Source: Diphasiastrum complanatum
Lineage: Eukaryota; Streptophyta; Lycopodiopsida; Lycopodiales; Lycopodiaceae
DNA: 64,000 nt
Reading direction: 5' to 3'
Assembly (NCBI GenBank): GCA_029204225.1
Contig: CM055108.1
Span: 148,217 to 212,216, forward strand
Shown one piece after another: positions 1-64,000 of the stretch. Each line of letters opens with the position of its first letter. The stretch's first letter is position 1. A model generated the notes under the pieces. That model did no database searches and was not told where the DNA came from. It worked only from the letters and a program-made list of their open reading frames with translations. The position numbers and the translations under genes were made by a program.

Positions 1-89
1 GGACTTGGGGAGACTTTGTGGTCCTTTAGTGAGAAAGGAGCAAACATAGATTGTACAGAATGCCATTCAGATGGCAATACTAATGAAAC

Positions 90-205
90 CAAGGTTTACA
101 CCCCAATTCGAACAGGTCGATTCAAACCGGCCGGTTTGAACCATTCTTTGAGGTTTGAACCGGCAGAGCCAGGTTCAAATCGGAAAACGGTTCAAACCTA
201 TCTTT
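90..205. repeat. Palindromic repeat cluster
   Basis: A perfect 20-bp palindrome (TTCAAACCGG followed by its reverse complement) lies at 121-140. Degenerate copies of the GGTTTGAACCGG unit follow at about 151-200 in both orientations. No gene overlaps it. It could be the end of a DNA transposon or a hairpin-forming repeat; the sequence alone does not decide. Confidence 0.7.
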
Positions 206-540
206 TCCACTTTTTCAAAAAACAATAATTTTCTCTGATGTACAAGTCATATATTCACTATACATATACTTAATAGCTAAACAAATTCCTCTGAATTTAC
301 AGATATCAGGATAATTAGATCTCTTGTGACCTATCGTATCAAAACATAATGACCCAAGTTTAAGAGACCTGCAGTAAGTTGTAACCATATCCTGGGTACA
401 AGGATCTGCTTGCTAAGGAGACTGTGGATTTGGAACTTGCCACTTGGAACTTAGGGTTTAGGATTATAACTAAAATTTAGAGCTCAGAGCTGATAATAGT
501 GACTAGTGGACTAGTCTCAGTCTGATATGGATAATAGCTG

Positions 541-725
541 TTGTGCAGTCCTGTGAGAGAAACCTGGATAGGCTCTGCAGTGGTCTAGAGTTTATCCAAA
601 AGTCTCAAACACCAACCTCTCCAACTGTGCAAAGGAGAGTCAATTCCTCTTCTTCGTGTGAATCAGGGAATGGACACTCTAGTTTCTCTCACAAGCGGCT
701 GCTGTGCAGTCCTGTGAGAGAATCC
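541..725 (+). repeat. Separated 20-bp direct repeat
   Basis: The same 20 bases starting TGTGCAGTCCTGTGAGAGAA occur at 543-562 and 703-722, exactly 160 bp apart. The second copy is preceded by CTCTCACA, complementary to its end, so it may also form a small hairpin. The rest of 230-848 shows no gene. Confidence 0.6.
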
Positions 726-848
726 TGATGGCAAGGCGACACAATTTGGGGACATCAAACCCAAACTTCGACCACCATGACACGGGACGCAGCTTGCCTG
801 AATCACAATTCAAGGGGCAGGTAGTACTAGCAAGTTGCAACCAAGTCC

Positions 849-1975
849 CTACAATACGATTGAGTAATTGTTTAAACTGTAATGGACCATGGTCAGTTTA
901 TTACTGTCTCTCAAAAGCGTCGGGCCAGAGGCGAACTCCAAGGTCTCCTTCCTAAAAATCTGGAGCTCATCCAGCAGGTTAGCTTGCTCGCGTACATCAG
1001 GATAGACTCGTGAGATATAGGCATTCCAGCCATCCCTGAGCTCCCTATCTGTGTACTGCTCCTCGTTCCTCCAAAGTGGATGGAGTATGTGGGCCATAGC
1101 ATGCAGGGGCTTATGAAACCACTCCCACCTGCTCCGCCAAAGGAGCCGGACCTCCTCAAGCCTACAAGAATCAAGATGAAGGCACATTGATAATTATAGT
1201 ACATACTACATATTACATACTACATTTGAAATTTGAATCTTCAATCTTCAATCATGAATGTTAATGGTGATTCATATTTCAAACATTAGTTACAAGTTAC
1301 AACTTAGAAGTTTCAAGTTAGTACCAACTAGTTACTAGTAACTACTAACTAGTAAGGCTTAAGTAATAAGCGTCAGCGATATACGTCTTTGGGCTAATGG
1401 GTCCAATGTGCAGCCCTCTTGATCTGTAAGGTGCAGCCCTCTCGATCTGTAAGGTGCAGAACAGTGTAGATAGGCTGTAGGCCCACCACAATGGATCGTG
1501 CCTCATCCCAAAATGATGAAAACGTAATGGTCCGCTCGAATCTCTTACTCCTGGGCTCCTGGGATTGCCCCCACTGCACCCACTCAACGGTAGCAACCCT
1601 CTACCTCAAGCCCTGATGAACTTTCAGCAGTCGTTCCAGGACTAGGAACATAGATGCAAACCTGCACAGGGCACAAGTGACAAGCTCTAACTTCTGACAA
1701 CACAATACATGCATGAAATATGATGCACTGCATTGAAAATTCAAGAGTAGGTACATTGAACATTCAGTGCTCACAAAGTTAAAAACTACAATAGCCATTA
1801 CTAGTAACTAAACAGTAAATACTTACCAACAGAAGCGCACTCAAATTTGAGTTGCAACTTGCATACCTGGTGGGGGCAGGTCTCAAGACATCCAAGGTGA
1901 ACTATCTCCTGAACATGGCCAGGACCCTGGGCCTCTTGGTGACGAATCTCACCAAGGACCGTGCAGTACGTGGAT
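849..1975 (-). pseudogene. hAT-like transposase relic
   Basis: Read from high to low coordinates on the minus strand, separate frames give a collinear set of blocks typical of plant hAT-related transposases. These are a RFVTKRPRVLAMFR block near 1930-1970, a RFASMFLVLERLLKV block near 1610-1670, FWDEARSIVVGLQPIYTVL near 1450-1530, and a helical W-x-W-FHKPLHAMAHILHPLW block at 1080-1150. In the family these belong to the region between the BED zinc finger and the C-terminal dimerisation domain. The frame changes between blocks and an in-frame stop falls near 1920, so it is a dead fragment. No BED finger, hATC domain or terminal repeats were found. Assignment is from remembered family patterns. 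Confidence 0.65.
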
Positions 1976-2099
1976 CTCACAGGGATTTCTCGTAAAGTAA
2001 ATTGTTTTTGCTTATGAAAAATTTTGCTTACATTAGTGGATGTATTCTGCTACAGATTGTAGTCTATATATGTGCTTGTGTACAAGGTTCAGTCTAGAT

Positions 2100-2647
2100 C
2101 TCCGGATTTATAGGAGACAAATAAATCTATTGAGATTCAGATGGATTGCTGATTTCTTGCATGAGATGCTAGAAATGGGGCTTTTAACTCATTAGAGTAA
2201 CTGCAGTTTTCTGAATTGAGTTATAATTGTCTGAGAGATTGTGGTTATTAAATTGTTGTGTCTTGGAATATTTGGATGTTCTAAAAATATTCGTACCAAC
2301 AAGCATTATTATCTACAAGGAATTGTGGACAAATTTTAGACTATGATTAAATTGGAATTTCTTCAGCTTTCGGACATGGTCTCTGAATAAAGCGTTGATT
2401 CACCCAGGGATTCGTGTGATTACATGAAGGTGATGTCTTTTAAGAGATGGTCAACCCATTCGGAAGATTCATAGCTTAGTCTATCTTGTTGGATTCTGAG
2501 TTAGTACTCCTATGTAGAGGCAAGCGATAGAAGAATTGTTGCATCTATGAGCACTTTTTCCAGATGGGTAAAAGTTGACGGCTTAAGGAATAATTCCATG
2601 TCTTCCTTTCCCGTTCTGAGGACAGAACCTATTTAAGGGGGGAAGAA
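2100..2647 (+). pseudogene. Ty3/Gypsy pol 3' end, decayed
   Basis: A disrupted reading ending HVFLSRSEDRTYLRG resembles the chromodomain-like C terminus of plant Gypsy polyproteins. It stops directly before a purine-rich tract (about 2634-2647, AAGGGGGGAAGAA), the polypurine tract that primes plus-strand DNA synthesis. The sequence is full of stops and cannot be expressed as a polyprotein. Its position just inside a 3' LTR supports the call more than its residues do. Confidence 0.45.
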
Positions 2648-3110
2648 TGTTACGGCCATATTCAGCTAAGGATTTGGAATACTCCTAATATGGTAGATCG
2701 GCCCTCCGGTATTCGAGATTGTTGGTTACGCCTCGATTTAATTCCATGTCAAGGCCAGTTTGTAACTAATAACCTTGAGAGGACCCAGACACTCCTATTG
2801 AGACTTGTGGAGTAGTGTATGGCTTGTGACGGCTGTATGCATGAGGATAGCATGGGATATGTGACCTATGTTTAGATGGACTACATGGGAGGTTGCATGG
2901 GTGCATACAGGCTTCCTACCCCTATGTATACTAGAAGGGACACGGCCTTCTCCATTCTAAGCTTTTGCCCTTGGTTGCTAGCTTCTCTCCTCTCCTCAGG
3001 TATTCACTTGCCATGGCTCGGGGGTGAGGTGTTCGGATACATCTCAGTTGGATGGGTGGTTTGGCTCCCCCCAATCTCTTCTTGGTGTTGATCCTATCCT
3101 CATCTTAGTA
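2648..3110 (+). repeat. Gypsy 3' LTR
   Basis: It begins TGTTACGGCC immediately after the polypurine tract. It shares an ordered set of short blocks (GATCGGCCCTCCG, CCTTGAGAGGACC, GTGGAGTAGTG, TGTATGCATG) with the minus-strand LTR at 38273-38739, so both are diverged copies of one family. The right end is approximate, placed from the matching tail of the other copy. Confidence 0.6.
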
Positions 3111-3129
3111 GCTTTCCTGGTTGGTCCTT

Positions 3130-3800
3130 ACACTCTACATGGTGCTACTATGTTTCAGAAGATAGACTTGAAACATCATCGGGTTAAATTTCATGAAGAG
3201 GATGTCCATAAAACTGCCTTCCAAACTCAATTTGGTTAATATGAGTATCTTGTGATGCCCTTTGGTTCAACTAACACCCCAACTACACTCATGATGTTGA
3301 TAAATGATTTGCTTACACCGTATATTGGTAAGTTTGTTGTGATTTTACTGATCGCATCCTGACTTGCAATGCAAGTGATGTCAAGTATATGACTCAAATT
3401 CGGAATGCTTTGTCAACTTTCAGGGAGAACATCTTGTTCGCCAATGTTAAAAAGAGTGAACTATCTAAGAAGAAGATTGAATATTGAAGTCATATTGTGT
3501 TTACTGACGAAGTAAGATAGGATCATAAGGAAGTTGTTGTAATCGTTGTGTGGCTGTCTATGCCAACTAACTTAAGGTCATTACAATCTTTCCTTAGATT
3601 GGTTGTTTATATAGAAAATACTTTAAAGGATTACTCCATGGTCGCAATGCCTATTTTGATAGACATGACTATAAAGAATAAGATTGTTGAGTGGACTAAG
3701 CTTCAACCAACAAGCTTTGATCAATTATAGAAAGTTATCACTGAGTGTTTCACTCCTGAAATTATAGACCCCACAAGAAATTTTCCATTTCTCTAGGTGA
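3130..3800 (+). pseudogene. Ty3/Gypsy reverse transcriptase fragment
   Basis: The residues FQKIDLKHHRVKFHEEDVHK, then an interrupted YEYLVMPFGSTNTP block near 3240-3280, match the palm region of Gypsy reverse transcriptases (usual pattern F-S-K-I-D-L-K-x-G-Y-H, then P-F-G-L-T-N-A-P). The catalytic Y/F-x-D-D motif is not readable. Later frames near 3540-3720 resemble the connection and RNase H start. Stops and frameshifts make it a relic. It lies just downstream of the LTR at 2648, so it is either a second copy or a rearranged one. Confidence 0.7.
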
Positions 3801-3953
3801 GGGCTCTCATTAAACAGCTTTGTTTCATGTCTTTTTATCTTATTATTATGCAAGCTACTTGTCTTGGAAAGTTGAGTCATAGTAGGGCATGCATCATATT
3901 AGTTTTCATATCCTAAGCTTGTAGAAACGTATCTGAAGCGTAACAATCCTCAC

Positions 3954-6642
3954 CTCGTTGTTGTATGTGACTCGCTCAGAAAAAGATTGTTTAAGGTTGT
4001 CCATCTGCTGAATGCACTGCTGCTCCAAGTTCAATGGTTTTTCTTCAAGTTTCTGATAAAGCATGGACGATAGAAGGATTTGCACTTTTAACGGATTTGT
4101 GGCTTATGATGGAGCAGTCATCTCTCATTTGTGCCTTAAGTGTCAACAATTGACAAGAATTATTACTCAAAGATAGATATTGATAGCATACGAGCACTTC
4201 GTGTTATCTTACTTGAGCTAGTTGTTTGATTTGTTGCTTATTTGAATTTAGATCCTTCAAAGCCGTCTCCAAATCAAGTTGCATCCTCACAATCTCTGAA
4301 AGATGGATGATGATGTAGTTAACTAACTATGCATTCATCAAGCATCGAGCAATTAAAACAAAGATTAAAAAACTTTAAATACTTAGATGACTCACATATT
4401 GAGATTGTAAAATGACATTCTTTTAAAATAGGTGAGGTAGATGGGCAAGTTTCTACAATTCTGCTCTGGAATTTCACGCAAGTCTGAAACTCTACGTTTT
4501 AAAATGTGATGCATCTATGATACCACGATGGACCATTGTTTTGTCAAATCTCCATCTTCTTGTTCCTTCGAGTTAAAAAGAAACTACTTATGAGCATAAT
4601 GTGACTTTCTACGATATGACTCTATTTCCATCTTCTCATTATATGGACCCAATCGCTCTAACGGCCTAGAGATTGCAATTCATAAATTACATTTTGAAGT
4701 ATATTATGATATAAACATCAACTATTAAACGTAGGCTGACCTATTCAAATTGATCTACATTTTGTGAATGAATGGTTATCATTTGATTACATGTTGAAAC
4801 CCTCAATTACAAATTTAACATTGAGGTACGGAGATATAGTATCTAGAACACTTTTACGTGGATCCAAGAATATCAACTCCAAAGCAACCAATTAGTTGAT
4901 TATTGAACCTTAGACTTCATTTTTAGCCACAATATACACTTGGAACAAATTTCCATTAGTACTTTGGAATAAAATGAAACTTGTTAAAACCTCTTCTAAT
5001 CACCTAAGCAAAGCTAAAGGATGAACCCAATTCTTAAAGATCATCTAGTCCAGGCAAAGCTAGTGAGATGGTTGCTCAGATAATAATATAGCTAGTGTGT
5101 TTTCATGAGATTAGCTCCCAGGCTCCAAGGTGAACTTAGATTCATCAGCGCTATGGAGGGATGGTGAGTCACAGATCTAGTGTTTCTTGTGGGTGTGACC
5201 TGATGGCAATCTTTGGGGGGGGTAATCCAAGTACTTTGCCCATGGGCACAAATTGTCTCCCAATGAAAACTACTTTACTTGCATTTTAAATGAAATGGAC
5301 CCTCATCAAAAACATTTTGAAAAAATAACAAGTTCACAAGTACCAACCTCGTTTCATGTCTACAAGGGCTATTTCTAAGGCTTCCTTCAATTCCTTTGTG
5401 AGACAATTCAGTCCTGTGTTCTCGCATGTGTTTGGTACTCTTCTACTTTCCCATTGAACATCGACACCTGTCTGAAGTAGAAAAAAATTAATATACTAAT
5501 TGGTACTCATGAACAATTATTCAATATCTAATGAAGCAATCTCAAATTGACGCCTAAGTTGCATTATTTTCCTTGAAATCTCATAGATTGAGCAAAAACA
5601 TACAATTGTTTGAAGCTTTTATGTAGGGTAAAATCCTTAGGAGAGGACATAAGGGGATTGGAGCACAACTTCTATGCATAGTGAAAAGTCCCCGCCCAAG
5701 GAATTTCCCCATTTTAAGAACCTAGGGTTTGAGGGTAGTAGCTGAAGGGCTTGTATTCTTAAAACAAGGAAATTCCCAATGGCTGAGATTTTGACGACGT
5801 AGAAATGGTTATAAGCTTTAGTTTTATCTTTGTTATTTTGATTTAACTTGCTCACTATGAGCTTTGGTAAAAATTGGTCACAGGTTCTATAAAGCCCATA
5901 GGTGTAATGTCCCGGGCTTAAAAGAAGGTTTTTATGAAGTATAATGCCCTCAAAATACTAAAAAAAATAAGAACATTATGGTATAGCACAAAGGCCTTGC
6001 TTTTAGGATGGTATTTTGCAAAAATGTATGCTTATACTGATGTTCTCTGTGTTCATTCATAAATATTCGTGTTTTGATTATTTGGCCGCATGCCCTACTT
6101 TGCATGAATTATAACATGATTTAAAGTGCCTATCTTGTACTATAGCCACTCTTCAGCATTTTAGCCACCTCCTTTTCAGTTTCACAATTGGACAAACTAC
6201 ATTGACCAGCTTGAACACTTAGTATTATTGCCTTTGCAAGACAAGGCCAAAAACACTCCAGGTTTTTACAGATAGTGAAATAACAACTTACAGCCAGTGG
6301 GACTAGTCCTTCCTCCTCTACTACGTTGATGGGCGTCGTCGAAGATTCACCCAAAGGCTTCTGAGGCCGACCTGCAAAGACATACAAATGCTTAAAATGC
6401 TAACTGACCAGAGACTGTGTGTATTGGCACGGTTCACAATTTTGAGCTTTCTGAAGGAAAAATCAGGTGCTGCATCATATTACCTGAAGCCAGGGCAGCA
6501 GCATTGCTTGATCGTTTGCCCGAAAAAATAATCTGCTCCAGCTTATGTATGCGCGCCTGCTCTGTCTTCCTGTCGTAATACACCTTTGCTTGGACTGTTT
6601 TCTTCACTTCGCTATTGCTTCCGCTGCTGTCGTCCAAGGCGC

Positions 6643-6646
<4 letters not shown>
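3954..6646 (-). CDS. Five-exon coiled-coil protein gene, function unknown
   Basis: Minus-strand exons are 6646-6484, 6371-6292, 5471-5348, 4295-4213 and 4052-3954. Each junction has GT/AG and the phases (1, 0, 1, 0) agree throughout, giving about 183 codons with no stop. The start ATG at 6646 begins MGALDDSSGSNSEVKK. Exon 2 contains GRPQKP, a weak AT-hook-like core. Exons 3-5 are charged and heptad-rich (KELKEALEIALVDMKR, then EIVRMQLDLETALKDLN), predicting a coiled coil. Exon 5 ends at a good donor (GAG|GTGAGG), but no later exon is visible before the Gypsy fragment at 3130-3800, so the 3' end is missing, lies beyond the insertion, or the frame simply reads on 16 codons to a stop. I do not recognise the family. 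The ordered phases make a chance assembly unlikely. Confidence 0.65.

Positions 6647-6692
<46 letters not shown>
6647..6692. repeat. (CT)n microsatellite in 5' leader
   Basis: About 23 CT units (GA on the minus strand) directly abut the start codon of the coiled-coil gene, so its transcript would have a GA-repeat leader ending at the ATG. GA/CT runs are common in plant 5' leaders and promoters. A matching GA-rich tract lies further upstream at 6781-6860. Confidence 0.9.
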
Positions 6693-6699
<7 letters not shown>

Positions 6700-6780
6700 T
6701 ACAAGGGAAAGGGGGAATAACGGTTGTATTTTTTAGTACTTCATAACCCCATTTGGCTTTCCCGTGTGCCCTCGTGGGGG

Positions 6781-6860
6781 AGAAAGAGAGAGAGAGAGAG
6801 AGAAAGAGAGAAGTCGTGACACAAGGAGAGAAATAGAGAGAGAGAGAAAGAGAGAAAGCC
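6781..6860. repeat. Imperfect GA-rich tract
   Basis: Interrupted GAGA/GAAAGAGA purine tract about 130 bp upstream of the minus-strand start at 6646. It could act as a GAGA-type promoter element; nothing else supports function. Confidence 0.75.
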
Positions 6861-6959
6861 TGAGATATGTCAATAGTAAAAAATTTGCATTCCTCTTGCC
6901 TTTTGCATGCATTTCTAGGCTCTCAACCTACCGACGCACCAAGGGACGCACCAAGGTCT

Positions 6960-8500
6960 AGGCCCTTCTAATGTGCAAGCAAAGCAAATTGGTCAAGGCC
7001 AATCCAGATGGCTTCACATGGAGGAAGGAGTTAGCCAACTCCTAAGTTCTCTTGAGCTTATTCTTATACACAATGCCAATGTGTGAAGCCAATTGATCAA
7101 GGATGGTGTGATTGACTTCACACAACAAAAGGAGTTTAGATTGCACCTTTTGTAACTGTGAAATAGGAGGAGTCTACTTTACACCAATTCGTAGGAGTCC
7201 TCCACCAAAAAGTTCACTAAATTGGAAAACTTTCTAGACTATGATCTAGCATTTGGGTGACGTGTTTGACAATGCAAAGAGAGAACCATGACTTGATTTC
7301 ACAGTGTTGAATCAGCCTCTTGAGATATCATAAACTTATTATCATACACAATGCACGTGATGAGCCAGGCTCTTTCAACCCATGGAACAATGAAAGCATG
7401 TCTCACCCATGTATGTTACATGCACTAGCAAGTAATCTCAACAAAATTCAGTCACTTGTAAAAGGTTGTTCTATTTTCTTTTGTTTGGAATTTTAGTTCT
7501 ACTCCAAACTCATCATGTCATAGCCATTAAAGTTTGTCAAATCCTAGCAAGGTTCAAAGGTTTGCAATTATACTCACAATTCGAGCTAGAGAGATCAACT
7601 TTGAATCTCTACATTTTTATTTAGGATTCGAGTAGTAGGAAATCCATATTTGAATATCTGAATTTTATACTCATTATTGAAGTAGTAGGAATTCTATCAA
7701 GTTTGAAACTCCAAGCAGTCGAAATTTGTTAAATTTTCCTTCAAATTTCACCTGAATATGGCTTGAATTTTGTTGCAAATTTTGTCTGAATCTATCTGCA
7801 ATTGTATTCAAACATGTTCCACATTCAAATTTAACCTTCATCTGACATTCAAATTCAACCTTTCACACTCCTTCAGTTGAAATTTGAACTTTATTCAAAT
7901 CTCACATGTTTCTACTAGAGTGTCCAAAGTAAATTTCCTACACTCTTTGGCAAAAATATACCATTGTCTCTGTCACACTTTTAAAGATGACTTTTTGACG
8001 ATGATCATGTATGAAAACCAATATACATTAACTACAATCCAACCACCGAACCTATACTATTCTTAGATAGTAGGCTTCATGGTATTTCTACATATAGAAG
8101 CCAAAATTGGCATCTAAGACAAGCAATCAAGTAGTTGTTTATTGTAGCCCTAGCTACAAGCTTTCAAGTTACTTGAAACTCCATAGAGTTTTATTTTTCT
8201 GTTCTCTAAAGTTTAGACAACAAAACACATTTTTTATCAATTTTCTTAGTGATTAATCCTTAGACTTAGATTATGATCTTGAGCTCTATAACTCTCAGTT
8301 CTTATAACACTAGACATAGGAAATTTAGTTCAGATTATGTAAGATATAAAGCTCAAGATTACTCATTTCAATTGAGTATAGCGAATTTTCATGATTGATG
8401 ATTTTTCTATGTAACTTAGTCTATAAAAATTATTGATTCATGTATTTTCTCAACTATTGGTAAATGCAGTATTGTGAGTTCTCCTTTCATCACAATTTCC
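6960..8500. other. No gene seen
   Basis: AT-rich sequence with only short open frames on either strand and no recognisable domain, RNA or LTR boundary. A few short repeats of TTCAAATTT and GTAGTAGGAA occur around 7600-7900. Confidence 0.6.
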
Positions 8501-8520
8501 ATCACTTTTTTCCTCTAAAG

Positions 8521-8655
<135 letters not shown>

Positions 8656-9220
8656 ACTTGACAAGTCAAGACCAAACCCTTTGAACCCTTTTATTTTATA
8701 GCATAACAGGTAAAAGAAAAGTTGTATAAATTCATACAATACCAAGTACCATAAAGCGAAGCAAGTTTTAGGATACCCAGCTATTACCTGCCACCATCCC
8801 ACAACACAAACCGTACGAGTTAGTACAGTGGGGAAGACAGGTGTTGTGGCTGAGCATCAGTTGTCAATCCATGTCCAAAACAAGATTCAGTACTTTATTA
8901 GCATAGATTTACTTGCATAACATACGTCCAATCTTCCCAACCATAGTTTACTTTACTAGCAATAAGTTTTGTCCTAGGTACCAAACTGTATCAGGGAGGA
9001 AGCCATACTGATCAGTCTTTGGGCATAAGCAATGTATGAAATTTACAGAGTAACTTTTAACAAATGTATAAAGCTTTCATTTTTTTTAAACATACAACAA
9101 GGTACGGTTCAGATATAGTGTTAGATGCCAGGGCAGATCTGTGTCATACTGACCCATCAAACTCCATGAAGCCTTATTAGAGTTCGAACTCTATGAGGCT
9201 TGGGCAAATCCATGCCATTC

Positions 9221-9421
9221 AAGCTTCCAAGTAAAAAAAACATATTCACAAGTCTAGCATACTAAATGCTACCAAATTTTGCTTTTACCTAGCAGTTCTG
9301 CAACTTGTAATCTCATCTTTCTACGTTAAAACCATCCTAGAACTTTATTCAGCATTCATTATAATGTTTATTGGACGGTACTATACAATCCAAACAATAC
9401 ATCTTAAAACATGTCATGTGT
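9221..9421 (+). repeat. Local duplication, copy 1
   Basis: About 200 bp starting AAGCTTCCAAG, with high identity by eye to 9654-9850 (shared blocks CACAAGTCTAGCATACTAAA, ATGCTACCAAATTTTGCT and CAATACATCTTAAAACAT). No coding potential. This copy ends CATGTGTG without a GA expansion. The surrounding 8651-9220 and 9422-9653 show no gene. Confidence 0.85.
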
Positions 9422-9653
9422 GTTAGGAGGGCAATATCATCTCGTATAGTTATGTGTACTATCAATAGCAATTTCTATTGTAAAGAATCTAAATACAAGT
9501 TTTTATAAGAGAACTTCAATTTTCACATATGGTATTCAATACGAAGTTTCGTATTGCTTCATACCTGTATGCGTGGTGATGACATCTCCTAAGAACTACC
9601 CATCCTTCAACAAGTAGGCAGCACACCTTCCTTATATACTAATGATTCAATTC

Positions 9654-9848
9654 AAGCTTCCAAGAACCGAAACCTATTCACAAGTCTAGCATACTAAATG
9701 CTACCAAATTTTGCTAACCTAGAAGTTCTACGACTTGTAATTGCATCATTCTACGTTAAAATCATCTTAGAACTTATTTGGCATTCAGTATAAGGTTTAG
9801 TGGACAGTACTATACAATTCAAACAATACATCTTAAAACATTTCATGT

Positions 9849-9850
<2 letters not shown>
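9654..9850 (+). repeat. Local duplication, copy 2
   Basis: Second copy of 9221-9421, 433 bp downstream in the same orientation. It differs by scattered substitutions and small indels. Its 3' edge, CATGTGT, runs straight into a long GA array that copy 1 lacks. Confidence 0.85.

Positions 9851-9935
<85 letters not shown>
9851..9935. repeat. (GA)n microsatellite
   Basis: About 42 uninterrupted AG units at the end of duplication copy 2. The 300 bp between it and the LTR at 10281 show no gene. Confidence 0.97.
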
Positions 9936-9938
<3 letters not shown>

Positions 9939-10280
9939 CTTGAAATGTTGCACTCGCACCTCTATCATTATTGTGCATATGTGATTGCAAATGAGCTTGA
10001 TGGACTCTACTTAATCACCTTGAGACACATCCACACTTATTAGAAAAAAAACAAACAAGGAGTTGAAAAACAATAGTGATAATAGAATGTGCCATATGTG
10101 TCCACACTTATGACAAATAGACCATTTGTAAATGGACAAAGCATGTCGTAAGGGGATAAGTGATGCACGTGTAGTCCTCTTTAGATGATGCGTACATAGA
10201 GCCTCCCATGCAGAAATATTCAAGAACTAGCACAATGAATAATCTCTCTCATCATGTAGTTAGAATTAAAGTAGAATCAT

Positions 10281-10530
10281 TGTGCTACTGTACTATGGGT
10301 CCTATCAGTTGATAAGGATCAGTTGGCCTCGCCACGAGGCAAGTCGACGGGACACGCATCCCGCCAACGGCAACCTGGGTCATGCATGAGTTGCCTGAGT
10401 GAACAACTATATGTATAGTGTAATTTCATTTTGAGAAATATAGTTGCTATGTGAGCTTGCTGAGGAGAGTGTTTTCTATCTGTGTTAATGTGTACCATGA
10501 TCTGTGTTCCTGTTCGAAGCAAATTCTAAG
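10281..10530 (+). repeat. Outer Copia 5' LTR
   Basis: Begins TGTGCTACTG and ends AAATTCTAAG, followed by TTGGTATCAGAGC. Hand alignment to the 3' LTR gives 24 mismatches over about 250 bp, of which 22 are transitions. Confidence 0.9.
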
Positions 10531-10531
10531 T

Positions 10532-10543
10532 TGGTATCAGAGC
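10532..10543 (+). promoter_or_regulatory. Primer-binding site (tRNA-Met type)
   Basis: TGGTATCAGAGC, the usual initiator tRNA-Met complement in plant Copia elements, one base after the 5' LTR. The interrupting element begins at 10550, just behind it. Confidence 0.9.
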
Positions 10544-10549
10544 CGTAGA

Positions 10550-11250
10550 TGTGAAGAATTGCCAAAAATTGGCAAATCTAGCTTGATCAAAAACCATGTA
10601 GAATTGTGAAAATTGTGTACACAAGTGGGTTCCACACATGTGAGGCCATGATGCCACGTGGGAAACCCATTCTAATGTAGTTTAGGTCAAGTCAAGAGAG
10701 TTGGTCATGTCTATTTGGTGGTCATCCCTACTTTATAGGACCTACACCTAAGTTTAAGGTGAAAATTTGACCAACTAGCTACCTACCAAGCATAACTCTA
10801 GGATCTAGGCTAGGGTTTCATTTTAGGGCAAGAAGGGTGAATTAACTTCCTTATTACATGCTGGAAATCCACCTAACTTCAAGAAGGAAGTCGAATCTGC
10901 TATGTATTCCCTCTCTCCATAGTGAGAAGATAGAAAATTTTTGGAGCTCATTGGCAATCTCAAGCTAGTTCACTATGTACATTGAGTTTTTGTGATTCAA
11001 ATGAAACCAAATCAATTTCTACTTGTTTCTCAGGTTTAAGGACATACTACAGCCTGTAGTACACACGTGTGGGCTCGTATTTCAATGTTGATCAATGCTT
11101 CTGATTGTGAATGCTTGTTGTTTGTCAAATTGCCAATCTAGATCAACTTTTTTGTGTCTAGTTTTTTGATAGATTGTTAAGCAAGCATCCAATCACTCTT
11201 GTGGATCTTTTGTAGATCCATTTATGGTCCTAAAGTACAGTACTTTCACA
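10550..11250 (+). repeat. Inner element 5' LTR
   Basis: Starts TGTGAAGAATTGCC and ends TACTTTCACA. It contains CACATGTGAGG, CCACGTGG and, near 11063, CACACGTGTG G-box-like palindromes, preceded by a TACTACAGCCTGTAGTA dyad. At 701 bp it is full length compared with the truncated 3' copy and with the solo LTR at 42530-43219. Confidence 0.92.
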
Positions 11251-11262
11251 TGGTATCAGAGC
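11251..11262 (+). promoter_or_regulatory. Primer-binding site (tRNA-Met type)
   Basis: TGGTATCAGAGC directly after the CA end of the LTR. Confidence 0.9.
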
Positions 11263-11683
11263 CAATTACAAGAGCATAAGCCATTGATCTAATGCAAATC
11301 CATTTTTAGCAAGTTTTGTGCTAAAAACTAGTATTGAGAGGGCAAGCTAGAATCTTGATTTTGGTGAGGAGATTTGATCCCAAACTTGGTAGGGGTCCAA
11401 ATCCGTACTATCCACATGTGTGGTCATCTCTTAACCTGCATATAATTCATGGTATTCATTTGATCCAAAGAAATTCAATTTGTGAGCTTTTGATGTAATT
11501 TTTGGTGGAAATCTTAGGATAAGCTAACAAGATTGAGTGCCATTGATTAGATTTGACTTAGGGTCATGAGATCTATTTAATCTAGCCTGAAATCAGGTCC
11601 TCTAAACTTGTTTTATAGGTCTTGAAAGTACATCAAAAAGTGTGAAAGAGATTAAGTCATTTTTTTGTCCAAAAATAGCCAAA

Positions 11684-12206
11684 ATTGGCAAGATTTGATT
11701 GTAAGTAGATTTCACATCATCTTATCTTCATTCCAACTTTGTGAGGAGTGCTAGAACTGAGATTATAAGTCCATTTTTTGGATTAGAAATCTAATTTGAG
11801 TGAAAAACTACAAGAGAGAGACCTTAGTGAGTTTCTAGAAACAATCAAATCCATTTCTTGGCAAGATTTGTTTGAAAGTAGTTTTCACTTCATCTTATCT
11901 TCATTCCAACTTTGTGAGGGAGTGCTAGAACTGAGATTATAAGTCCATTTTTTGGATTAGAAATCTAATTTGAGTGAAAAACTACAAGAGAGAGACCTTA
12001 CTGAGTTTCTAGAGACAATCAAATCCATTTCTTGGCAAGATTTGTTTGAAAGTAGTTTTCACTTCATCTTATCTTCATTCCAACTTTGTGAGGGAGTGAT
12101 AGAACTGTGATTATAAGTCCATTTGTTGGATTAGAAATCAAATTTGAGTGAAACACTGCAAGTGTGAGACCTTTGTGATTTTCAAGTCAATCAAATCTAT
12201 TTCTTG
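11684..12206 (+). repeat. 174-bp tandem repeat, three copies
   Basis: Copies begin at TTGGCAAG, at 11685, 11858 and 12032, so the period is about 174 bp. Copies 1 and 2 are nearly identical and copy 3 has more changes. The array fills the untranslated leader between the primer-binding site and gag. Similar spacing and orientation argue for tandem duplication inside the element. Confidence 0.9.
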
Positions 12207-12227
12207 TTTGTAGAAGTCACTAGTAAG

Positions 12228-14015
12228 ATGGGATCTGGTGGAGCATACCTTCTAGAAGCTAGTGAGAGATTGAATTCTACAAATTATGATATTTGGAAGG
12301 TTAGGATGGAGTCACTCTTGGTGCTCCAAGACCTTCATGAGTTCTTGATTGAAGATGAAGATGAACCTCTAGGTGCATAGGAGTTAGCTAGATACAAGAA
12401 GAGATCTAGGCTTGCACTTCATTGTGTGAAGATGAATGTGAGCAATGATTTGTTGAGAGAAGTATCAGCTTGTACTAGTGCTAAAGAGGCTTGGGAGTCT
12501 TTAAAATCAATCTATGAGTCTAGCAACACTTCTAGAGTTCTTATGCTTAGAAATCAAATTTTGCAAAGCATGAGGAGAAGTGAGGAGAGTGCACATGATT
12601 ATGTACTCAGAATCAAGTCTCTAAATAGGGAGTTGGCTTCCATTGGAGAGAAGATTCATGATGGAGAGCTTGTACAAATTGTCCTTAATGGTCTAGGAGA
12701 TGACTTTGCAAATTTGGTCCAAAGTTTTGCCATCCAAGACACTTTGCCAACTATAGAAAAACTTCATGGTGTATTAGTGGCTGAAGAGTGTAGGATGCTC
12801 CACATCAAGGCAAGAATGAGTTCATTGTCTTTGCAGGATGGAGGTGAGAAAGCCAATTTCTCATTCAAGGGCAAAAAGAAGACCAATGGAAAGAAGAAGC
12901 ATCCCAAGGAGGCCAAAGAAGAGGATGATGAATCAAGCTCAAAGAACAAGTCAAAGCAAAAATGCTTCTTTTGTGGAAAGAAGGGGCATTATGCATCTGA
13001 ATGCTACAAGAGGCTAAGAGCACAAGAGGAGGAGGACAAACAAGGAGACCTTGCATATGAGGAGGAGGAGGATGAAGTTGATGTAATCTTGATGGCATCT
13101 ACATCCTCACCAACAAGCAATAGCAATTCAAGAGACACTTGGTGGATTGATAGTGGGGCTAGCTCCCACATGTCTTGTGAAAAGGAATTTTTCTCAACCT
13201 TACACTCTTTAAATGATGCTAAAAAGTTTGTCTTTACTGCAAATGATGAAGAGTGTAGGATAGATGGTGTTGGCACCATCTCTTTGTGTCTAGAATCCTC
13301 AAAATGCATGGATCTAGAAAATGTCCTTTATGTACCATCAATCACCAAGAATATGATTAGTGTTGGTTTACTATTAGAAAGTGGTTTGGATGTCCACTTT
13401 AAGCATGGTGTTTGTTTCATCTTGAAGAATGATGTTTGCATTGCAAAGGGATTTAAACATGGAAGATTGTTTAAGTTGGAAGCTAGTGTTGCTTTTGAAA
13501 GAATGAGCTTGGCAAAGGAGGAGATCACTCAAGAGGAGATCTTGACAAAGTGTGATCTTGCTTGCATTGAGGAGGAGCATCAAAAGGAGGAAGATCTTGA
13601 GGATCAGCCTCAAAGCATGAGAGTTCCAAGGGAGTCCTCAATGACAATGGCCGAGTCATCAAATTGCATGCAAATTGTCCATTCAAGTGTGCATCTTGCA
13701 AGGGTGGTGAGCATTGGAGAGTCTACTATCTTTGAATACTTTTTGGAAAGTATTAGTAGACATGAAGTGACTTGTTTCTTACCTTTAACATCTATGGTGT
13801 TTAGTACTCTTTATGAGAAGACAATGAAATTAGATGCTACATTTGTTGTTGATAAAGCAATTTCATTGGATAACTATTTTTGTAATAGTTTGAATAGAGT
13901 CATGGAAGATGAAACATCATTTGTATTGGAAATCTTTGGATCCACATGCTTTGTGCATGATCATTCCAATGTAAGGACTAAAGATTATCCTATTTCAATG
14001 GTAGTGTTTCAATAG
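12228..14015 (+). pseudogene. Copia-type Gag-protease, one internal stop
   Basis: From ATG 12228 a single frame runs 596 codons with one in-frame TAG at 12378-12380. The order is an N-terminal Gag region with the NYDIWKVRM-type start, the UBN2-like capsid core, a CCHC zinc knuckle (C-F-F-C, H, C; 12963-13014) and a retropepsin-like segment with WWIDSGASSHM at about 13140. In full Copia elements the GAG-preintegrase and integrase domains follow. Here the frame changes into about 200 residues rich in Glu, Leu and Ser with no domain I know, and stops. A second frame at 14021-14368 follows. The product would be structural and act in cytoplasmic virus-like particles. Confidence 0.85.
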
Positions 14016-14020
14016 GAATA

Positions 14021-14368
14021 ATGGTAGTGTTTTGCTCTTCAAGTAGAGACTGTAGAATCTACTTGTTTTCCATCAAAGAAGTTGTCAATGGTGGAAATGT
14101 GATCTTTCAAGAGTGGAAGATTTGTAAACTTGAAGAAGCACCTTTGTATCAACACCTTATTCAATTCATTGATGGTTTGGAGTCAAGTCAAGCGAAGGAG
14201 CAAGCTCAAGACCCAAGGACTCCAAGAAGAACCTTGAGTATCAAGATGGAGCCATTTAGGCTCAATCATATGGATCAAGTAAGGCAAGTTGTCTGTGGAA
14301 AAATTTTAATTGATGTATCTTCAAGTGCACAAAATGCCTTGGAATCCATGGCTTGGCATGATGTTTAG
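14021..14368 (+). other. Short open frame after Gag-protease
   Basis: 115 codons starting MVVFCSSS, in a different frame from Gag and just before the 3' purine tract. No known domain. It may be the decayed tail of the longer protein or noncoding element sequence. Confidence 0.3.
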
Positions 14369-14578
14369 TTTTGAAGTGTGCTACATGTATATAGACACAT
14401 TTGTGGAACATCTTGTAAGGGATCCTTTAAGAGGTGGTGAAAGATCCTTCATGGACATCATTTTCTATTGGAGTCTCAAAAGTTCCTTGTTTGTAGCTGG
14501 ATTTTTTAGAAACTTCTAAAAGCTTTCATTCATCTATTAAGAGAGTTGTAAATAGATCAAGCTAAATTTGAGGAGGAG

Positions 14579-15072
14579 TGTGAAGAATTGCCAAAATTTG
14601 GCAAATCTAACTTGATCAAAAACCATGTAGAATTGTGTACACAAGTGGGTCCCACACATGTGAGGCCATGATGCCACGTGGGAAACCCATTCTAATGTAG
14701 TCAAGAAGGAAGTCGAATTTGCTATGTATTCCCTCTCTCCATAGTGAGAAGATAGAAAATTTTTGGAGCTCATTGGCAATCTCAAGCTAGTTCACTATGT
14801 ACATTGAGTTTTTGTGATCCAAATGAAACCAAATCAATTACTACTTGTTTCTCAGATTGAAGGACATACTACAGCCTGTAGTACACACGTGTGGGCTCGG
14901 ATTTCAATGTTGATCAATGCTTTTGATTGTGAATGCTTGTTGTTTGTCAAATTGCCAATCTAGATCAACTTTTTTGTGTCTAGTTTTTTGATAGATTGTT
15001 AAGCAAGCATCCAATCACTCTTGTGGATCTTTTGTAGATCCATTTATGGTCCTAAAGTATAGTACTTTCACA
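14579..15072 (+). repeat. Inner element 3' LTR, internally deleted
   Basis: Same ends as the 5' LTR but 494 bp long. About 190-200 bp after TTCTAATGTAGT is missing, joining directly to CAAGAAGGAAGTCG. The remainder is highly similar to the 5' copy. Confidence 0.9.
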
Positions 15073-16321
15073 GTACAACATCGTCATTGAAGAGAGCTTT
15101 GGGAGAACTGTCTTCTGAGAGTTCGGGGTTTACGACGGGTTGAAGACGGAAGGAGAAGCACTGGTGTAGAGAGTTTGGCACACAGAAGCTTGGTGAGCTT
15201 GAGACTATGTGAGGATTCAGAGACAAGGGTTGTCGGCTGAATCAAAACCTCAATAAACAGAATTTTGAAATTTCGAAGCAGGCTATTTGGTGTTTACAGT
15301 CAGTGTGCATTCAATTGAACACCGTTTGAAAAACGGATTGAAGCATCGGAGTTATAAGAGTAGGGAGCCCTGGTACAAGGATGATGACTGCAAAAGCCAT
15401 GCTCAACCTTGGAAGGATGGAGCAGCAATTGGCAACTCTCTCAGATAGCCAAAAACAAGACAAGGGTTTTCAGTTGAAAATACATGGATCTTGTGATGTA
15501 GGATAGCTTTTTTTGATCTGTAAAAATTTGAAGAGGGGCGCGCTAGTAGGGCGAGACAGACTACAGAGGGTCGTGGCTGGCCGTGGAGCCATCAGGCTGC
15601 AGGATCGTCTGGCCATCTCCATAAGAGAGAAGGAACAAACCATAGAGGATGAAGGAGAAGGAGACCGTGGTTGTCGCGCGCGTTGATCCAAGGATTGCCA
15701 TAGCGTTCCTAGGTGCATAGCGGCCGTAGGACTTTACTTCAGCACGCGGGTGCAGTGATAACCATTCGATTGAGAGATAAAATGATGAACGGTCGAGATC
15801 CAGCTTCAAGGATGAAGCCTTGGCCGTAGGATCCACATCAATGGTTTTTGGTGAAAGTGGCCATGAATAGTTGAAAGGGACATCACCCTTCAACTTCATT
15901 AAAAGTTTTCAAAGTGAAAGTTGAGTTGGGTCCCTTCACAATTGAAGAGTGAAGTTTCTTCAAGGTGAAGAAACAGTTCAAAAACAAGGAAAATCTCTAT
16001 TTTTGGGTCTTTTGCCCATTTTAACCCAAATGAAAGGCTATAACCTCCAAACGAAGGGCACCCGGACTGTACTCACAAGTATGATACAACAAAATAGAGT
16101 GATTGCAGTGGAGAAAGTGTTCGAAGTGCGCCAAAAGTGATTTCACCATTCCATTGGGCACGTGGTTGGGAGTTGACGACTGAGTGCATTTCGGAAGGCG
16201 GCGCCGATTTGGCTTTCAAATTGGTGGAAAAGCGGTGAGTGGCCTGGTAAGGGAAAAAAATGCAGGTCATTATTTTCAACTTCTGACATCACCGTTGGCC
16301 TCGGCATACTATTTTTAGTCT
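15073..16321 (+). other. Leader of outer Copia element
   Basis: Untranslated leader between the resumed primer-binding-site flank and the gag ATG. It is more GC-rich near 15530-15740. The antisense open frames across 15470-15899 have no recognised domain. Confidence 0.6.
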
Positions 16322-19300
16322 ATGGCAGAAGTTTCAAGCAGTTTTGTGATGGCAAACATGGGAGAGTCCATTTTGAGTGAAAGTAGCAAATTGGACAGGA
16401 TTTCCAACTATGTAGTGTGGAAATTCAAAATGAAAAACATACTGATGGAGAAAGACGTGTGGGAAGTCGTCACAGGTGATGAGAGAAGGCCGTCAAATGA
16501 AGCGAATATCAAAGTGTTCGACAAAAAGATGAGGAAAGCTTTGACCTTCATTAACTTGTCAGTGAAGGATCACATCATTACCCACATTTGTGATGCTGTT
16601 CACCCAGACAAGCATGGGATGTGCTAAAGGAGCTGTTCGAGATGTCAAATCTGTCAAGAATTATGTTTTTGAAGTCAAAGCTGAATAGTGCCTGAATGGA
16701 GCAAGGAGAGCACATTCAGACGTACATGACCAGAATCAAGACAATGAGGGATGAACTACATTCTATTGGTGAGCACATACGTGATGTGGAGCTGGTGCAC
16801 AATGCATTGTGTGGCATTGCAGAACCCCATCAGATGTTTGTGAGCAGAATAGCATCAAGAAAAAGATTGCCAACCTTTGACGAGCTCATAGGAATCTTGA
16901 TGTAGAAAAAGCAACAGCGAGAAATGGTGAAAGCTAGACATCAAAATACTGACGATCAAGCACTTGCGACACGCCAAAAACAAGGCAAGGGCAAGGGCAA
17001 GAAGAAGTCTAAGCAGCAATTTGCCAAGACTCTGGAGGATGAGGGATCTTCCAATAAGACCAAGAAGAAAGGCAAGTGCTTCCATTGTGGTAAAAAGGGC
17101 CATTAGAAGAGTGAATGTCGCAAATTCCTGGTGGAACAAGGCAAGGGGAAACCAAAGCAAGCAGGTAACCTTGTCGATGAGGGTGAGATTGAAGACTCTA
17201 GCATCTTCATATCTGCATTGTCATCCAATCAAGATGATCAAGCGTGGTATATTGACTCGGGAGCCACAAGACACATGACAAGTAACAAGAATTGGTTCAG
17301 TAGCTTGAAAGTGTTGGATAATGGAACATCTGTTTCACAAGCAAATTGTGAGACATGCAAGATCAAGGGGATAGGAACCGTTTCAATCCAACTACCTGAT
17401 GGCAAAAGCAGGATGATCAGGGAGGTACTTTACGTACCAGGTTTGAAGAAAAATCTACTTTCTGTTGGAGTCATTACTGATCAAAAGTTGAAAGTGGAAT
17501 TTGCCCATGATCGTTGCTTTGTGAAGGATGTGAACCAAAAGTTCAAAGTTATTGTGGATGGAGTAAGGGAGCCCAATACAAAATTGTATAGGTTGAATGC
17601 CACAATCAAGGGGCAACATGGACTCGTATCATCCATTCCATCACAAACTAAGTTGTGGCATAAGAGGCTTGGTCACTTGAACTTGGGAAGCCTCAGTTTG
17701 ATGAGAAAATTGGAGATGGTAACATGATTGCCTACTATAGAAGACCACTTGAAACCGATGTGCGAATCATGTGTATATGGGAAGCAACATCGAGAGAAGT
17801 TCAATAAAGGTGGTGTTGCACGAGCAAAGAACATCCTGGATTTAATCCACACAGATTTATGCGGGCCTATGAGGACCATGTCCTTAGGTAAATCCTTCTA
17901 TTTCATGACCTTTATTGATGATATGTCACGTAAGATGTGGATCTACTTCTTGAAGAAGAAATCGGATGCATTTGACAATTTCAAGAGCTTCAAAGCATTG
18001 GTTGAAAATCAGATAGGTAGGAAGATCAAAGTCCTAAGATTAAAATTGTGGAGGTGAGTATAACTCTAATGACTTCAATGATCTTTGTGATCAATGTGGG
18101 ATTAAAAGACAATTTACGCAAGCTCATACTCCTGCTCTCAATGGTGTAGCTGAGCGCAAGAATCATACGATTGTGGAAAGTGCCAGATATATGCTAGCTG
18201 AGATGAAACTACCAAAAGATTTTTGGTCAGAAGCATGCAGTACGGCAGTCTATCTTTAAAATAGAAGTCCTACCATTGCCATACCAAAGATAACACCTGA
18301 GGAAGTATTCACGAAGAAGAAGCCAAAGGTGAACCACTTGCAAATCTTTGGATGTAAGGCATTTGTACACATTCCTAAGGAAGAGAGACGTAAACTTGAT
18401 GTAAAAGCTATCAAGTGTATATTCCTAGAATATGATGAACGTGTGAAGGGCTATAGATGTTTTGATCCAGTGGAAAACAAAATCCATGTAAGCCGAGATG
18501 TTATCTTTGATGAATCCAAGATGTATGAAGACGAGGATGCTGAGAAGATAGATACATCCAGGGAGAAAGATGGTATAGTGAGGATACCTCCTGATGATGA
18601 TCCGTTCATTGACCTTCCGAGTGATGAATATGAGGATACATCTCAAGATACTACTACTCAACCTCAAGAGACAAGTTGGAGAGGTAGAGACAAACCTTTT
18701 GGTGCAAGAAGAATTGAAGTTGCAGGTGACAAACGCAAGGAGAAGGATGTACCGTGGGATACATTTTCACCAGGAAGCTCCCTAAATGGTTTGAGAGATT
18801 GTTGGAGAGCCGCGACATGGATGACTTTCCAAGATCATCTAGCCAGGGAGATCTACGAAGATCAACAAGAGAGAAGACACAACCTGAAAGACATGAAGCA
18901 AATTATGCTCTCTTATCTAGCATTATTCAAAGCAAAGAACCTTCGACTTATGGTGAAGCGAAGGACGATGACATTTGGGTCAAGGCCATGGGAGAGGAGA
19001 TGGAGTCAATTGCTAAGAATAGCACATGGGACTTAGTAGAACCACCAGTTGGCAAGAAACCCATTGGTTGCAAATGGGTATACATGACTAAGTACCATGC
19101 AGATGGAAGTATAGCAAAGCACAAGGCAAGATTGGTGATCAAAGGGTATGCACAAAGTAAAGGCTTCGACTATGAGGAGACCTTTGCACCAGTATGTAAG
19201 TGGAATACTTTGCATCTACTTGTTGCTTTAACTTCACATTTTGGTTGGCCTTTGCATCAGATGGATGTGAAATCTACTTTTCTAAATGGTGAGTTAGAAG

Positions 19301-19611
19301 AAGAGGTGTTCATGGATCAGCCTGAAGGCTTTGTAGCGAAGGGACAGGAAAATAAAGTATGTCGCATGAAGAAAGCGCTTTATGGTCTTAAATAGGCACC
19401 ACGTGCGTGGTATAGCAGGATTGATGCCTACTTTCGTTCAAAGGGGATGGTGAGAACACATTCTGATCCAAATCTATATGTCTTAGGCTTTGATGGTATG
19501 GTTGCTTTGATTGCTCTTTATGTTGATGACTTGATTATTACGGGAAAAAATCAAGAGATGATAGACATGATCAAGAAAGACCTCATGGAACAATTTGAGA
19601 TGACTGATTAT
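16322..19611 (+). pseudogene. Copia gag-pol, truncated before RNase H
   Basis: Gag starts at 16322 (MAEVSSSFVMANMGES). It is broken near 16625 and resumes to a zinc knuckle at about 17080-17118, whose CCHC is split by TAG at 17104. Protease (WYIDSGATRHM, about 17246), GAG-preintegrase (LWHKRLGHLN, 17655) and integrase (CESC near 17762, FIDDMSRKMW near 17912, NGVAERKNHT near 18140) follow, with a frameshift near 18045 and a stop near 18257. Reverse transcriptase (18950-19611) shows KARLVIKGYAQ, the first catalytic block MDVKSTFLNGELEE and YVDDLIITG, with TAG at 19393 in YGLK-APRAW. RNase H is absent: coding joins the LTR directly. The domain order is that of Copia, and several breaks make it inactive. 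Confidence 0.9.
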
Positions 19612-19861
19612 TGTGCTACTATATTGTGAGTCTTATCAATTGATAAGGATCAGTTGGCCTCACCACGAGGCAAGTCGATGGGACACGCGTCCCGCCAACG
19701 ACAATCTGGGTCATACATGGGTTGCCTGAGTGAACAACTATATGTGCAGTGTAATTTCATTTTGAGAAATACAGTTGTTGTGTGAGCTTGCTGAGGAGAG
19801 TGTTTTCTGTTTGTGTTACTGTGTAGCATGATCTATGTTCCTGTTCAAAGCAAATTCTAAG
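19612..19861 (+). repeat. Outer Copia 3' LTR
   Basis: Starts TGTGCTACTATATTG, ends AAATTCTAAG, and is followed by TCATGTCAC. It differs from the 5' LTR almost only by transitions. No polypurine tract precedes it. Confidence 0.9.
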
Positions 19862-20300
19862 TCATGTCACAACATGTAGCATTGTTAGCCAGTGCAAGAT
19901 AGTCACTAAAATATCAAACAAAAATTATTCAACTAAATGTTCAAGCTATTTCAATCGAAATTGAAAAATTCAAACTAAAGAACTCTTTTTTTGAAAAAAT
20001 CGATCATGTTAAAAGATAATAATGTAAAAAATATAGATGGGAGATGAGTAGTATAGTGAATGATACCCTAAGCGTACAAAGATTCTATGTGCAAATAGAT
20101 TGTGACCTATAAATACACAAATATTAAGTACTTGTTGTGCATGACTTTTTCACAACCTGGTATGAAAACTATTTAGTTTTTGAAAAAAAAATTCAGACCT
20201 AGAATTATTTTGAAATGCTTCCAAAGGTTCAAATTGAAATTTTTTGTGATTATGCAAGGCAAAAGCAACATAAGTGTTGTAGAAAAAATTGTCACATCTA
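19862..20300. other. No gene seen
   Basis: AT-rich sequence without a recognisable open frame, RNA or repeat boundary. Confidence 0.6.
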
Positions 20301-20302
20301 TC

Positions 20303-20655
20303 TAAAGAAAGTACTTTATGGCCTAAAACAAGCTCCATGTGTATGGGACAATAAATTTAATAAATATTTCTTTTATATAAAGGGATGGTGAGAACACATC
20401 AGATCCTAATCTTTATATCATATGCATTGAAGATGTAATTGCTTTGGTTGTGTTCAATGTTGATGACTTGATTATTATGAGAAATTACCAAGATGTAGTG
20501 GAAATGATCAAGACGGATCTTCAAAATCAATTTGAGATGATTGATTTTAACCTAATGCATTATTGTCTCGGAGTCATAGTGTGGCAAAAAAGGCATGAGA
20601 TAGGTATGACACATGCTAAATATGTCAAAGAGTTGTTGCATAGGTTGTAAGCTAC
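20303..20655 (+). pseudogene. Copia reverse transcriptase fragment
   Basis: The reading begins KKVLYGLKQAPCVW and passes FNVDDLIIM (in place of YVDD-LIITG) to MHYCLGVIVWQKRHEIGM, matching the second half of the Copia reverse transcriptase. It aligns by eye with 19370-19605 of the outer element but continues past the point where that element is cut. The first part is frameshifted near 20390. There is no RNase H or LTR. Confidence 0.8.
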
Positions 20656-21620
20656 AAGATTGTAAGCTAGTGGAAAAGGCTTTCAGAAAAATATTGACGA
20701 TGGAAAGGTACAAGTTGTCCATGTGTTTTTGGAATCTCAAGTTGGGGGGTGCACTATGATAGTGTTTACTAGCTAGAAATTGTGAACACACATGGTATTT
20801 TCCAATCTCCATCCATATGTTGTCTCAAAAAAAAATTGTGGTTCCATAGAATATCAGTAGGTTGCAGTAGGTTGTCATTTTGTGCAACCTCCATTTTTTG
20901 AAATTTAATCACTTGAAATTGATACCATAACAAAAATTTACAACCATCACAAGGGCATTCTTACAAGATCTGATAATGCTAGAGAAATTCAAGACCTCTA
21001 ATATCATAGGAGAATACCAAATTACGAGTAATGGCATTGCGAGTAATGGAAGATATTTTCTCACAAAAAGTAAAACATTTATAATGCAATAAAAAAAATG
21101 GAAAAATAAATTTTAGGACTTTTTGTTGCTCGTGGCATTTTCTACAACCAAGCAACCAAAGTATAACAAGATTTCCTATGGGGTTGGTCAAAAACAAGTA
21201 CATTGTGATTGCCATTGCCAAAAAAAATGGAAAAATGGAACAATTGTTTTGCATCAAACAATTATTCTAAAGCAACAATGCATTTTGCAAGAAACATTTG
21301 ACATTTGGGCAAGAATTTCTATGTAACTTGCTCTTGGCCACCAAGACATCCTTCTAACAACTTTGTACTGGTTTCAAATATTCTAGATCATATTGGTACT
21401 TAATTTGATAGTTAGATTGTTCATTTTGATATTTTTTAGGTCTTTTAGTTCTACAAAGGCTTGAAGGTGCAATATAGTTGAGATTATGATGAAATTTTAA
21501 ACACAATAAAATTAATGCCCATTCCAGGAGATGGGCCAATACATGGGAACAAAAGTTTGCAACATGACATCTAGAATAAACAAAGATCAAAGTTTCAAAA
21601 ACAGATGTAAGCTAGAGCCT
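20656..21620. other. No gene seen
   Basis: AT-rich DNA with short spurious open frames only. It lies between a Copia fragment and a SINE. Confidence 0.55.
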
Positions 21621-21624
21621 AATG

Positions 21625-21715
21625 CTTCTTGGTGTCCAAGGGGAGGCTCAAACTTGGGACCAGAGAAACTTTGGATGCCAAGCAAACCAATTGAGCCAAC
21701 CCCATCGAGTTAGTT
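21625..21715 (-). repeat. tRNA-derived SINE head
   Basis: On the minus strand a TGGCTCAATTGGTT A-box (21698-21685) is followed about 30 bp later by an AAGTTTGAGCC B-box (21655-21645), with GGTCCC between them. Order and spacing match an RNA polymerase III promoter of tRNA type. It does not fold as a full tRNA and lacks anticodon-arm and acceptor complementarity. The tail below 21625 is not delimited. The sequence from 21716 to 22064 shows no gene. Confidence 0.65.
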
Positions 21716-22064
21716 AGAGCCTAATGAAACAATTGGCACAATAATGTTTGCTATATACACATCATGTTTCAAATATCAAAGAAAACACAAGGCATGACAA
21801 CATCAAACAGCAATTAAGAAAGGAAATTTAGGTTATCTCATGCCAAAACACACAATATCATAACAAAAGACATGTAATCTAATGCCAAAAAAACATTTCA
21901 GACGAGGAATACACATGAAGAATAAGGATCTAATATAATGTCACCAAATGCTTAATTGTCTTAGTCTCACTTCATAATCCCCATGAAGTGCGATTTAAGG
22001 CCATTAGAGAAGCAACTCCATTAATGTTTAAAAAGGATGAATCCTAAAGTACAAATTAATCCTC

Positions 22065-23860
22065 TTAGTTAAAGTTCTCTGCATAATGTTTGGTTCCCTT
22101 GAAATTTGGTGTCAATTTGTGTGAGCCCCATGCCTCAAGCTTTTGGTATTGGTTGAGGTAGTCTGTGGCTACGATTATGTATTGAGTCTGGGAACTCCTT
22201 GTTGCAAGACCTCTTCGGTACAATTGGCCGGCAATCAGCTGATAAGGTCTAGCCTTCAAGATCAATTTCTGCTGTTCCGCCTTTGGTAGTGATTTGTATG
22301 GTTGGCCCCGCATTAGTATTCAACAATGTCGGCAGCCCATTCTGGTATTGTGTCCACGTAAAATAAGGCAGCATCTGCCAACTCATCGTCGGGTTGGGTT
22401 GCAATCTCCTTTCCCTTGATTCGTGACACATGATCTGCCATGTAGTGTTGTTTTCCCTTGCGAACTACTATCCCAAAATCAAACTCCAATAACAGAAGTA
22501 GCCATCTGGTGATTCTTTCGGTGTTGCAAGTTTTATTAACGAGATAGAGCAAGGGTTGATGGTCCGTATAAAAAGCAAAATGTGTGGCCATCAAGTAATG
22601 GCCAGTGCTTCCCGCTCTGTGGTTAAATAGTTCATTTCGGTATCACTGAATTGTCGGCTTGCAAACCGGATTGGAAAATCCTTTTTGTGTTCACTTGGCT
22701 GGGTTAAGACTACTCCAACTGCATAGTTCGATGCGTCCGTATGCACGTGAAACTCAATGGACCAATTGGGTGGGCGTAAGATTGGTGCTGAAACCAATGC
22801 ATCCTTAAGCTTTTGGAAAGCCTTTAGGGCCTCCTCATTCCAATGTGGATCCGTTGTAAGTTTGTAGATTGGTCTGGCTAACTCCGCAAAATCAAGAATG
22901 AAGATCCTATAATAGTTAGCATGACCCATGAAAATGTAGACCTCGCGGATCGTCCCCGGTGGTGGTAGATCAATAATGATCCTGATCTTTGATAGATCTG
23001 TGGCAAAATCCCGTGTCTTGACACTATATGGCCGAGAATCAAGCCATGTGTCACCCAGAATTGACATTTTTCTGGATTCAGGGAGATCTGGTATTTGCGG
23101 CATTTTTGTAACACCTTCTTCAAATTGGATAAGTGTTCTGAATCTGGTCCATGCACGCACAGATCGTCCAAGAAAATTTCCAGAAATTTTTGCAAATAGT
23201 CTTTGAATGCTTCCTGCATGACTCGTTGGAAAGTGCTTGGGGCATTGCAAAGTCTAAATGGCATCACTTTATAGGCATAGGTTCCCCATTCTGTGGCAAA
23301 TGTTGTCTTGTGCTGGTCCTGGGGGGCTATTTTCACTTGGTTGTAGCCGCTGAAGCCGTCCAAGAAACTGTAGGCTTCGGCGCCAGCTACCCTGTCGAGG
23401 ACACTTTCCGTAAATGGTAAAGGAAAATGGTCCTTTTTGGTGACTGCATTTAGCGCCTTCAGATTCACACAGATCCGCATTTTGCCATTCTTCTTGGGTA
23501 CTATAACTATCGGCGATACCCATTCCGTGTGCTCAATCTCGTAAATGAAATCTGCGTCCATCAGCTTTTGCAACTCCTGCTTGATCAGTTCTATATAATT
23601 CGGGTTGCAGCGGTAGTAACGGCTCACCTTGGGGACTGCTCCGTCCACCAAGGGTATGGTATGTTGGACTACAGTTGGCGGAATGCCCTTTAGATCACTA
23701 TAGCTCCAGGCAAAATAGTCTTTATATTCCACCAACAAGGATCGTAGTCTCTTGAACTACGTGGGTGTTAACTGCTCTCCCACATGCACTTCAAAGGAAT
23801 GTGTAGCTAATATCTTCACCAAAGCATTGGTAAAATACTTGTTTACAAAGACATATTTGT
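22065..23860 (-). pseudogene. Ty3/Gypsy reverse transcriptase and RNase H, decayed
   Basis: Minus strand, upstream to downstream: a DYFAWSYSDLKGIPP linker (about 23730), reverse transcriptase (23640-22990) with WVSPIVIVPKKNGKMR, SFLDGFSGYNQVKI and the catalytic block EIFLDDLCVHG (LDD where most have Y/F-L/V-D-D), then the connection and RNase H in a second frame after a shift near 23000 (FHVHTDASNYAVG, 22750; YTDHQPLLYLVNK, 22560). A third segment (22313-22065) has the start of the integrase zinc region but jumps from LYRRGLAT to TQYIIVATDY, deleting the rest. No LTR was found. It is of plant Gypsy type, probably Tat- or Athila-like. Confidence 0.85.
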
Positions 23861-23867
23861 TTATTTG

Positions 23868-24444
23868 GCAATTGAGGCCAATTTCCATATTAGACTTAGA
23901 GTTTGACTTTTAAAGTTATATTAGTCTAAAATCATTCCACTTTTAGAAGTGAGGGAAACAGTAGGAGGTCGAGTTTAGCAGATTCAAATTTGAATGTTGG
24001 AGATATTGAATGTAGTCCACATTAATGATAGGATTTTTGTTATGGAGGGAAACCAAGCTCATTAATGATTCATGGATTTGCTATAAAAAAAATGTAAACT
24101 TGTGGGAGAAATGATTATTCTCTCTCTCTCATCTCATTTCATGCTTATACACGAGTTCTTTTGGGTTGATCTATCCATTGGTGCACTATTTTGATGATAT
24201 CTTGCAATCTTGTGTGTAGAATGCCGGATCCACACGTGTGAAATACAGTAGCTTACTATTTTTTTACAGACATCAACTTCATATTATCTTAAGTTTGATA
24301 TTTGATCAATATCTTATTGAGTTTGCATCTCTTTCATTAAGTAGATGTTGATTTTCTACATTATAAATGGTTTTAATTGTGATATCCTTTCAACCAAAGA
24401 TCAAGAGATGATTTTGGATCTTAATGATTGACAAAATCTTCACA
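23868..24444 (+). repeat. Copia LTR, family A copy 1
   Basis: Aligns along its whole length with 25664-26266, sharing blocks ATCTTGCAATCTTGTGTGTA, CACACGTGTGAAATACAGTA and GAGTTTGCATCTC. It ends CTTCACA at 24444, as in the other copy before its primer-binding site. The left edge is approximate, and it lies directly against the Gypsy fragment. Confidence 0.75.
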
Positions 24445-24975
24445 TGTATGTTGATGATATTATTCTCACAGGAAATGATCTTGATGGCATAAAAGATGTC
24501 AAGTTAGCTTTGTCTAGTGAATTCAAGATGGTAGATCTAGGACTTTCTATGTGGAGGTGTCATGTCTTGGCTTTCAAAAAAGCAAGATACCATCTCTCTA
24601 TCCTCTTGTGAAGCCGAGTATAAGGCATTGACATCAACCACCAAGGAGATCCTATGGCTCAAGAGATTTTGGAGGAGCTTCATGTGATCAAGGCCGAGGA
24701 GATTCCATGCATTTATTGTGATAATCAAGCATCACAACAACTTGCCACCAATCCTATCTTCCATGCTCAAACCAAGCATATCGAGATTGCACATCATTTT
24801 CAAGGGAGAAGGAGCAAACCAAGGAGATCAAGCTTCTTCATGTGCCATCATCCGAATGTGTTGTTGATATTTCGACTTAACCATTGCCAAAGGATTCATT
24901 TATGAAGTTGAGATATGCACTTGGTGTTGTAGATAGATGTACATTAGATTTGCCGAGCTAGATTTTGTAGAGGAG
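24445..24975 (+). pseudogene. Copia RT-RNase H remnant
   Basis: Directly after the LTR, YVDDIILTGNDLDG (24447) gives the reverse transcriptase active site. A jump near 24545 then leads to RNase H: VMSWLSKKQDTISLSSCEAE (about 24570-24630), KEILWLKRFW, then a shifted frame to HAQTKHIEIAHHF (about 24762). A purine-rich GTAGAGGAG at 24967-24975 resembles a polypurine tract. Gag, protease and integrase are gone, so an internal deletion joined the LTR end to the reverse transcriptase. Confidence 0.8.
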
Positions 24976-25620
24976 TGTTGAAATTGTCAAATTCTAGCTT
25001 TAGATCTATGATAGATTGTACATACACAAGAATGAACTAGTGAAAAGCTAGTCAAGTAGGAAATTGCCATTTGGCACCATTTTACTTGTTGATCAAGCAT
25101 TCACATGTGAATGAGGGATGGTTACCACGTGTAAGAGGTTGTTCCCACATGTGTACATATCTGAAAAATATCAGTAGCTCATCATAGGAGTTGATCTTGC
25201 AATCAGTGCCCCCCCAGTAGATCACTAGTAAAACACCCAGCATAGTCTTTGCCCTCCGGTCACCCAATCGTGTGATCTCCATCAGCTCTCCAACATAGAG
25301 TTGGCACACAAAGCTTCACATTTTGTTCATTTGCATTTGCAGTTCCTTGATTTCATCATGAATCCCATCTGTAAGTCATGCCCATCAACCAATGACTCAA
25401 GTCCAATCTGAAAATAGATGCCCCCTGATGATCATCATGTCATCCTAAAGTCCTATTCCTATCAGGTATTCCAATGTCATCCTTGATCTCAAAAATCTGA
25501 GCATCTACTCTGTAATGTCCATATATATTCTAACAAACTAGCTCCAAGCTGCTCCTGTGAATGCTTTCAAACCATTCCCTAAGAATACACTGAGATGTGA
25601 ACTCCAAAGCCACCATCAAG
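24976..25620 (+). repeat. LTR-like sequence after polypurine tract
   Basis: Starts TGTTGAAATTGTC after the purine tract. It contains CACATGTGAATG, CCACGTGTAAG and CCACATGTGTAC in the same style as the other LTRs here. No second copy was found in the window, so the extent is a guess. It does not match the LTR at 23868-24444, so this is a mosaic. Confidence 0.45.
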
Positions 25621-25663
25621 TGTGAGAGATTTCAACAAGTTTAGTCTGGTTTAGTCATATTTT

Positions 25664-26266
25664 GGTAAATTGTCAATATGAGGCCAAAACTCATTTTAGA
25701 CTTTGAGATAAACTTTTTGAAGTTATATTAGTTTAAAATAAACCCAATAAACACTTTTTGAAAGTGTGGGAAAGCGAGTTTGAGAGAGATTCAAATTTGA
25801 ACTTTAGATACATTGAATCTAGTCCCAAAAATAGTAGGGTTTACATTTTGAAGGGAAAGCCAAGTGGCCAAATAGGGTTTGGACCTGTTATAAAAGGATG
25901 TAACTCATGGAGAGACATATCTTCTCCCTTTTCTCTCTCATTTCATCATTAGACATGGTTCTCTTTGGGTTCTACTACTCATTGGTGCACGCTCTTGATG
26001 ATATCTTGCAATCTTGTGTGTAGAATGCTCATATTTTGTTATTTTTGGTTCCACACGTGTGAAATACAGTAGGGGTACTATAATTGTACGGAAATAAACT
26101 ATATTTTATGTTTTGGTTCATGTTTGATCAGTATCTCTTAGAGTTTGCATCTCATTTTGTATGTAGATGCTAATTTTTCTACATTGGCAAGATTGTTGGT
26201 TTGCTCCTTTTGTAACCAAAGATCATGGACATGGATTGGATCTTGAATGATCTGAAATCCTTCACA
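25664..26266 (+). repeat. Copia LTR, family A copy 2 (5' LTR)
   Basis: Homologous to 23868-24444. It contains a CACACGTGTGAAATACAGTA block near 26052, a TATAAAAGG box near 25890 as a likely core promoter, and ends TTCACA followed at once by TGGTATCAGAGC. Confidence 0.82.
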
Positions 26267-26489
26267 TGGTATCAGAGCTATTGTGTTTCACATTTATCAA
26301 AGATTTGGAGGAGTTACCAATGCTAGAGCATGCTAGATTGATTTCTACTCAAAAATCGGCATTTTTGCATGTGTAGAATTGATCTTTTGTAGGTCAAAAC
26401 TCAATATAGAGTTATATACTTGATCAATTCCAATTTCACACTTGCTTTACTGGAATAATTATGATTTTTGGTGCATTAGGAAGGTCTCA

Positions 26490-28096
26490 TTGGAGGCTAC
26501 AAGATGATATATCAAGTTTTTAGAAATTGCATGTAGAATCTGAGATATTCAATTTCAAGCACCTCAAGATCAAGTGAGGTATGACAAGAGAGCAAAGAAA
26601 GCTCTACACATGATTAAGATGAATGTTACCAATGAACTTGGATGATCATGCTAATCTTGTTCAAAGTTTTGCTATTTAAAAGACTTTGCCAAGTATTGTG
26701 GATTTGCAAGAGATCTTGGTGAATGAGGAGTATAGGCTTCAATCAAGAGGAGGTGGATCTACATTGACATCTCATTATAAAGAGGATGCTATGTTCAACA
26801 AAGGCAAGTTCAAGGGCAAAGGCGCAAGTGGTCTAAAGGGCAAAATCAAGGTGAGACTTCCTCTTTTGGCAAAAAGAAAGATAAGTCAAAGTTGAAATGC
26901 TTTTATTGTGGAATAAAAGGGCATTTTGCAAATGAATGTTTGAAGAAGCAAAGAGATGAAGGTAGCAAGCAAATAGACTTTACTACTAATGATGAGGATT
27001 TAGGTGGTGGTGATTCTCTTTTGATGTGTTCTTCAAGTCTAATATCAAGTGAAGGCGACAAAGATTCATGGTGGATTGATAGTGGAGCTAGTTTCACGCA
27101 TGACTAGTCACAAAAAGCTCTTTACTTCTTTGGTCACTTATGATGGAGCCAAGAAATCAATGGTGGTAAGTGTGTGATCGAAGGTATTGGTTTGATTCCT
27201 ATTTGTCTCTCTACTAGTAGAAAATCAAGACTTGATGGTGTTCTTTATATTCCTTCACTTTCAAAAAATTTGCAAAGTGTTGGTCAAATGATAGAGAAAG
27301 GATACATGGTAAAGTTTGGTGGTGATGCTTGTTTCATTACAAAGGAAGAAATCTTGGTTTCTAGGGGCAATAGACAATGTAGACTTTTAAAGCTTGATGC
27401 TTTTGTTATGGCTAACAAAAAGGATGGAATGGAAAAGGAGATTGGTCTCAATTTTCCAAAGTTACCTTTTAGCATCAATAAGATTGGTGGATCTTATGCA
27501 AAGTCTAAAAAGCTTCCTTATGCTAGATCTAGGTCAAGATCTAATATGCTTCTTGGAGATGTTCATCTTTGTGCTGACTTGGCTAGTCTTGAGAATAATG
27601 ATGGTGTTTCAATGGTTTTTCATGGCAAGTGCAAGCATGCAAAAGGTAAGGAAAGAGCAACTTCATCAATGGTGGTGAAGGTTCTTCCTTGGAAAAGATT
27701 GTTGCTAATGATTTCTTTGATCATATGGAAAAAGATGTTGCTAGGTGCATGCATGAAGGAGATGGTTCTTCTACATTCTTGTGTGATGAGTCCAAGAAAG
27801 TCATTTTTGCAGCAAGTGAAGTCACATGTCTTCATAAAGAGAGTAGATCAAATGGTTTTATCAAGAGACTTGGTGAGGGAGATAGTTACAAGTCAAGAAG
27901 AAGAGAAGTTTGTGAAGAGTTCAAAGTAGGATGTACTTTGAATGATGTCATTGTGAATGATAGTGAGGAAGAATCATTATCATATGAGTCATTACCTAAA
28001 ACATTGAGTAGAAGTTCTTGTTTGAAAAAAGAGAGTACTTCAATCATCCTTATGTTGAAGGTACTAGTCATTTTTTTCATGGCTTCTAATGTCTGA
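26490..28096 (+). pseudogene. Gag-protease with unfamiliar C-terminal region
   Basis: The Gag core is decayed (a MNVTNELG-like piece near 26620 joined straight to DHANLVQSFAI). The zinc knuckle and WWIDSGASF follow in frame at 26892-27100. After a frame break the protease flank continues (GIGLIPICL, LDGVLYIPSLSKNLQSVGQM, about 27180-27300). As in the element at 12228, no GAG-preintegrase or integrase follows. Instead there are Lys/Ser-rich frames with no known domain, split at about 27690. The shared pattern suggests two related non-autonomous lineages. Confidence 0.65.
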
Positions 28097-28160
28097 GGTT
28101 TTTACTTCTTATGATGCAATCATTAAGAGGGAATTTTATGAAGGAAAGAGCAATTGAAGA

Positions 28161-28802
28161 TTGGTTATTGGGAAGATCCAAGGCATGGATCTCACATCTT
28201 TTCATCAACTCAAAGGATTCTATGATTATGAATTGATCACTCATGATCAAGATTGCAAAAGGTTGGTTGAAGAAGACTACATGGAGCAAATCGAGAGGCA
28301 ATTTCTTCAAGGCAAGGGAGATCTCATTGGTGAGCTTATTGAGGTTTTTTATGGACTCAAGAGAACTGGATTTATTAGGTTTGATACTCATCTTCACCTA
28401 ATCTACTTCATGTTGGATGAGAAGTTTGGAATCTATCTTTTGATTTATGATGGTGCCACCAATGACATTGTTCTCACTAATCTTTGTGGAAGTTCGAGAT
28501 CAAGCATTGATGAGATCTTGTTGGATCTAGATCATATGTTTGAGAGGGAGTATTTCCAGAGGTTCAGGTCTAAAGATATTCATATATTTGATATCTTTGA
28601 AGAGAAAGGTAAGCAAGTGGAAGCGACTCACTTTGCTTTACTCACATATTTTGGAGGATCTTCTTGTGTAGATGATGCTATGCAAGTGGATATTGGTTCT
28701 CATGGTTTTCATCTGGAAAATCAAGTAATGGATCTGGAAAACAAAGTTTGTTCAATGAATTTGATGGTCAAGAGGAAGATCAAGAGGTTGGTACTCAGTT
28801 AA
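28161..28802 (+). pseudogene. Diverged Copia reverse-transcriptase-like frame
   Basis: An uninterrupted 213-codon frame. FYGLKRTGFIRFDTHLHLIY followed by GIYLLIYDGATNDIVLTNL aligns in order with the Copia block Y-G-L-K...I-Y-L-L-L-Y-V-D-D-x-x-x-T-G, and SIDEILLDLDHMFEREYF matches the following helix. The catalytic V-D-D is replaced by D-G-A-T-N-D, so it should be inactive. The earlier portion (28161-28330) is unrecognised. The long frame with a dead active site is unusual. Confidence 0.5.
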
Positions 28803-28819
28803 ATTGTCAAATTCTCTAT

Positions 28820-30020
28820 CCTTTTGTTCAAAGAAATGGGTTTCTCGATCTGACACTAATTCTTTAGGAGCTCCAAATCTTCCTATAACTTGATCTAGAA
28901 GAAACCATGCTATTTCTTTAGCATTGTCATTGGAGACAGCTCTTGCCTTGGCCCATTTGGTAAAATAATTCGTACCTACTATGATGTAGCTCTTCAGTGC
29001 GGAGAAAGCTAGGCTAATAGGTCCCACAAAATATCTATCCCCCACTTCTCAATGGCAAACACGCTTGTATGGGAATGAGAGACCACAGTCTATCTTCCCT
29101 GGGATTTGTCCTTTGGCAGATATCACAACGTTTTATCAAGGTTGGCCACCAGTAGCCAGCCCTCAATATCTTTTGTCTTGTCAATCAATCATGAAAATGG
29201 CCGCCACGCATAGAATCATGACATTATTCCAAGATAAATGTAGCCTCATCTTGGGTTACACATCGATGATAAATTCCATCCACTCCCCTTTTATATAGAA
29301 CTTCGGCTATTAGAAAATTTTTAATGCTTGCAGCTTGAGTTTTCGTCTCTCTTGTGAGGTATAGGTAGGAAAAATTTCTAATGCGGACAAGTATATGGCT
29401 AAATCACTAGACCATTCAGGAATCAATTTCGCATCTATTTTGGAAAGTTCTTTCAAATGTTCATCCTCCCAACTACTGTTTTTTTCTTTTAAATCTCCTA
29501 ATTTGCAAATGCAATCATTCAGACCCTGGAGCCTGGGTAGTTTTCTCTTCAAAGTATAATCAAATTCCTAAATGGATGTTATCCACTTGGATAATCTACT
29601 TGAGAATTCTAGTTTGTTCATCATTAGGGACACTGCCTCAGTCTTGGTGCAGAAAGTCACTTTTTAATGCAATATATTATGTTGATATTTTGCGGCCGCG
29701 TAGGCTATGCAAAGACATACTTTCTCAGCTTTCGTGTGGTTCAGCTCAAAAACATCGAGCTTTCTCCTATCAAATATTATCGGATGATACTTTTTATCCC
29801 AAATCTAGGCCAAACAATAATTTATGCTCAATGGTGCTAGTGAAGAAGAAAAAACTCCTTGTCATAGCAGGAGCTTTCCAAATGGGGGCAATGGCTAAGG
29901 CCTTTTTCAAATCCCTAAAGGCTATTTCACAATCATCTGTCCATTTCCAAACTACATCTTTCTTCAATAATCCATTGAGAGGATATGCTCTAGTTGCATA
30001 TGCCATCACATAGGGTATGA
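28820..30020 (-). pseudogene. Ty3/Gypsy pol fragments
   Basis: On the minus strand, upstream to downstream: RNase H entry (WKWTDDCEIAFRDLKKAL, about 29940), a middle piece (LSALEIFPTYTSQERRKLKL, about 29390) and an integrase core piece (YIIVGTNYFTKWAKARAV, then VIGRFGAPKELVSDRETHF, 28980-28850). The D of TNYF and the D of SDR correspond to integrase active-site positions; the Glu-bearing end is missing. Several frame breaks are present. Confidence 0.8.
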
Positions 30021-31740
30021 TTTTGTGAGTGTGGAGTATGTCTATGGGTGGGTGGATCTCCCTTCATCCCACTTCATTTTTTTGTCTTTTCATATGAGGT
30101 AGATTCACAATTGAATCAATGTATTCCTTAGTGCGACTAGGGCCCCACATTCATCCAAAAAAGATCCTCCACTATTTGGATAAATCGTGACGAGATGGAT
30201 GCAGCTTCCTTAATCATTGGATGGGACCTACCTGCACCCTCAACTAGGTCATAAAATATGCTCATTCAACAAATTTGGTACTTTGGAGCTCAATGTTGTA
30301 AGTTTCTTCCTTTCACAACGATTTGGGAGTAAGACAAAATCTCCTCGTTTGCATCAAATCCAATAGAGCCTTGTTTTAGTCCGTCCATGCTCAACATGCA
30401 TGGACTCTTTGTCTCTCTCCTCAAGCTTCAATTAGATTGTAAGTTGAGTGTTCTTTTCAGATGTTGAAACTTTCCATAGAACACGTTGCCTTTCTGCTCA
30501 ACTACCTTATCCAAAAAGTTTGTCCTTTTTGTTGTTGGAGATATGCATGGTATCACCATCACTAAAGTCTTCATAATGGCCTAGGTATTTTTGTCTACGA
30601 TGAAAATGAAATCATTTTATGCCATTTTTGTTTTATGTAGAATTGCATCTTATGAAGTTGGTTGCTTTCTTCTTATTACTAGCTAAAGTCAACTACCATT
30701 GTCAATCTCCTTAAAGGATGCTACTAATGTCAATGTGTGTCAAACTCATGGATGTCCTTTAGCAATTAGCTTATACTTCACCAAACTTAGATTGACCATT
30801 AAATTACATAGTCTTGCCTTTGCAAGTCAAGGACAAAATTTTAGCTTCTATTTTATTTAGGAGAGACTATTTTCAGCTATGCCTCAACCTCATCCAAAGA
30901 GAGTGGACTTGAAGCTTACAACTTAATGTGCATACCCACTTTTTAGATTGAAGTATCCCTTTATTTTAAACTTTCATATGACTTGTATGTTTCAAGATAA
31001 AATCTTAAGCCTACATAAAATCTTGTTGTATTTGAGAATGAAAAATTCAAACTTTTGACCTTGTATGAAATTTGACTTTTTATATTTAAGTTTCAATTTT
31101 AGTAGGTATTGCATCTTGCAAATGGCAAGTTTGGCAGTGAGAACTTTGAGATGGCATATAATGGTGTCTAAAGCTACCAAGCCTCCACACCACTCTTCGA
31201 TGAGATCGGAACTTAACTTTGGTGTTGTAGGTTGAATGTATGCTTTTATTGCTTCATAGACCTCAAGTTGACCATCGAGGAACACATCATCTTGCCTTTG
31301 AAAAGTCCAGGCCAAAAAGCTAGCTTTTACTTCACAAATCACAACCCCTAGGCTGACTTAGAAGACACAATCTTTACATTTGCAAGGAAGGGCCATAGAA
31401 AGTTAAGGGAGAGTAGGGATGTGGGGGGCTCTTGGTTGGTGGAAAGGATCTCAAGGCATCTAGTACCCTTGGATGAGAGTGGGTGGGCTAGCTCGCCATT
31501 GTGGATGCATTTAGAAACGGTCTCTCCCTATGTGGATCACAAAGTAAGGTCAACAATGTAGGGAGGAATACATGTGACCCTCTAGCCTACAAAGTTTCAA
31601 ACCTCCCATCCCAAGTCAACAAGAGCCTACATACATTTTCAACGATCATCCTTAGAAATGGGGAGATATCTGCCTAATGCATCAAACTTTAATGTATGCG
31701 AAAAAAATCGCACCCAATATTCTATTCACATACTCTTAAA
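30021..31740. other. No gene supported
   Basis: A 116-codon minus-strand frame at 30992-31342 has no family I recognise and no splice support. The rest is AT-rich with short frames. A partial retroelement origin is likely but not shown. Confidence 0.5.
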
Positions 31741-31748
31741 CACCAAAT

Positions 31749-31763
31749 CCCCCCCCCCCCCCC
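31749..31763. repeat. Poly-C run
   Basis: Fifteen consecutive C residues, about 1 kb upstream of the RING gene. On the minus strand it is a G-run able to stack. Confidence 0.9.
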
Positions 31764-31829
31764 TTGGTTTTTACAAAGAGGAAGGGTCCTTGATGGCAGA
31801 ATATACTTCATGTTAGATCCTTGGATGCT

Positions 31830-31890
31830 AGCCACGTGTATAAGATTCGAAGTGTAAAGACTGTGACCGTCGATTTATGACACGTGTCAA
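31830..31890 (+). promoter_or_regulatory. Paired G-box/ABRE motifs
   Basis: GCCACGTGTA (CACGTG at 31833-31838) and the perfect 10-bp palindrome GACACGTGTC (31879-31888, CACGTG at 31881-31886) lie 48 bp apart, about 0.9 kb before the RING ligase ATG. CACGTG with ACGTGT is the core bound by plant bZIP and bHLH factors and by ABA-response regulators. A role in this promoter is inferred from position only. Confidence 0.55.
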
Positions 31891-32199
31891 CATGTGAATG
31901 CTCACGATTGGATCTAACGGTGGAGAGGTTAAACTTGTAGCCCGTCGCCGCCCAGCCAGGAATTTGAAGGGCCTCTTCGTATTCTCAACTTTCCTTCGAC
32001 GTGCATATCTGAAAGGCTACCATTCAAACCGAAAGCCGGAGAAGCTTTCAACCTCTCAAAATATGCTCTTGTCGAAGGAAAGTTTCAAGGATTTGACGTC
32101 CGCATGAAGTTTGACTTCTGAAGACTTTGGAAGGACAACTTTTATGCTTAGTTTTCAATCTGAAGTTTTGAAAGGCACATATCCCTTCACTGACATTCC

Positions 32200-32758
32200 C
32201 CCCTTTTCTCTCTCTCTCTCTCTCTCTCTTTGTTTTGTGTCTCCAACTATAACTGGTCTGGGAGGAGGAGGATCGCGAGCTATGGAGCTTGTCTCGCTAG
32301 ATTGGAGATACATTTGCCACATCCGGCGACTGGGGGATACAATCTCGCAGATGCAGCAGGAGCGCCTCCATCGCCAGATTTTTTCAGCCGATCTTTTGCC
32401 TAAACATTTCACTGACATCATTAAATTCTTGTTATTAGCCGCTTCCTGCAGATTGCACCCTGTGGCCTTGATTTAGTTCATCCATCACAGCCTCATGGTC
32501 CATCGCAAACACGGATCTGGCTACAGAATATTGATCCTTTGCGATTTTGCTTTGGTCTGTTTGGCTGCTGGTGCTGCGATTGATGATTAGGGTTTGTGAT
32601 CTTGTGGTCTAGGGTTTTTTGCTGTTGGGAAGTGGCAAGAGCGTGATGGAGGTGGATGCAAAGGTATGTTGAGGGCTTGCAATCTACCAGAGGATTAAAG
32701 CAACAGTTTTGAGCAGTTTTGACCGGGGCGCCGTCAGTGGCAGATACGTTCTACAATT
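32200..32758 (+). promoter_or_regulatory. Probable 5' leader of RING gene
   Basis: A CT run at 32208-32229 is typical of plant transcription start regions. A short upstream frame starts at ATG 32646 and stops after eight codons. No in-frame extension of the main ORF upstream of 32759 is supported. Confidence 0.5.
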
Positions 32759-35700
32759 ATGCAGCCACAAGGGTTTGAGACGCCACATGTGGCAGTGGAT
32801 GTCACTCCATTGCTTGAAAACGGCAATGATGGAGATGTTGCCATGGAAGTGGGGTCACTGGTGGCGGCCTCAGCAGGGGTTAGGCAACAAGGGGGGATCC
32901 AGGGAGCTGTGCAATACATCCGGCGAGTGAGCAGTGGCGGCAGCATGAGCGAACCCTCTATGCTTGTTCGGGAAACTGCGACAGAGCAGCTGCATGGGAG
33001 GCAGAATGAATGGGCATACTCCAAGCCGGTTGTGATCCTTGATTTTATATGGAATATGTCCTTCGTGGCGGTGGCGAACATGGTGATGATTTTGACCAGG
33101 AAAGAACAGCCAAAGACCCCCCTCAGGTTTTGGCTACTTGGATACTGCTTGCAGTGCATCCTTCATACGGTCTGCGTCTGTTGTGAGTATCATCGCAGAC
33201 GTTGGCAAAGAATACATGCGCTACATGCAGTTTCTGCGTCACACACTTCTATGAATTTTAGCGATCATGCTACTTTGAATTTTAACAATCACGCTGTTCT
33301 GGAAAGCAACTCTCAAGATGTTGACGCCGCTGAGCAGCGGCATCACAGGTCTCAGATCTCCCTTTTCCTATGCCACGTTATTCTCAAGAGTGATATGGTT
33401 TTAATCCAAGAAATGATATACTATTAGTTAAAGATCATATGTATTTTTACCAAACTGTATTTTTTTTATATGATTTATATGCAAAAAAAAAGAACAAGCA
33501 TCCAGAAATACAATTACACGAACATATTATGTATTTTACTGCTCCTTATATTTTGGCATGGCAAACTTTAGCATTTTACTACAGACATACAGGGTGTAAG
33601 GGAATATGGTGACAACATTGGTTGATATTTGCAATGGCTTGCATTGCACTTTAATTGTGCCGGTTGCTGTTTGGTCTTCTATACAAGAAAGCATTGTTTA
33701 TACTTTGCTTTATTTGCCCATCACATCCGTTTGATCTACAGATTGCTTTCAGAGTGGTTGTAAAGTTCTTACTGCTACAACCTTTCATCTGAATCTGGAA
33801 AGATTAAGCTTTGCTTGATCTTAAAGACACTGTGAGCAAATATGTCAATTGTTTATGGGATCTGTCCTTGTTAGGCTCGTATAAAAAATTGAAAAATATC
33901 CTGTCTTGTTTTTTTCAGTTAAGTTCTTTGATCTAAATGCAATATTGTCTTTCCTTAAGATGCTATGCTTTGCTTCTTGCAGTATGGCAGCTTTTAATTG
34001 TTGTACATGTAGGTTGGGGGCCGGGGCTGTGAATGCTTAAATCCCATTCTGACTCAAGTTTATTCTACTTTCTGAGCTGGATGTTTGCAGTCTAAGTCTC
34101 ACAAACTTGTTCGGAGGTTTTGGTTTTGGAATGTACTGTACGTTCTGGAATGTACAGCCCCAAGACATTTTAAAAATGCTTCCCTTTTTTTTTTCTTTTT
34201 CTTCGTTCCTCTTCGAGCGTTGTGCCTCTTCAATCATTGCTTGGTTACCTCTGGTAGGAGACGTCCTGTTGCATATGCAAAAGACTGATCATTGCCTGAT
34301 TCTAAAATAAGTCAACAACTAGTGTTTAGAATGCTCTCATGGCCTTCTAGAAGTGTCTTAAAACGAATCATGAAAACATGTTGCGGATTTACCTGCTACC
34401 AGAATGTTCAGAACAGAAAAGCTATACAATGGCATCCCTTCAATCCTTACGAGAGCTTATTCAAATGACTATTCATGCAGCCATCGCCATTTTCATTCTG
34501 ATCATTTCGACACAAATTCGTACCGACCTCACTTTCATAATGGTCTGAAAATGAAGCCAGCTCCCCGAATCGGCAAAGCTTTTTTCTAAGTCAGAAGGAT
34601 CGTCAAATCTTCTAAGCCATCTGCTGCAAACTGCAGATCGAGTAGCAGTCAATGCATGAGTATAACATGTAACATACTTAAAATAGATGTATTTCAGGGT
34701 CTGTTTGGAAACGTGTTCCATTCCGGAATGGGCAACTATGGTCTAAGTCAATTGTCTTTCGAATGAGGTTTTACCAATTATCAGATTTTGGCTAATTTGT
34801 GCACCAGGGATAGCCTTTTATTGCATTCTAAGTTAGGCTGCAGCTATTGGATTGTCTGTGCATGTAGACAATCAACTGCCAGTCAAATTGGCCGTGATTG
34901 TAACCCTTCTTGCTATGATATGATGGAGCATTCAAAGGTAGTATTGAATCAGTATTATAATATCTGCAAGTAACATGGATGCAGACAGCTTACTCATATG
35001 ACTAGAAGATGTTATTATGTCTATGAATTGAATTTATTTCTTTATATGCACTTTAATGATCCTCTTTGCTCATTCATTCACTTCAATGAATTTTTTACTT
35101 CTATATGTTTCAGGTAGTTGCTATTCATAGTTTGTAATTGGAGATGCATTCAAGGTTTAGGGCTTTGGGTTGTCTGGTTTCTTGATGTAGTCAGGTGTAA
35201 AGTGTGTTGCCTTAAGAAAGTGGCATTCTGGTTTCTGATTCTGTGCTCTTGCGACTTCAGTCTGGCGAAACGTTTGGAGTCTGCCAATACAATTTTCTCA
35301 TTTTTATGGTGGATTGTTGGCTACTACTGGACTACTTCAGTTGCTGACACTTTGAGCCATGAATCTCCAGGGTTATACTGGTAACGTCAATTTCTTTTCC
35401 AGCTTAGTTCGTTCTTTTGTTTTCTTGAGAATTTATCTATAAGGGTTTATCAAATACAAATGATGGGACCAAAATTTAAGCTTTGACTTGTTTAGGGTTC
35501 AGGGTTTAGGTTTTGTTGGGATTTTTCTGTTGATAATATTACCTCCACTTTTCTCTTGGTTTTGAAGTTGCTGTTAACCGTTCATTAACTTATTCCTTTT
35601 CCTCCCCATATAGATATAGGCATCCTCCATTCTTGGTTCCAATTAGAGTTTCCAGATAGCTATTTATAGATTGTTGGTCTACTAGTATAGGCTAATTTGA

Positions 35701-36565
35701 AGTATTTATCTGAAAAGTTTTTTCTGTATGTGTACAGGCTATGCCTCATATTTTTGGCCTTTGATGTCTTCTTCGTAGTTTTCTGTGTGGCATTGGCATG
35801 TATCATTGGAATTGCAATTTGCTGCTGTTTACCCTGCCTTATTGCAGTATTATATGCTGTTACAGATCAGGTATGTAAACTTGAATCTACACTCTTGAAT
35901 AAGAGATGACGTTTTCATAAGTAGTTAATCGTCTATCCAAATTCACATATTCTATTGCATGCTATTTCTTATTTTATAGCGCTAGTATATTCCCTATAAA
36001 CGAGAAGAGTAGCTTAGCTATTCTATATGTCATGATTACTCTACCGACTGGTGAAATATAACACTTGCGTAATTCTAGGATGGGGCATCTGATGAAGACA
36101 TTAATCTTCTACCCAAGCACAAGTTCCAAGGTAGTGGCTTCACGGAGAAGTCTTCATCACTTGGTGGGATCATGGACAAGCGTACTCTCTCTGCAGAGGA
36201 TGCAGTAAGTTCTAATTTTGCGTTCATACAATTGCGAGCCTTTGTTAAACAATGTTTGATTCTTCATATTACTAATGCTTGGTTCAGGAGCAGATTGGCT
36301 TTATCAACACAGGGGGGATGTTATATTTGATAAATGCTCTGCATTTTCAATCCTCATGAATTTGCAAAGAAATGATATCATGGGTGTTGATATGCAGGAA
36401 TGCTGCATCTGTCTAGCAAATTATGATGATGGAGTTGAGTTGCGTGAACTTCCGTGCAGCCACCACTTTCACTGTCTATGCATTGACAAATGGCTCAGAA
36501 TCAATGCCACTTGTCCCCTTTGTAAGTACAATATTATCTATAACAACAGGACTGAAGAGGTATAA
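32759..36565 (+). CDS. Membrane RING-H2 E3 ubiquitin ligase (At1g12760/At4g11680-like)
   Basis: Exons are 32759-33348, 35261-35380, 35738-35870, 36079-36204 and 36398-36565. All introns are GT/AG, phases agree, and the total is 1137 nt (378 residues). The N-terminal region has the family's VRETATEQL and [11 protein letters not shown] blocks. Hydrophobic segments follow ([38 protein letters not shown], the [12 protein letters not shown] region, and a long [20 protein letters not shown] to LIAVLYAV stretch), so the protein should be an endomembrane protein. The C terminus carries a full RING-H2 finger (CCIC, then PCSHHFH, C, then CPLC), which recruits an E2 for ubiquitin transfer. Length and order fit the family and no break is seen. 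Intron 1 (1.9 kb) is long. Substrates are unknown. Confidence 0.93.
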
Positions 36566-37260
36566 CAAGCAGAATAGTCTTCCACAACTTATGATTCAGC
36601 AAATCACTTGGCCGCCAGGGTTGAGTATGATGGCTTCCAAGGAGCCACCATCTCTCTTTCCTTTTTGTAGTATATACTGCTGCCCATCATGAACAAAGGT
36701 TCAATGTCTAGTGGCAAGATGGGAGAAGGCCTTCGTGGATATCGAGAAATTCCATACTTCCATTTACGAGAAATCATCTGAACAACAAAATGACAAGTTT
36801 TTGTCTATCTGTTCATAGCCCTTATACTTCTTCCCTTAAACAATTATATTTGATTCGCCATTGTACATATTTGTAATATTGGCAGCACATGGCTTGACTT
36901 TCAGACAACAAATGGACTTGCTGCAAAAGTTCCAGCATCTCCGTTTCCATGCTTTGTACTTTGCCATGGATTGTGGCAATGTCAATCTTATGGCATCCGT
37001 AGCTGATGTCTTAAATTTAGGTGATATCAAAATTTCAGTTGTGTGAATGGACGGTATAGTTTACGGTATAGAAAACTGAAAGGATCCAGCTTCAAATTTT
37101 GGTTCTGTATTACTCTTGAGTCCTTGACAGACTGATGGCGAGGATAACTTATATGGCAAGCTCAGGCTTCCAAGAGAATGATTGTGTATTCTGTTTTGCA
37201 AAGTTCAACATGGGCGACATAGTTTTCACATTTTGTACTGTTTTTTATCTTTGTTTTAGC
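36566..37260 (+). other. 3' untranslated region and flank
   Basis: Follows the RING-gene stop codon. It has no coding potential I recognise. The poly(A) site cannot be fixed by eye; T-rich stretches begin near 37240. Confidence 0.4.
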
Positions 37261-37499
37261 GAAGTTTGAGATGAGGCTATAATCTATGTTAGGTTTCTTT
37301 TTTTTTTTTTTGTTTTTGCTCAAAATGTTGTCTTCGAAGCCAACATTTCGACACCAATTGAGATGTGAGGTGAAGAAGTGCTGATTGGAGTATGGGGAAG
37401 TCTGCAAATGATCAAACTAAGAGTTTTATCATGCTGATCATGCCAAAAACTTGAGAACAATAATTTTTTGAAAAATATGTACTTTGCTGCACAAATATT

Positions 37500-38272
37500 T
37501 CGTATGGGTCAATCAAAGTGAATTACGCTTTTGGATGCATCCATCAGAAAGTTTCAATATCACCACAACAGGAAAAAGCTAAAAAGATCTCATCACGCTT
37601 TGTTGAATCAATTTGTGAAAGAATGGAATTATAAAGACAAAAAATGATCTACCTTGAGCACATTGTATTGACATCAAGAGAATGTGATGGATTTTCAGAG
37701 GTGAAGTCCAGAGCTGCTTGTTTTTATATTTTTTTATCACCAACCTCGTCTTGTGCTTTGCAATTACTTCATTTGCATGGTAATTTATTCTATACACCTA
37801 TATATAGCCAATGGGCTTTTTATCAATTGGAGGCTCCAGTAAACCTCACATATCATTTTTGGCAGTATTGAAATCAATCTCATCTTGCATAGCCTTGATC
37901 CATATGTCATCATCCTTGGCCTCTTCAAAACTTGAAGGTTCTTTACTTTACGTTGGATGATATTTGACAAAAGAGCATAATTTGCTTCATACCTTTTATG
38001 TTGCTTCTTGTCTCTCACAAGTCTTCGTAGCTCTCCCCCTCCCTGAATAAATGACTCTAGACAATCATTCACATCAGGACTTTCCATCAATCTCTCATAC
38101 CATTTTGGAAGTTCTCTATTAGTTGATCTGCTTCCAAGTTAAAAGGTGTCCCAAAGTACACCTCTTTTCCTACGTTTATCACCTACAACCTCGATCCTCT
38201 TAGATCCAAATTTTTTTTCCTTCATCCATCCTATTTCATGAAGTGGTGGAGTGCTATCACAAGGTGTGTCAC
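37500..38272 (-). pseudogene. Copia integrase-RT linker and RT start
   Basis: On the minus strand, RYEANYALLSNIIQRK (about 37990-37945) and VIAKHKTRLVIKKYK (about 37765-37720) match the HEANYALLSSIIQSK and KHKARLVIKGYAQ segments of the outer Copia element at 18890-19150, so it is a diverged member of that family. Frames are broken. It ends where a Gypsy LTR begins at 38273, suggesting the Gypsy element landed in it. Confidence 0.8.
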
Positions 38273-38739
38273 TGTTATAAGAATCCCCCAAGGATCAAGC
38301 TTACAACACATTGAAGCACTATGGAATAGAAGCCAATGACCAAGCCCGAAAGGCTTCACCCCTGAGCTATAATATGTGAATGCAGGAGAAAAGAGAAAAA
38401 CTAATAGCTAGAACCATTACATCAGAAGTGTACAGGGGTGAGTTCCTATAAGTACATATAGCCTCCAGGGTTTTGTGCATGATGGCATGTATGTCCAAAG
38501 TCACCTTAATAAATAGGAAAAGCTACAATTGTTTCTCCTTCCATGCATACAACCATCACACTCTATGCACCACTCCACATGTCACTTTATGCGTGCCTAG
38601 GTCCTCTCAAGGTTGTAAATTACAAAACTAGCCTTGAATTAAAATCTACTCATGGTGTAACTAATAGCTCAAACATCGGAGGGCCGATCAACTAGTCAAG
38701 GATTACTCTAGATCCTCAAGACTAGACATGGATGTAACA
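38273..38739 (-). repeat. Gypsy 3' LTR (minus orientation)
   Basis: Read on the minus strand it begins TGTTACATCC at 38739, after the purine tract AAAGGGGGGAGAA, and ends CTTATAACA at 38273 (467 bp). It is the same family as the LTR at 2648. Confidence 0.8.
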
Positions 38740-39605
38740 TTCTCCCCCCTTTAAACAAGTTCTATTCTTAGAACATGAAAGAAAGAATCAAGCCTATTTA
38801 TTAAGCTTTTAACTTTTATCCAAGAATCATGATTCTCAGTCTAACCTTTCCATCTAAATAAGTACTTAGAGATAGAACGATTCAACACTAGAATAATATT
38901 TCAGAGAGCACGAGTATATTAAGCCATCAATCTTTTGATTGCACTTGAGCTTCTTAAAAACAAAGACCACCATTATGTAAATTCAATTTACATGAAATAT
39001 TAAGTGGATAAATTTCTTATTCTAGGGATCAAGTCCAAAATCTAAAGAAAATCTATTTTAAATCCAACCACAATTTCTTTTAGACAGTTTATAGCTTCAT
39101 ACCTTTAAATATTCTCAATGAAATATATAGATCTACAGATATTTGGGTGAAGTAAAGTTCATTTACTTCACCAATCTGAGCGTTTGCAACCTAGTTAGAG
39201 CTTCCTTTGACATTTTGGATCTCATGATCAAATTCTTGCATAACCTTCAACCTTACGACCTCTCAGATCGTGTTGATTGCAAAAGTAATTCCGAGGCTGG
39301 TGATCTGCATACACTATAAATTGACTAAAGGTAAATCTAGATTCGCGATCTGTAAAAACCATATGTTTTAAGATCTCAAATTATTGATTCAGTTCTTCAT
39401 TCCACTCAATAGGTGTGGACTAGGTTGACCCCTCTTGTTTTTTTTGTTAACTTTGCCTTTAGTCAGATTATTAAGAGGTGCTGCGATATTAGCATAATCT
39501 CCTATACCATTATGAAAGAAAACTGTAAAACCGAGAAAAGATTTAGCTTCTCTAATCATTTTCGGTATCGGCCACTCAAGCACTATCTTTGACGGGGCCT
39601 TTCAA
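38740..39605 (-). pseudogene. Gypsy pol remnant (RNase H region)
   Basis: WPIPKMIREAKSFLGFTVFF and GDYANIAAPLNNLTKGK (minus, about 39570-39450) match the start of the Gypsy RNase H connection, where a pattern like W-P-x-P-x-x-x-x-x-x-x-x-F-L-G is usual. The remaining 700 bp to the LTR is too decayed to read. Reverse transcriptase and the other LTR are missing. Confidence 0.7.
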
Positions 39606-40489
39606 CAAATTTACGTAACTAGGATTTTCGAACTCCGTTCAATGTGGACCAAAACCGTGAAAATTGATTAATAGCATTGACTTATTAGTTTCACAGATGA
39701 CTGATCTCGAAATATCCGGCATGCATCAGACATGACATTTAATGATTTATCCAAAAAATCAATTTTTTTTACATAAATTGCCTAACACATGGGAAATCAG
39801 TTTTTTAACTAGCTTTTACAAAACATGTATCCATGCATGAAATTTCTCTGATCAAACTATTATGACACTCAATACCATGTTCCCAGACATGCAAATTGAT
39901 TCAAAAAAGTATTTTCACCATTGGATATGCACACTATTGCTTCACGTAATGACATGTAATCAGAATAATTAATTTTTTTTGCAACTTTTGAACTAAAAAC
40001 TACCAAAACTTCTGACAATCATAACTTTTGCTAGAAGACACCAAATTGGTTGATTGTTGCATAACAAAGAAAGTAAGAATGAGTTTGTTTTATTTCTCTA
40101 GGATCATTACTTGATCACACTTCACTCCACACTTGACTTTGCTTTTGAACATTAATCTTCTAGTGGCCCAATGTGCAATACAAAAAAAAAAAAAAAATCA
40201 AAATTTTTTTTCTTGATTTGTGGTAACATTTCCATTTCATTTTGTTGATCTCAAGCTTGTGGCTCTTTCTCGGAAACCACTTTTTTATGCTTAATAAGGG
40301 GACTTTATGAGTTTGGGTGTGTGTGTGTGTGGTGTATTGCGATCTATGATTGTCGCAATCATTCACACTCTCCACATTTTTGGATCTCCTTATTCTCTTT
40401 CTAAAAGTTGTATTGTTGCTACACAGTTGTGGGTTCTCTTGCATACAACATTTGCACCATAAGAGTAATATGTGAGAGATTGGCAAAAA
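39606..40489. other. No gene seen; A- and GT-runs
   Basis: AT-rich sequence with a run of 15-16 A at about 40182-40197 and a short GT repeat at about 40317-40331. The A-run could be a retroposon tail, but no SINE or LINE body is recognisable. Confidence 0.5.
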
Positions 40490-41160
40490 TCTAGCTTTGT
40501 ATTCCTATGTTAGAAGTTTGTGCGTGAATCTCACATGTGTGGAGGATGTTCCCACGTGTGGAGAACTGTAGAATAAATTTAAAATGTTTGTTATAGGGGT
40601 CTCATAAAGTTTCATAGTCAAGCTTCTAGGTGTCATTAGTAGATTGAGCCATTTTTGGCTTTAGAGGTCAATTAGTGAAGTACACTTGTTTTGTCATTAT
40701 TAGGCCAAAAGCACAAGTGGAAAACTCAAGTTAAATAGGTTCTTGACAAGTGTCTTTAGTTAGTTCGAGTGACAAGTCAAAGTTCAAGAGGTCCAATAGA
40801 ATTAAGAGGTGGAAGTACCATTGGTCCAATAGAATGGAGGAGATGGATGGTCCAATAGGATTAAGAGGTTGTAAATATGAGGCCCAATCATGTTTGAGTG
40901 TGGATTAGCTCGTGGATCTACTAGTATCATTGCACTTCTCATTTGGAACTAATTGACTTGGAGATCGTGTGGGTTTTGAGACTAAGTGATTTTCTAGCAT
41001 TCTCTATCTACCCGAGAGCTATTGGTAGTTTTCTCTCTCTACCCGAGGAGAGCAGCTTATTTTTACTTAGTTTATTTTTTGAAAACTTCCCACACGTGTG
41101 TATGAGCTTTGGAAGTGAGTTAATGCATGTAGTAACAAATCTTGTAAAATAGGATGAATA
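40490..41160 (+). repeat. LTR-like sequence, Copia style
   Basis: Shares composition and motifs with the other LTRs: CACATGTGTGGAGG, CCCACGTGTGGAG, GGCAAAAATCTAGC and later CCACACGTGTG near 41090. Three copies of GGTCCAATAG lie between 40790 and 40860. No paired copy or primer-binding site was found, so the limits are approximate. Confidence 0.45.
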
Positions 41161-41169
41161 GCTCGGTGG

Positions 41170-42450
41170 TTATTAATACTAGAGAAATTTCATTTCCGAG
41201 TAGTTGTTTGGAAAGGAACCCAACATTTCATGGCAGATCACCTTTCCCGACTCCCTAATGCTGAAAGGCAACTGCACTAGTCAACGATGATCTTCCTGAT
41301 GCATGTCTTTTTCAGATCGATGCTACACCCTTATGGGCTGAGGAGATCACTCAGTTCCTAACAACAGGCAAGACTCAAAGAAGGCCTAAATACAGTTGCA
41401 AAAAGAAAATTCTTGCCTAAAGCAACGCCCTTTCAACTAATAGCAAGACAACTTTACAAAAGGGGCATTGACGGTATTATCCGACGATGCGCTTATGAAT
41501 CTGAGATACGGCCTATCATATCTCAGGCTCATGAGGGCATTGGCGGCGATCACTTCTTTGCTGAAGCGACAACTAAGATTATCCTTCGAGCATGCTTGTG
41601 GTGGCCATCATTATTTAAAGACACATTTGTTGTCATTAAAACATGTGATGTCTGCCAGTGAGCCAAGAAAAATATGAAAGCAGACTTCACACTCTTGACT
41701 TCCATTATAGAAGGCGAATCCTTCCATAAATGGGGAATCGACTTTGTTGGACCAATCAGCCCAACGTCAAAACACACCCAAGCCCATTATATCCTAATAG
41801 CCACAGATTACGCCACTAAATGGATTGAGGCTTAGGCAACAAAGGACACCAATGCGAAGACTGTAGCGCGTTTTCTTTACAAAAATATTATTACACGTTT
41901 TGGTTGTCCTATTGAGCTAGTTAGTGATTGCGGCATGCACTTCTTAAATGTCGTCATTGATAATTTGGTACGCGATTGCCTTGTAGTTCATCAAAAGAGT
42001 ACACTGTACAATCCTAGTTGTAATGGCCAGGCCGAGTCCACTAACAACACGATATGTAAGATATTGACAAAGATAGTAGAGACAAGTCGCTCTGATTGGG
42101 AAACGAAACTCTTCTCAACTATCTGGGCTTATCGCACAACTCCAAAGAAAGCCACTAGGTGGGTTACCCCATTCCATCTAGTGTATGGTCAAGAGGCGGT
42201 ACCCTCTCTAAGAGTCATGGAAGCCTTCTCAACAAATCTTTGTGAGAAAGCTACAATTGAGCAACAAGAAAAGACCAAACTATCACGTTAGCCCAGTTAT
42301 GCGAAACTAGACTCATATCCTACCACACACACCTATTTAACAAAAGACGTCAAAAGGCCTGACATGACCGTCACTTACGCAACAAGGATTTACACTTAGG
42401 TGACCAGGTGCTTCTTTATACATCTAAGAAGCACCTGACAGGGGAAACTA
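41170..42450 (+). pseudogene. Ty3/Gypsy integrase, decayed
   Basis: The end of RNase H (ADHLSRL-like, about 41240) is followed by the HHCC-type zinc region (HEGIGGDHFFA, then CDVCQ, 41530-41660, with a stop after it). The catalytic core follows: [14 protein letters not shown] (about 41730), FGCPIELVSDCGMHF (about 41900) and NGQAESTN (about 42020). The D, D and E positions are readable. The core is followed by WAYRTTPKKATRWVTPF and VYGQEAVPS. Stops at about 41661 and 41836 inactivate it. A solo LTR is inserted downstream at 42530. Confidence 0.85.
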
Positions 42451-42529
42451 TGAATTGGCAAGACCTTGCAGTGACATTGTAATTGGCATACACCATATGG
42501 AGCAAGTAAGGACTCTGATACCCAGCCAG

Positions 42530-43219
42530 TCTGAAAGGTATAGTACTAAGGACCATAAATGGATCTTTGAATGATCCACAAGGTGATTGTATGCTTGTTA
42601 AACAATCTATCAAAAACTAGTCATCAGAAAACAAGATCTAGTTTAGCAGCTTGATAGGAAACAAGTAGAGACAATCAAAGCATTGATCAATTAGTATAAT
42701 CCAACTCCACACGTGTGGAAATAAGGCTGTAGTACGGCCTGTAGACAGTGTTTACAAAGTGCCAAAGCTGGGTTTCATTGGAAATCAAGAGTAATCACCA
42801 TACAATGAGAGGAAACTCGAGTTTCTCCTTGAGGCTCCAAAAAGTTTATATCTTCTCACTATGGAGAATGGGAATACATAGTAAAACACACTTCCTTTGC
42901 AAAGTTAGGTGAAAATCCAGCATGTAATAAGGAAGTAGACTCCACTTTCTTGCCCTAATGTGAAAACCCTAGCCTAGATCCAAGAGTCATGCTTGGTAGG
43001 TGCATGGTAGGTACAAATCTCATCATAAATCATGGTCTAGATCCTACAAAGTAGGAATCACTACCAAATAGACACAACCACTCCTCTTGACTTGTGGTAA
43101 CCTACTTTAGGTGTGTATTTACAAGTGGCACTTTGGCCATTCAAGTAACCAACAAAAATATTGACAAAATGTACAATATTCTACATGGCTAGATTTGCCA
43201 ATGTAGGCAATTTTTCACA
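42530..43219 (-). repeat. Solo LTR of the inner-element family
   Basis: Inverted relative of 10550-11250, about 690 bp. Read on the minus strand it starts TGTGAAAAATTGCC and ends near TACCTTTCAGA, and includes CCACACGTGTGG (about 42708-42719). Flanks GCCAG (42525-42529) and TCCAG (43220-43224) match at 4 of 5 bases, so it has its own target-site duplication. It lacks internal sequence, as expected after recombination between two LTRs. Confidence 0.82.
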
Positions 43220-43886
43220 TCCAGGACAAGAATTGGAAACTCAATCGCCTTAAAAAAAGGTTGTGTCTACTAGTACCAGGTTTGCATCTCTTGAATATCC
43301 AGCTTGCACATCTGGATGTCGATCTTATTTGCATCAGGGTCGTTGGAACTAGAACTCTGATTGGAGAACATGTTGGAAAACGAAAAAAAACAATGGTATG
43401 GAAAAAGTACTTCGATTGAAATTGGAGACAGTGTTAATAGGGGCTTCGACTCGGTCGAGAGTGTGACGGATGGCGTCGGTCGCGATGAGATGGGAAGGCG
43501 TCGGTCGAGGAGGCAAGAAAAAATGTGTGCAAAGCGAAGGTGTGGGAATATGGTGTATCTGTAAGAAAAGGAATCGATGGAGTGGGGTTGGAATGGTAGA
43601 GTAGAAAGGGTTAAGTAGAATGGCTGAAAGGACATGATGTTTTGATGCCGGTTGAGTATGAGAATGTTGGAAAGATGGAGAACTGTGGGAATGAAAATTT
43701 ATAGAAAAAAATGAAGATGCACTAAAGTAAATAAATACATGCATGAAGTATAAAACAATAAAAGGATACAAAAATAGGCATGCAAAAAGACAAAACAGAA
43801 AAAAATGTAAACTATATACCATGGGATTAGAGTTAAATGGGGTCAACAAAAAACAACTCTTCGTAATATCGCCATAGACGACCACT
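43220..43886. other. No gene supported
   Basis: A 181-codon minus-strand frame (43349-43894) is Phe/Ser/His-rich low-complexity and is unlikely to be a gene. The first 50 bases probably continue the Gypsy element interrupted by the solo LTR. Confidence 0.45.
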
Positions 43887-44130
43887 GTTGACAATAATGT
43901 CTAGGAGTATTCCGTCAAATGTTTGCAGCTAGACTGCACCATTAGGAAAGATTTTATTGATAACATACGGTCCCTCACTTCGACAGACTTGCATACATTC
44001 GGGTTCCCTTGTGGCCCAAATGCTGTTACCAGGACGCTCCACAAGATTGAGCAAATAGCCTATCTAAATATATTGATTCATCAGTGAAAAAATGGTAGAA
44101 TAAAGACGGGTACCATCTTGAGACAATCAA
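43887..44130 (-). pseudogene. Gypsy polyprotein C-terminal scrap
   Basis: Minus-strand reading LLNLVERPGNSIWATREPEC, then GPYVINKIFPNGAV, resembles the segment after the Gypsy integrase core (G-P-Y-x-I-x-x-I...G-A-Y). It is short, broken, and not joined to other domains. Confidence 0.4.
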
Positions 44131-44161
44131 TGATCAACAACTAGCAGCAACATGTGCGTAC

Positions 44162-45106
44162 TTGACCAGGTACACACAACGGCCAAGAACAAAGGTGCTG
44201 CAGGTCCCTCTGTCTTTGTTCCACATGATGGCAGATTCACGACTACATGCCCAAAATGTTTATGATTGGGCACAGTTTGCTTCGAACTGCCTTCATGACT
44301 ATATCAAGAACAAGCAACAGATTACAATGTTGGGGTACCTGATGATAAATCTCACACTCAATCAGGTGAACAATGGTCCCCAACTTCAAGGACAATTGCA
44401 AGTAGTAGACAAAGCTTGGGATATCCCCATTGAGTCGAATAATTCCAAGCGTTCACGATCACGAGCCACATCACCATCAGGGCTTCCACCCAAAAGGCCA
44501 AATACTAGTATCATCACACTGGTACAGAAGCAACCCAGCCCTCAACCAGAACTAACAGCAGAAGGATCATCGGCAACTCAACAAGCCGACACCTCTAAGG
44601 CTCAGTTGCCTAACACGCGGCAACAATGAATAAAAAAAAAGCTCCAAGCAAAGCGAAAATCACCCGACGGCACAGAATCCGAGGACTCCGATTCTAATGA
44701 TGGGAGCTCCTCCTCACATGCATCCTCTCAACAACACTCATCACCCTCACACATCCTTGACGGGGGTGATGGAGCAGCTACTGCCATAGCAGTAGACATG
44801 GGCACAACAATGCAAGTCGTGCCACCAGACCAAGCCACCACCCCACCCTTATTGATTACCACGCCAACCTCACCGAAGGCACACTGTTTGGGGGGGGGGG
44901 GAGGGGGGGGGGGAGGGGGAGGAGTGGGGAGTACCATTCCCCAAGACACAGGAGCGGCTCAACAACCACATGCCCAACAAGTCCATACTCTCACAGACAC
45001 GTCACAATATTTTGATGTTGCGGACCTGATGGAGATCAATGATGATGATGCAGAAAAAGTGGATCAGTCTGACCCCTTCACTAACCACCACCACTATTTC
45101 TACTAA
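44162..45106 (+). other. Unrecognised open frames, Pro/Ser/Gln-rich
   Basis: A 155-codon frame (44162-44629) has a helical start (MMADSRLHAQNVYDWAQFAS) and a Ser/Arg/Pro/Gln-rich end. A second, partly shifted frame runs through a poly-Gly tract to 45106. It may be a retroelement structural region or a domesticated fragment. I see no zinc knuckle or known fold and do not name it. Confidence 0.35.
44890..44929 (+). repeat. Poly-G tract with G-quadruplex potential
   Basis: A run of 11 G, an A, 11 G, an A, 5 G, then GGAGTGGGG: five G-blocks within 40 bp on the plus strand, enough for several stacked quartets. Confidence 0.9.
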
Positions 45107-45479
45107 CATTGTTTCTCCACTCCCTCCACTTCCACCCTCTTTCCCTCCACAACGTCTATTCTTTGGATTAGCTTCACCAACCCACACCCCTGATTAGTAC
45201 CCAAAACACGATGACATTTGTTTTGGGACTTTGACCTGAAAAAGAGTAATCTTTTTTGGTGTTTTGTAATGGTCCTAGTTTTAGGCCAAAGTCATGGATT
45301 TTCTTAATAAATCTCTGAATTTTGTTTTTGAAAAATGCAAAAAAAATGCATATTTTAAATAAAGAACTACAAGTTTTTTGTTGCAAACTTCATAAAACCA
45401 TCATAATTACAAAAGAAATAATAATTCAAGAGAACAAATGATTTTTGAAACTCAAAATCCCATTGAAATACAAAATAAC

Positions 45480-48400
45480 TTAAATTATGTTTGCACATTC
45501 TTTTTTTTGAAGTACATTTTCTAAGGAATTTTCACTGATGCCTCTCAATTCAGAACTTGACATATTCTCAACACTCTCGTTTTCAGCTGATGAAGTGGAA
45601 GACCCGTCTTCTTCATCAGAGTCAACTGGCATGTCTTCCTTAAAATCCGCGTCTAATGTTGACAAAAAACCTTGTAAATCAGCTTTTCTCTGTTGATGAC
45701 GAGTGGAGGATGATGGTTTTTCAAGTAATCTAAGTCGTTCTTTCAATATAGATATTGTTGACTTTCGTAGATGATTGGTCATTGTTAATTCAAAATTAAA
45801 TGCCAAAACATCTACATCCTGTAGATTCAAATCGTCGACTCTTGGTTGATTTTTTGGCAATTTCTTTCTCTTGCCCTTTGGATCTACTTGCAACATTTCG
45901 AGTTCGTACCTTCCCAAAAAAGCATTCGTTGAAGTGGTGCGCAACCAACGGACACGTAGTACTTTTGTTTGATTGCTATTTTGAATACAGCCAAGTACTT
46001 TGGCAATCCAAAATGGATGTCCTTCATTGTTTTCTGAAGCTAGAAGTGCAACAAGTCTTCCAATTTGGATTTCATTCAAATGCCATTTCATTTTTGCAGC
46101 TTTTACACTTTGCCTATTCTTCCTTGAGCCCACATAAATTTCATGTTCCTCACCTTGCACAAGCTGCAGATCTCGAGGAAGATCTGAAGGTTCGATAGTC
46201 GTAGTTGATGTTCCTAATTTATGAGGCCAATGAAATTCATCGGTTGTTGCTTTATGAGGCCAATGAAATTCATCAGTTGTTGATGTATGTTTGAGATTGA
46301 GCAAACTGAATTTTTGTTCCTCGAAAAAGTCCATCCACCAATGCTGATCAAACTCATCAAAAAAATGATAAGCTCTTGAATACTTGATTCAAAAGAATTT
46401 AATGAGGCAAATGGATCAATCTCACGATGTTCTCTTTGCGTCTTTTGTTCTTCTAGCAAGGACTTCAAGGGAGACAACACAACAAGCTTGATTTGAGTCG
46501 ATGGAATGTTAAGCAAAAATCGAACTCCTTCAAGAGGTAGCCACGAAACTGAATTTGAAAATAGTTTGCCCCATTATAATATAATGTCTAATTCGTTACA
46601 TTCGATTTTAAACTGGTGTTGAAAGCTAATATCATTGATATTAGCTACGCATCGCTCTGTTTCGTTGGACGCCTTAACATAATCACGAAAGTCATGTGTG
46701 TTTGATTGATGACACGTTTGGCTTTGGCACATACGATTCGTCGACAATGCTTTGAAGCACTGGTAATGAAAATGCTTTCTTGCGTCTCAATCTCTTAGAA
46801 AAGCAATTAAACATTTGATCAATTTGATCATGGGTATGTCCTACCAACAAAAATCCTATTTTTACTTTTTTGAAAAAAAATTTCTCCACTAGCATAGACA
46901 AGTATGCCAAAGCAATTTGATTTTTATTTTCCCTAGCAGCGTTGTCAAGCTGCAAATAAAGTATTTCTGGAAGATTTTCACCAAATTTGCAAATTATCTT
47001 ATGTACAATGGTGATCGTCAAATTTGGATCATTTCGAACATTGGGATAATAAAAAAAGACCTTGGACTCCAAAGTGCCATTAAACACAAGTGCTCCAACG
47101 AGATGAACCTGAATAAAATCTGCCTCGTTCAAATTTTTGGGCACTCTGACAAAATGAGACAACATTGTTTTCTTCTGATCTATGCCATCAATAACAAGTC
47201 CCAGATATTTTTGTGGACATTCCAAACATTTCTTTCGATGCTTGGCCAACTTTTGTCTTTCAACTGTTTGTTGATCTCTGTGCAGTTGAAGAGCTTTTGT
47301 AGCATCCACTGAAAATACAATGATTCACTTATTTAATAAAATAAAGATCATACCATAATGGTGTTCAAAAATACTGCAACATAAATTTTTTCAAAACAGA
47401 AAGTATTAAAATGAATGACAAATATAAATAATATTTACCTTTCTCATCATTGGTCTTTTCAAGTTGTTTTGCAGACTTTAACAACTCGCAAGTAGAGCAT
47501 ACTGTCATTCGTGATTTTTTGAAAATCTTTACTAGTCCAAAATCTCTTTTCCAAATTCTAAGAAAATATGAGTAACTCAAATAGGAAACATTTTTTGTTT
47601 TTGCAAACTCTTTGTACATCAAAAATATTTCTAGTTTTGTAAAATTATCCGGCAAGTGAAAATATAAGAAATTAGGCAATTTTTCTCCGTGCACATCTAT
47701 GAAATGATTTAGCCAAACAGTTGCATTTAAAGCATCTGGAGAAACAGTTCGACCCTGTAAGGATCCCCGTAATGTTGGGTCTTTCTGAAGTCGTGCATGC
47801 ATTCGTTGAAGCCGTGAGTTTTCGATTGCATGAACTGCTTTGTAAGCTTTGCGACAAACCTCCAAAGCATTTAAAAAATACGAAAATATATTTTTGTCCG
47901 GCCTCACTATTGCACACAAATAGAAATTTCTCTCATCCTTACTTTGTAAAAAGAAGTTTGATCTTAATTCTTCAATTTTTCTAATACTCAGCTTTTGCAA
48001 ACAACAGGATGAGCAGCAAATAATATTCCATACCTTTCAAATCTCAGATTTTGTAATCAACTATTTTTGACGATTCGTTAAATCAGGTGAGGATCTCAAG
48101 TCTCTCTTGTATTTTTCTTTTCGGAGTCTGATATATAAATTGAACCTGTGACACTAGTAGGTGCTTGAACTGGTTGAGGAGGTGTTGGAATTTCATGATT
48201 GAGAATTATGGCTCCAACCTCAGGATGTTCTGGACCCTTAGAAGGCTCTAAATTTTCAACAAATATAGTCCTTTTAGATTTAACACAACGAACATCACTT
48301 TGAGAAGGTCTCCTACGAACATGAGAAAAGCTTGAACGTCGCGGATCAATAGACTTACGTGGATCTGTTGATTTACTAGAATCAGTAACTGAGTGAATTG

Positions 48401-48729
48401 AAGCTTTTGACTCATCACTCAATGATTCAACTTGTTCAAAAGAACAATGTTCTAGTTGTGCCGAGCCTGTATCTGAAGAGGAGGACGAGGTCGAAAGATT
48501 TGATACAAGCTGAGTTACAACGTCATTACTTGAAAAATACTTGCTTGAGGAATTTCAGATGATGAACGGGTAAATGATGACGATGCCACATCGTTTACCA
48601 AAACATGTTTAGATTCATGAGTGGCTTTATAAAAAAGCTTTCATTGGGAATGTCAGATGAAGATGTTGCACTTGTTGCAACATACTGAGTTACAACTACT
48701 GGAATAGAAGAGGTAGAACTACTTGACAT
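45480..48729 (-). pseudogene. DUF7869-like (RNase H-fold type) transposase gene
   Basis: Start ATG at 48729 (MSSSSTSSIPVVV). The Ser-rich N terminus is frameshifted near 48640 and 48530. A Cys motif (CCSSCCLQKL, about 48015) leads to exon 48030-47439, joined in phase to an exon beginning at 47308 (G|TG GAT). The core shows LGLVIDGIDQKKT, then ILYLQLDNAARENKNQ, then VGHTHDQIDQMFN: the Asp-Asp-(His/Asp) pattern I recall for DUF7869, probably a DDE nuclease. After a stop near 46570 come NSVSWLPLEGVRF and, in another frame, a barrel-like domain (GRLVALLASENNEGHPFWIA, about 46080) and an acidic tail. Family recall is from memory. Cleavage activity is inferred, and the breaks suggest it is no longer active. 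Confidence 0.7.
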
Positions 48730-48760
48730 CGTAACCTCAAATTTTTTTTAACTACGTACT

Positions 48761-48773
48761 TATGCTAAGCATA
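48761..48773. promoter_or_regulatory. 13-bp inverted repeat, copy 1
   Basis: TATGCT-A-AGCATA, 32 bp upstream of the transposase start codon. Candidate binding site for an element-encoded protein. Confidence 0.6.
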
Positions 48774-48985
48774 GAACCGTTCAAATAGTTAACACCACAC
48801 TAAATGTGCTCCTCAAACATAACTGCAACCTATGTTGGTAATAGAACAAATAAAAACCTATGCGAACCTCAATAGACGCACACAGAAAAACCAACTAAAT
48901 GCAAATGAACAACAAGTCTAAAAAGTAACTGGTTAATAAAAATTTCCGGCGGCTACCATGTCTTAAATACTGTTTGGCAGCATTC

Positions 48986-49008
48986 TTAGGGTTAGGGTTA
49001 GGGTTAGG
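48986..49008 (+). repeat. Short TTAGGG array
   Basis: Three full TTAGGG units plus TTAGG, in the spacer between the divergent genes. The common plant telomere unit is TTTAGGG; the six-base form is found only in some lineages. On the opposite strand it gives the telo-box-like AACCCTAA. Confidence 0.9.
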
Positions 49009-49569
49009 TTTGGACTGTCCGGGCTAATACTCGAGGTCAGCGTGGGGTGAGGTGAGTCATGGCAAATTGGTCCCGACATAAGCTGGAGGACTGGCGTGAG
49101 ACGGTGGATTTTCATTAAGATAGTGTTTTAAATTTTCCTAATAAGTCTTTTTTTTTTTTTGTAGATTTTCAATTGTCTTTGATAATTTTCGAAATGTGGA
49201 GGATTTCTTTTAAAATTTCAAGAAAACCTCAAGATATTCCGTTAAAAGATAAGAAAAAATTCATGTACTATTTCACTAAAGGGGTCAACAACACAAAGCT
49301 TTCGGAGCTTAGCTGAGAAGCCTGGCAGAGGAGACTCGCAATTCAAAGTTCAAGGAAGATTGCTTGCTGATCAACCAGATGACGATCATGAAGAAGGTTT
49401 TGTGAATATACTTGTAAAGGAGACGGATAAGTCTCGTTCTATTTTCATTCTGAATGAGACTATGATAAAGATCCGACTTTGTCAGGACAAGGCCATCAAA
49501 GCCTATTTTGATAAAGCTCTAGTTACTTTGGTGAGTAATTATGAAATATATTTTTAATCATGTTTGTTT

Positions 49570-49582
49570 CATGCTTAGCATA
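49570..49582. promoter_or_regulatory. 13-bp inverted repeat, copy 2
   Basis: CATGCT-T-AGCATA, one arm base changed, inside the intron 49531-49668 of the methyltransferase gene. Confidence 0.55.
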
Positions 49583-51279
49583 GTTGTTATTAGATATAAA
49601 ATTATTTAAACTTTTAGATTTAAGCTTTTAGTCACTATATTTTAATTTTGATTTTTGTTTCTGTTCAGAGCATGAAGCAATGCTTAAAAATGGTTTTAGC
49701 TGCTATTGATGAGAGAAAAGATCCAGTCTATTCATTACAGAGTTCAAAAGGTGTATCTATTGGACCTCACAAGCCCGCTTCTACCACTGCTCAGGTCACA
49801 AAGCCGGCCTCTGAAAATGTTGAGGATGAAACCGTAGCCATCCCTCATCCCAAAAAAAAAAGATCTCAAATTATTTCTGAAACTTCGCCCACTAGACCTA
49901 AGTCACGCCCAAAGACCATGGCTACACATCGCCATAAGTCCATCCCTTCTGCTGAAAGCAAAAAAGCCACCACCGAACCATCTTTGGCGTTGCCTGGTGC
50001 ATCCATCCGCCCATTACAAGACAACTCCGAACTTGCCAAATTAAGAGAAGATATCCATAAAACAAAAAAAATAAAAGAAACATCTTTAATTTTAGACATA
50101 AATCAGTGTGATAGGACACCTGTAGACCTAATAACAGGAGACAGACCAATGGAAGTTAGAGAGCCTAATGAAACACATGTACATAATTTAAAAATAAAAT
50201 TTAGAGATCATACACAAGCCATAGTTACTCCCTTTGTTGTTTTGGTTGATCCCAACGAATGCAACGATATTGCAAATTTTGACTTTTCTGTATTAGATTC
50301 ATATCATTTCTTTGTTCTTGGGGGGATACACAGTTTACAAGTTCGAAAACAATTATCTCTAGAATATTCCCATATTACAAGCTTTCGAATTGTGAGTGTC
50401 ATTGTATTTGCTAGCCTGACAGTGAAAGAAGTGAAATTATTGGCTTGGGACCACGATATTGATCAGAACTACCGGATGAAGATGACCGTGATACAAAGAA
50501 TTCGTTTTTTTCACAAAGAATACATGAGAGTCTCCAAAGCAGGAGATGTGAATCAACTTGAGCTGAAAGCACTATGTGCTCAAGAGGCAAGCCTGCCTTT
50601 TGATTTGAAAAAGCCTTACTAAATACGATAATTTTTTTCAGCTTCCTTTTTGCAGTGCTCTGGTTATAATATATGTTATAATCTTTTTAAATTGTTTTTA
50701 TTAGACTAAAATTTGAACTCAATTTTAATATTGGTTAAATCCTTTATCAATTAATTTTTTTTTATTTCAAGTGTGGGCCCTTGTTGATAAAATTTTTGAT
50801 AAGTGGAAAATTTTTCAAATAAAAGGCCAACCTGCTCAGGGTGTCTCGAAGTCCAAAAAAAAAGTTGTGAGCACTCAAACTCTGAAGCCAATCCCTACTG
50901 AAATGGGAATATCAGAGTGGAAGAATATGCAAGGGATTAGCTCTTCAGAGCTAATAATAAGTGTTCTTTCAAGAGTTGCCGATAGTCAACTTTCCCTGGC
51001 AGAAATGAGAAAAGAATTTCAGAGGTAATAATCATAAATTAAATATTTATTTTCATGTTACATTTTTTAATGAAATGATTTTCATAATTTGGTTGGATTT
51101 TTAACAATTATATTTTTTAAATGCAAGCACAAATCATTTATGAAAGTTCAAGAAGCCCTTGTGACAGGGTTAAATTGTCAAGATTTCGATGAGTGCCAAA
51201 GGCTTTATCTTCTAAGCAGCCGAAATGAAGCCCTGAGTCCATTTTTTATTTTGTTTAGAGACATGGTATTTATTTCACC

Positions 51280-51292
51280 CATGCTTAGCATA
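51280..51292. promoter_or_regulatory. 13-bp inverted repeat, copy 3
   Basis: CATGCT-T-AGCATA at the start of intron 51266-51445. Confidence 0.55.
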
Positions 51293-51326
51293 GGTGCTTA
51301 TTAATTGTTTCTTTCCTATATTCTAT

Positions 51327-51356
51327 GTCTCCTATGCTAAGCATAGCTTTTTCTTT
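51327..51356 (+). repeat. 30-bp direct repeat with inverted-repeat copy 4
   Basis: Unit starting GTCTCCT and ending CTTTTTCTTT. It contains TATGCT-A-AGCATA at 51333-51345. It differs from 51411-51440 at one base. Confidence 0.85.
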
Positions 51357-51410
51357 ATTTAATTATTTTCTTTTGATAAGTTAAGTCTCCTATTATATTT
51401 TATATTTTTT

Positions 51411-51440
51411 GTCTCCCATGCTAAGCATAGCTTTTTCTTT
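51411..51440 (+). repeat. 30-bp direct repeat with inverted-repeat copy 5
   Basis: Second unit, 84 bp downstream, with CATGCT-A-AGCATA at 51417-51429. Its pyrimidine end forms the polypyrimidine tract of the 3' splice site at 51445. Confidence 0.85.
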
Positions 51441-52649
51441 TTCAGTCTCCCAAAGACAAACAAAACAAAGTCCTTCCAGAGCAATTCAAGAGACATATTC
51501 TGAAGACAAAAGCAGAAAAAAGGGATAGGGAGAAATTGGCACGGGGTGAGACCATTGTGGAGGAGGATCCATTAGAGACCTACCTTCCCAAAAGTGTCGA
51601 TGATCAACCATGCTTTTACTTTGTTGAGGAGGGCAATTGCAGAGAAATTTTAAATTTTTTAAGAAAAATGCCTTATACACTCTGCATCGCCGATATACCA
51701 TATGAATTTCAGATGAAAAAATCATTAAATGATGATACTCCTTTCGAATTCACTAAAATCCATAGTTTTATGCAGGGCTTTCTTGAAGTCACAACTTCTC
51801 CAATTTGGAGAGTTGTTATTTTTCATTCTTGGTAGTCAGCATCAGTACAGAAAGCTCTACTAACTTTCTATAATGCGGGAATTGAGAATGCTGTGTGGTA
51901 AGTTCTTAAGTTTTCGAATTATCAATTCGTATTTTAATTCGTAATTTATTTTAAATTTTTTATTTTAAAATTAAAATTTTAATTTGATTTTACTTGTAAT
52001 GTTCCATGTCAGGTACAAGCCCAATGCCAGGAACTCGGGAGGAACTCGACTTTGCAATGAAATAGAATACATAACCATTGGTTATTATTCTTTGGATGAC
52101 AAACGCTCGATATTGTATTATAACACTTCCGGACTGACAAATTTTGGAAACTTGTTCCAGTATCCAGTTGTGACAAAGAAATTAAAAAATCCAATGACGG
52201 GTTCCGTGGCTTGTCCCTACCAAAAGCCACAACAATTAATTAATCATTTAATTGATATTTTTTCTCACCCAGCTGATTGGGTTTTAGATTTATTTAGCGG
52301 TAGCGGCATTAGGAGCGCATGTGCTGTTCAAAAAGGCAGACATGTTGCTGTAGTAAATTTAGATACTAATTTAGTTGATTTTATAAAAATGAGAATGAAA
52401 TGTCTTTCAATTTTGCTAGATGAATTATTTGAGATGGAAAAGAGTTTGGACAGCAAGGATACAATAATTTCCTTGTCCAAGGAACCTCAGCCTCCTGCTA
52501 GCGGAAAAGTAGGCGACACAGGAGAATTTGCTGATGTCTTGGTTCAAGATTACAATGTAGTAACTATAGTTGAGGAAATTGTAAAAGAGGTGCCACTTGA
52601 TAGTACAGTGGCTACTCAAAAAAAAATAAAAGAAAAAAAATGTAAATGA

Positions 52650-53055
52650 CATCGATGATTTTTGGGAATAAAAGATTCTCTTTTGTTTTAAAGAATAATT
52701 GTGTTTGTATTTTTTTGATGTATTGTGTTTTGAATTCTTTTTTATTGATTTAATATTTTTAAATTTTATTTTTTAACGATTTAAAATTTAAAATTTGAAA
52801 TATTTTAAAAAATTTAACATTGATAATTATTACCAAAAATTAAAATTGTAATGATTTGTCAAGTTTACAATATTTTAATTTTAGATGTGTTTTTATAATA
52901 TTTTTTGTAAAAAAACTTTTGTTAAAAATCATAGGAAATGAAAAAAAAAATTATATTTTTTTCAGGGTGATTTAAATATTCTTATAAATAATTTAATCTT
53001 GATTATTGTAAAGTAATTTTATTTGCGTGTATTTAATGTTTAAAGCTAGTCACTC
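52650..53055. other. AT-rich 3' flank of methyltransferase gene
   Basis: Over 80 percent A/T by eye, with AATAAA-like signals (GGAATAAAAG near 52666). No gene. The element end probably lies here. Confidence 0.5.
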
Positions 53056-53059
53056 AAAT

Positions 53060-53865
53060 TAGCAACAAGAAGAAGAAGATGAAGCAGCTTTCATGACCAA
53101 AGTCGGAGAACAACAGGATATCAATTTCTGGTATCTAGACTCCGGAGCAACTCAACACATGACTCACCATCGTGACTGGTTCAAAGGCTACAAGTCATTC
53201 ACCCACTTTCGAGTTGTGCAACTTGGAGACAACTCATCACATTCAATCAAAGGTGAAGGAGCAGTCAGAGTTGAATGCAAAAGAGGTGAAGTCAAGTTGT
53301 GGTCCAACGTTCTCCACGTTCCAAACCTGACCAATAATCTACTCTTAGTTAGCAGAATCACCGATTCAAATTGGAGGGTCAAATTCGATATAGAAGGCTG
53401 CACAATTTTTGACAAATCCCGGAAGGTTCTAGCCTATGGAAGAAAAAGCGGCTATCTGTACAAACTCGGCCATTGCTATTCTTCTAACAGTCAAGCTCTT
53501 CACACAACCACTTTTGAAACAACTGATATGTCGTGGCATTTGAGACTTGGGCCATCTTAACTTCAACAGTATTCAGCAAATGTTAGCTCAAAGTCTAGTA
53601 CAAGACCTGCCTTCAGTCAACAAGCCAACTTCTCCATGCAAAAGTTGTATTATCAGCAAGCATGCTAGAAGTCTCTTCGGTTCAGACTCAGTTCACACAT
53701 CCAAGGGCTTGCTTGACCTTGTACACAGCAACATTTGTGGCCCGATGTAGATTGCTTCCACAGAGGGAGCTCTCTATTCCCTAACTTTCATCAACAATTT
53801 CTCTCGAAGGATTGCAATCTACTATCTGAAGAACAAGTCTGAAGCATTCAAGTTCTTCGTGCAGC
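53060..53865 (+). pseudogene. Copia protease-integrase fragment
   Basis: Begins in the middle of the polyprotein (EEEDEAAFMTKVGEQQ). It has the protease motif WYLDSGATQHM, LHVPNLTNNLLLVSRITD, GAG-preintegrase (MSWHLRLG, frameshift, GHLNFNSIQQM), the integrase zinc region (CKSCIISKHAR) and the first core block LVHSNICGPM, with a stop after it. It is cut near 53865 by an LTR tail. Gag and reverse transcriptase are missing. The protease region is similar by eye to the adjacent element at 55016. Confidence 0.85.
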
Positions 53866-53869
53866 GCAC

Positions 53870-53990
53870 GAACACTTTCCGTTTGAGTTCATTTCTCGTT
53901 TGAGTTTCGAGTTCGTTTCCTTTCATGTTCATTTCTTTTTGAGCTATTTTAGTTTCTCACACTCACACACCCTCTTTCATTCCCAACATG
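53870..53990 (+). repeat. Copia LTR 3' end, truncated
   Basis: A T-rich end with repeats of GAGTTCRTTTC, ending just before TGGTATCAAAGCT (53990-54002), a slightly diverged tRNA-Met primer-binding site. Only the final ~120 bp of the LTR can be seen. Confidence 0.6.
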
Positions 53991-54142
53991 GTATCAAAGC
54001 TATTTTCATAGCCTGATAAGCTTCCACAGTACAATACTCTACTAGCGGATAGAGTAATTGTCTTCTTGTTCTGTAATTCAGTATCAGATTTTCAAACTTA
54101 AGTCATTGATAGTTTTTCCTATCACTTAGACTAATCTTCCAC

Positions 54143-56555
54143 ATGGATTTCCGAGGAAAAGCCAGTCCTATCATGGACAAGCTTGATGGAGCCAATTGCC
54201 ATTTGTGAAAATTTAAGATGAAAACTGTACTAATGGCTAAAGGATTGTACGATGTTGTTACACGTGCAGAAGGGAGACCTGAAGCAGATGATGCAGCAAT
54301 CGTCAGATGGAAGCTAAAGGATGGAAAGGTTTTTGTGCTGATCATCCTCAACATTACGGATACCCAAATCGGCCATGTATCCGAGGCCTAGACATCGAAA
54401 GAAGTCTGGGACATCTTGAGCACACTATACGAAATGCAAGGTATAGCTTCTAAGCTATATCTCTGGAAGAGATTTTACTCCCTCAAGATGACGAATGGTG
54501 ATTCCCTGCAGAATCACATCAATCAATTCAAGAACCTGCTAAGGCAAATGGTCGTTGTTGGATTTATCATAGATGATCAAGACTTAGTGATACAACTGCT
54601 TACAAGCCTGCCAAGATCATACGATAGCTGGGTGATGATCATCATGACACATCCAGAATTGACTCTTTGGAGAGTCATTACTATGTTGTTGCAAGAAGAC
54701 ACGCGGAGGAACGAAGCCTCAAGTTCATCAGCTGATTCTCACTCTTTATACACCAACAAGAGCACGACTAAGCAGAAGAAGAAGAAAGGCCCGAAGCAGT
54801 CAAAGCAAGACCAAAAACCAGCACAACACAAAGAACAGTCAAATTCGCAGACAAATAAGAAGCTGTTCTGTAGATACTGCAAGAAAAACAACCACGAAAT
54901 TCAAGACTGCCGGATACTGCAAGCAAAGAACAATAACAAGGGGCAGTCGAATCAAGTAGCAAATGCAGCTACATAAGTTCCACAGCCTATTGAAGAAGCG
55001 GATCATGATGTCTTCATGACCAGCCATCAAGGAGCATCCGGCGACAGTTCTTGGTTCCTGGATTCCAGAGCCACTCAACACATGACCAGCCTCATTGGAT
55101 GTTTCGAGTCCTGTACACCTTACAGTACCAAGAAATATGTCCGCCTTGGCGACAATAGCACACAAACTATTAAAGGTAAAGGTATTGTAAGATTAAGCTT
55201 TGCAAATAATCAGTCTAAGCTACTTTCTAAAGTCCTATATGTACCAAATTTATCTACGAATTTGCTCTCTGTAAGCAGAATCACAGATCTAGAACATAGA
55301 GTAGAATTCGAATGTGATCAGTGCAAAGTAGTTGATAGGACATGCAAGATCCTAGCATTCGAAAAGAGGCATGGATACTTGTATGAATTAAGTCATTGTT
55401 TTTTCGCCTCTAGTCAGGCGTTCAATACTTCTATTCATGCAAATAAAAGTTTACTTTGGCATTATAGACTTGGTCACTTGAATTATGCTGATGTACAACA
55501 AATGTCTAGACAATCTATTATTCTTGATCTCGACTATCCTCATGATAAAGTCGAGTTACATGTCTGTCAAGATTGTCTAGTTGGTAAACAGACTAGGAAA
55601 CCATTTAAATCAAGCCATCAGCATATTGCTAGAGGATTGTTAGACATTGTACATTTAGACATTTGTGGCCCGATGAAAAATCCTTCACTGAAGGATGCAA
55701 AGTATATTATAACTTTTATTGATGAATTCTCCAGAAGGACTATGGTATACTTTATGAAAAAGAAATCAAGCCTTCAACTGCTTCAGAATCTTCAAGGAGC
55801 ATGCAGAAAAGGAGACTGGAAGGACGATCAAGGCTCTAAGGTCAGACAACGGTGGAGAATATATCTCTATCGAGTTTAAGAAGTACTGCCAAAGCCATGG
55901 CATTGAGCAGCAATTCACCACTCCTTACAGTCTTCAGTCTAATGGCTTAGCCGAGAGGAAGAACCGTACCCTAGTTGAATCAGCCAAATGTATGGTAGCG
56001 CATGCATCGCTGCCGAAGAGATTTTGGGCTGCAACTGTCTCCACTGCAACTTACGTCCAGAACAGATATTCGACCAAGGCCCTCTCAGACAAGACACCCC
56101 ACGAGGTGTGGACAGGCTTTATGCCTTCTGTGAAGAATCTAAGAGTGTTTGGATGCGTTGCCTACGCGCATATCCCAAAGAGGAAAAAATTGGACTTCCA
56201 AGGTCTCAAGACCATCCTGATTGGATATACTTCATCTAATAATACATACAAGCTATATAATCCTGATACCCAGCAAATCCTGTATAGCCGGGATACATTC
56301 TTTGTTGAGGATCAGTTCGTCGACATCAAAGGCAAGGATATTGCTCTAGGAGAACCTTCATCACCTACCATTGACACGACTGTCCGAGCTTTTGGCTCAG
56401 GCATGTCCATACTTTTTGATAGCAAATCAGACGAAGATGTTGTTGTTACCCAGCAACAAGTTCTAGGAGTGGTTCATCAATCAAATCCTCCCAGAAGATC
56501 AAGCCGAGTGTGCACACAGCCCACAAGGTATACTCCTAAGTCTGCATGTCTATAA
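54143..56555 (+). pseudogene. Copia gag-protease-integrase, no reverse transcriptase
   Basis: From ATG 54143 (MDFRGKASPIMDKLDGANCH) one frame continues to 55879 with stops near 54207, 54389 and 54974. It holds the Gag core, a zinc knuckle (CRYCKKNNHEIQDC, about 54867), protease with DSRATQHM (Gly of D-S-G replaced by Arg), GAG-preintegrase (LLWHYRLGHLN, 55454) and the integrase zinc region and core (CQDCLVGKQTR, VHLDICGPM, FIDEFSRRTM). After a frameshift the core ends (SNGLAERKNRT, about 55935) and the C-terminal part runs to 56555. Reverse transcriptase, RNase H and the 3' LTR are absent. The protease change alone would prevent maturation. Confidence 0.88.
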
Positions 56556-57660
56556 GTATAGATGATTGATTCTTGATAGTATAATTCTAATAGAAAATTG
56601 AGTATGCTTCTACGATCATGTTCAAGGATTTGATGAAAGTTCCAACAATTTATAGTAACAGAAATACCATCCTTGTTTCCCAATATCTCCATATTAGTTC
56701 ATAGTATATTTACTCAATTTTCGTTCCTTAAAACCACTCAAGTACAAATATCAATATGGCTTCAACATCGTATGTTCCTGTATGTCCCAACAAGCTGATA
56801 TAGGTATAATAAAGACTTATTATATATCTGACTGTAGGACTTGTTCTTTATTAAATTCCTGATAGCTTATAGCTTCCAATCAGTCATTCAAAAATTGTTT
56901 TTCTCAACAAAACTAGATTCATCACATGATTCTACTCACTTTTGCTTTTCAGTTCACTCAAATCCGACTTGAAATGCCAAAGTTATGGCCGTTATAAGGT
57001 TTAGTTCATTTTCCTTATGCAAAATCATATAAAGGCCTCACATAGTTATTAAATCTGAAAACCGCAATTACTTCTTTCATTAATTATAATTATTAGTTTT
57101 GCAATCTCTCACTATTCCAAAATTATAAATGCATTATTGTGATGCTCATAGTTTAAAAACTTGTTCAGACTGTTAAATTTAAAAACGGTTTACTACTTCC
57201 TTAGGATGAATTCTTAAAGCTTGAAAACAGGCCCTCAAAAGTAGAGTTAACACAAATTATAAAGAAAAAACCGTCACAATCATTTAGAGTTCTTATATGC
57301 AATTTTTACCACAGTTTGAACTTGTAACTTACCTCAGAAAATTAGAATCAGACAGTCACTGCCCTAATTTCCCAGGGTTTATCCACAGGTTAAGGGTTCT
57401 TAGTTAGGTTCTGCTTTTTCAATTATAGACTGTTGCCGGTCCCTCGGATTTCCTCAATATAAAGTCAATTTTTCATGAAGTGGGCACCCAAATCTTTCGT
57501 GGGTCGTCTCTCCCAATTAGCGAGAAATTAAGCGTGGGCTGGGCAGCGTGGGTCCCTTCCACAATAAAATGAAGGTTTTGTATCTTCATTAAAACCATAT
57601 AAATGGTTCATTATATCATCGTTCATGTTATCTTTCATCAAACAATTTTAAGATAGTGAT
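56556..57660. other. No gene seen
   Basis: AT-rich interval between Copia and Gypsy fragments. Possibly the leader and LTR of the minus-strand Gypsy element, but no boundary could be fixed. Confidence 0.5.
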
Positions 57661-58736
57661 TCATTTTCCATTTTCACACTTTTTAAAAAGTTGATGTTGA
57701 CTTTTTAGAAGCTTAACATCTAAAGATAAAGAAGATATAGTTCTATCCATGTTATCCATACACTTCTTCAATACTTCTTTCATATCATCCATATCCGTAT
57801 TGGCACTTCTACTTCTACATCTAGAATCCAAGATTCTAGTATTTTGTTCGAGTGGATTTATTTTAAAATCCAATAGTTGATTCATCATTGAGAAATGAAC
57901 TCCATCAAATTCCATATTTTTCTTATCTAAAAGGTGGGATGGACATCTTGCTATAGTATCATTTTCTCCCAATGGTCTCACTATAGGTTGGCATTGATCT
58001 GTGACTAAAATGGCTAGCTCAATAGCTTTGGCTTTACATATAGCCTCATCCAAAGTAAAGGGCATCGATTGGCACACATTTATTTGAATATCACATTTTA
58101 ATCCTCTCAAAAAGAAAGACAGTCTTATGAGTTCAGACAAATCAGTCATTTATTCACTTGAAAAACCAATTCCTTAAAACGACAAGCATATTGTTGTATA
58201 GTTTCCATTGGTCCTTGTTGCATGGTTGACAATGTAGATATTAGCTCAGCTATATCACAAGGAGGTCTAAACCGCTTAATAATTAGGGTGTAGAACTCCT
58301 CCAAAGTAGTAATGGAATCCAAAGGTAAATTATGATACCAATGTATAGCTTCTCCCTTCAAAGTCATAACAAACAACATTAGTTCATGGCCAGGATCATG
58401 TATTCTATTGATAAAGCAAAATATATTAAACACTTGTATGTGTCTATCAGCATCCTCATTCAATGTACCACTATATTTTGGCAACAAACCCCTTAACTTA
58501 GGCAACCTAGTAGTGTTATACAGAATATTTATTGGTTGTCTCCTTTCATTCATTACTTTAGCAATGGTTTTTTCAAGAACTCTCTCTCGGAAGTCTATGG
58601 AATCATCCTCACAAAGGTTATCATCATCTTCATTGTTTTCTTTCAAATGTAATTTAGTTTGACATAGAACTTCATTACCAGTTAATATCTTTCCAAATCT
58701 CTTTCTTTTTTTTGAATTCATGACATATGTCATCAT
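57661..58736 (-). pseudogene. Ty3/Gypsy Gag fragment
   Basis: Two minus-strand frames, 58736-58146 and 58149-57661, overlap at a frame break. The first has the Retrotrans_gag pattern (PKYSGTLNEDADRHIQVF, MLFVMTLKGEAIHWYHNLP, LEEFYTLIIKRFRPP, QQYACRFKELVFQ). The second continues with LIRLSFFLRGLKCDIQINV and a Lys-rich end without a visible zinc knuckle. Gag forms the capsid. Protease and pol do not follow downstream. Confidence 0.85.
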
Positions 58737-58822
58737 TTAATAATATGATATTCTCTTCATCAATTTTCTCATATATGCTAATATCACTATCAGAATCATC
58801 CTCTATCAATACTCGATCATAA

Positions 58823-59917
58823 TCAACTATATATTCTTTTAGATCTTATTGACATTTTTTTTTCAAAAGTATATTCTTCTTGTACTACACTTCCATAGTT
58901 GATATCATCAGAACTGATATAATCCTTTATCTTGACTATGGATCTCATTGCATCAAGGTCTATATCACAATGATGATTATCATTGATACGATGAATACAA
59001 AAATTGTTTGGATACAGTTGATCACATTGTTCATATGATGTTTGAGCTGTTTCACTTAGATTTTCGCTCATATAATTAATGTTTGAATCATCATCCATAT
59101 TAAAACCGATCAAATGCATATTAAAATTATGATTCTCCTGAAATTTATCATTAACCATATCCATATGTTTCATCTCCTCATAATCAAAGTTGTCAGGATA
59201 CATTTCAATAATGTCATATCTAGACAATTTTTTGAACTCCCTTAACATATCCCAACCAATATTATTGGGTAATAATAATTTCTCAATCATTACTTTCTTT
59301 TTCATGGAAATAGGTTTCCATTTCATACAACATATTCTTTGCAACATTTCACTCTCTTTAGTGAACAATAACATTTCTTTTTTCTTACTATAAGGTAGCA
59401 AATCTCTATGCTCAATGCAATTTATTAGAAGATTTTCAAATCCAGTTCTTTTTATACTTTCATAGCTGTCAAATTTATTTTCACCGTCTAATGGTCGAGC
59501 CTTATCATATAGGAGATTATCATCTATGTTTTCAATCCCATCTTTAATCATGTTATCCTCAAGGGTTATTTCCTCCAAATTATTGTGTGACTGTTCAACA
59601 ACAAAACTCAAATTCTCTTCTTTATCAATTGAGTGATCATGACTTGTCTTTTTATCATTTGTATCTTCTATTAGCACCTCATCGGTATCAATAGCCTTTT
59701 CATCTTGATTTTGATGATAGTCTTGATTAAAAGAAAAATCTTTCCAATCAATAATTGACGATCCACTTGTCACACTCAGTGATTGGTATAGTTCATCACT
59801 TATTGTATCACATTCTTCTTGAATATGGGAGTTATCTAGTATCTTTTTCACAATTATTATTTTGAAATTTTTCATATTCATCAACTTGGAGTATACAACT
59901 CTTTTCAACACAATCAA
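58823..59917 (-). other. Long acidic open frame, no known family
   Basis: An uninterrupted 364-codon minus-strand frame just upstream of the Gypsy gag, rich in Asp, Glu, Asn, Ile and His. It contains acidic low-complexity stretches (DEVLIEDTNDKK, DLDAMRSIVKIKDYISSDD) and a more ordered middle (LLPNNIGWDMLREFKKLSRY). It overlaps the end of a Copia integrase frame at 59832-59917. An undisrupted frame of this length among decayed elements is unusual. It may be an extra Gypsy frame or captured host sequence. I assign no function. Confidence 0.45.
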
Positions 59918-60655
59918 GGAATTGAAAAGCTATAGGACGCTCTTTATATAACGATTGTTTCTCTCTCAAATCAATCACATCATCACTTATGATGCTAGAT
60001 ACCCATGAAATGAGTTGGTAGATGACATTTACTTCATTGGATGGTGCATCATAAGCCAGGTAGTCGGACATCTCATTGGAGATGTATTCGCCGCCACCAT
60101 CAGTTCCGAATGCCATCACTTTCCTAGACATTTGTGTCTCAGCCATGGCCTTGAATCTCTTGAAGCATTCAAAGGCTTCAGATTTGTGCTTAATGAACAT
60201 GACTGTAGACCATATGGAGTAATCATCTATGAAAGTAATAAAATAGACTGCATCTCCTAAGGATGGAGTTGGCGTTGGACCACAGAAATCGCTATGTACA
60301 AGATCTAATACATGCTTTGATTTGATGGAATGTGATTTTGGAAAGTTGCTTCTAGAGTGCTTCCCATAGATGCATGATTCACAAAAGAAAGATTTCCTAT
60401 ATAATGAAGACGGGAAACTCAAACCATCAACTAAATTATTACAAAGCATATAAGAAAGTGATCTTGTATTCACGTGTCCAAGTCGACTATGCCACAGAAC
60501 AACACTATCATTTACATTTTCATTAGAGATACTAGCTAATGCAACTGAATTAGAGAGTACGTAAAGGTTCTCGACTCTAGTGCATGTAGTCAGAGGAGTA
60601 TCTTCCTCGAGTATTACCTGGTTATTAGAGAAAAAGTGGCACAAATTTGCCTTAG
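59832..60655 (-). pseudogene. Copia GAG-preintegrase and integrase fragment
   Basis: Minus strand from about 60650: VVLWHSRLGHVNTRSLSYM (GAG-preintegrase), the integrase zinc region CESCIYGKHSR, core blocks LVHSDFCGPTPTPSLGDAVY, FITFIDDYS and GTDGGGEYIS. The frame then changes from integrase sequence to an unrelated stretch (APSNEVNVIYQLISWVSS) at about 60045, so the Glu-bearing part of the core is lost. Protease and reverse transcriptase are not present. Confidence 0.82.
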
Positions 60656-60810
60656 AATTGGGTCCCAGCTCGCCCTAAAGTGGCTAGACACAGTCTAAGA
60701 AACTGACTTTCAAAAAAACCGTCAAAAATATTTTGTGGTCAATTTTTGTAAAGACCGAGCCAAAAATGCCGGTCCACCTAGAATTGGGTCCCAGCTCGTC
60801 CTAAATGAGG
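60654..60810 (+). repeat. Direct repeat, 126-bp spacing
   Basis: AGAATTGGGTCCCAGCTCG occurs at about 60654 and 60780, followed in both by C/T-CCTAAA and a GGCTAGA block. It may be two copies of a short tandem unit or an LTR-internal repeat. Confidence 0.6.
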
Positions 60811-62690
60811 CTAGAGAAAAGTTTGCGGCCTTATAAATGGCATGTGATAAAGTTTTACGGCTTTTTGGCCAGTTGTAAAAATAGCCGACATAGCCGTGCT
60901 AAAATCTTACCATGTACAGAGTTGGTTTTACTAATATATGGTTGCCTAGTGTATTTTCAGGGAAACCGTGTTGTCGTGGGAGCCCTAGTCATGAATGCCA
61001 AAAAAGTCAACCCCAGTCAAAGAGCCATCAAAGAAAAATATTTATAGGGCAAAACCCAAGCTGTGAATTGTGGGCAATACTTAAAACTTGCAGAAATCCT
61101 AACGAGCAAAATTGGGCAAATTACGGGAAATGGGCAAAGTACGCAAATTGGTCAGTAATCCCGAGAAACCAAAAGCCAAAAGCCAGGCCGTGCATACTAC
61201 AAGGAAACATCAAATGAAAGGCCAAGGAAATGGAGGACCGAGGGAAATAGAGGACACCTAACAAGAGAGAGAGAGAGGTTGGCAAGAATCTTCAACCACC
61301 TTTTGGATAATAAATGCAAGAAGACCTTAGAGGCTAGAAAAGTTTGGTAGATACCTCCTCTAGCTATTGACAAAAGTGGCTAGTTTTGGAAAGGAGCCTT
61401 AAATGGCACCAACCCCTACACCCTCAAGGAGGCCACTTGATGTACTTGCCAATGGGGATTGGACAAATAGAAAAGAAGGTTGAAAGGGCATGAAAATTGG
61501 CAAAGGCTCATTTTGAAGAGGGACACTTGAGATTTATTATAAAAGGAGGCCACTCTTTGTGTTAAGATATACTTGGATAATGAGTTGGAGTTGATAGTGA
61601 GATGTTGTTGATGGTTGGATAGTTGAGAGTTTCATCTAATCTTATTGAGAGGTAGAAGGTTTCTTGCAATAGTGTGTTGAGTATGGTCTTAGGTTTGTAA
61701 TTGCTTTGAATTGTTGAGAGATGGATTCTTATGAGTGAGTTGTTATTGAAATCTCATGCTCTTGGAGACCTATTTGATGTATGCTTATTAATTTTCATCA
61801 TGTGAGATCATTTCTTATGAGTGCTTGTTATCTTTTGTCCTATACAAGATATAGCTTTGGATCATGAGGCGAGAACCTTCTTCAATCAAGTACTTATGGA
61901 CTTGGGTTCATGTGTTTTTTCCATCTATTTCATGTTGAGAGATTTCAAGAATTTTTCAATTGTTTGAAAGAAATTTGATGGTTGAGGTTCATTATGTTAT
62001 TTAGACCATTCTATCTTCTTGAGGGATTATGGGAGGATGAACCCTTTATGGTGTTTTGTGAAATGAGAGGTATGTGTGTAGAGATTGATAAAGTCTCATT
62101 GTCAAGGTGTTATTTAGGATGTGAAGCCAAAGTTCCACCTTTGAGGAGTATGTATTGAGATCAAGTGTTAGTATAAGTCTAGTACTATGAGCTCGTTGAG
62201 AGGAGGGTAGTTCTTTTGATGATCTCAACGTCACAACTATTTTGAGGGTAGAATGTAAGACCACGAGAGGCCCCATTGTCACTTCATTACATCAAATTTT
62301 CTATCAATTTCTTTATCAAGTGTTCATGAAGGTTCAAACTGTTTCGGAAGGAAATTCTTTCAATATGATAAGGGTGCGTTATTATGAAGAGGCAGAGATG
62401 AAAAATATTTCTTAGTCCATTGGCTATGAGAATTTAACTAGCAATGGTCACTTCATCACTGATTCTCTATCCATAAGTGATTGGACCTGTGAAAATATGT
62501 GTTTGCCCAATCAAGAGCATTTCTGTGGTAGCCAATCGCACAGGGAAAGAAACACTTCTACAACCAATTACTTGCTGATCCCGAGGAGGCATGAGTGCAC
62601 TTTTGTTGTCAATTATCAAGATATTTTTGTGTTAGAGATCACTCAATTCCAGTTGGCGGATTTCACATTTCTGTGGAGAATGCAATCGCA
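60811..62690. other. No gene supported
   Basis: A GAGAGAGAGA stretch at about 61266, possible LTR or leader sequence (61540-61900) and short frames without a known domain. Confidence 0.5.
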
Positions 62691-62696
62691 CATCTA

Positions 62697-62755
62697 AGGC
62701 CCTCCATTGCTAATTTATGAGTCACCTGTACCTCTGTTGATTCTATTTGAAATTA
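62697..62755 (+). repeat. Dispersed direct repeat, copy 1
   Basis: Contains GGCCCTCCATTGCTAATTTA and TGTACCTCTGTTGATTCT, matched with changes at 63932-63990. Confidence 0.7.
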
Positions 62756-62774
62756 CCAAGCATCTACAGTTGGC

Positions 62775-62870
62775 TGCCTCCTGCAGCTCCTCGTTGTGGC
62801 AGCTCCTCCTGCACCTCCTTGCTCACTGCCTCCTGCAGCTCCTAGCTCAGTGGCAGCTCGCTCGGTATGC
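62775..62870 (+). repeat. CTGCAGCTCCT-type minisatellite
   Basis: Repeated CTGCAGCTCCT, TGGCAGCTC and TGCACCTCC units with C/G-rich composition. It produces Ala/Pro/Leu-rich frames that are not genes. Confidence 0.6.
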
Positions 62871-63269
62871 TCCCTGTGGCCCTGTCCCAGCCTGTGCGAC
62901 CTCTTACACACTGATGGCGACCCTTTACCAGCGATTTGCAGCCCTGGTTGCCTGTTAGTAATCTCTACCCATGGCCTACATCTGTAGAAGCCACCTGCGA
63001 CCAGCTGTGGCTCAAGATTTCGTTGCTCAATTGATCAAGCCACATGTCTGTCCATTGATGATAGCAAGAAACATTTTATGACAAATCCTCTTTACTCAGA
63101 AGTGGGTCAATCCTTGTCTGTCCATCACAGACCAATATCTCACTTTGTAAAAAAATACTACGTCTTGTATGCAGGACCTCTGCTTCCACTGTCGCTTATT
63201 GGCACATATTGGCAAGGGGGACAGCTTTGGCCCATTCCAATCAGCTATTGCCATGTGGAGTCCAGGCAG

Positions 63270-63480
63270 GGAACAAGAAATCCCTTGCACCAGGGCGTGC
63301 ACGTCCGGAACTCGCCAGGCCCAGGACCAGGGAGCCCGAAACGAGGCGCCAGCACTTCAGGGGTCGGCCTAGTGCCTGGCGCCGGTGCCCCGGGACCACA
63401 CACCACTGAAGCGCGGCGCTGGGCACCGGGACCACTGGCGCCAGGGGGCGCCGACGACGGGACCAAGGTGTTACACACAG
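63270..63480. other. GC-rich island, no supported gene
   Basis: A sharply GC-rich tract with GGCGCC palindromes (for example near 63380 and 63440), unlike the AT-rich surroundings. Frames on both strands are Pro/Gly/Arg-rich by composition. It may be a CpG-dense repeat or a recent insertion. Confidence 0.4.
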
Positions 63481-63931
63481 GCCCAAGCTCACAGGCATGC
63501 ATGAATACAAATGGGCAATTCCACTAAATATGCAAGTAGATAGTATTTTCTGAAAATCTTATGGGATAAACGGTCTAACGCCACGTGGCAAAAATCCAGG
63601 GAGGAGGCAAGTGTAGGGCGGGCAGGGCAGGCAGACAGGGCGAGCAGCAGCAGAGCGGCAACTGGGACAGGTGTCAGGAGGTGAACTGAGTCGGGGCCAA
63701 GCTCATATGTGCCAGTAAGATACGAGGCTCTGCTTCAACCCATTGTTGTCTCCATATCCTAGTGTAGACCATCATGGAGCCTATTTCCATAGCCCTCCAT
63801 CATTGGTTTCTGGAGCAAAATACCTCTGCTATTTTTTGCCTCATCTGAGAGCACTTTTTACAGCCAACCAATCGCACTCTTTAAGATAGCCTATAGCGTA
63901 TTTCTTCATTTTTAGTCCAGCGCATTTCTGA

Positions 63932-63990
63932 GGCCCTCCATCGCTGATTTATGAAGCATTGTACCTCTGTTGGTTCTGCCTAGTACATTA
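63932..63990 (+). repeat. Dispersed direct repeat, copy 2
   Basis: Second copy of 62697-62755, 1.2 kb downstream, near the window end. Nearby AGCCAACCAATCGCAC (about 63861) also echoes AGCCAATCGCAC (about 62530), so a longer diverged duplication is possible. Confidence 0.65.
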
Positions 63991-64000
63991 GCAGTTCTGA

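Follow-up and report, generated by a model that had tools for sequence, protein, structure and literature searches.

VANDAL21/VANC21 of Arabidopsis are anti-silencing elements whose motifs are read by the element's own protein, with related families using other motifs (PMC5735166, PMC10398659), and VANDAL is a MuDR element (PMC12730594). In TET/JBP-carrying DNA transposons of fungi, a DNA-modifying enzyme, a dioxygenase acting on 5mC, lies beside the transposase (PMC12730594). DNA methyltransferases are carried by retrotransposons as well, namely DIRS elements with Dam-like enzymes, and Symbiodinium LINE/DIRS and Klebsormidium Gypsy elements with DNMTs, and Gypsy-Dnmt3 is under purifying selection with Ka/Ks <0.2 by that paper's statement (PMC5890265). 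A bacterial-type amino-methyltransferase is at work in bdelloids, where N4CMT, fused to a chromodomain and having an SPPY motif, entered the host lineage by capture from bacteria; the available part of the paper does not describe it as transposon-carried (PMC8885841).

The window, a stretch of 64,000 nucleotides from the lycopod Diphasiastrum complanatum, contains a broken, right-truncated member of a family that is best read as a putative cut-and-paste DNA transposon. With VANDAL21/VANC21 it would share the nature of a plant DNA transposon and the short motifs densely packed into intergenic regions and into introns of its own genes, but the proteins are others and the VANDAL motif has 9 bases, is non-palindromic and lies in one orientation, whereas the present element has DUF7869, a predicted amino-methyltransferase and candidate 17-bp palindrome sites. 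Unlike the fungal transposons with their dioxygenase, it is found in a plant and has an amino-methyltransferase gene; unlike the methyltransferase retroelements, which have a reverse transcriptase, it has inverted-repeat ends and 4-bp duplications. Neither a MuDR-type transposase or VANC protein, nor a TET/JBP domain, nor a reverse transcriptase was found in the element's exons searched by Pfam, where only DUF7869 and N6_N4_Mtase were above cut-off; this search covered the exons apart from methyltransferase exon 1 and the small internal exon. In the literature searched, we found no plant cut-and-paste element described with an amino-methyltransferase, and no mention of DUF7869.

Table 1. Predicted features of the transposon copy in the window (positions count from the first base of the window)
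Feature	Position	Strand	Evidence
Window transposon copy, left end intact, right end missing	45205..53044	.	blastn against fetched copies
Left terminal inverted repeat AACACGATGAC	45205..45215	+	ends of copies
Partner repeat AACATGATGAC, read inward	right end of other copies		ends of copies
DUF7869 gene 3' part, C-terminal region	45480..46388	-	no Pfam match above cut-off
DUF7869 domain exon, presumed transposase core (LVIDGID, LQLDN, GHTHDQID)	46692..47309	-	PF25273, E 9.5e-46
DUF7869 gene upstream exon with CxxC pair	47438..48000	-	conserved in copies; ends placed by eye
DUF7869 gene 5' serine-rich part	48096..48731	-	copies compared (D0, D1)
Palindrome ATGCTAAGCAT, just upstream of DUF7869 gene start	48762..48772	.	
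Junction, ~800 bp absent in window copy	49107..49108	.	against full copies
Methyltransferase exon 1, frame broken in window copy	49194..49530	+	copies compared (M1)
Palindrome in methyltransferase intron 1	49571..49581	.	
Methyltransferase exon 2: basic region, then so-called ParB-like stretch	49669..50619	+	exon 3' end uncertain
Methyltransferase small internal exon	51128..51265	+	copies compared (M4)
Three palindromes (51281, 51334, 51418), intron before motif IV exon	51281..51428	.	
Methyltransferase motif IV exon (IADIPY), in-frame stop in window copy	51446..51897	+	
Methyltransferase last exon, AdoMet-binding motif DLFSGSG	52013..52649	+	PF01555, E 1.3e-10

As shown in Table 1, the two genes are divergent, as an earlier note on this DNA had described. 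The two-gene segment of that note stands, and its limits were revised to 45205-53044 by blastn against 20 fetched copies from the same genome, which share a start at 45204/45205 and, in the longer copies, a last position at 53044; other copies continue for ~455 bp beyond it to their right end. Terminal repeats sought within the window alone were not significant, as the right end is absent from this copy. Both genes carry stops and reading-frame breaks, and the copy is non-functional in its present state.

The three blocks that the note had read on the minus strand are present in the order given and lie in the exon that matches PF25273 (156.2 bits; curated cut-off 26 bits), and they are kept in the copies with single changes. 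Because of these ordered D/D/D blocks, and because the gene is enclosed by the ends in each of the nine both-ended loci, the DUF7869 protein is most likely the element's transposase, as inferred from sequence.

The genome bears the mark of a land plant: it has 98 matches to the NAM family, which is not known outside land plants, whereas 14 control genomes have none. The family is high-copy, with 744 left ends at ≤2 mismatches in the 1.74-Gb genome and none for the control. Both ends, 11-bp terminal inverted repeats, were kept in nine fetched loci representing seven insertions, and the DUF7869 and methyltransferase genes lay together between the common ends in 9/9 of these loci. The 4-bp target duplication was perfect in four of the seven insertions and matched at three of four bases in one more, giving a full or 3-of-4 duplication in 5/7. 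The Sola superfamily is characterized by a DDD transposase and a 4-bp target duplication; compared by these general features only, a Sola-type duplication is present here except in the insertions L031 and L035, which have none. Among the matches listed, at least 17 of 40 places found with the DUF7869 probe were accompanied by a methyltransferase-gene mark whose side and strand were as expected, and no place had one on a wrong side or strand. The methyltransferase was absent at L032, but that locus was cut just past the DUF7869 gene. The possibility, raised in the earlier note, that transposase copies are never accompanied by the methyltransferase is contradicted for this family by the nine loci. 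The fetched copies inspected were decayed, and changes within family A showed an excess of C-to-T and G-to-A, which points to cytosine-methylated copies.

The amino-methyltransferase proposed from motifs was confirmed as a fold by its profile match to PF01555 N6_N4_Mtase, which disposes of the alternative that no such fold would be found, and by alignment to CcrM. The last exon alone scored 42.1 bits (curated cut-off 26.7 bits), and a join of two exons, the stop replaced by X, covered model positions 3-217 of 221 (E 3.3e-12, 47.3 bits). CcrM (6pbd) was the best PDB match and aligned along the domain (E 6.9e-8). The catalytic motif of N6/N4 amino-methyltransferases is (D/N/S)PP(Y/F/W). Examples are given in PMC8885841. 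Motif IV read D-I-P-Y in 20 of 22 distinct readable places, the exceptions being D-I-S-Y in L013 and Y-I-P-Y in L039, and DPPY occurred in none of the 22; membership in PF01555 therefore stands by profile and not by this catalytic motif. The Asp and Tyr of motif IV were both present in most copies, and the B and C pieces, like most of the A copies read, retained the AdoMet motif DLFSGSGTT. These results suggested that the gene encodes a bacterial-type N6-adenine or N4-cytosine amino-methyltransferase, with the fold given by profile and the activity inferred. Its domain is that of bacterial adenine methyltransferases such as CcrM and YhdJ, with motif IV preceding the AdoMet motif, but it differs from them in being an intron-split plant gene with DIPY for DPPY and a long N-terminal extension. 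No close bacterial or phage donor appeared in the phage and plasmid collections, where the matches listed, genes named YhdJ among those from plasmids, were ~22-33% identical. Of four regions fetched, three contain an annotated gene whose setting leaves no space for a fusion at the N-terminus, and the fourth had no annotation. Two viral-contig scans, whose reach is close relatives only, gave no viral relatives.

The ParB-like stretch of the note found no profile support. It had no match in Pfam, NCBIfam or PDB sequences (phmmer), and matches were at chance level in PHROGs (0.32) and in a PDB profile search (1.4). ParB_N (PF02195) gave nothing in the whole genome, as against matches in 11 of 14 control genomes, and tblastn of the stretch against phages gave one match with E 4.

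The last methyltransferase exon had a dN/dS of 0.10-0.18 between subfamilies A, B and C over 173-189 codons, a value that is approximate because dS is >1, and of 0.59-1.09 among three A copies. This indicated that the exon is under purifying selection between subfamilies, as is Gypsy-Dnmt3 in the published account. Within family A, mutations were near neutral with a strong C-to-T bias, and shared and singleton N/S did not differ significantly for the methyltransferase (Fisher p 0.07) or the DUF7869 gene (Fisher p 0.52), so no selection was measurable there. The majority state was free of stops over 793 methyltransferase codons, in the frame taken from the open reference exons. The methyltransferase thus looks like real cargo, kept by selection during the element's life (dN/dS, one exon), and so does something for the element. 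With the 9/9 loci and the 5/7 target duplications, the proposal of a modification-carrying mobile element is well supported.

Beyond the earlier note, we observed an array of a 17-bp palindrome, CCTATGCT-N-AGCATAGG. Each both-ended locus had 16-18 near matches (palindrome core, ≤1 mismatch), and there were none in 9.0 kb of flanks. Most of them form an array between the divergent genes with a spacing of 40-42 bp (75 of 118 intervals), and the others lie in methyltransferase introns; the ~800-bp piece absent from the window copy holds the main array in full copies. Outside the core used for selection, matching symmetry was 0.6-1.5 bits in columns 6 to 8 from the centre, and at most 0.52 in every column past the ninth base. 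Exact sites numbered 2141 genome-wide, with 0 for the reversed control. A subfamily C piece had two core palindromes just upstream of the last exon, where A has none, and the two fetched subfamily B pieces (0.7-0.8 kb) had no palindrome. Over the initial 22.8 Mb of contig C1, six of seven DUF7869 places lacked an exact palindrome up to 50 kb away, and the exact motif is therefore no general property of DUF7869 elements; within 10 kb, none was found at 2/3 methyltransferase-domain places, 2/3 exon-2 places and 5/8 exact left ends.

Given this array, the suggestion that the element methylates its own DNA to mark, protect or regulate it becomes more plausible. The reading that we favor, at about even confidence, is that of a decayed plant transposon copy whose methyltransferase or a partner would bind the element's own palindromes and modify or occupy that DNA. 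The methyltransferase protein, or its partner, would most likely bind the sites between the genes and in the methyltransferase introns, and the bound protein may then modify or merely occupy them. Self copies could thereby be marked and the control region kept from silencing by host cytosine methylation; alternatively, the outcome may be to set transposase expression. A stronger version, which we consider rather unlikely, is that a bacterial-type adenine or N4-cytosine methyltransferase of a land-plant cut-and-paste transposon is addressed to the array of 17-bp palindromes in the element's control region, laying down on each copy a self-made, non-host mark that would tell self from non-self and block host silencing. 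If true, a eukaryotic transposon would possess its own modification system, complete with built-in target sites. The list of modification enzymes captured by transposons would gain a further class, and VANC would be joined by a second example from plants of an element with arrays of a possible recognition motif of its own. Whether 6mA or 4mC has any real role in land-plant DNA is disputed; here an amino-methyltransferase under selection across several subfamilies comes with dense, well-defined candidate sites, and the palindromes (CCTATGCTNAGCATAGG) in native DNA offer a direct test of it.

The palindromes might instead bind the DUF7869 transposase, or a transcription factor of host or element, for expression or transposition, with the methyltransferase acting independently, its substrate being, for instance, the entire element or the genome. 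We regard this as possible, if somewhat doubtful. The array does lie between divergent genes, and one site is found immediately before the DUF7869 gene begins; palindromes of the dimer type, at near-integral helical spacing, are what would suit a regulator, and transposase-bound internal repeats are known from other plant elements. However, in the nine both-ended loci four sites are in methyltransferase introns and none is inside the DUF7869 gene, and in a methyltransferase piece of subfamily C the motif occupies a different position again, upstream of the last exon. It is unlikely, though less so than the two possibilities that follow, that the methyltransferase fold has turned into a non-catalytic DNA-binding anti-silencing factor like VANC of Arabidopsis VANDAL. 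The prevailing D-I-P-Y, with DPPY nowhere, would fit such a loss, as would motif arrays in the noncoding parts and introns of one element, which is the VANC21 pattern (PMC5735166); against it, most copies keep the AdoMet motif and both the Asp and the Tyr of motif IV.

That chance capture has left the element with a functionless passenger gene is very improbable and largely contradicted: the decay of the fetched copies and the neutral look of within-family mutations agree with it, but the approximate between-subfamily dN/dS and the stop-free 793-codon majority state do not. We also think it improbable, though less so, that the DNA modified by the enzyme is that of the host or of rivals, for instance to mark targets or silence competitors, like bdelloid N4CMT at transposons, a eukaryotic case in which a mark linked to silencing is written by an amino-methyltransferase of bacterial origin (PMC8885841). 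The copies here vary and decay like those of a selfish element, and in the both-ended loci the palindromes lie solely inside the element.

Nine loci of the Diphasiastrum complanatum genome kept both ends of the window's transposon (L012, L013, L020, L022, L023, L024, L031, L033 and L035; 8.5-9.5 kb, representing seven insertions), with terminal sequence AACACGATGAC and its inverted partner AACATGATGAC. Exons of both divergent genes, the minus-strand DUF7869 gene and the plus-strand amino-methyltransferase gene, were present between these shared ends in 9/9 loci, which supports the earlier note's proposal that a candidate transposase and a methyltransferase sit on one mobile element. A perfect 4-bp target duplication was found in four of the seven insertions (AACT, TACA, GTGC and CCTT); it showed one change in L023, a duplicate, matched at 3/4 bases in L013, and was absent from L031 (2/4 match) and L035 (1/4, within a CT run). 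A 4-bp duplication and a DDD transposase are features of the Sola superfamily, of which the element is a candidate member on these grounds.

The genome assembly (1.745 Gb, 5176 contigs) was searched with a 301-bp probe from methyltransferase exon 2 (40 scored places of 846 candidates, 94-100% identity), a DUF-gene probe (40 of 1323, 95-100% identity) and a 27-nt left-end pattern, which matched 744 places with up to two mismatches, the reversed control matching none. The assembly also has 98 matches to the land-plant-specific NAM family, of which 14 control genomes have none, as is likely for a land plant. We fetched 27 stretches of 10 kb each. The methyltransferase probe supplied 20 of them, the DUF probe 5, and palindrome clusters that also carried a DUF or methyltransferase match the other 2. 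These loci are partly non-independent, because the window copy has a near-identical duplicate in L009 and seven pairs are probable duplicated segments (L010/L011, L012/L020, L014/L016, L015/L022, L021/L028, L023/L024 and L025/L026). The DUF probe matched 10/20 methyltransferase-picked loci, two more retained other DUF-gene exons, and 8/20 were without any DUF exon of the family in their 10 kb. The methyltransferase was present in 4/5 DUF-picked loci, the fifth (L032) being cut immediately beyond the DUF gene. At the 40 DUF-probe places, a methyltransferase-gene mark lay on the expected side and strand in at least 17, and on the wrong side or strand in none among the matches listed.

The plus-strand gene had been read as an amino-methyltransferase, and the profile searches confirmed this: Pfam matched PF01555 (N6_N4_Mtase) in its last exon (E 1.3e-10), and the two catalytic exons, joined with X in place of a stop, covered model positions 3-217 of 221 (E 3.3e-12) and aligned with CcrM across the domain (6pbd, E 6.9e-8). 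For the part of exon 2 described as ParB-like, the profile searches tried gave no support, and the likeness is by eye only.

Selection was examined in 21 loci (13-20 per exon). Inside subfamily A, to which the window copy belongs, the pattern of coding changes resembles that of copies decaying since a burst. Singleton changes stood at 0.92-1.75 of neutral expectation by exon, and shared changes showed no significant difference (Fisher p 0.07 for the methyltransferase and 0.52 for DUF; 0.87 and 0.52 without C-to-T and G-to-A). C-to-T (0.076) and G-to-A (0.047) were far above every other change (0.0008-0.0153), the pattern that deamination of 5-methylcytosine should leave. With the reading frame set by open reference exons, the majority state had no stop over 793 methyltransferase codons (exons M1, M2, M5 and M6) and one over 897 DUF codons, near the C-terminal end in exon D5, which is taken as the natural stop.

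Four short pieces from PF01555 places allowed comparison between subfamilies: L039 was a close A copy, L038 (subfamily C) had 69-77% protein identity to A, and L036 and L037 (subfamily B) had 60-66% to A and C. Last-exon dN/dS (Nei-Gojobori) was 0.11-0.15 for A vs C, 0.10-0.18 for A vs B and 0.13 for C vs B, values that are approximate because dS was 1.06-2.83; it was 0.24 within B, 0.26-0.37 when L039 was set against three further A copies, and 0.59-1.09 when these were compared with one another. Decay after insertion would raise the between-subfamily ratio, not lower it, so the low values speak against a methyltransferase that is a functionless passenger, and selection on the enzyme (METHYLTRANSFERASE) is shown on one exon. 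A non-catalytic version of the enzyme is a less likely possibility: motif IV reads DIPY in 20/22 distinct readable places, DISY in L013 and YIPY in L039, and DPPY in none of the 22. Its named bacterial relatives, CcrM and YhdJ, are adenine methyltransferases.

A palindrome, ATGCTWAGCAT, occurred five times in the 64-kb window, always within the element (0.04 in shuffles). From 169 sites in 13 copies, picked by the core with at most one mismatch, the 17-bp consensus was CCTATGCT-N-AGCATAGG, with any base at the centre. High values in the inner columns follow from the picking itself; columns 6-8 from the centre, outside the picking core, held 0.6-1.5 bits matching the symmetry, position +9 held 1.28 bits, and all columns further out 0.52 or less. 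Core sites, counted with at most one mismatch, numbered 16-18 in each both-ended locus, and there were none in 9.0 kb of flanks. Across 12 copies, 130 sites formed the array between the genes and 9 were close to where the DUF gene starts; methyltransferase intron 1 held 12, and another 35 lay beyond it, mostly in the intron preceding the motif IV exon. Of the 118 array intervals, 75 measured 40-42 bp, 15 measured 54-55 and 8 measured 84, spacings close to whole helical turns; the spacers were unrelated by eye, and the array is partly an imperfect inverted repeat. About 800 bp, including the main array, are lost from the window copy. Exact 17-mers numbered 2141 genome-wide, and the reversed control 0.

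The subfamily C piece carried a pair of core palindromes, separated by 50 bp, immediately before the last exon, where subfamily A had none, and two subfamily B pieces contained no core palindrome. Over the initial 22.8 Mb of contig C1, with 12 exact-site clusters listed, an exact palindrome lay within 5 kb of 1/7 DUF7869, 1/3 PF01555 and 1/3 exon-2 places among the matches listed, and of 3/8 exact left ends. Because few C1 places have nearby sites, the exact motif is family A's and not general to DUF7869 elements; relatives that have diverged may rely on different motifs, and a share of the left ends comes from copies that have no array.

We propose that the DUF7869 protein would be the transposase, that the enzyme would methylate DNA, and that the palindrome would be read by the enzyme or a partner. 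A dimeric palindrome-reading protein would suit the site symmetry, and the candidate reader would have its sites between the divergent genes and inside the enzyme's own introns. YhdJ targets ATGCAT, of which the half site ATGC/GCAT is reminiscent, as a lead only. A working precedent is Arabidopsis VANC21, an anti-silencing protein that reads short-motif arrays in noncoding parts of its own element (PMC5735166, PMC10398659). Transposons with DNA-modifying enzymes are already known: TET/JBP on fungal DNA transposons (PMC12730594) and Dam-like and C5 enzymes on retrotransposons (PMC5890265). A literature search outside most subscription papers found none naming DUF7869 and, among the papers listed, no amino-methyltransferase in a plant cut-and-paste element.

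Features of the window copy, its surroundings and other loci
Sequence	Feature	Position	Strand	Remark
Window	PF25273 (DUF7869) match	46692-47309	minus	Pfam, E 9.5e-46
Window	33-bp tandem duplication	46217-46289		2.2 units, in DUF7869 gene
Window	TTAGGG repeat	48986-49008		x3.8, between the two genes
Window	G-rich run	44889-44931		~40 bases, directly outside left side of element
Window	Copia-type right flank	53093-55879		Pfam: Pol_BBD, gag_pre-integrase
Window	Many broken retrotransposon ORFs	12381-14015, 17107-19395, 22591-23756, 53093-56555, 58146-60674
L025, L026	Second DUF7869 gene	~8.7-9.4 kb (oriented locus)		~35-40% identical; adjoins truncated family A copy
G000:C22	Four PF01555 matches	12333634-12347569		one orientation, ~4.5 kb apart

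TTAGGG runs of 2-3 units were also seen in L009, L022, L023, L024, L027 and L031, and were absent from five other copies checked; since they recur in some copies, the repeat is probably part of the element and not telomere. Pfam, run on parts of three of the five broken retrotransposon stretches, gave matches there (Copia-type at 12381 and in the right flank, reverse transcriptase at 22878), and the remaining stretches were assigned by eye. The matches on C22 form a tandem run of methyltransferase-bearing units. Genome-wide, PF25273 gave 2954 first-look candidates, and 150/150 scored places were above the cut-off, so DUF7869 genes are, by profile match, very abundant in this genome.
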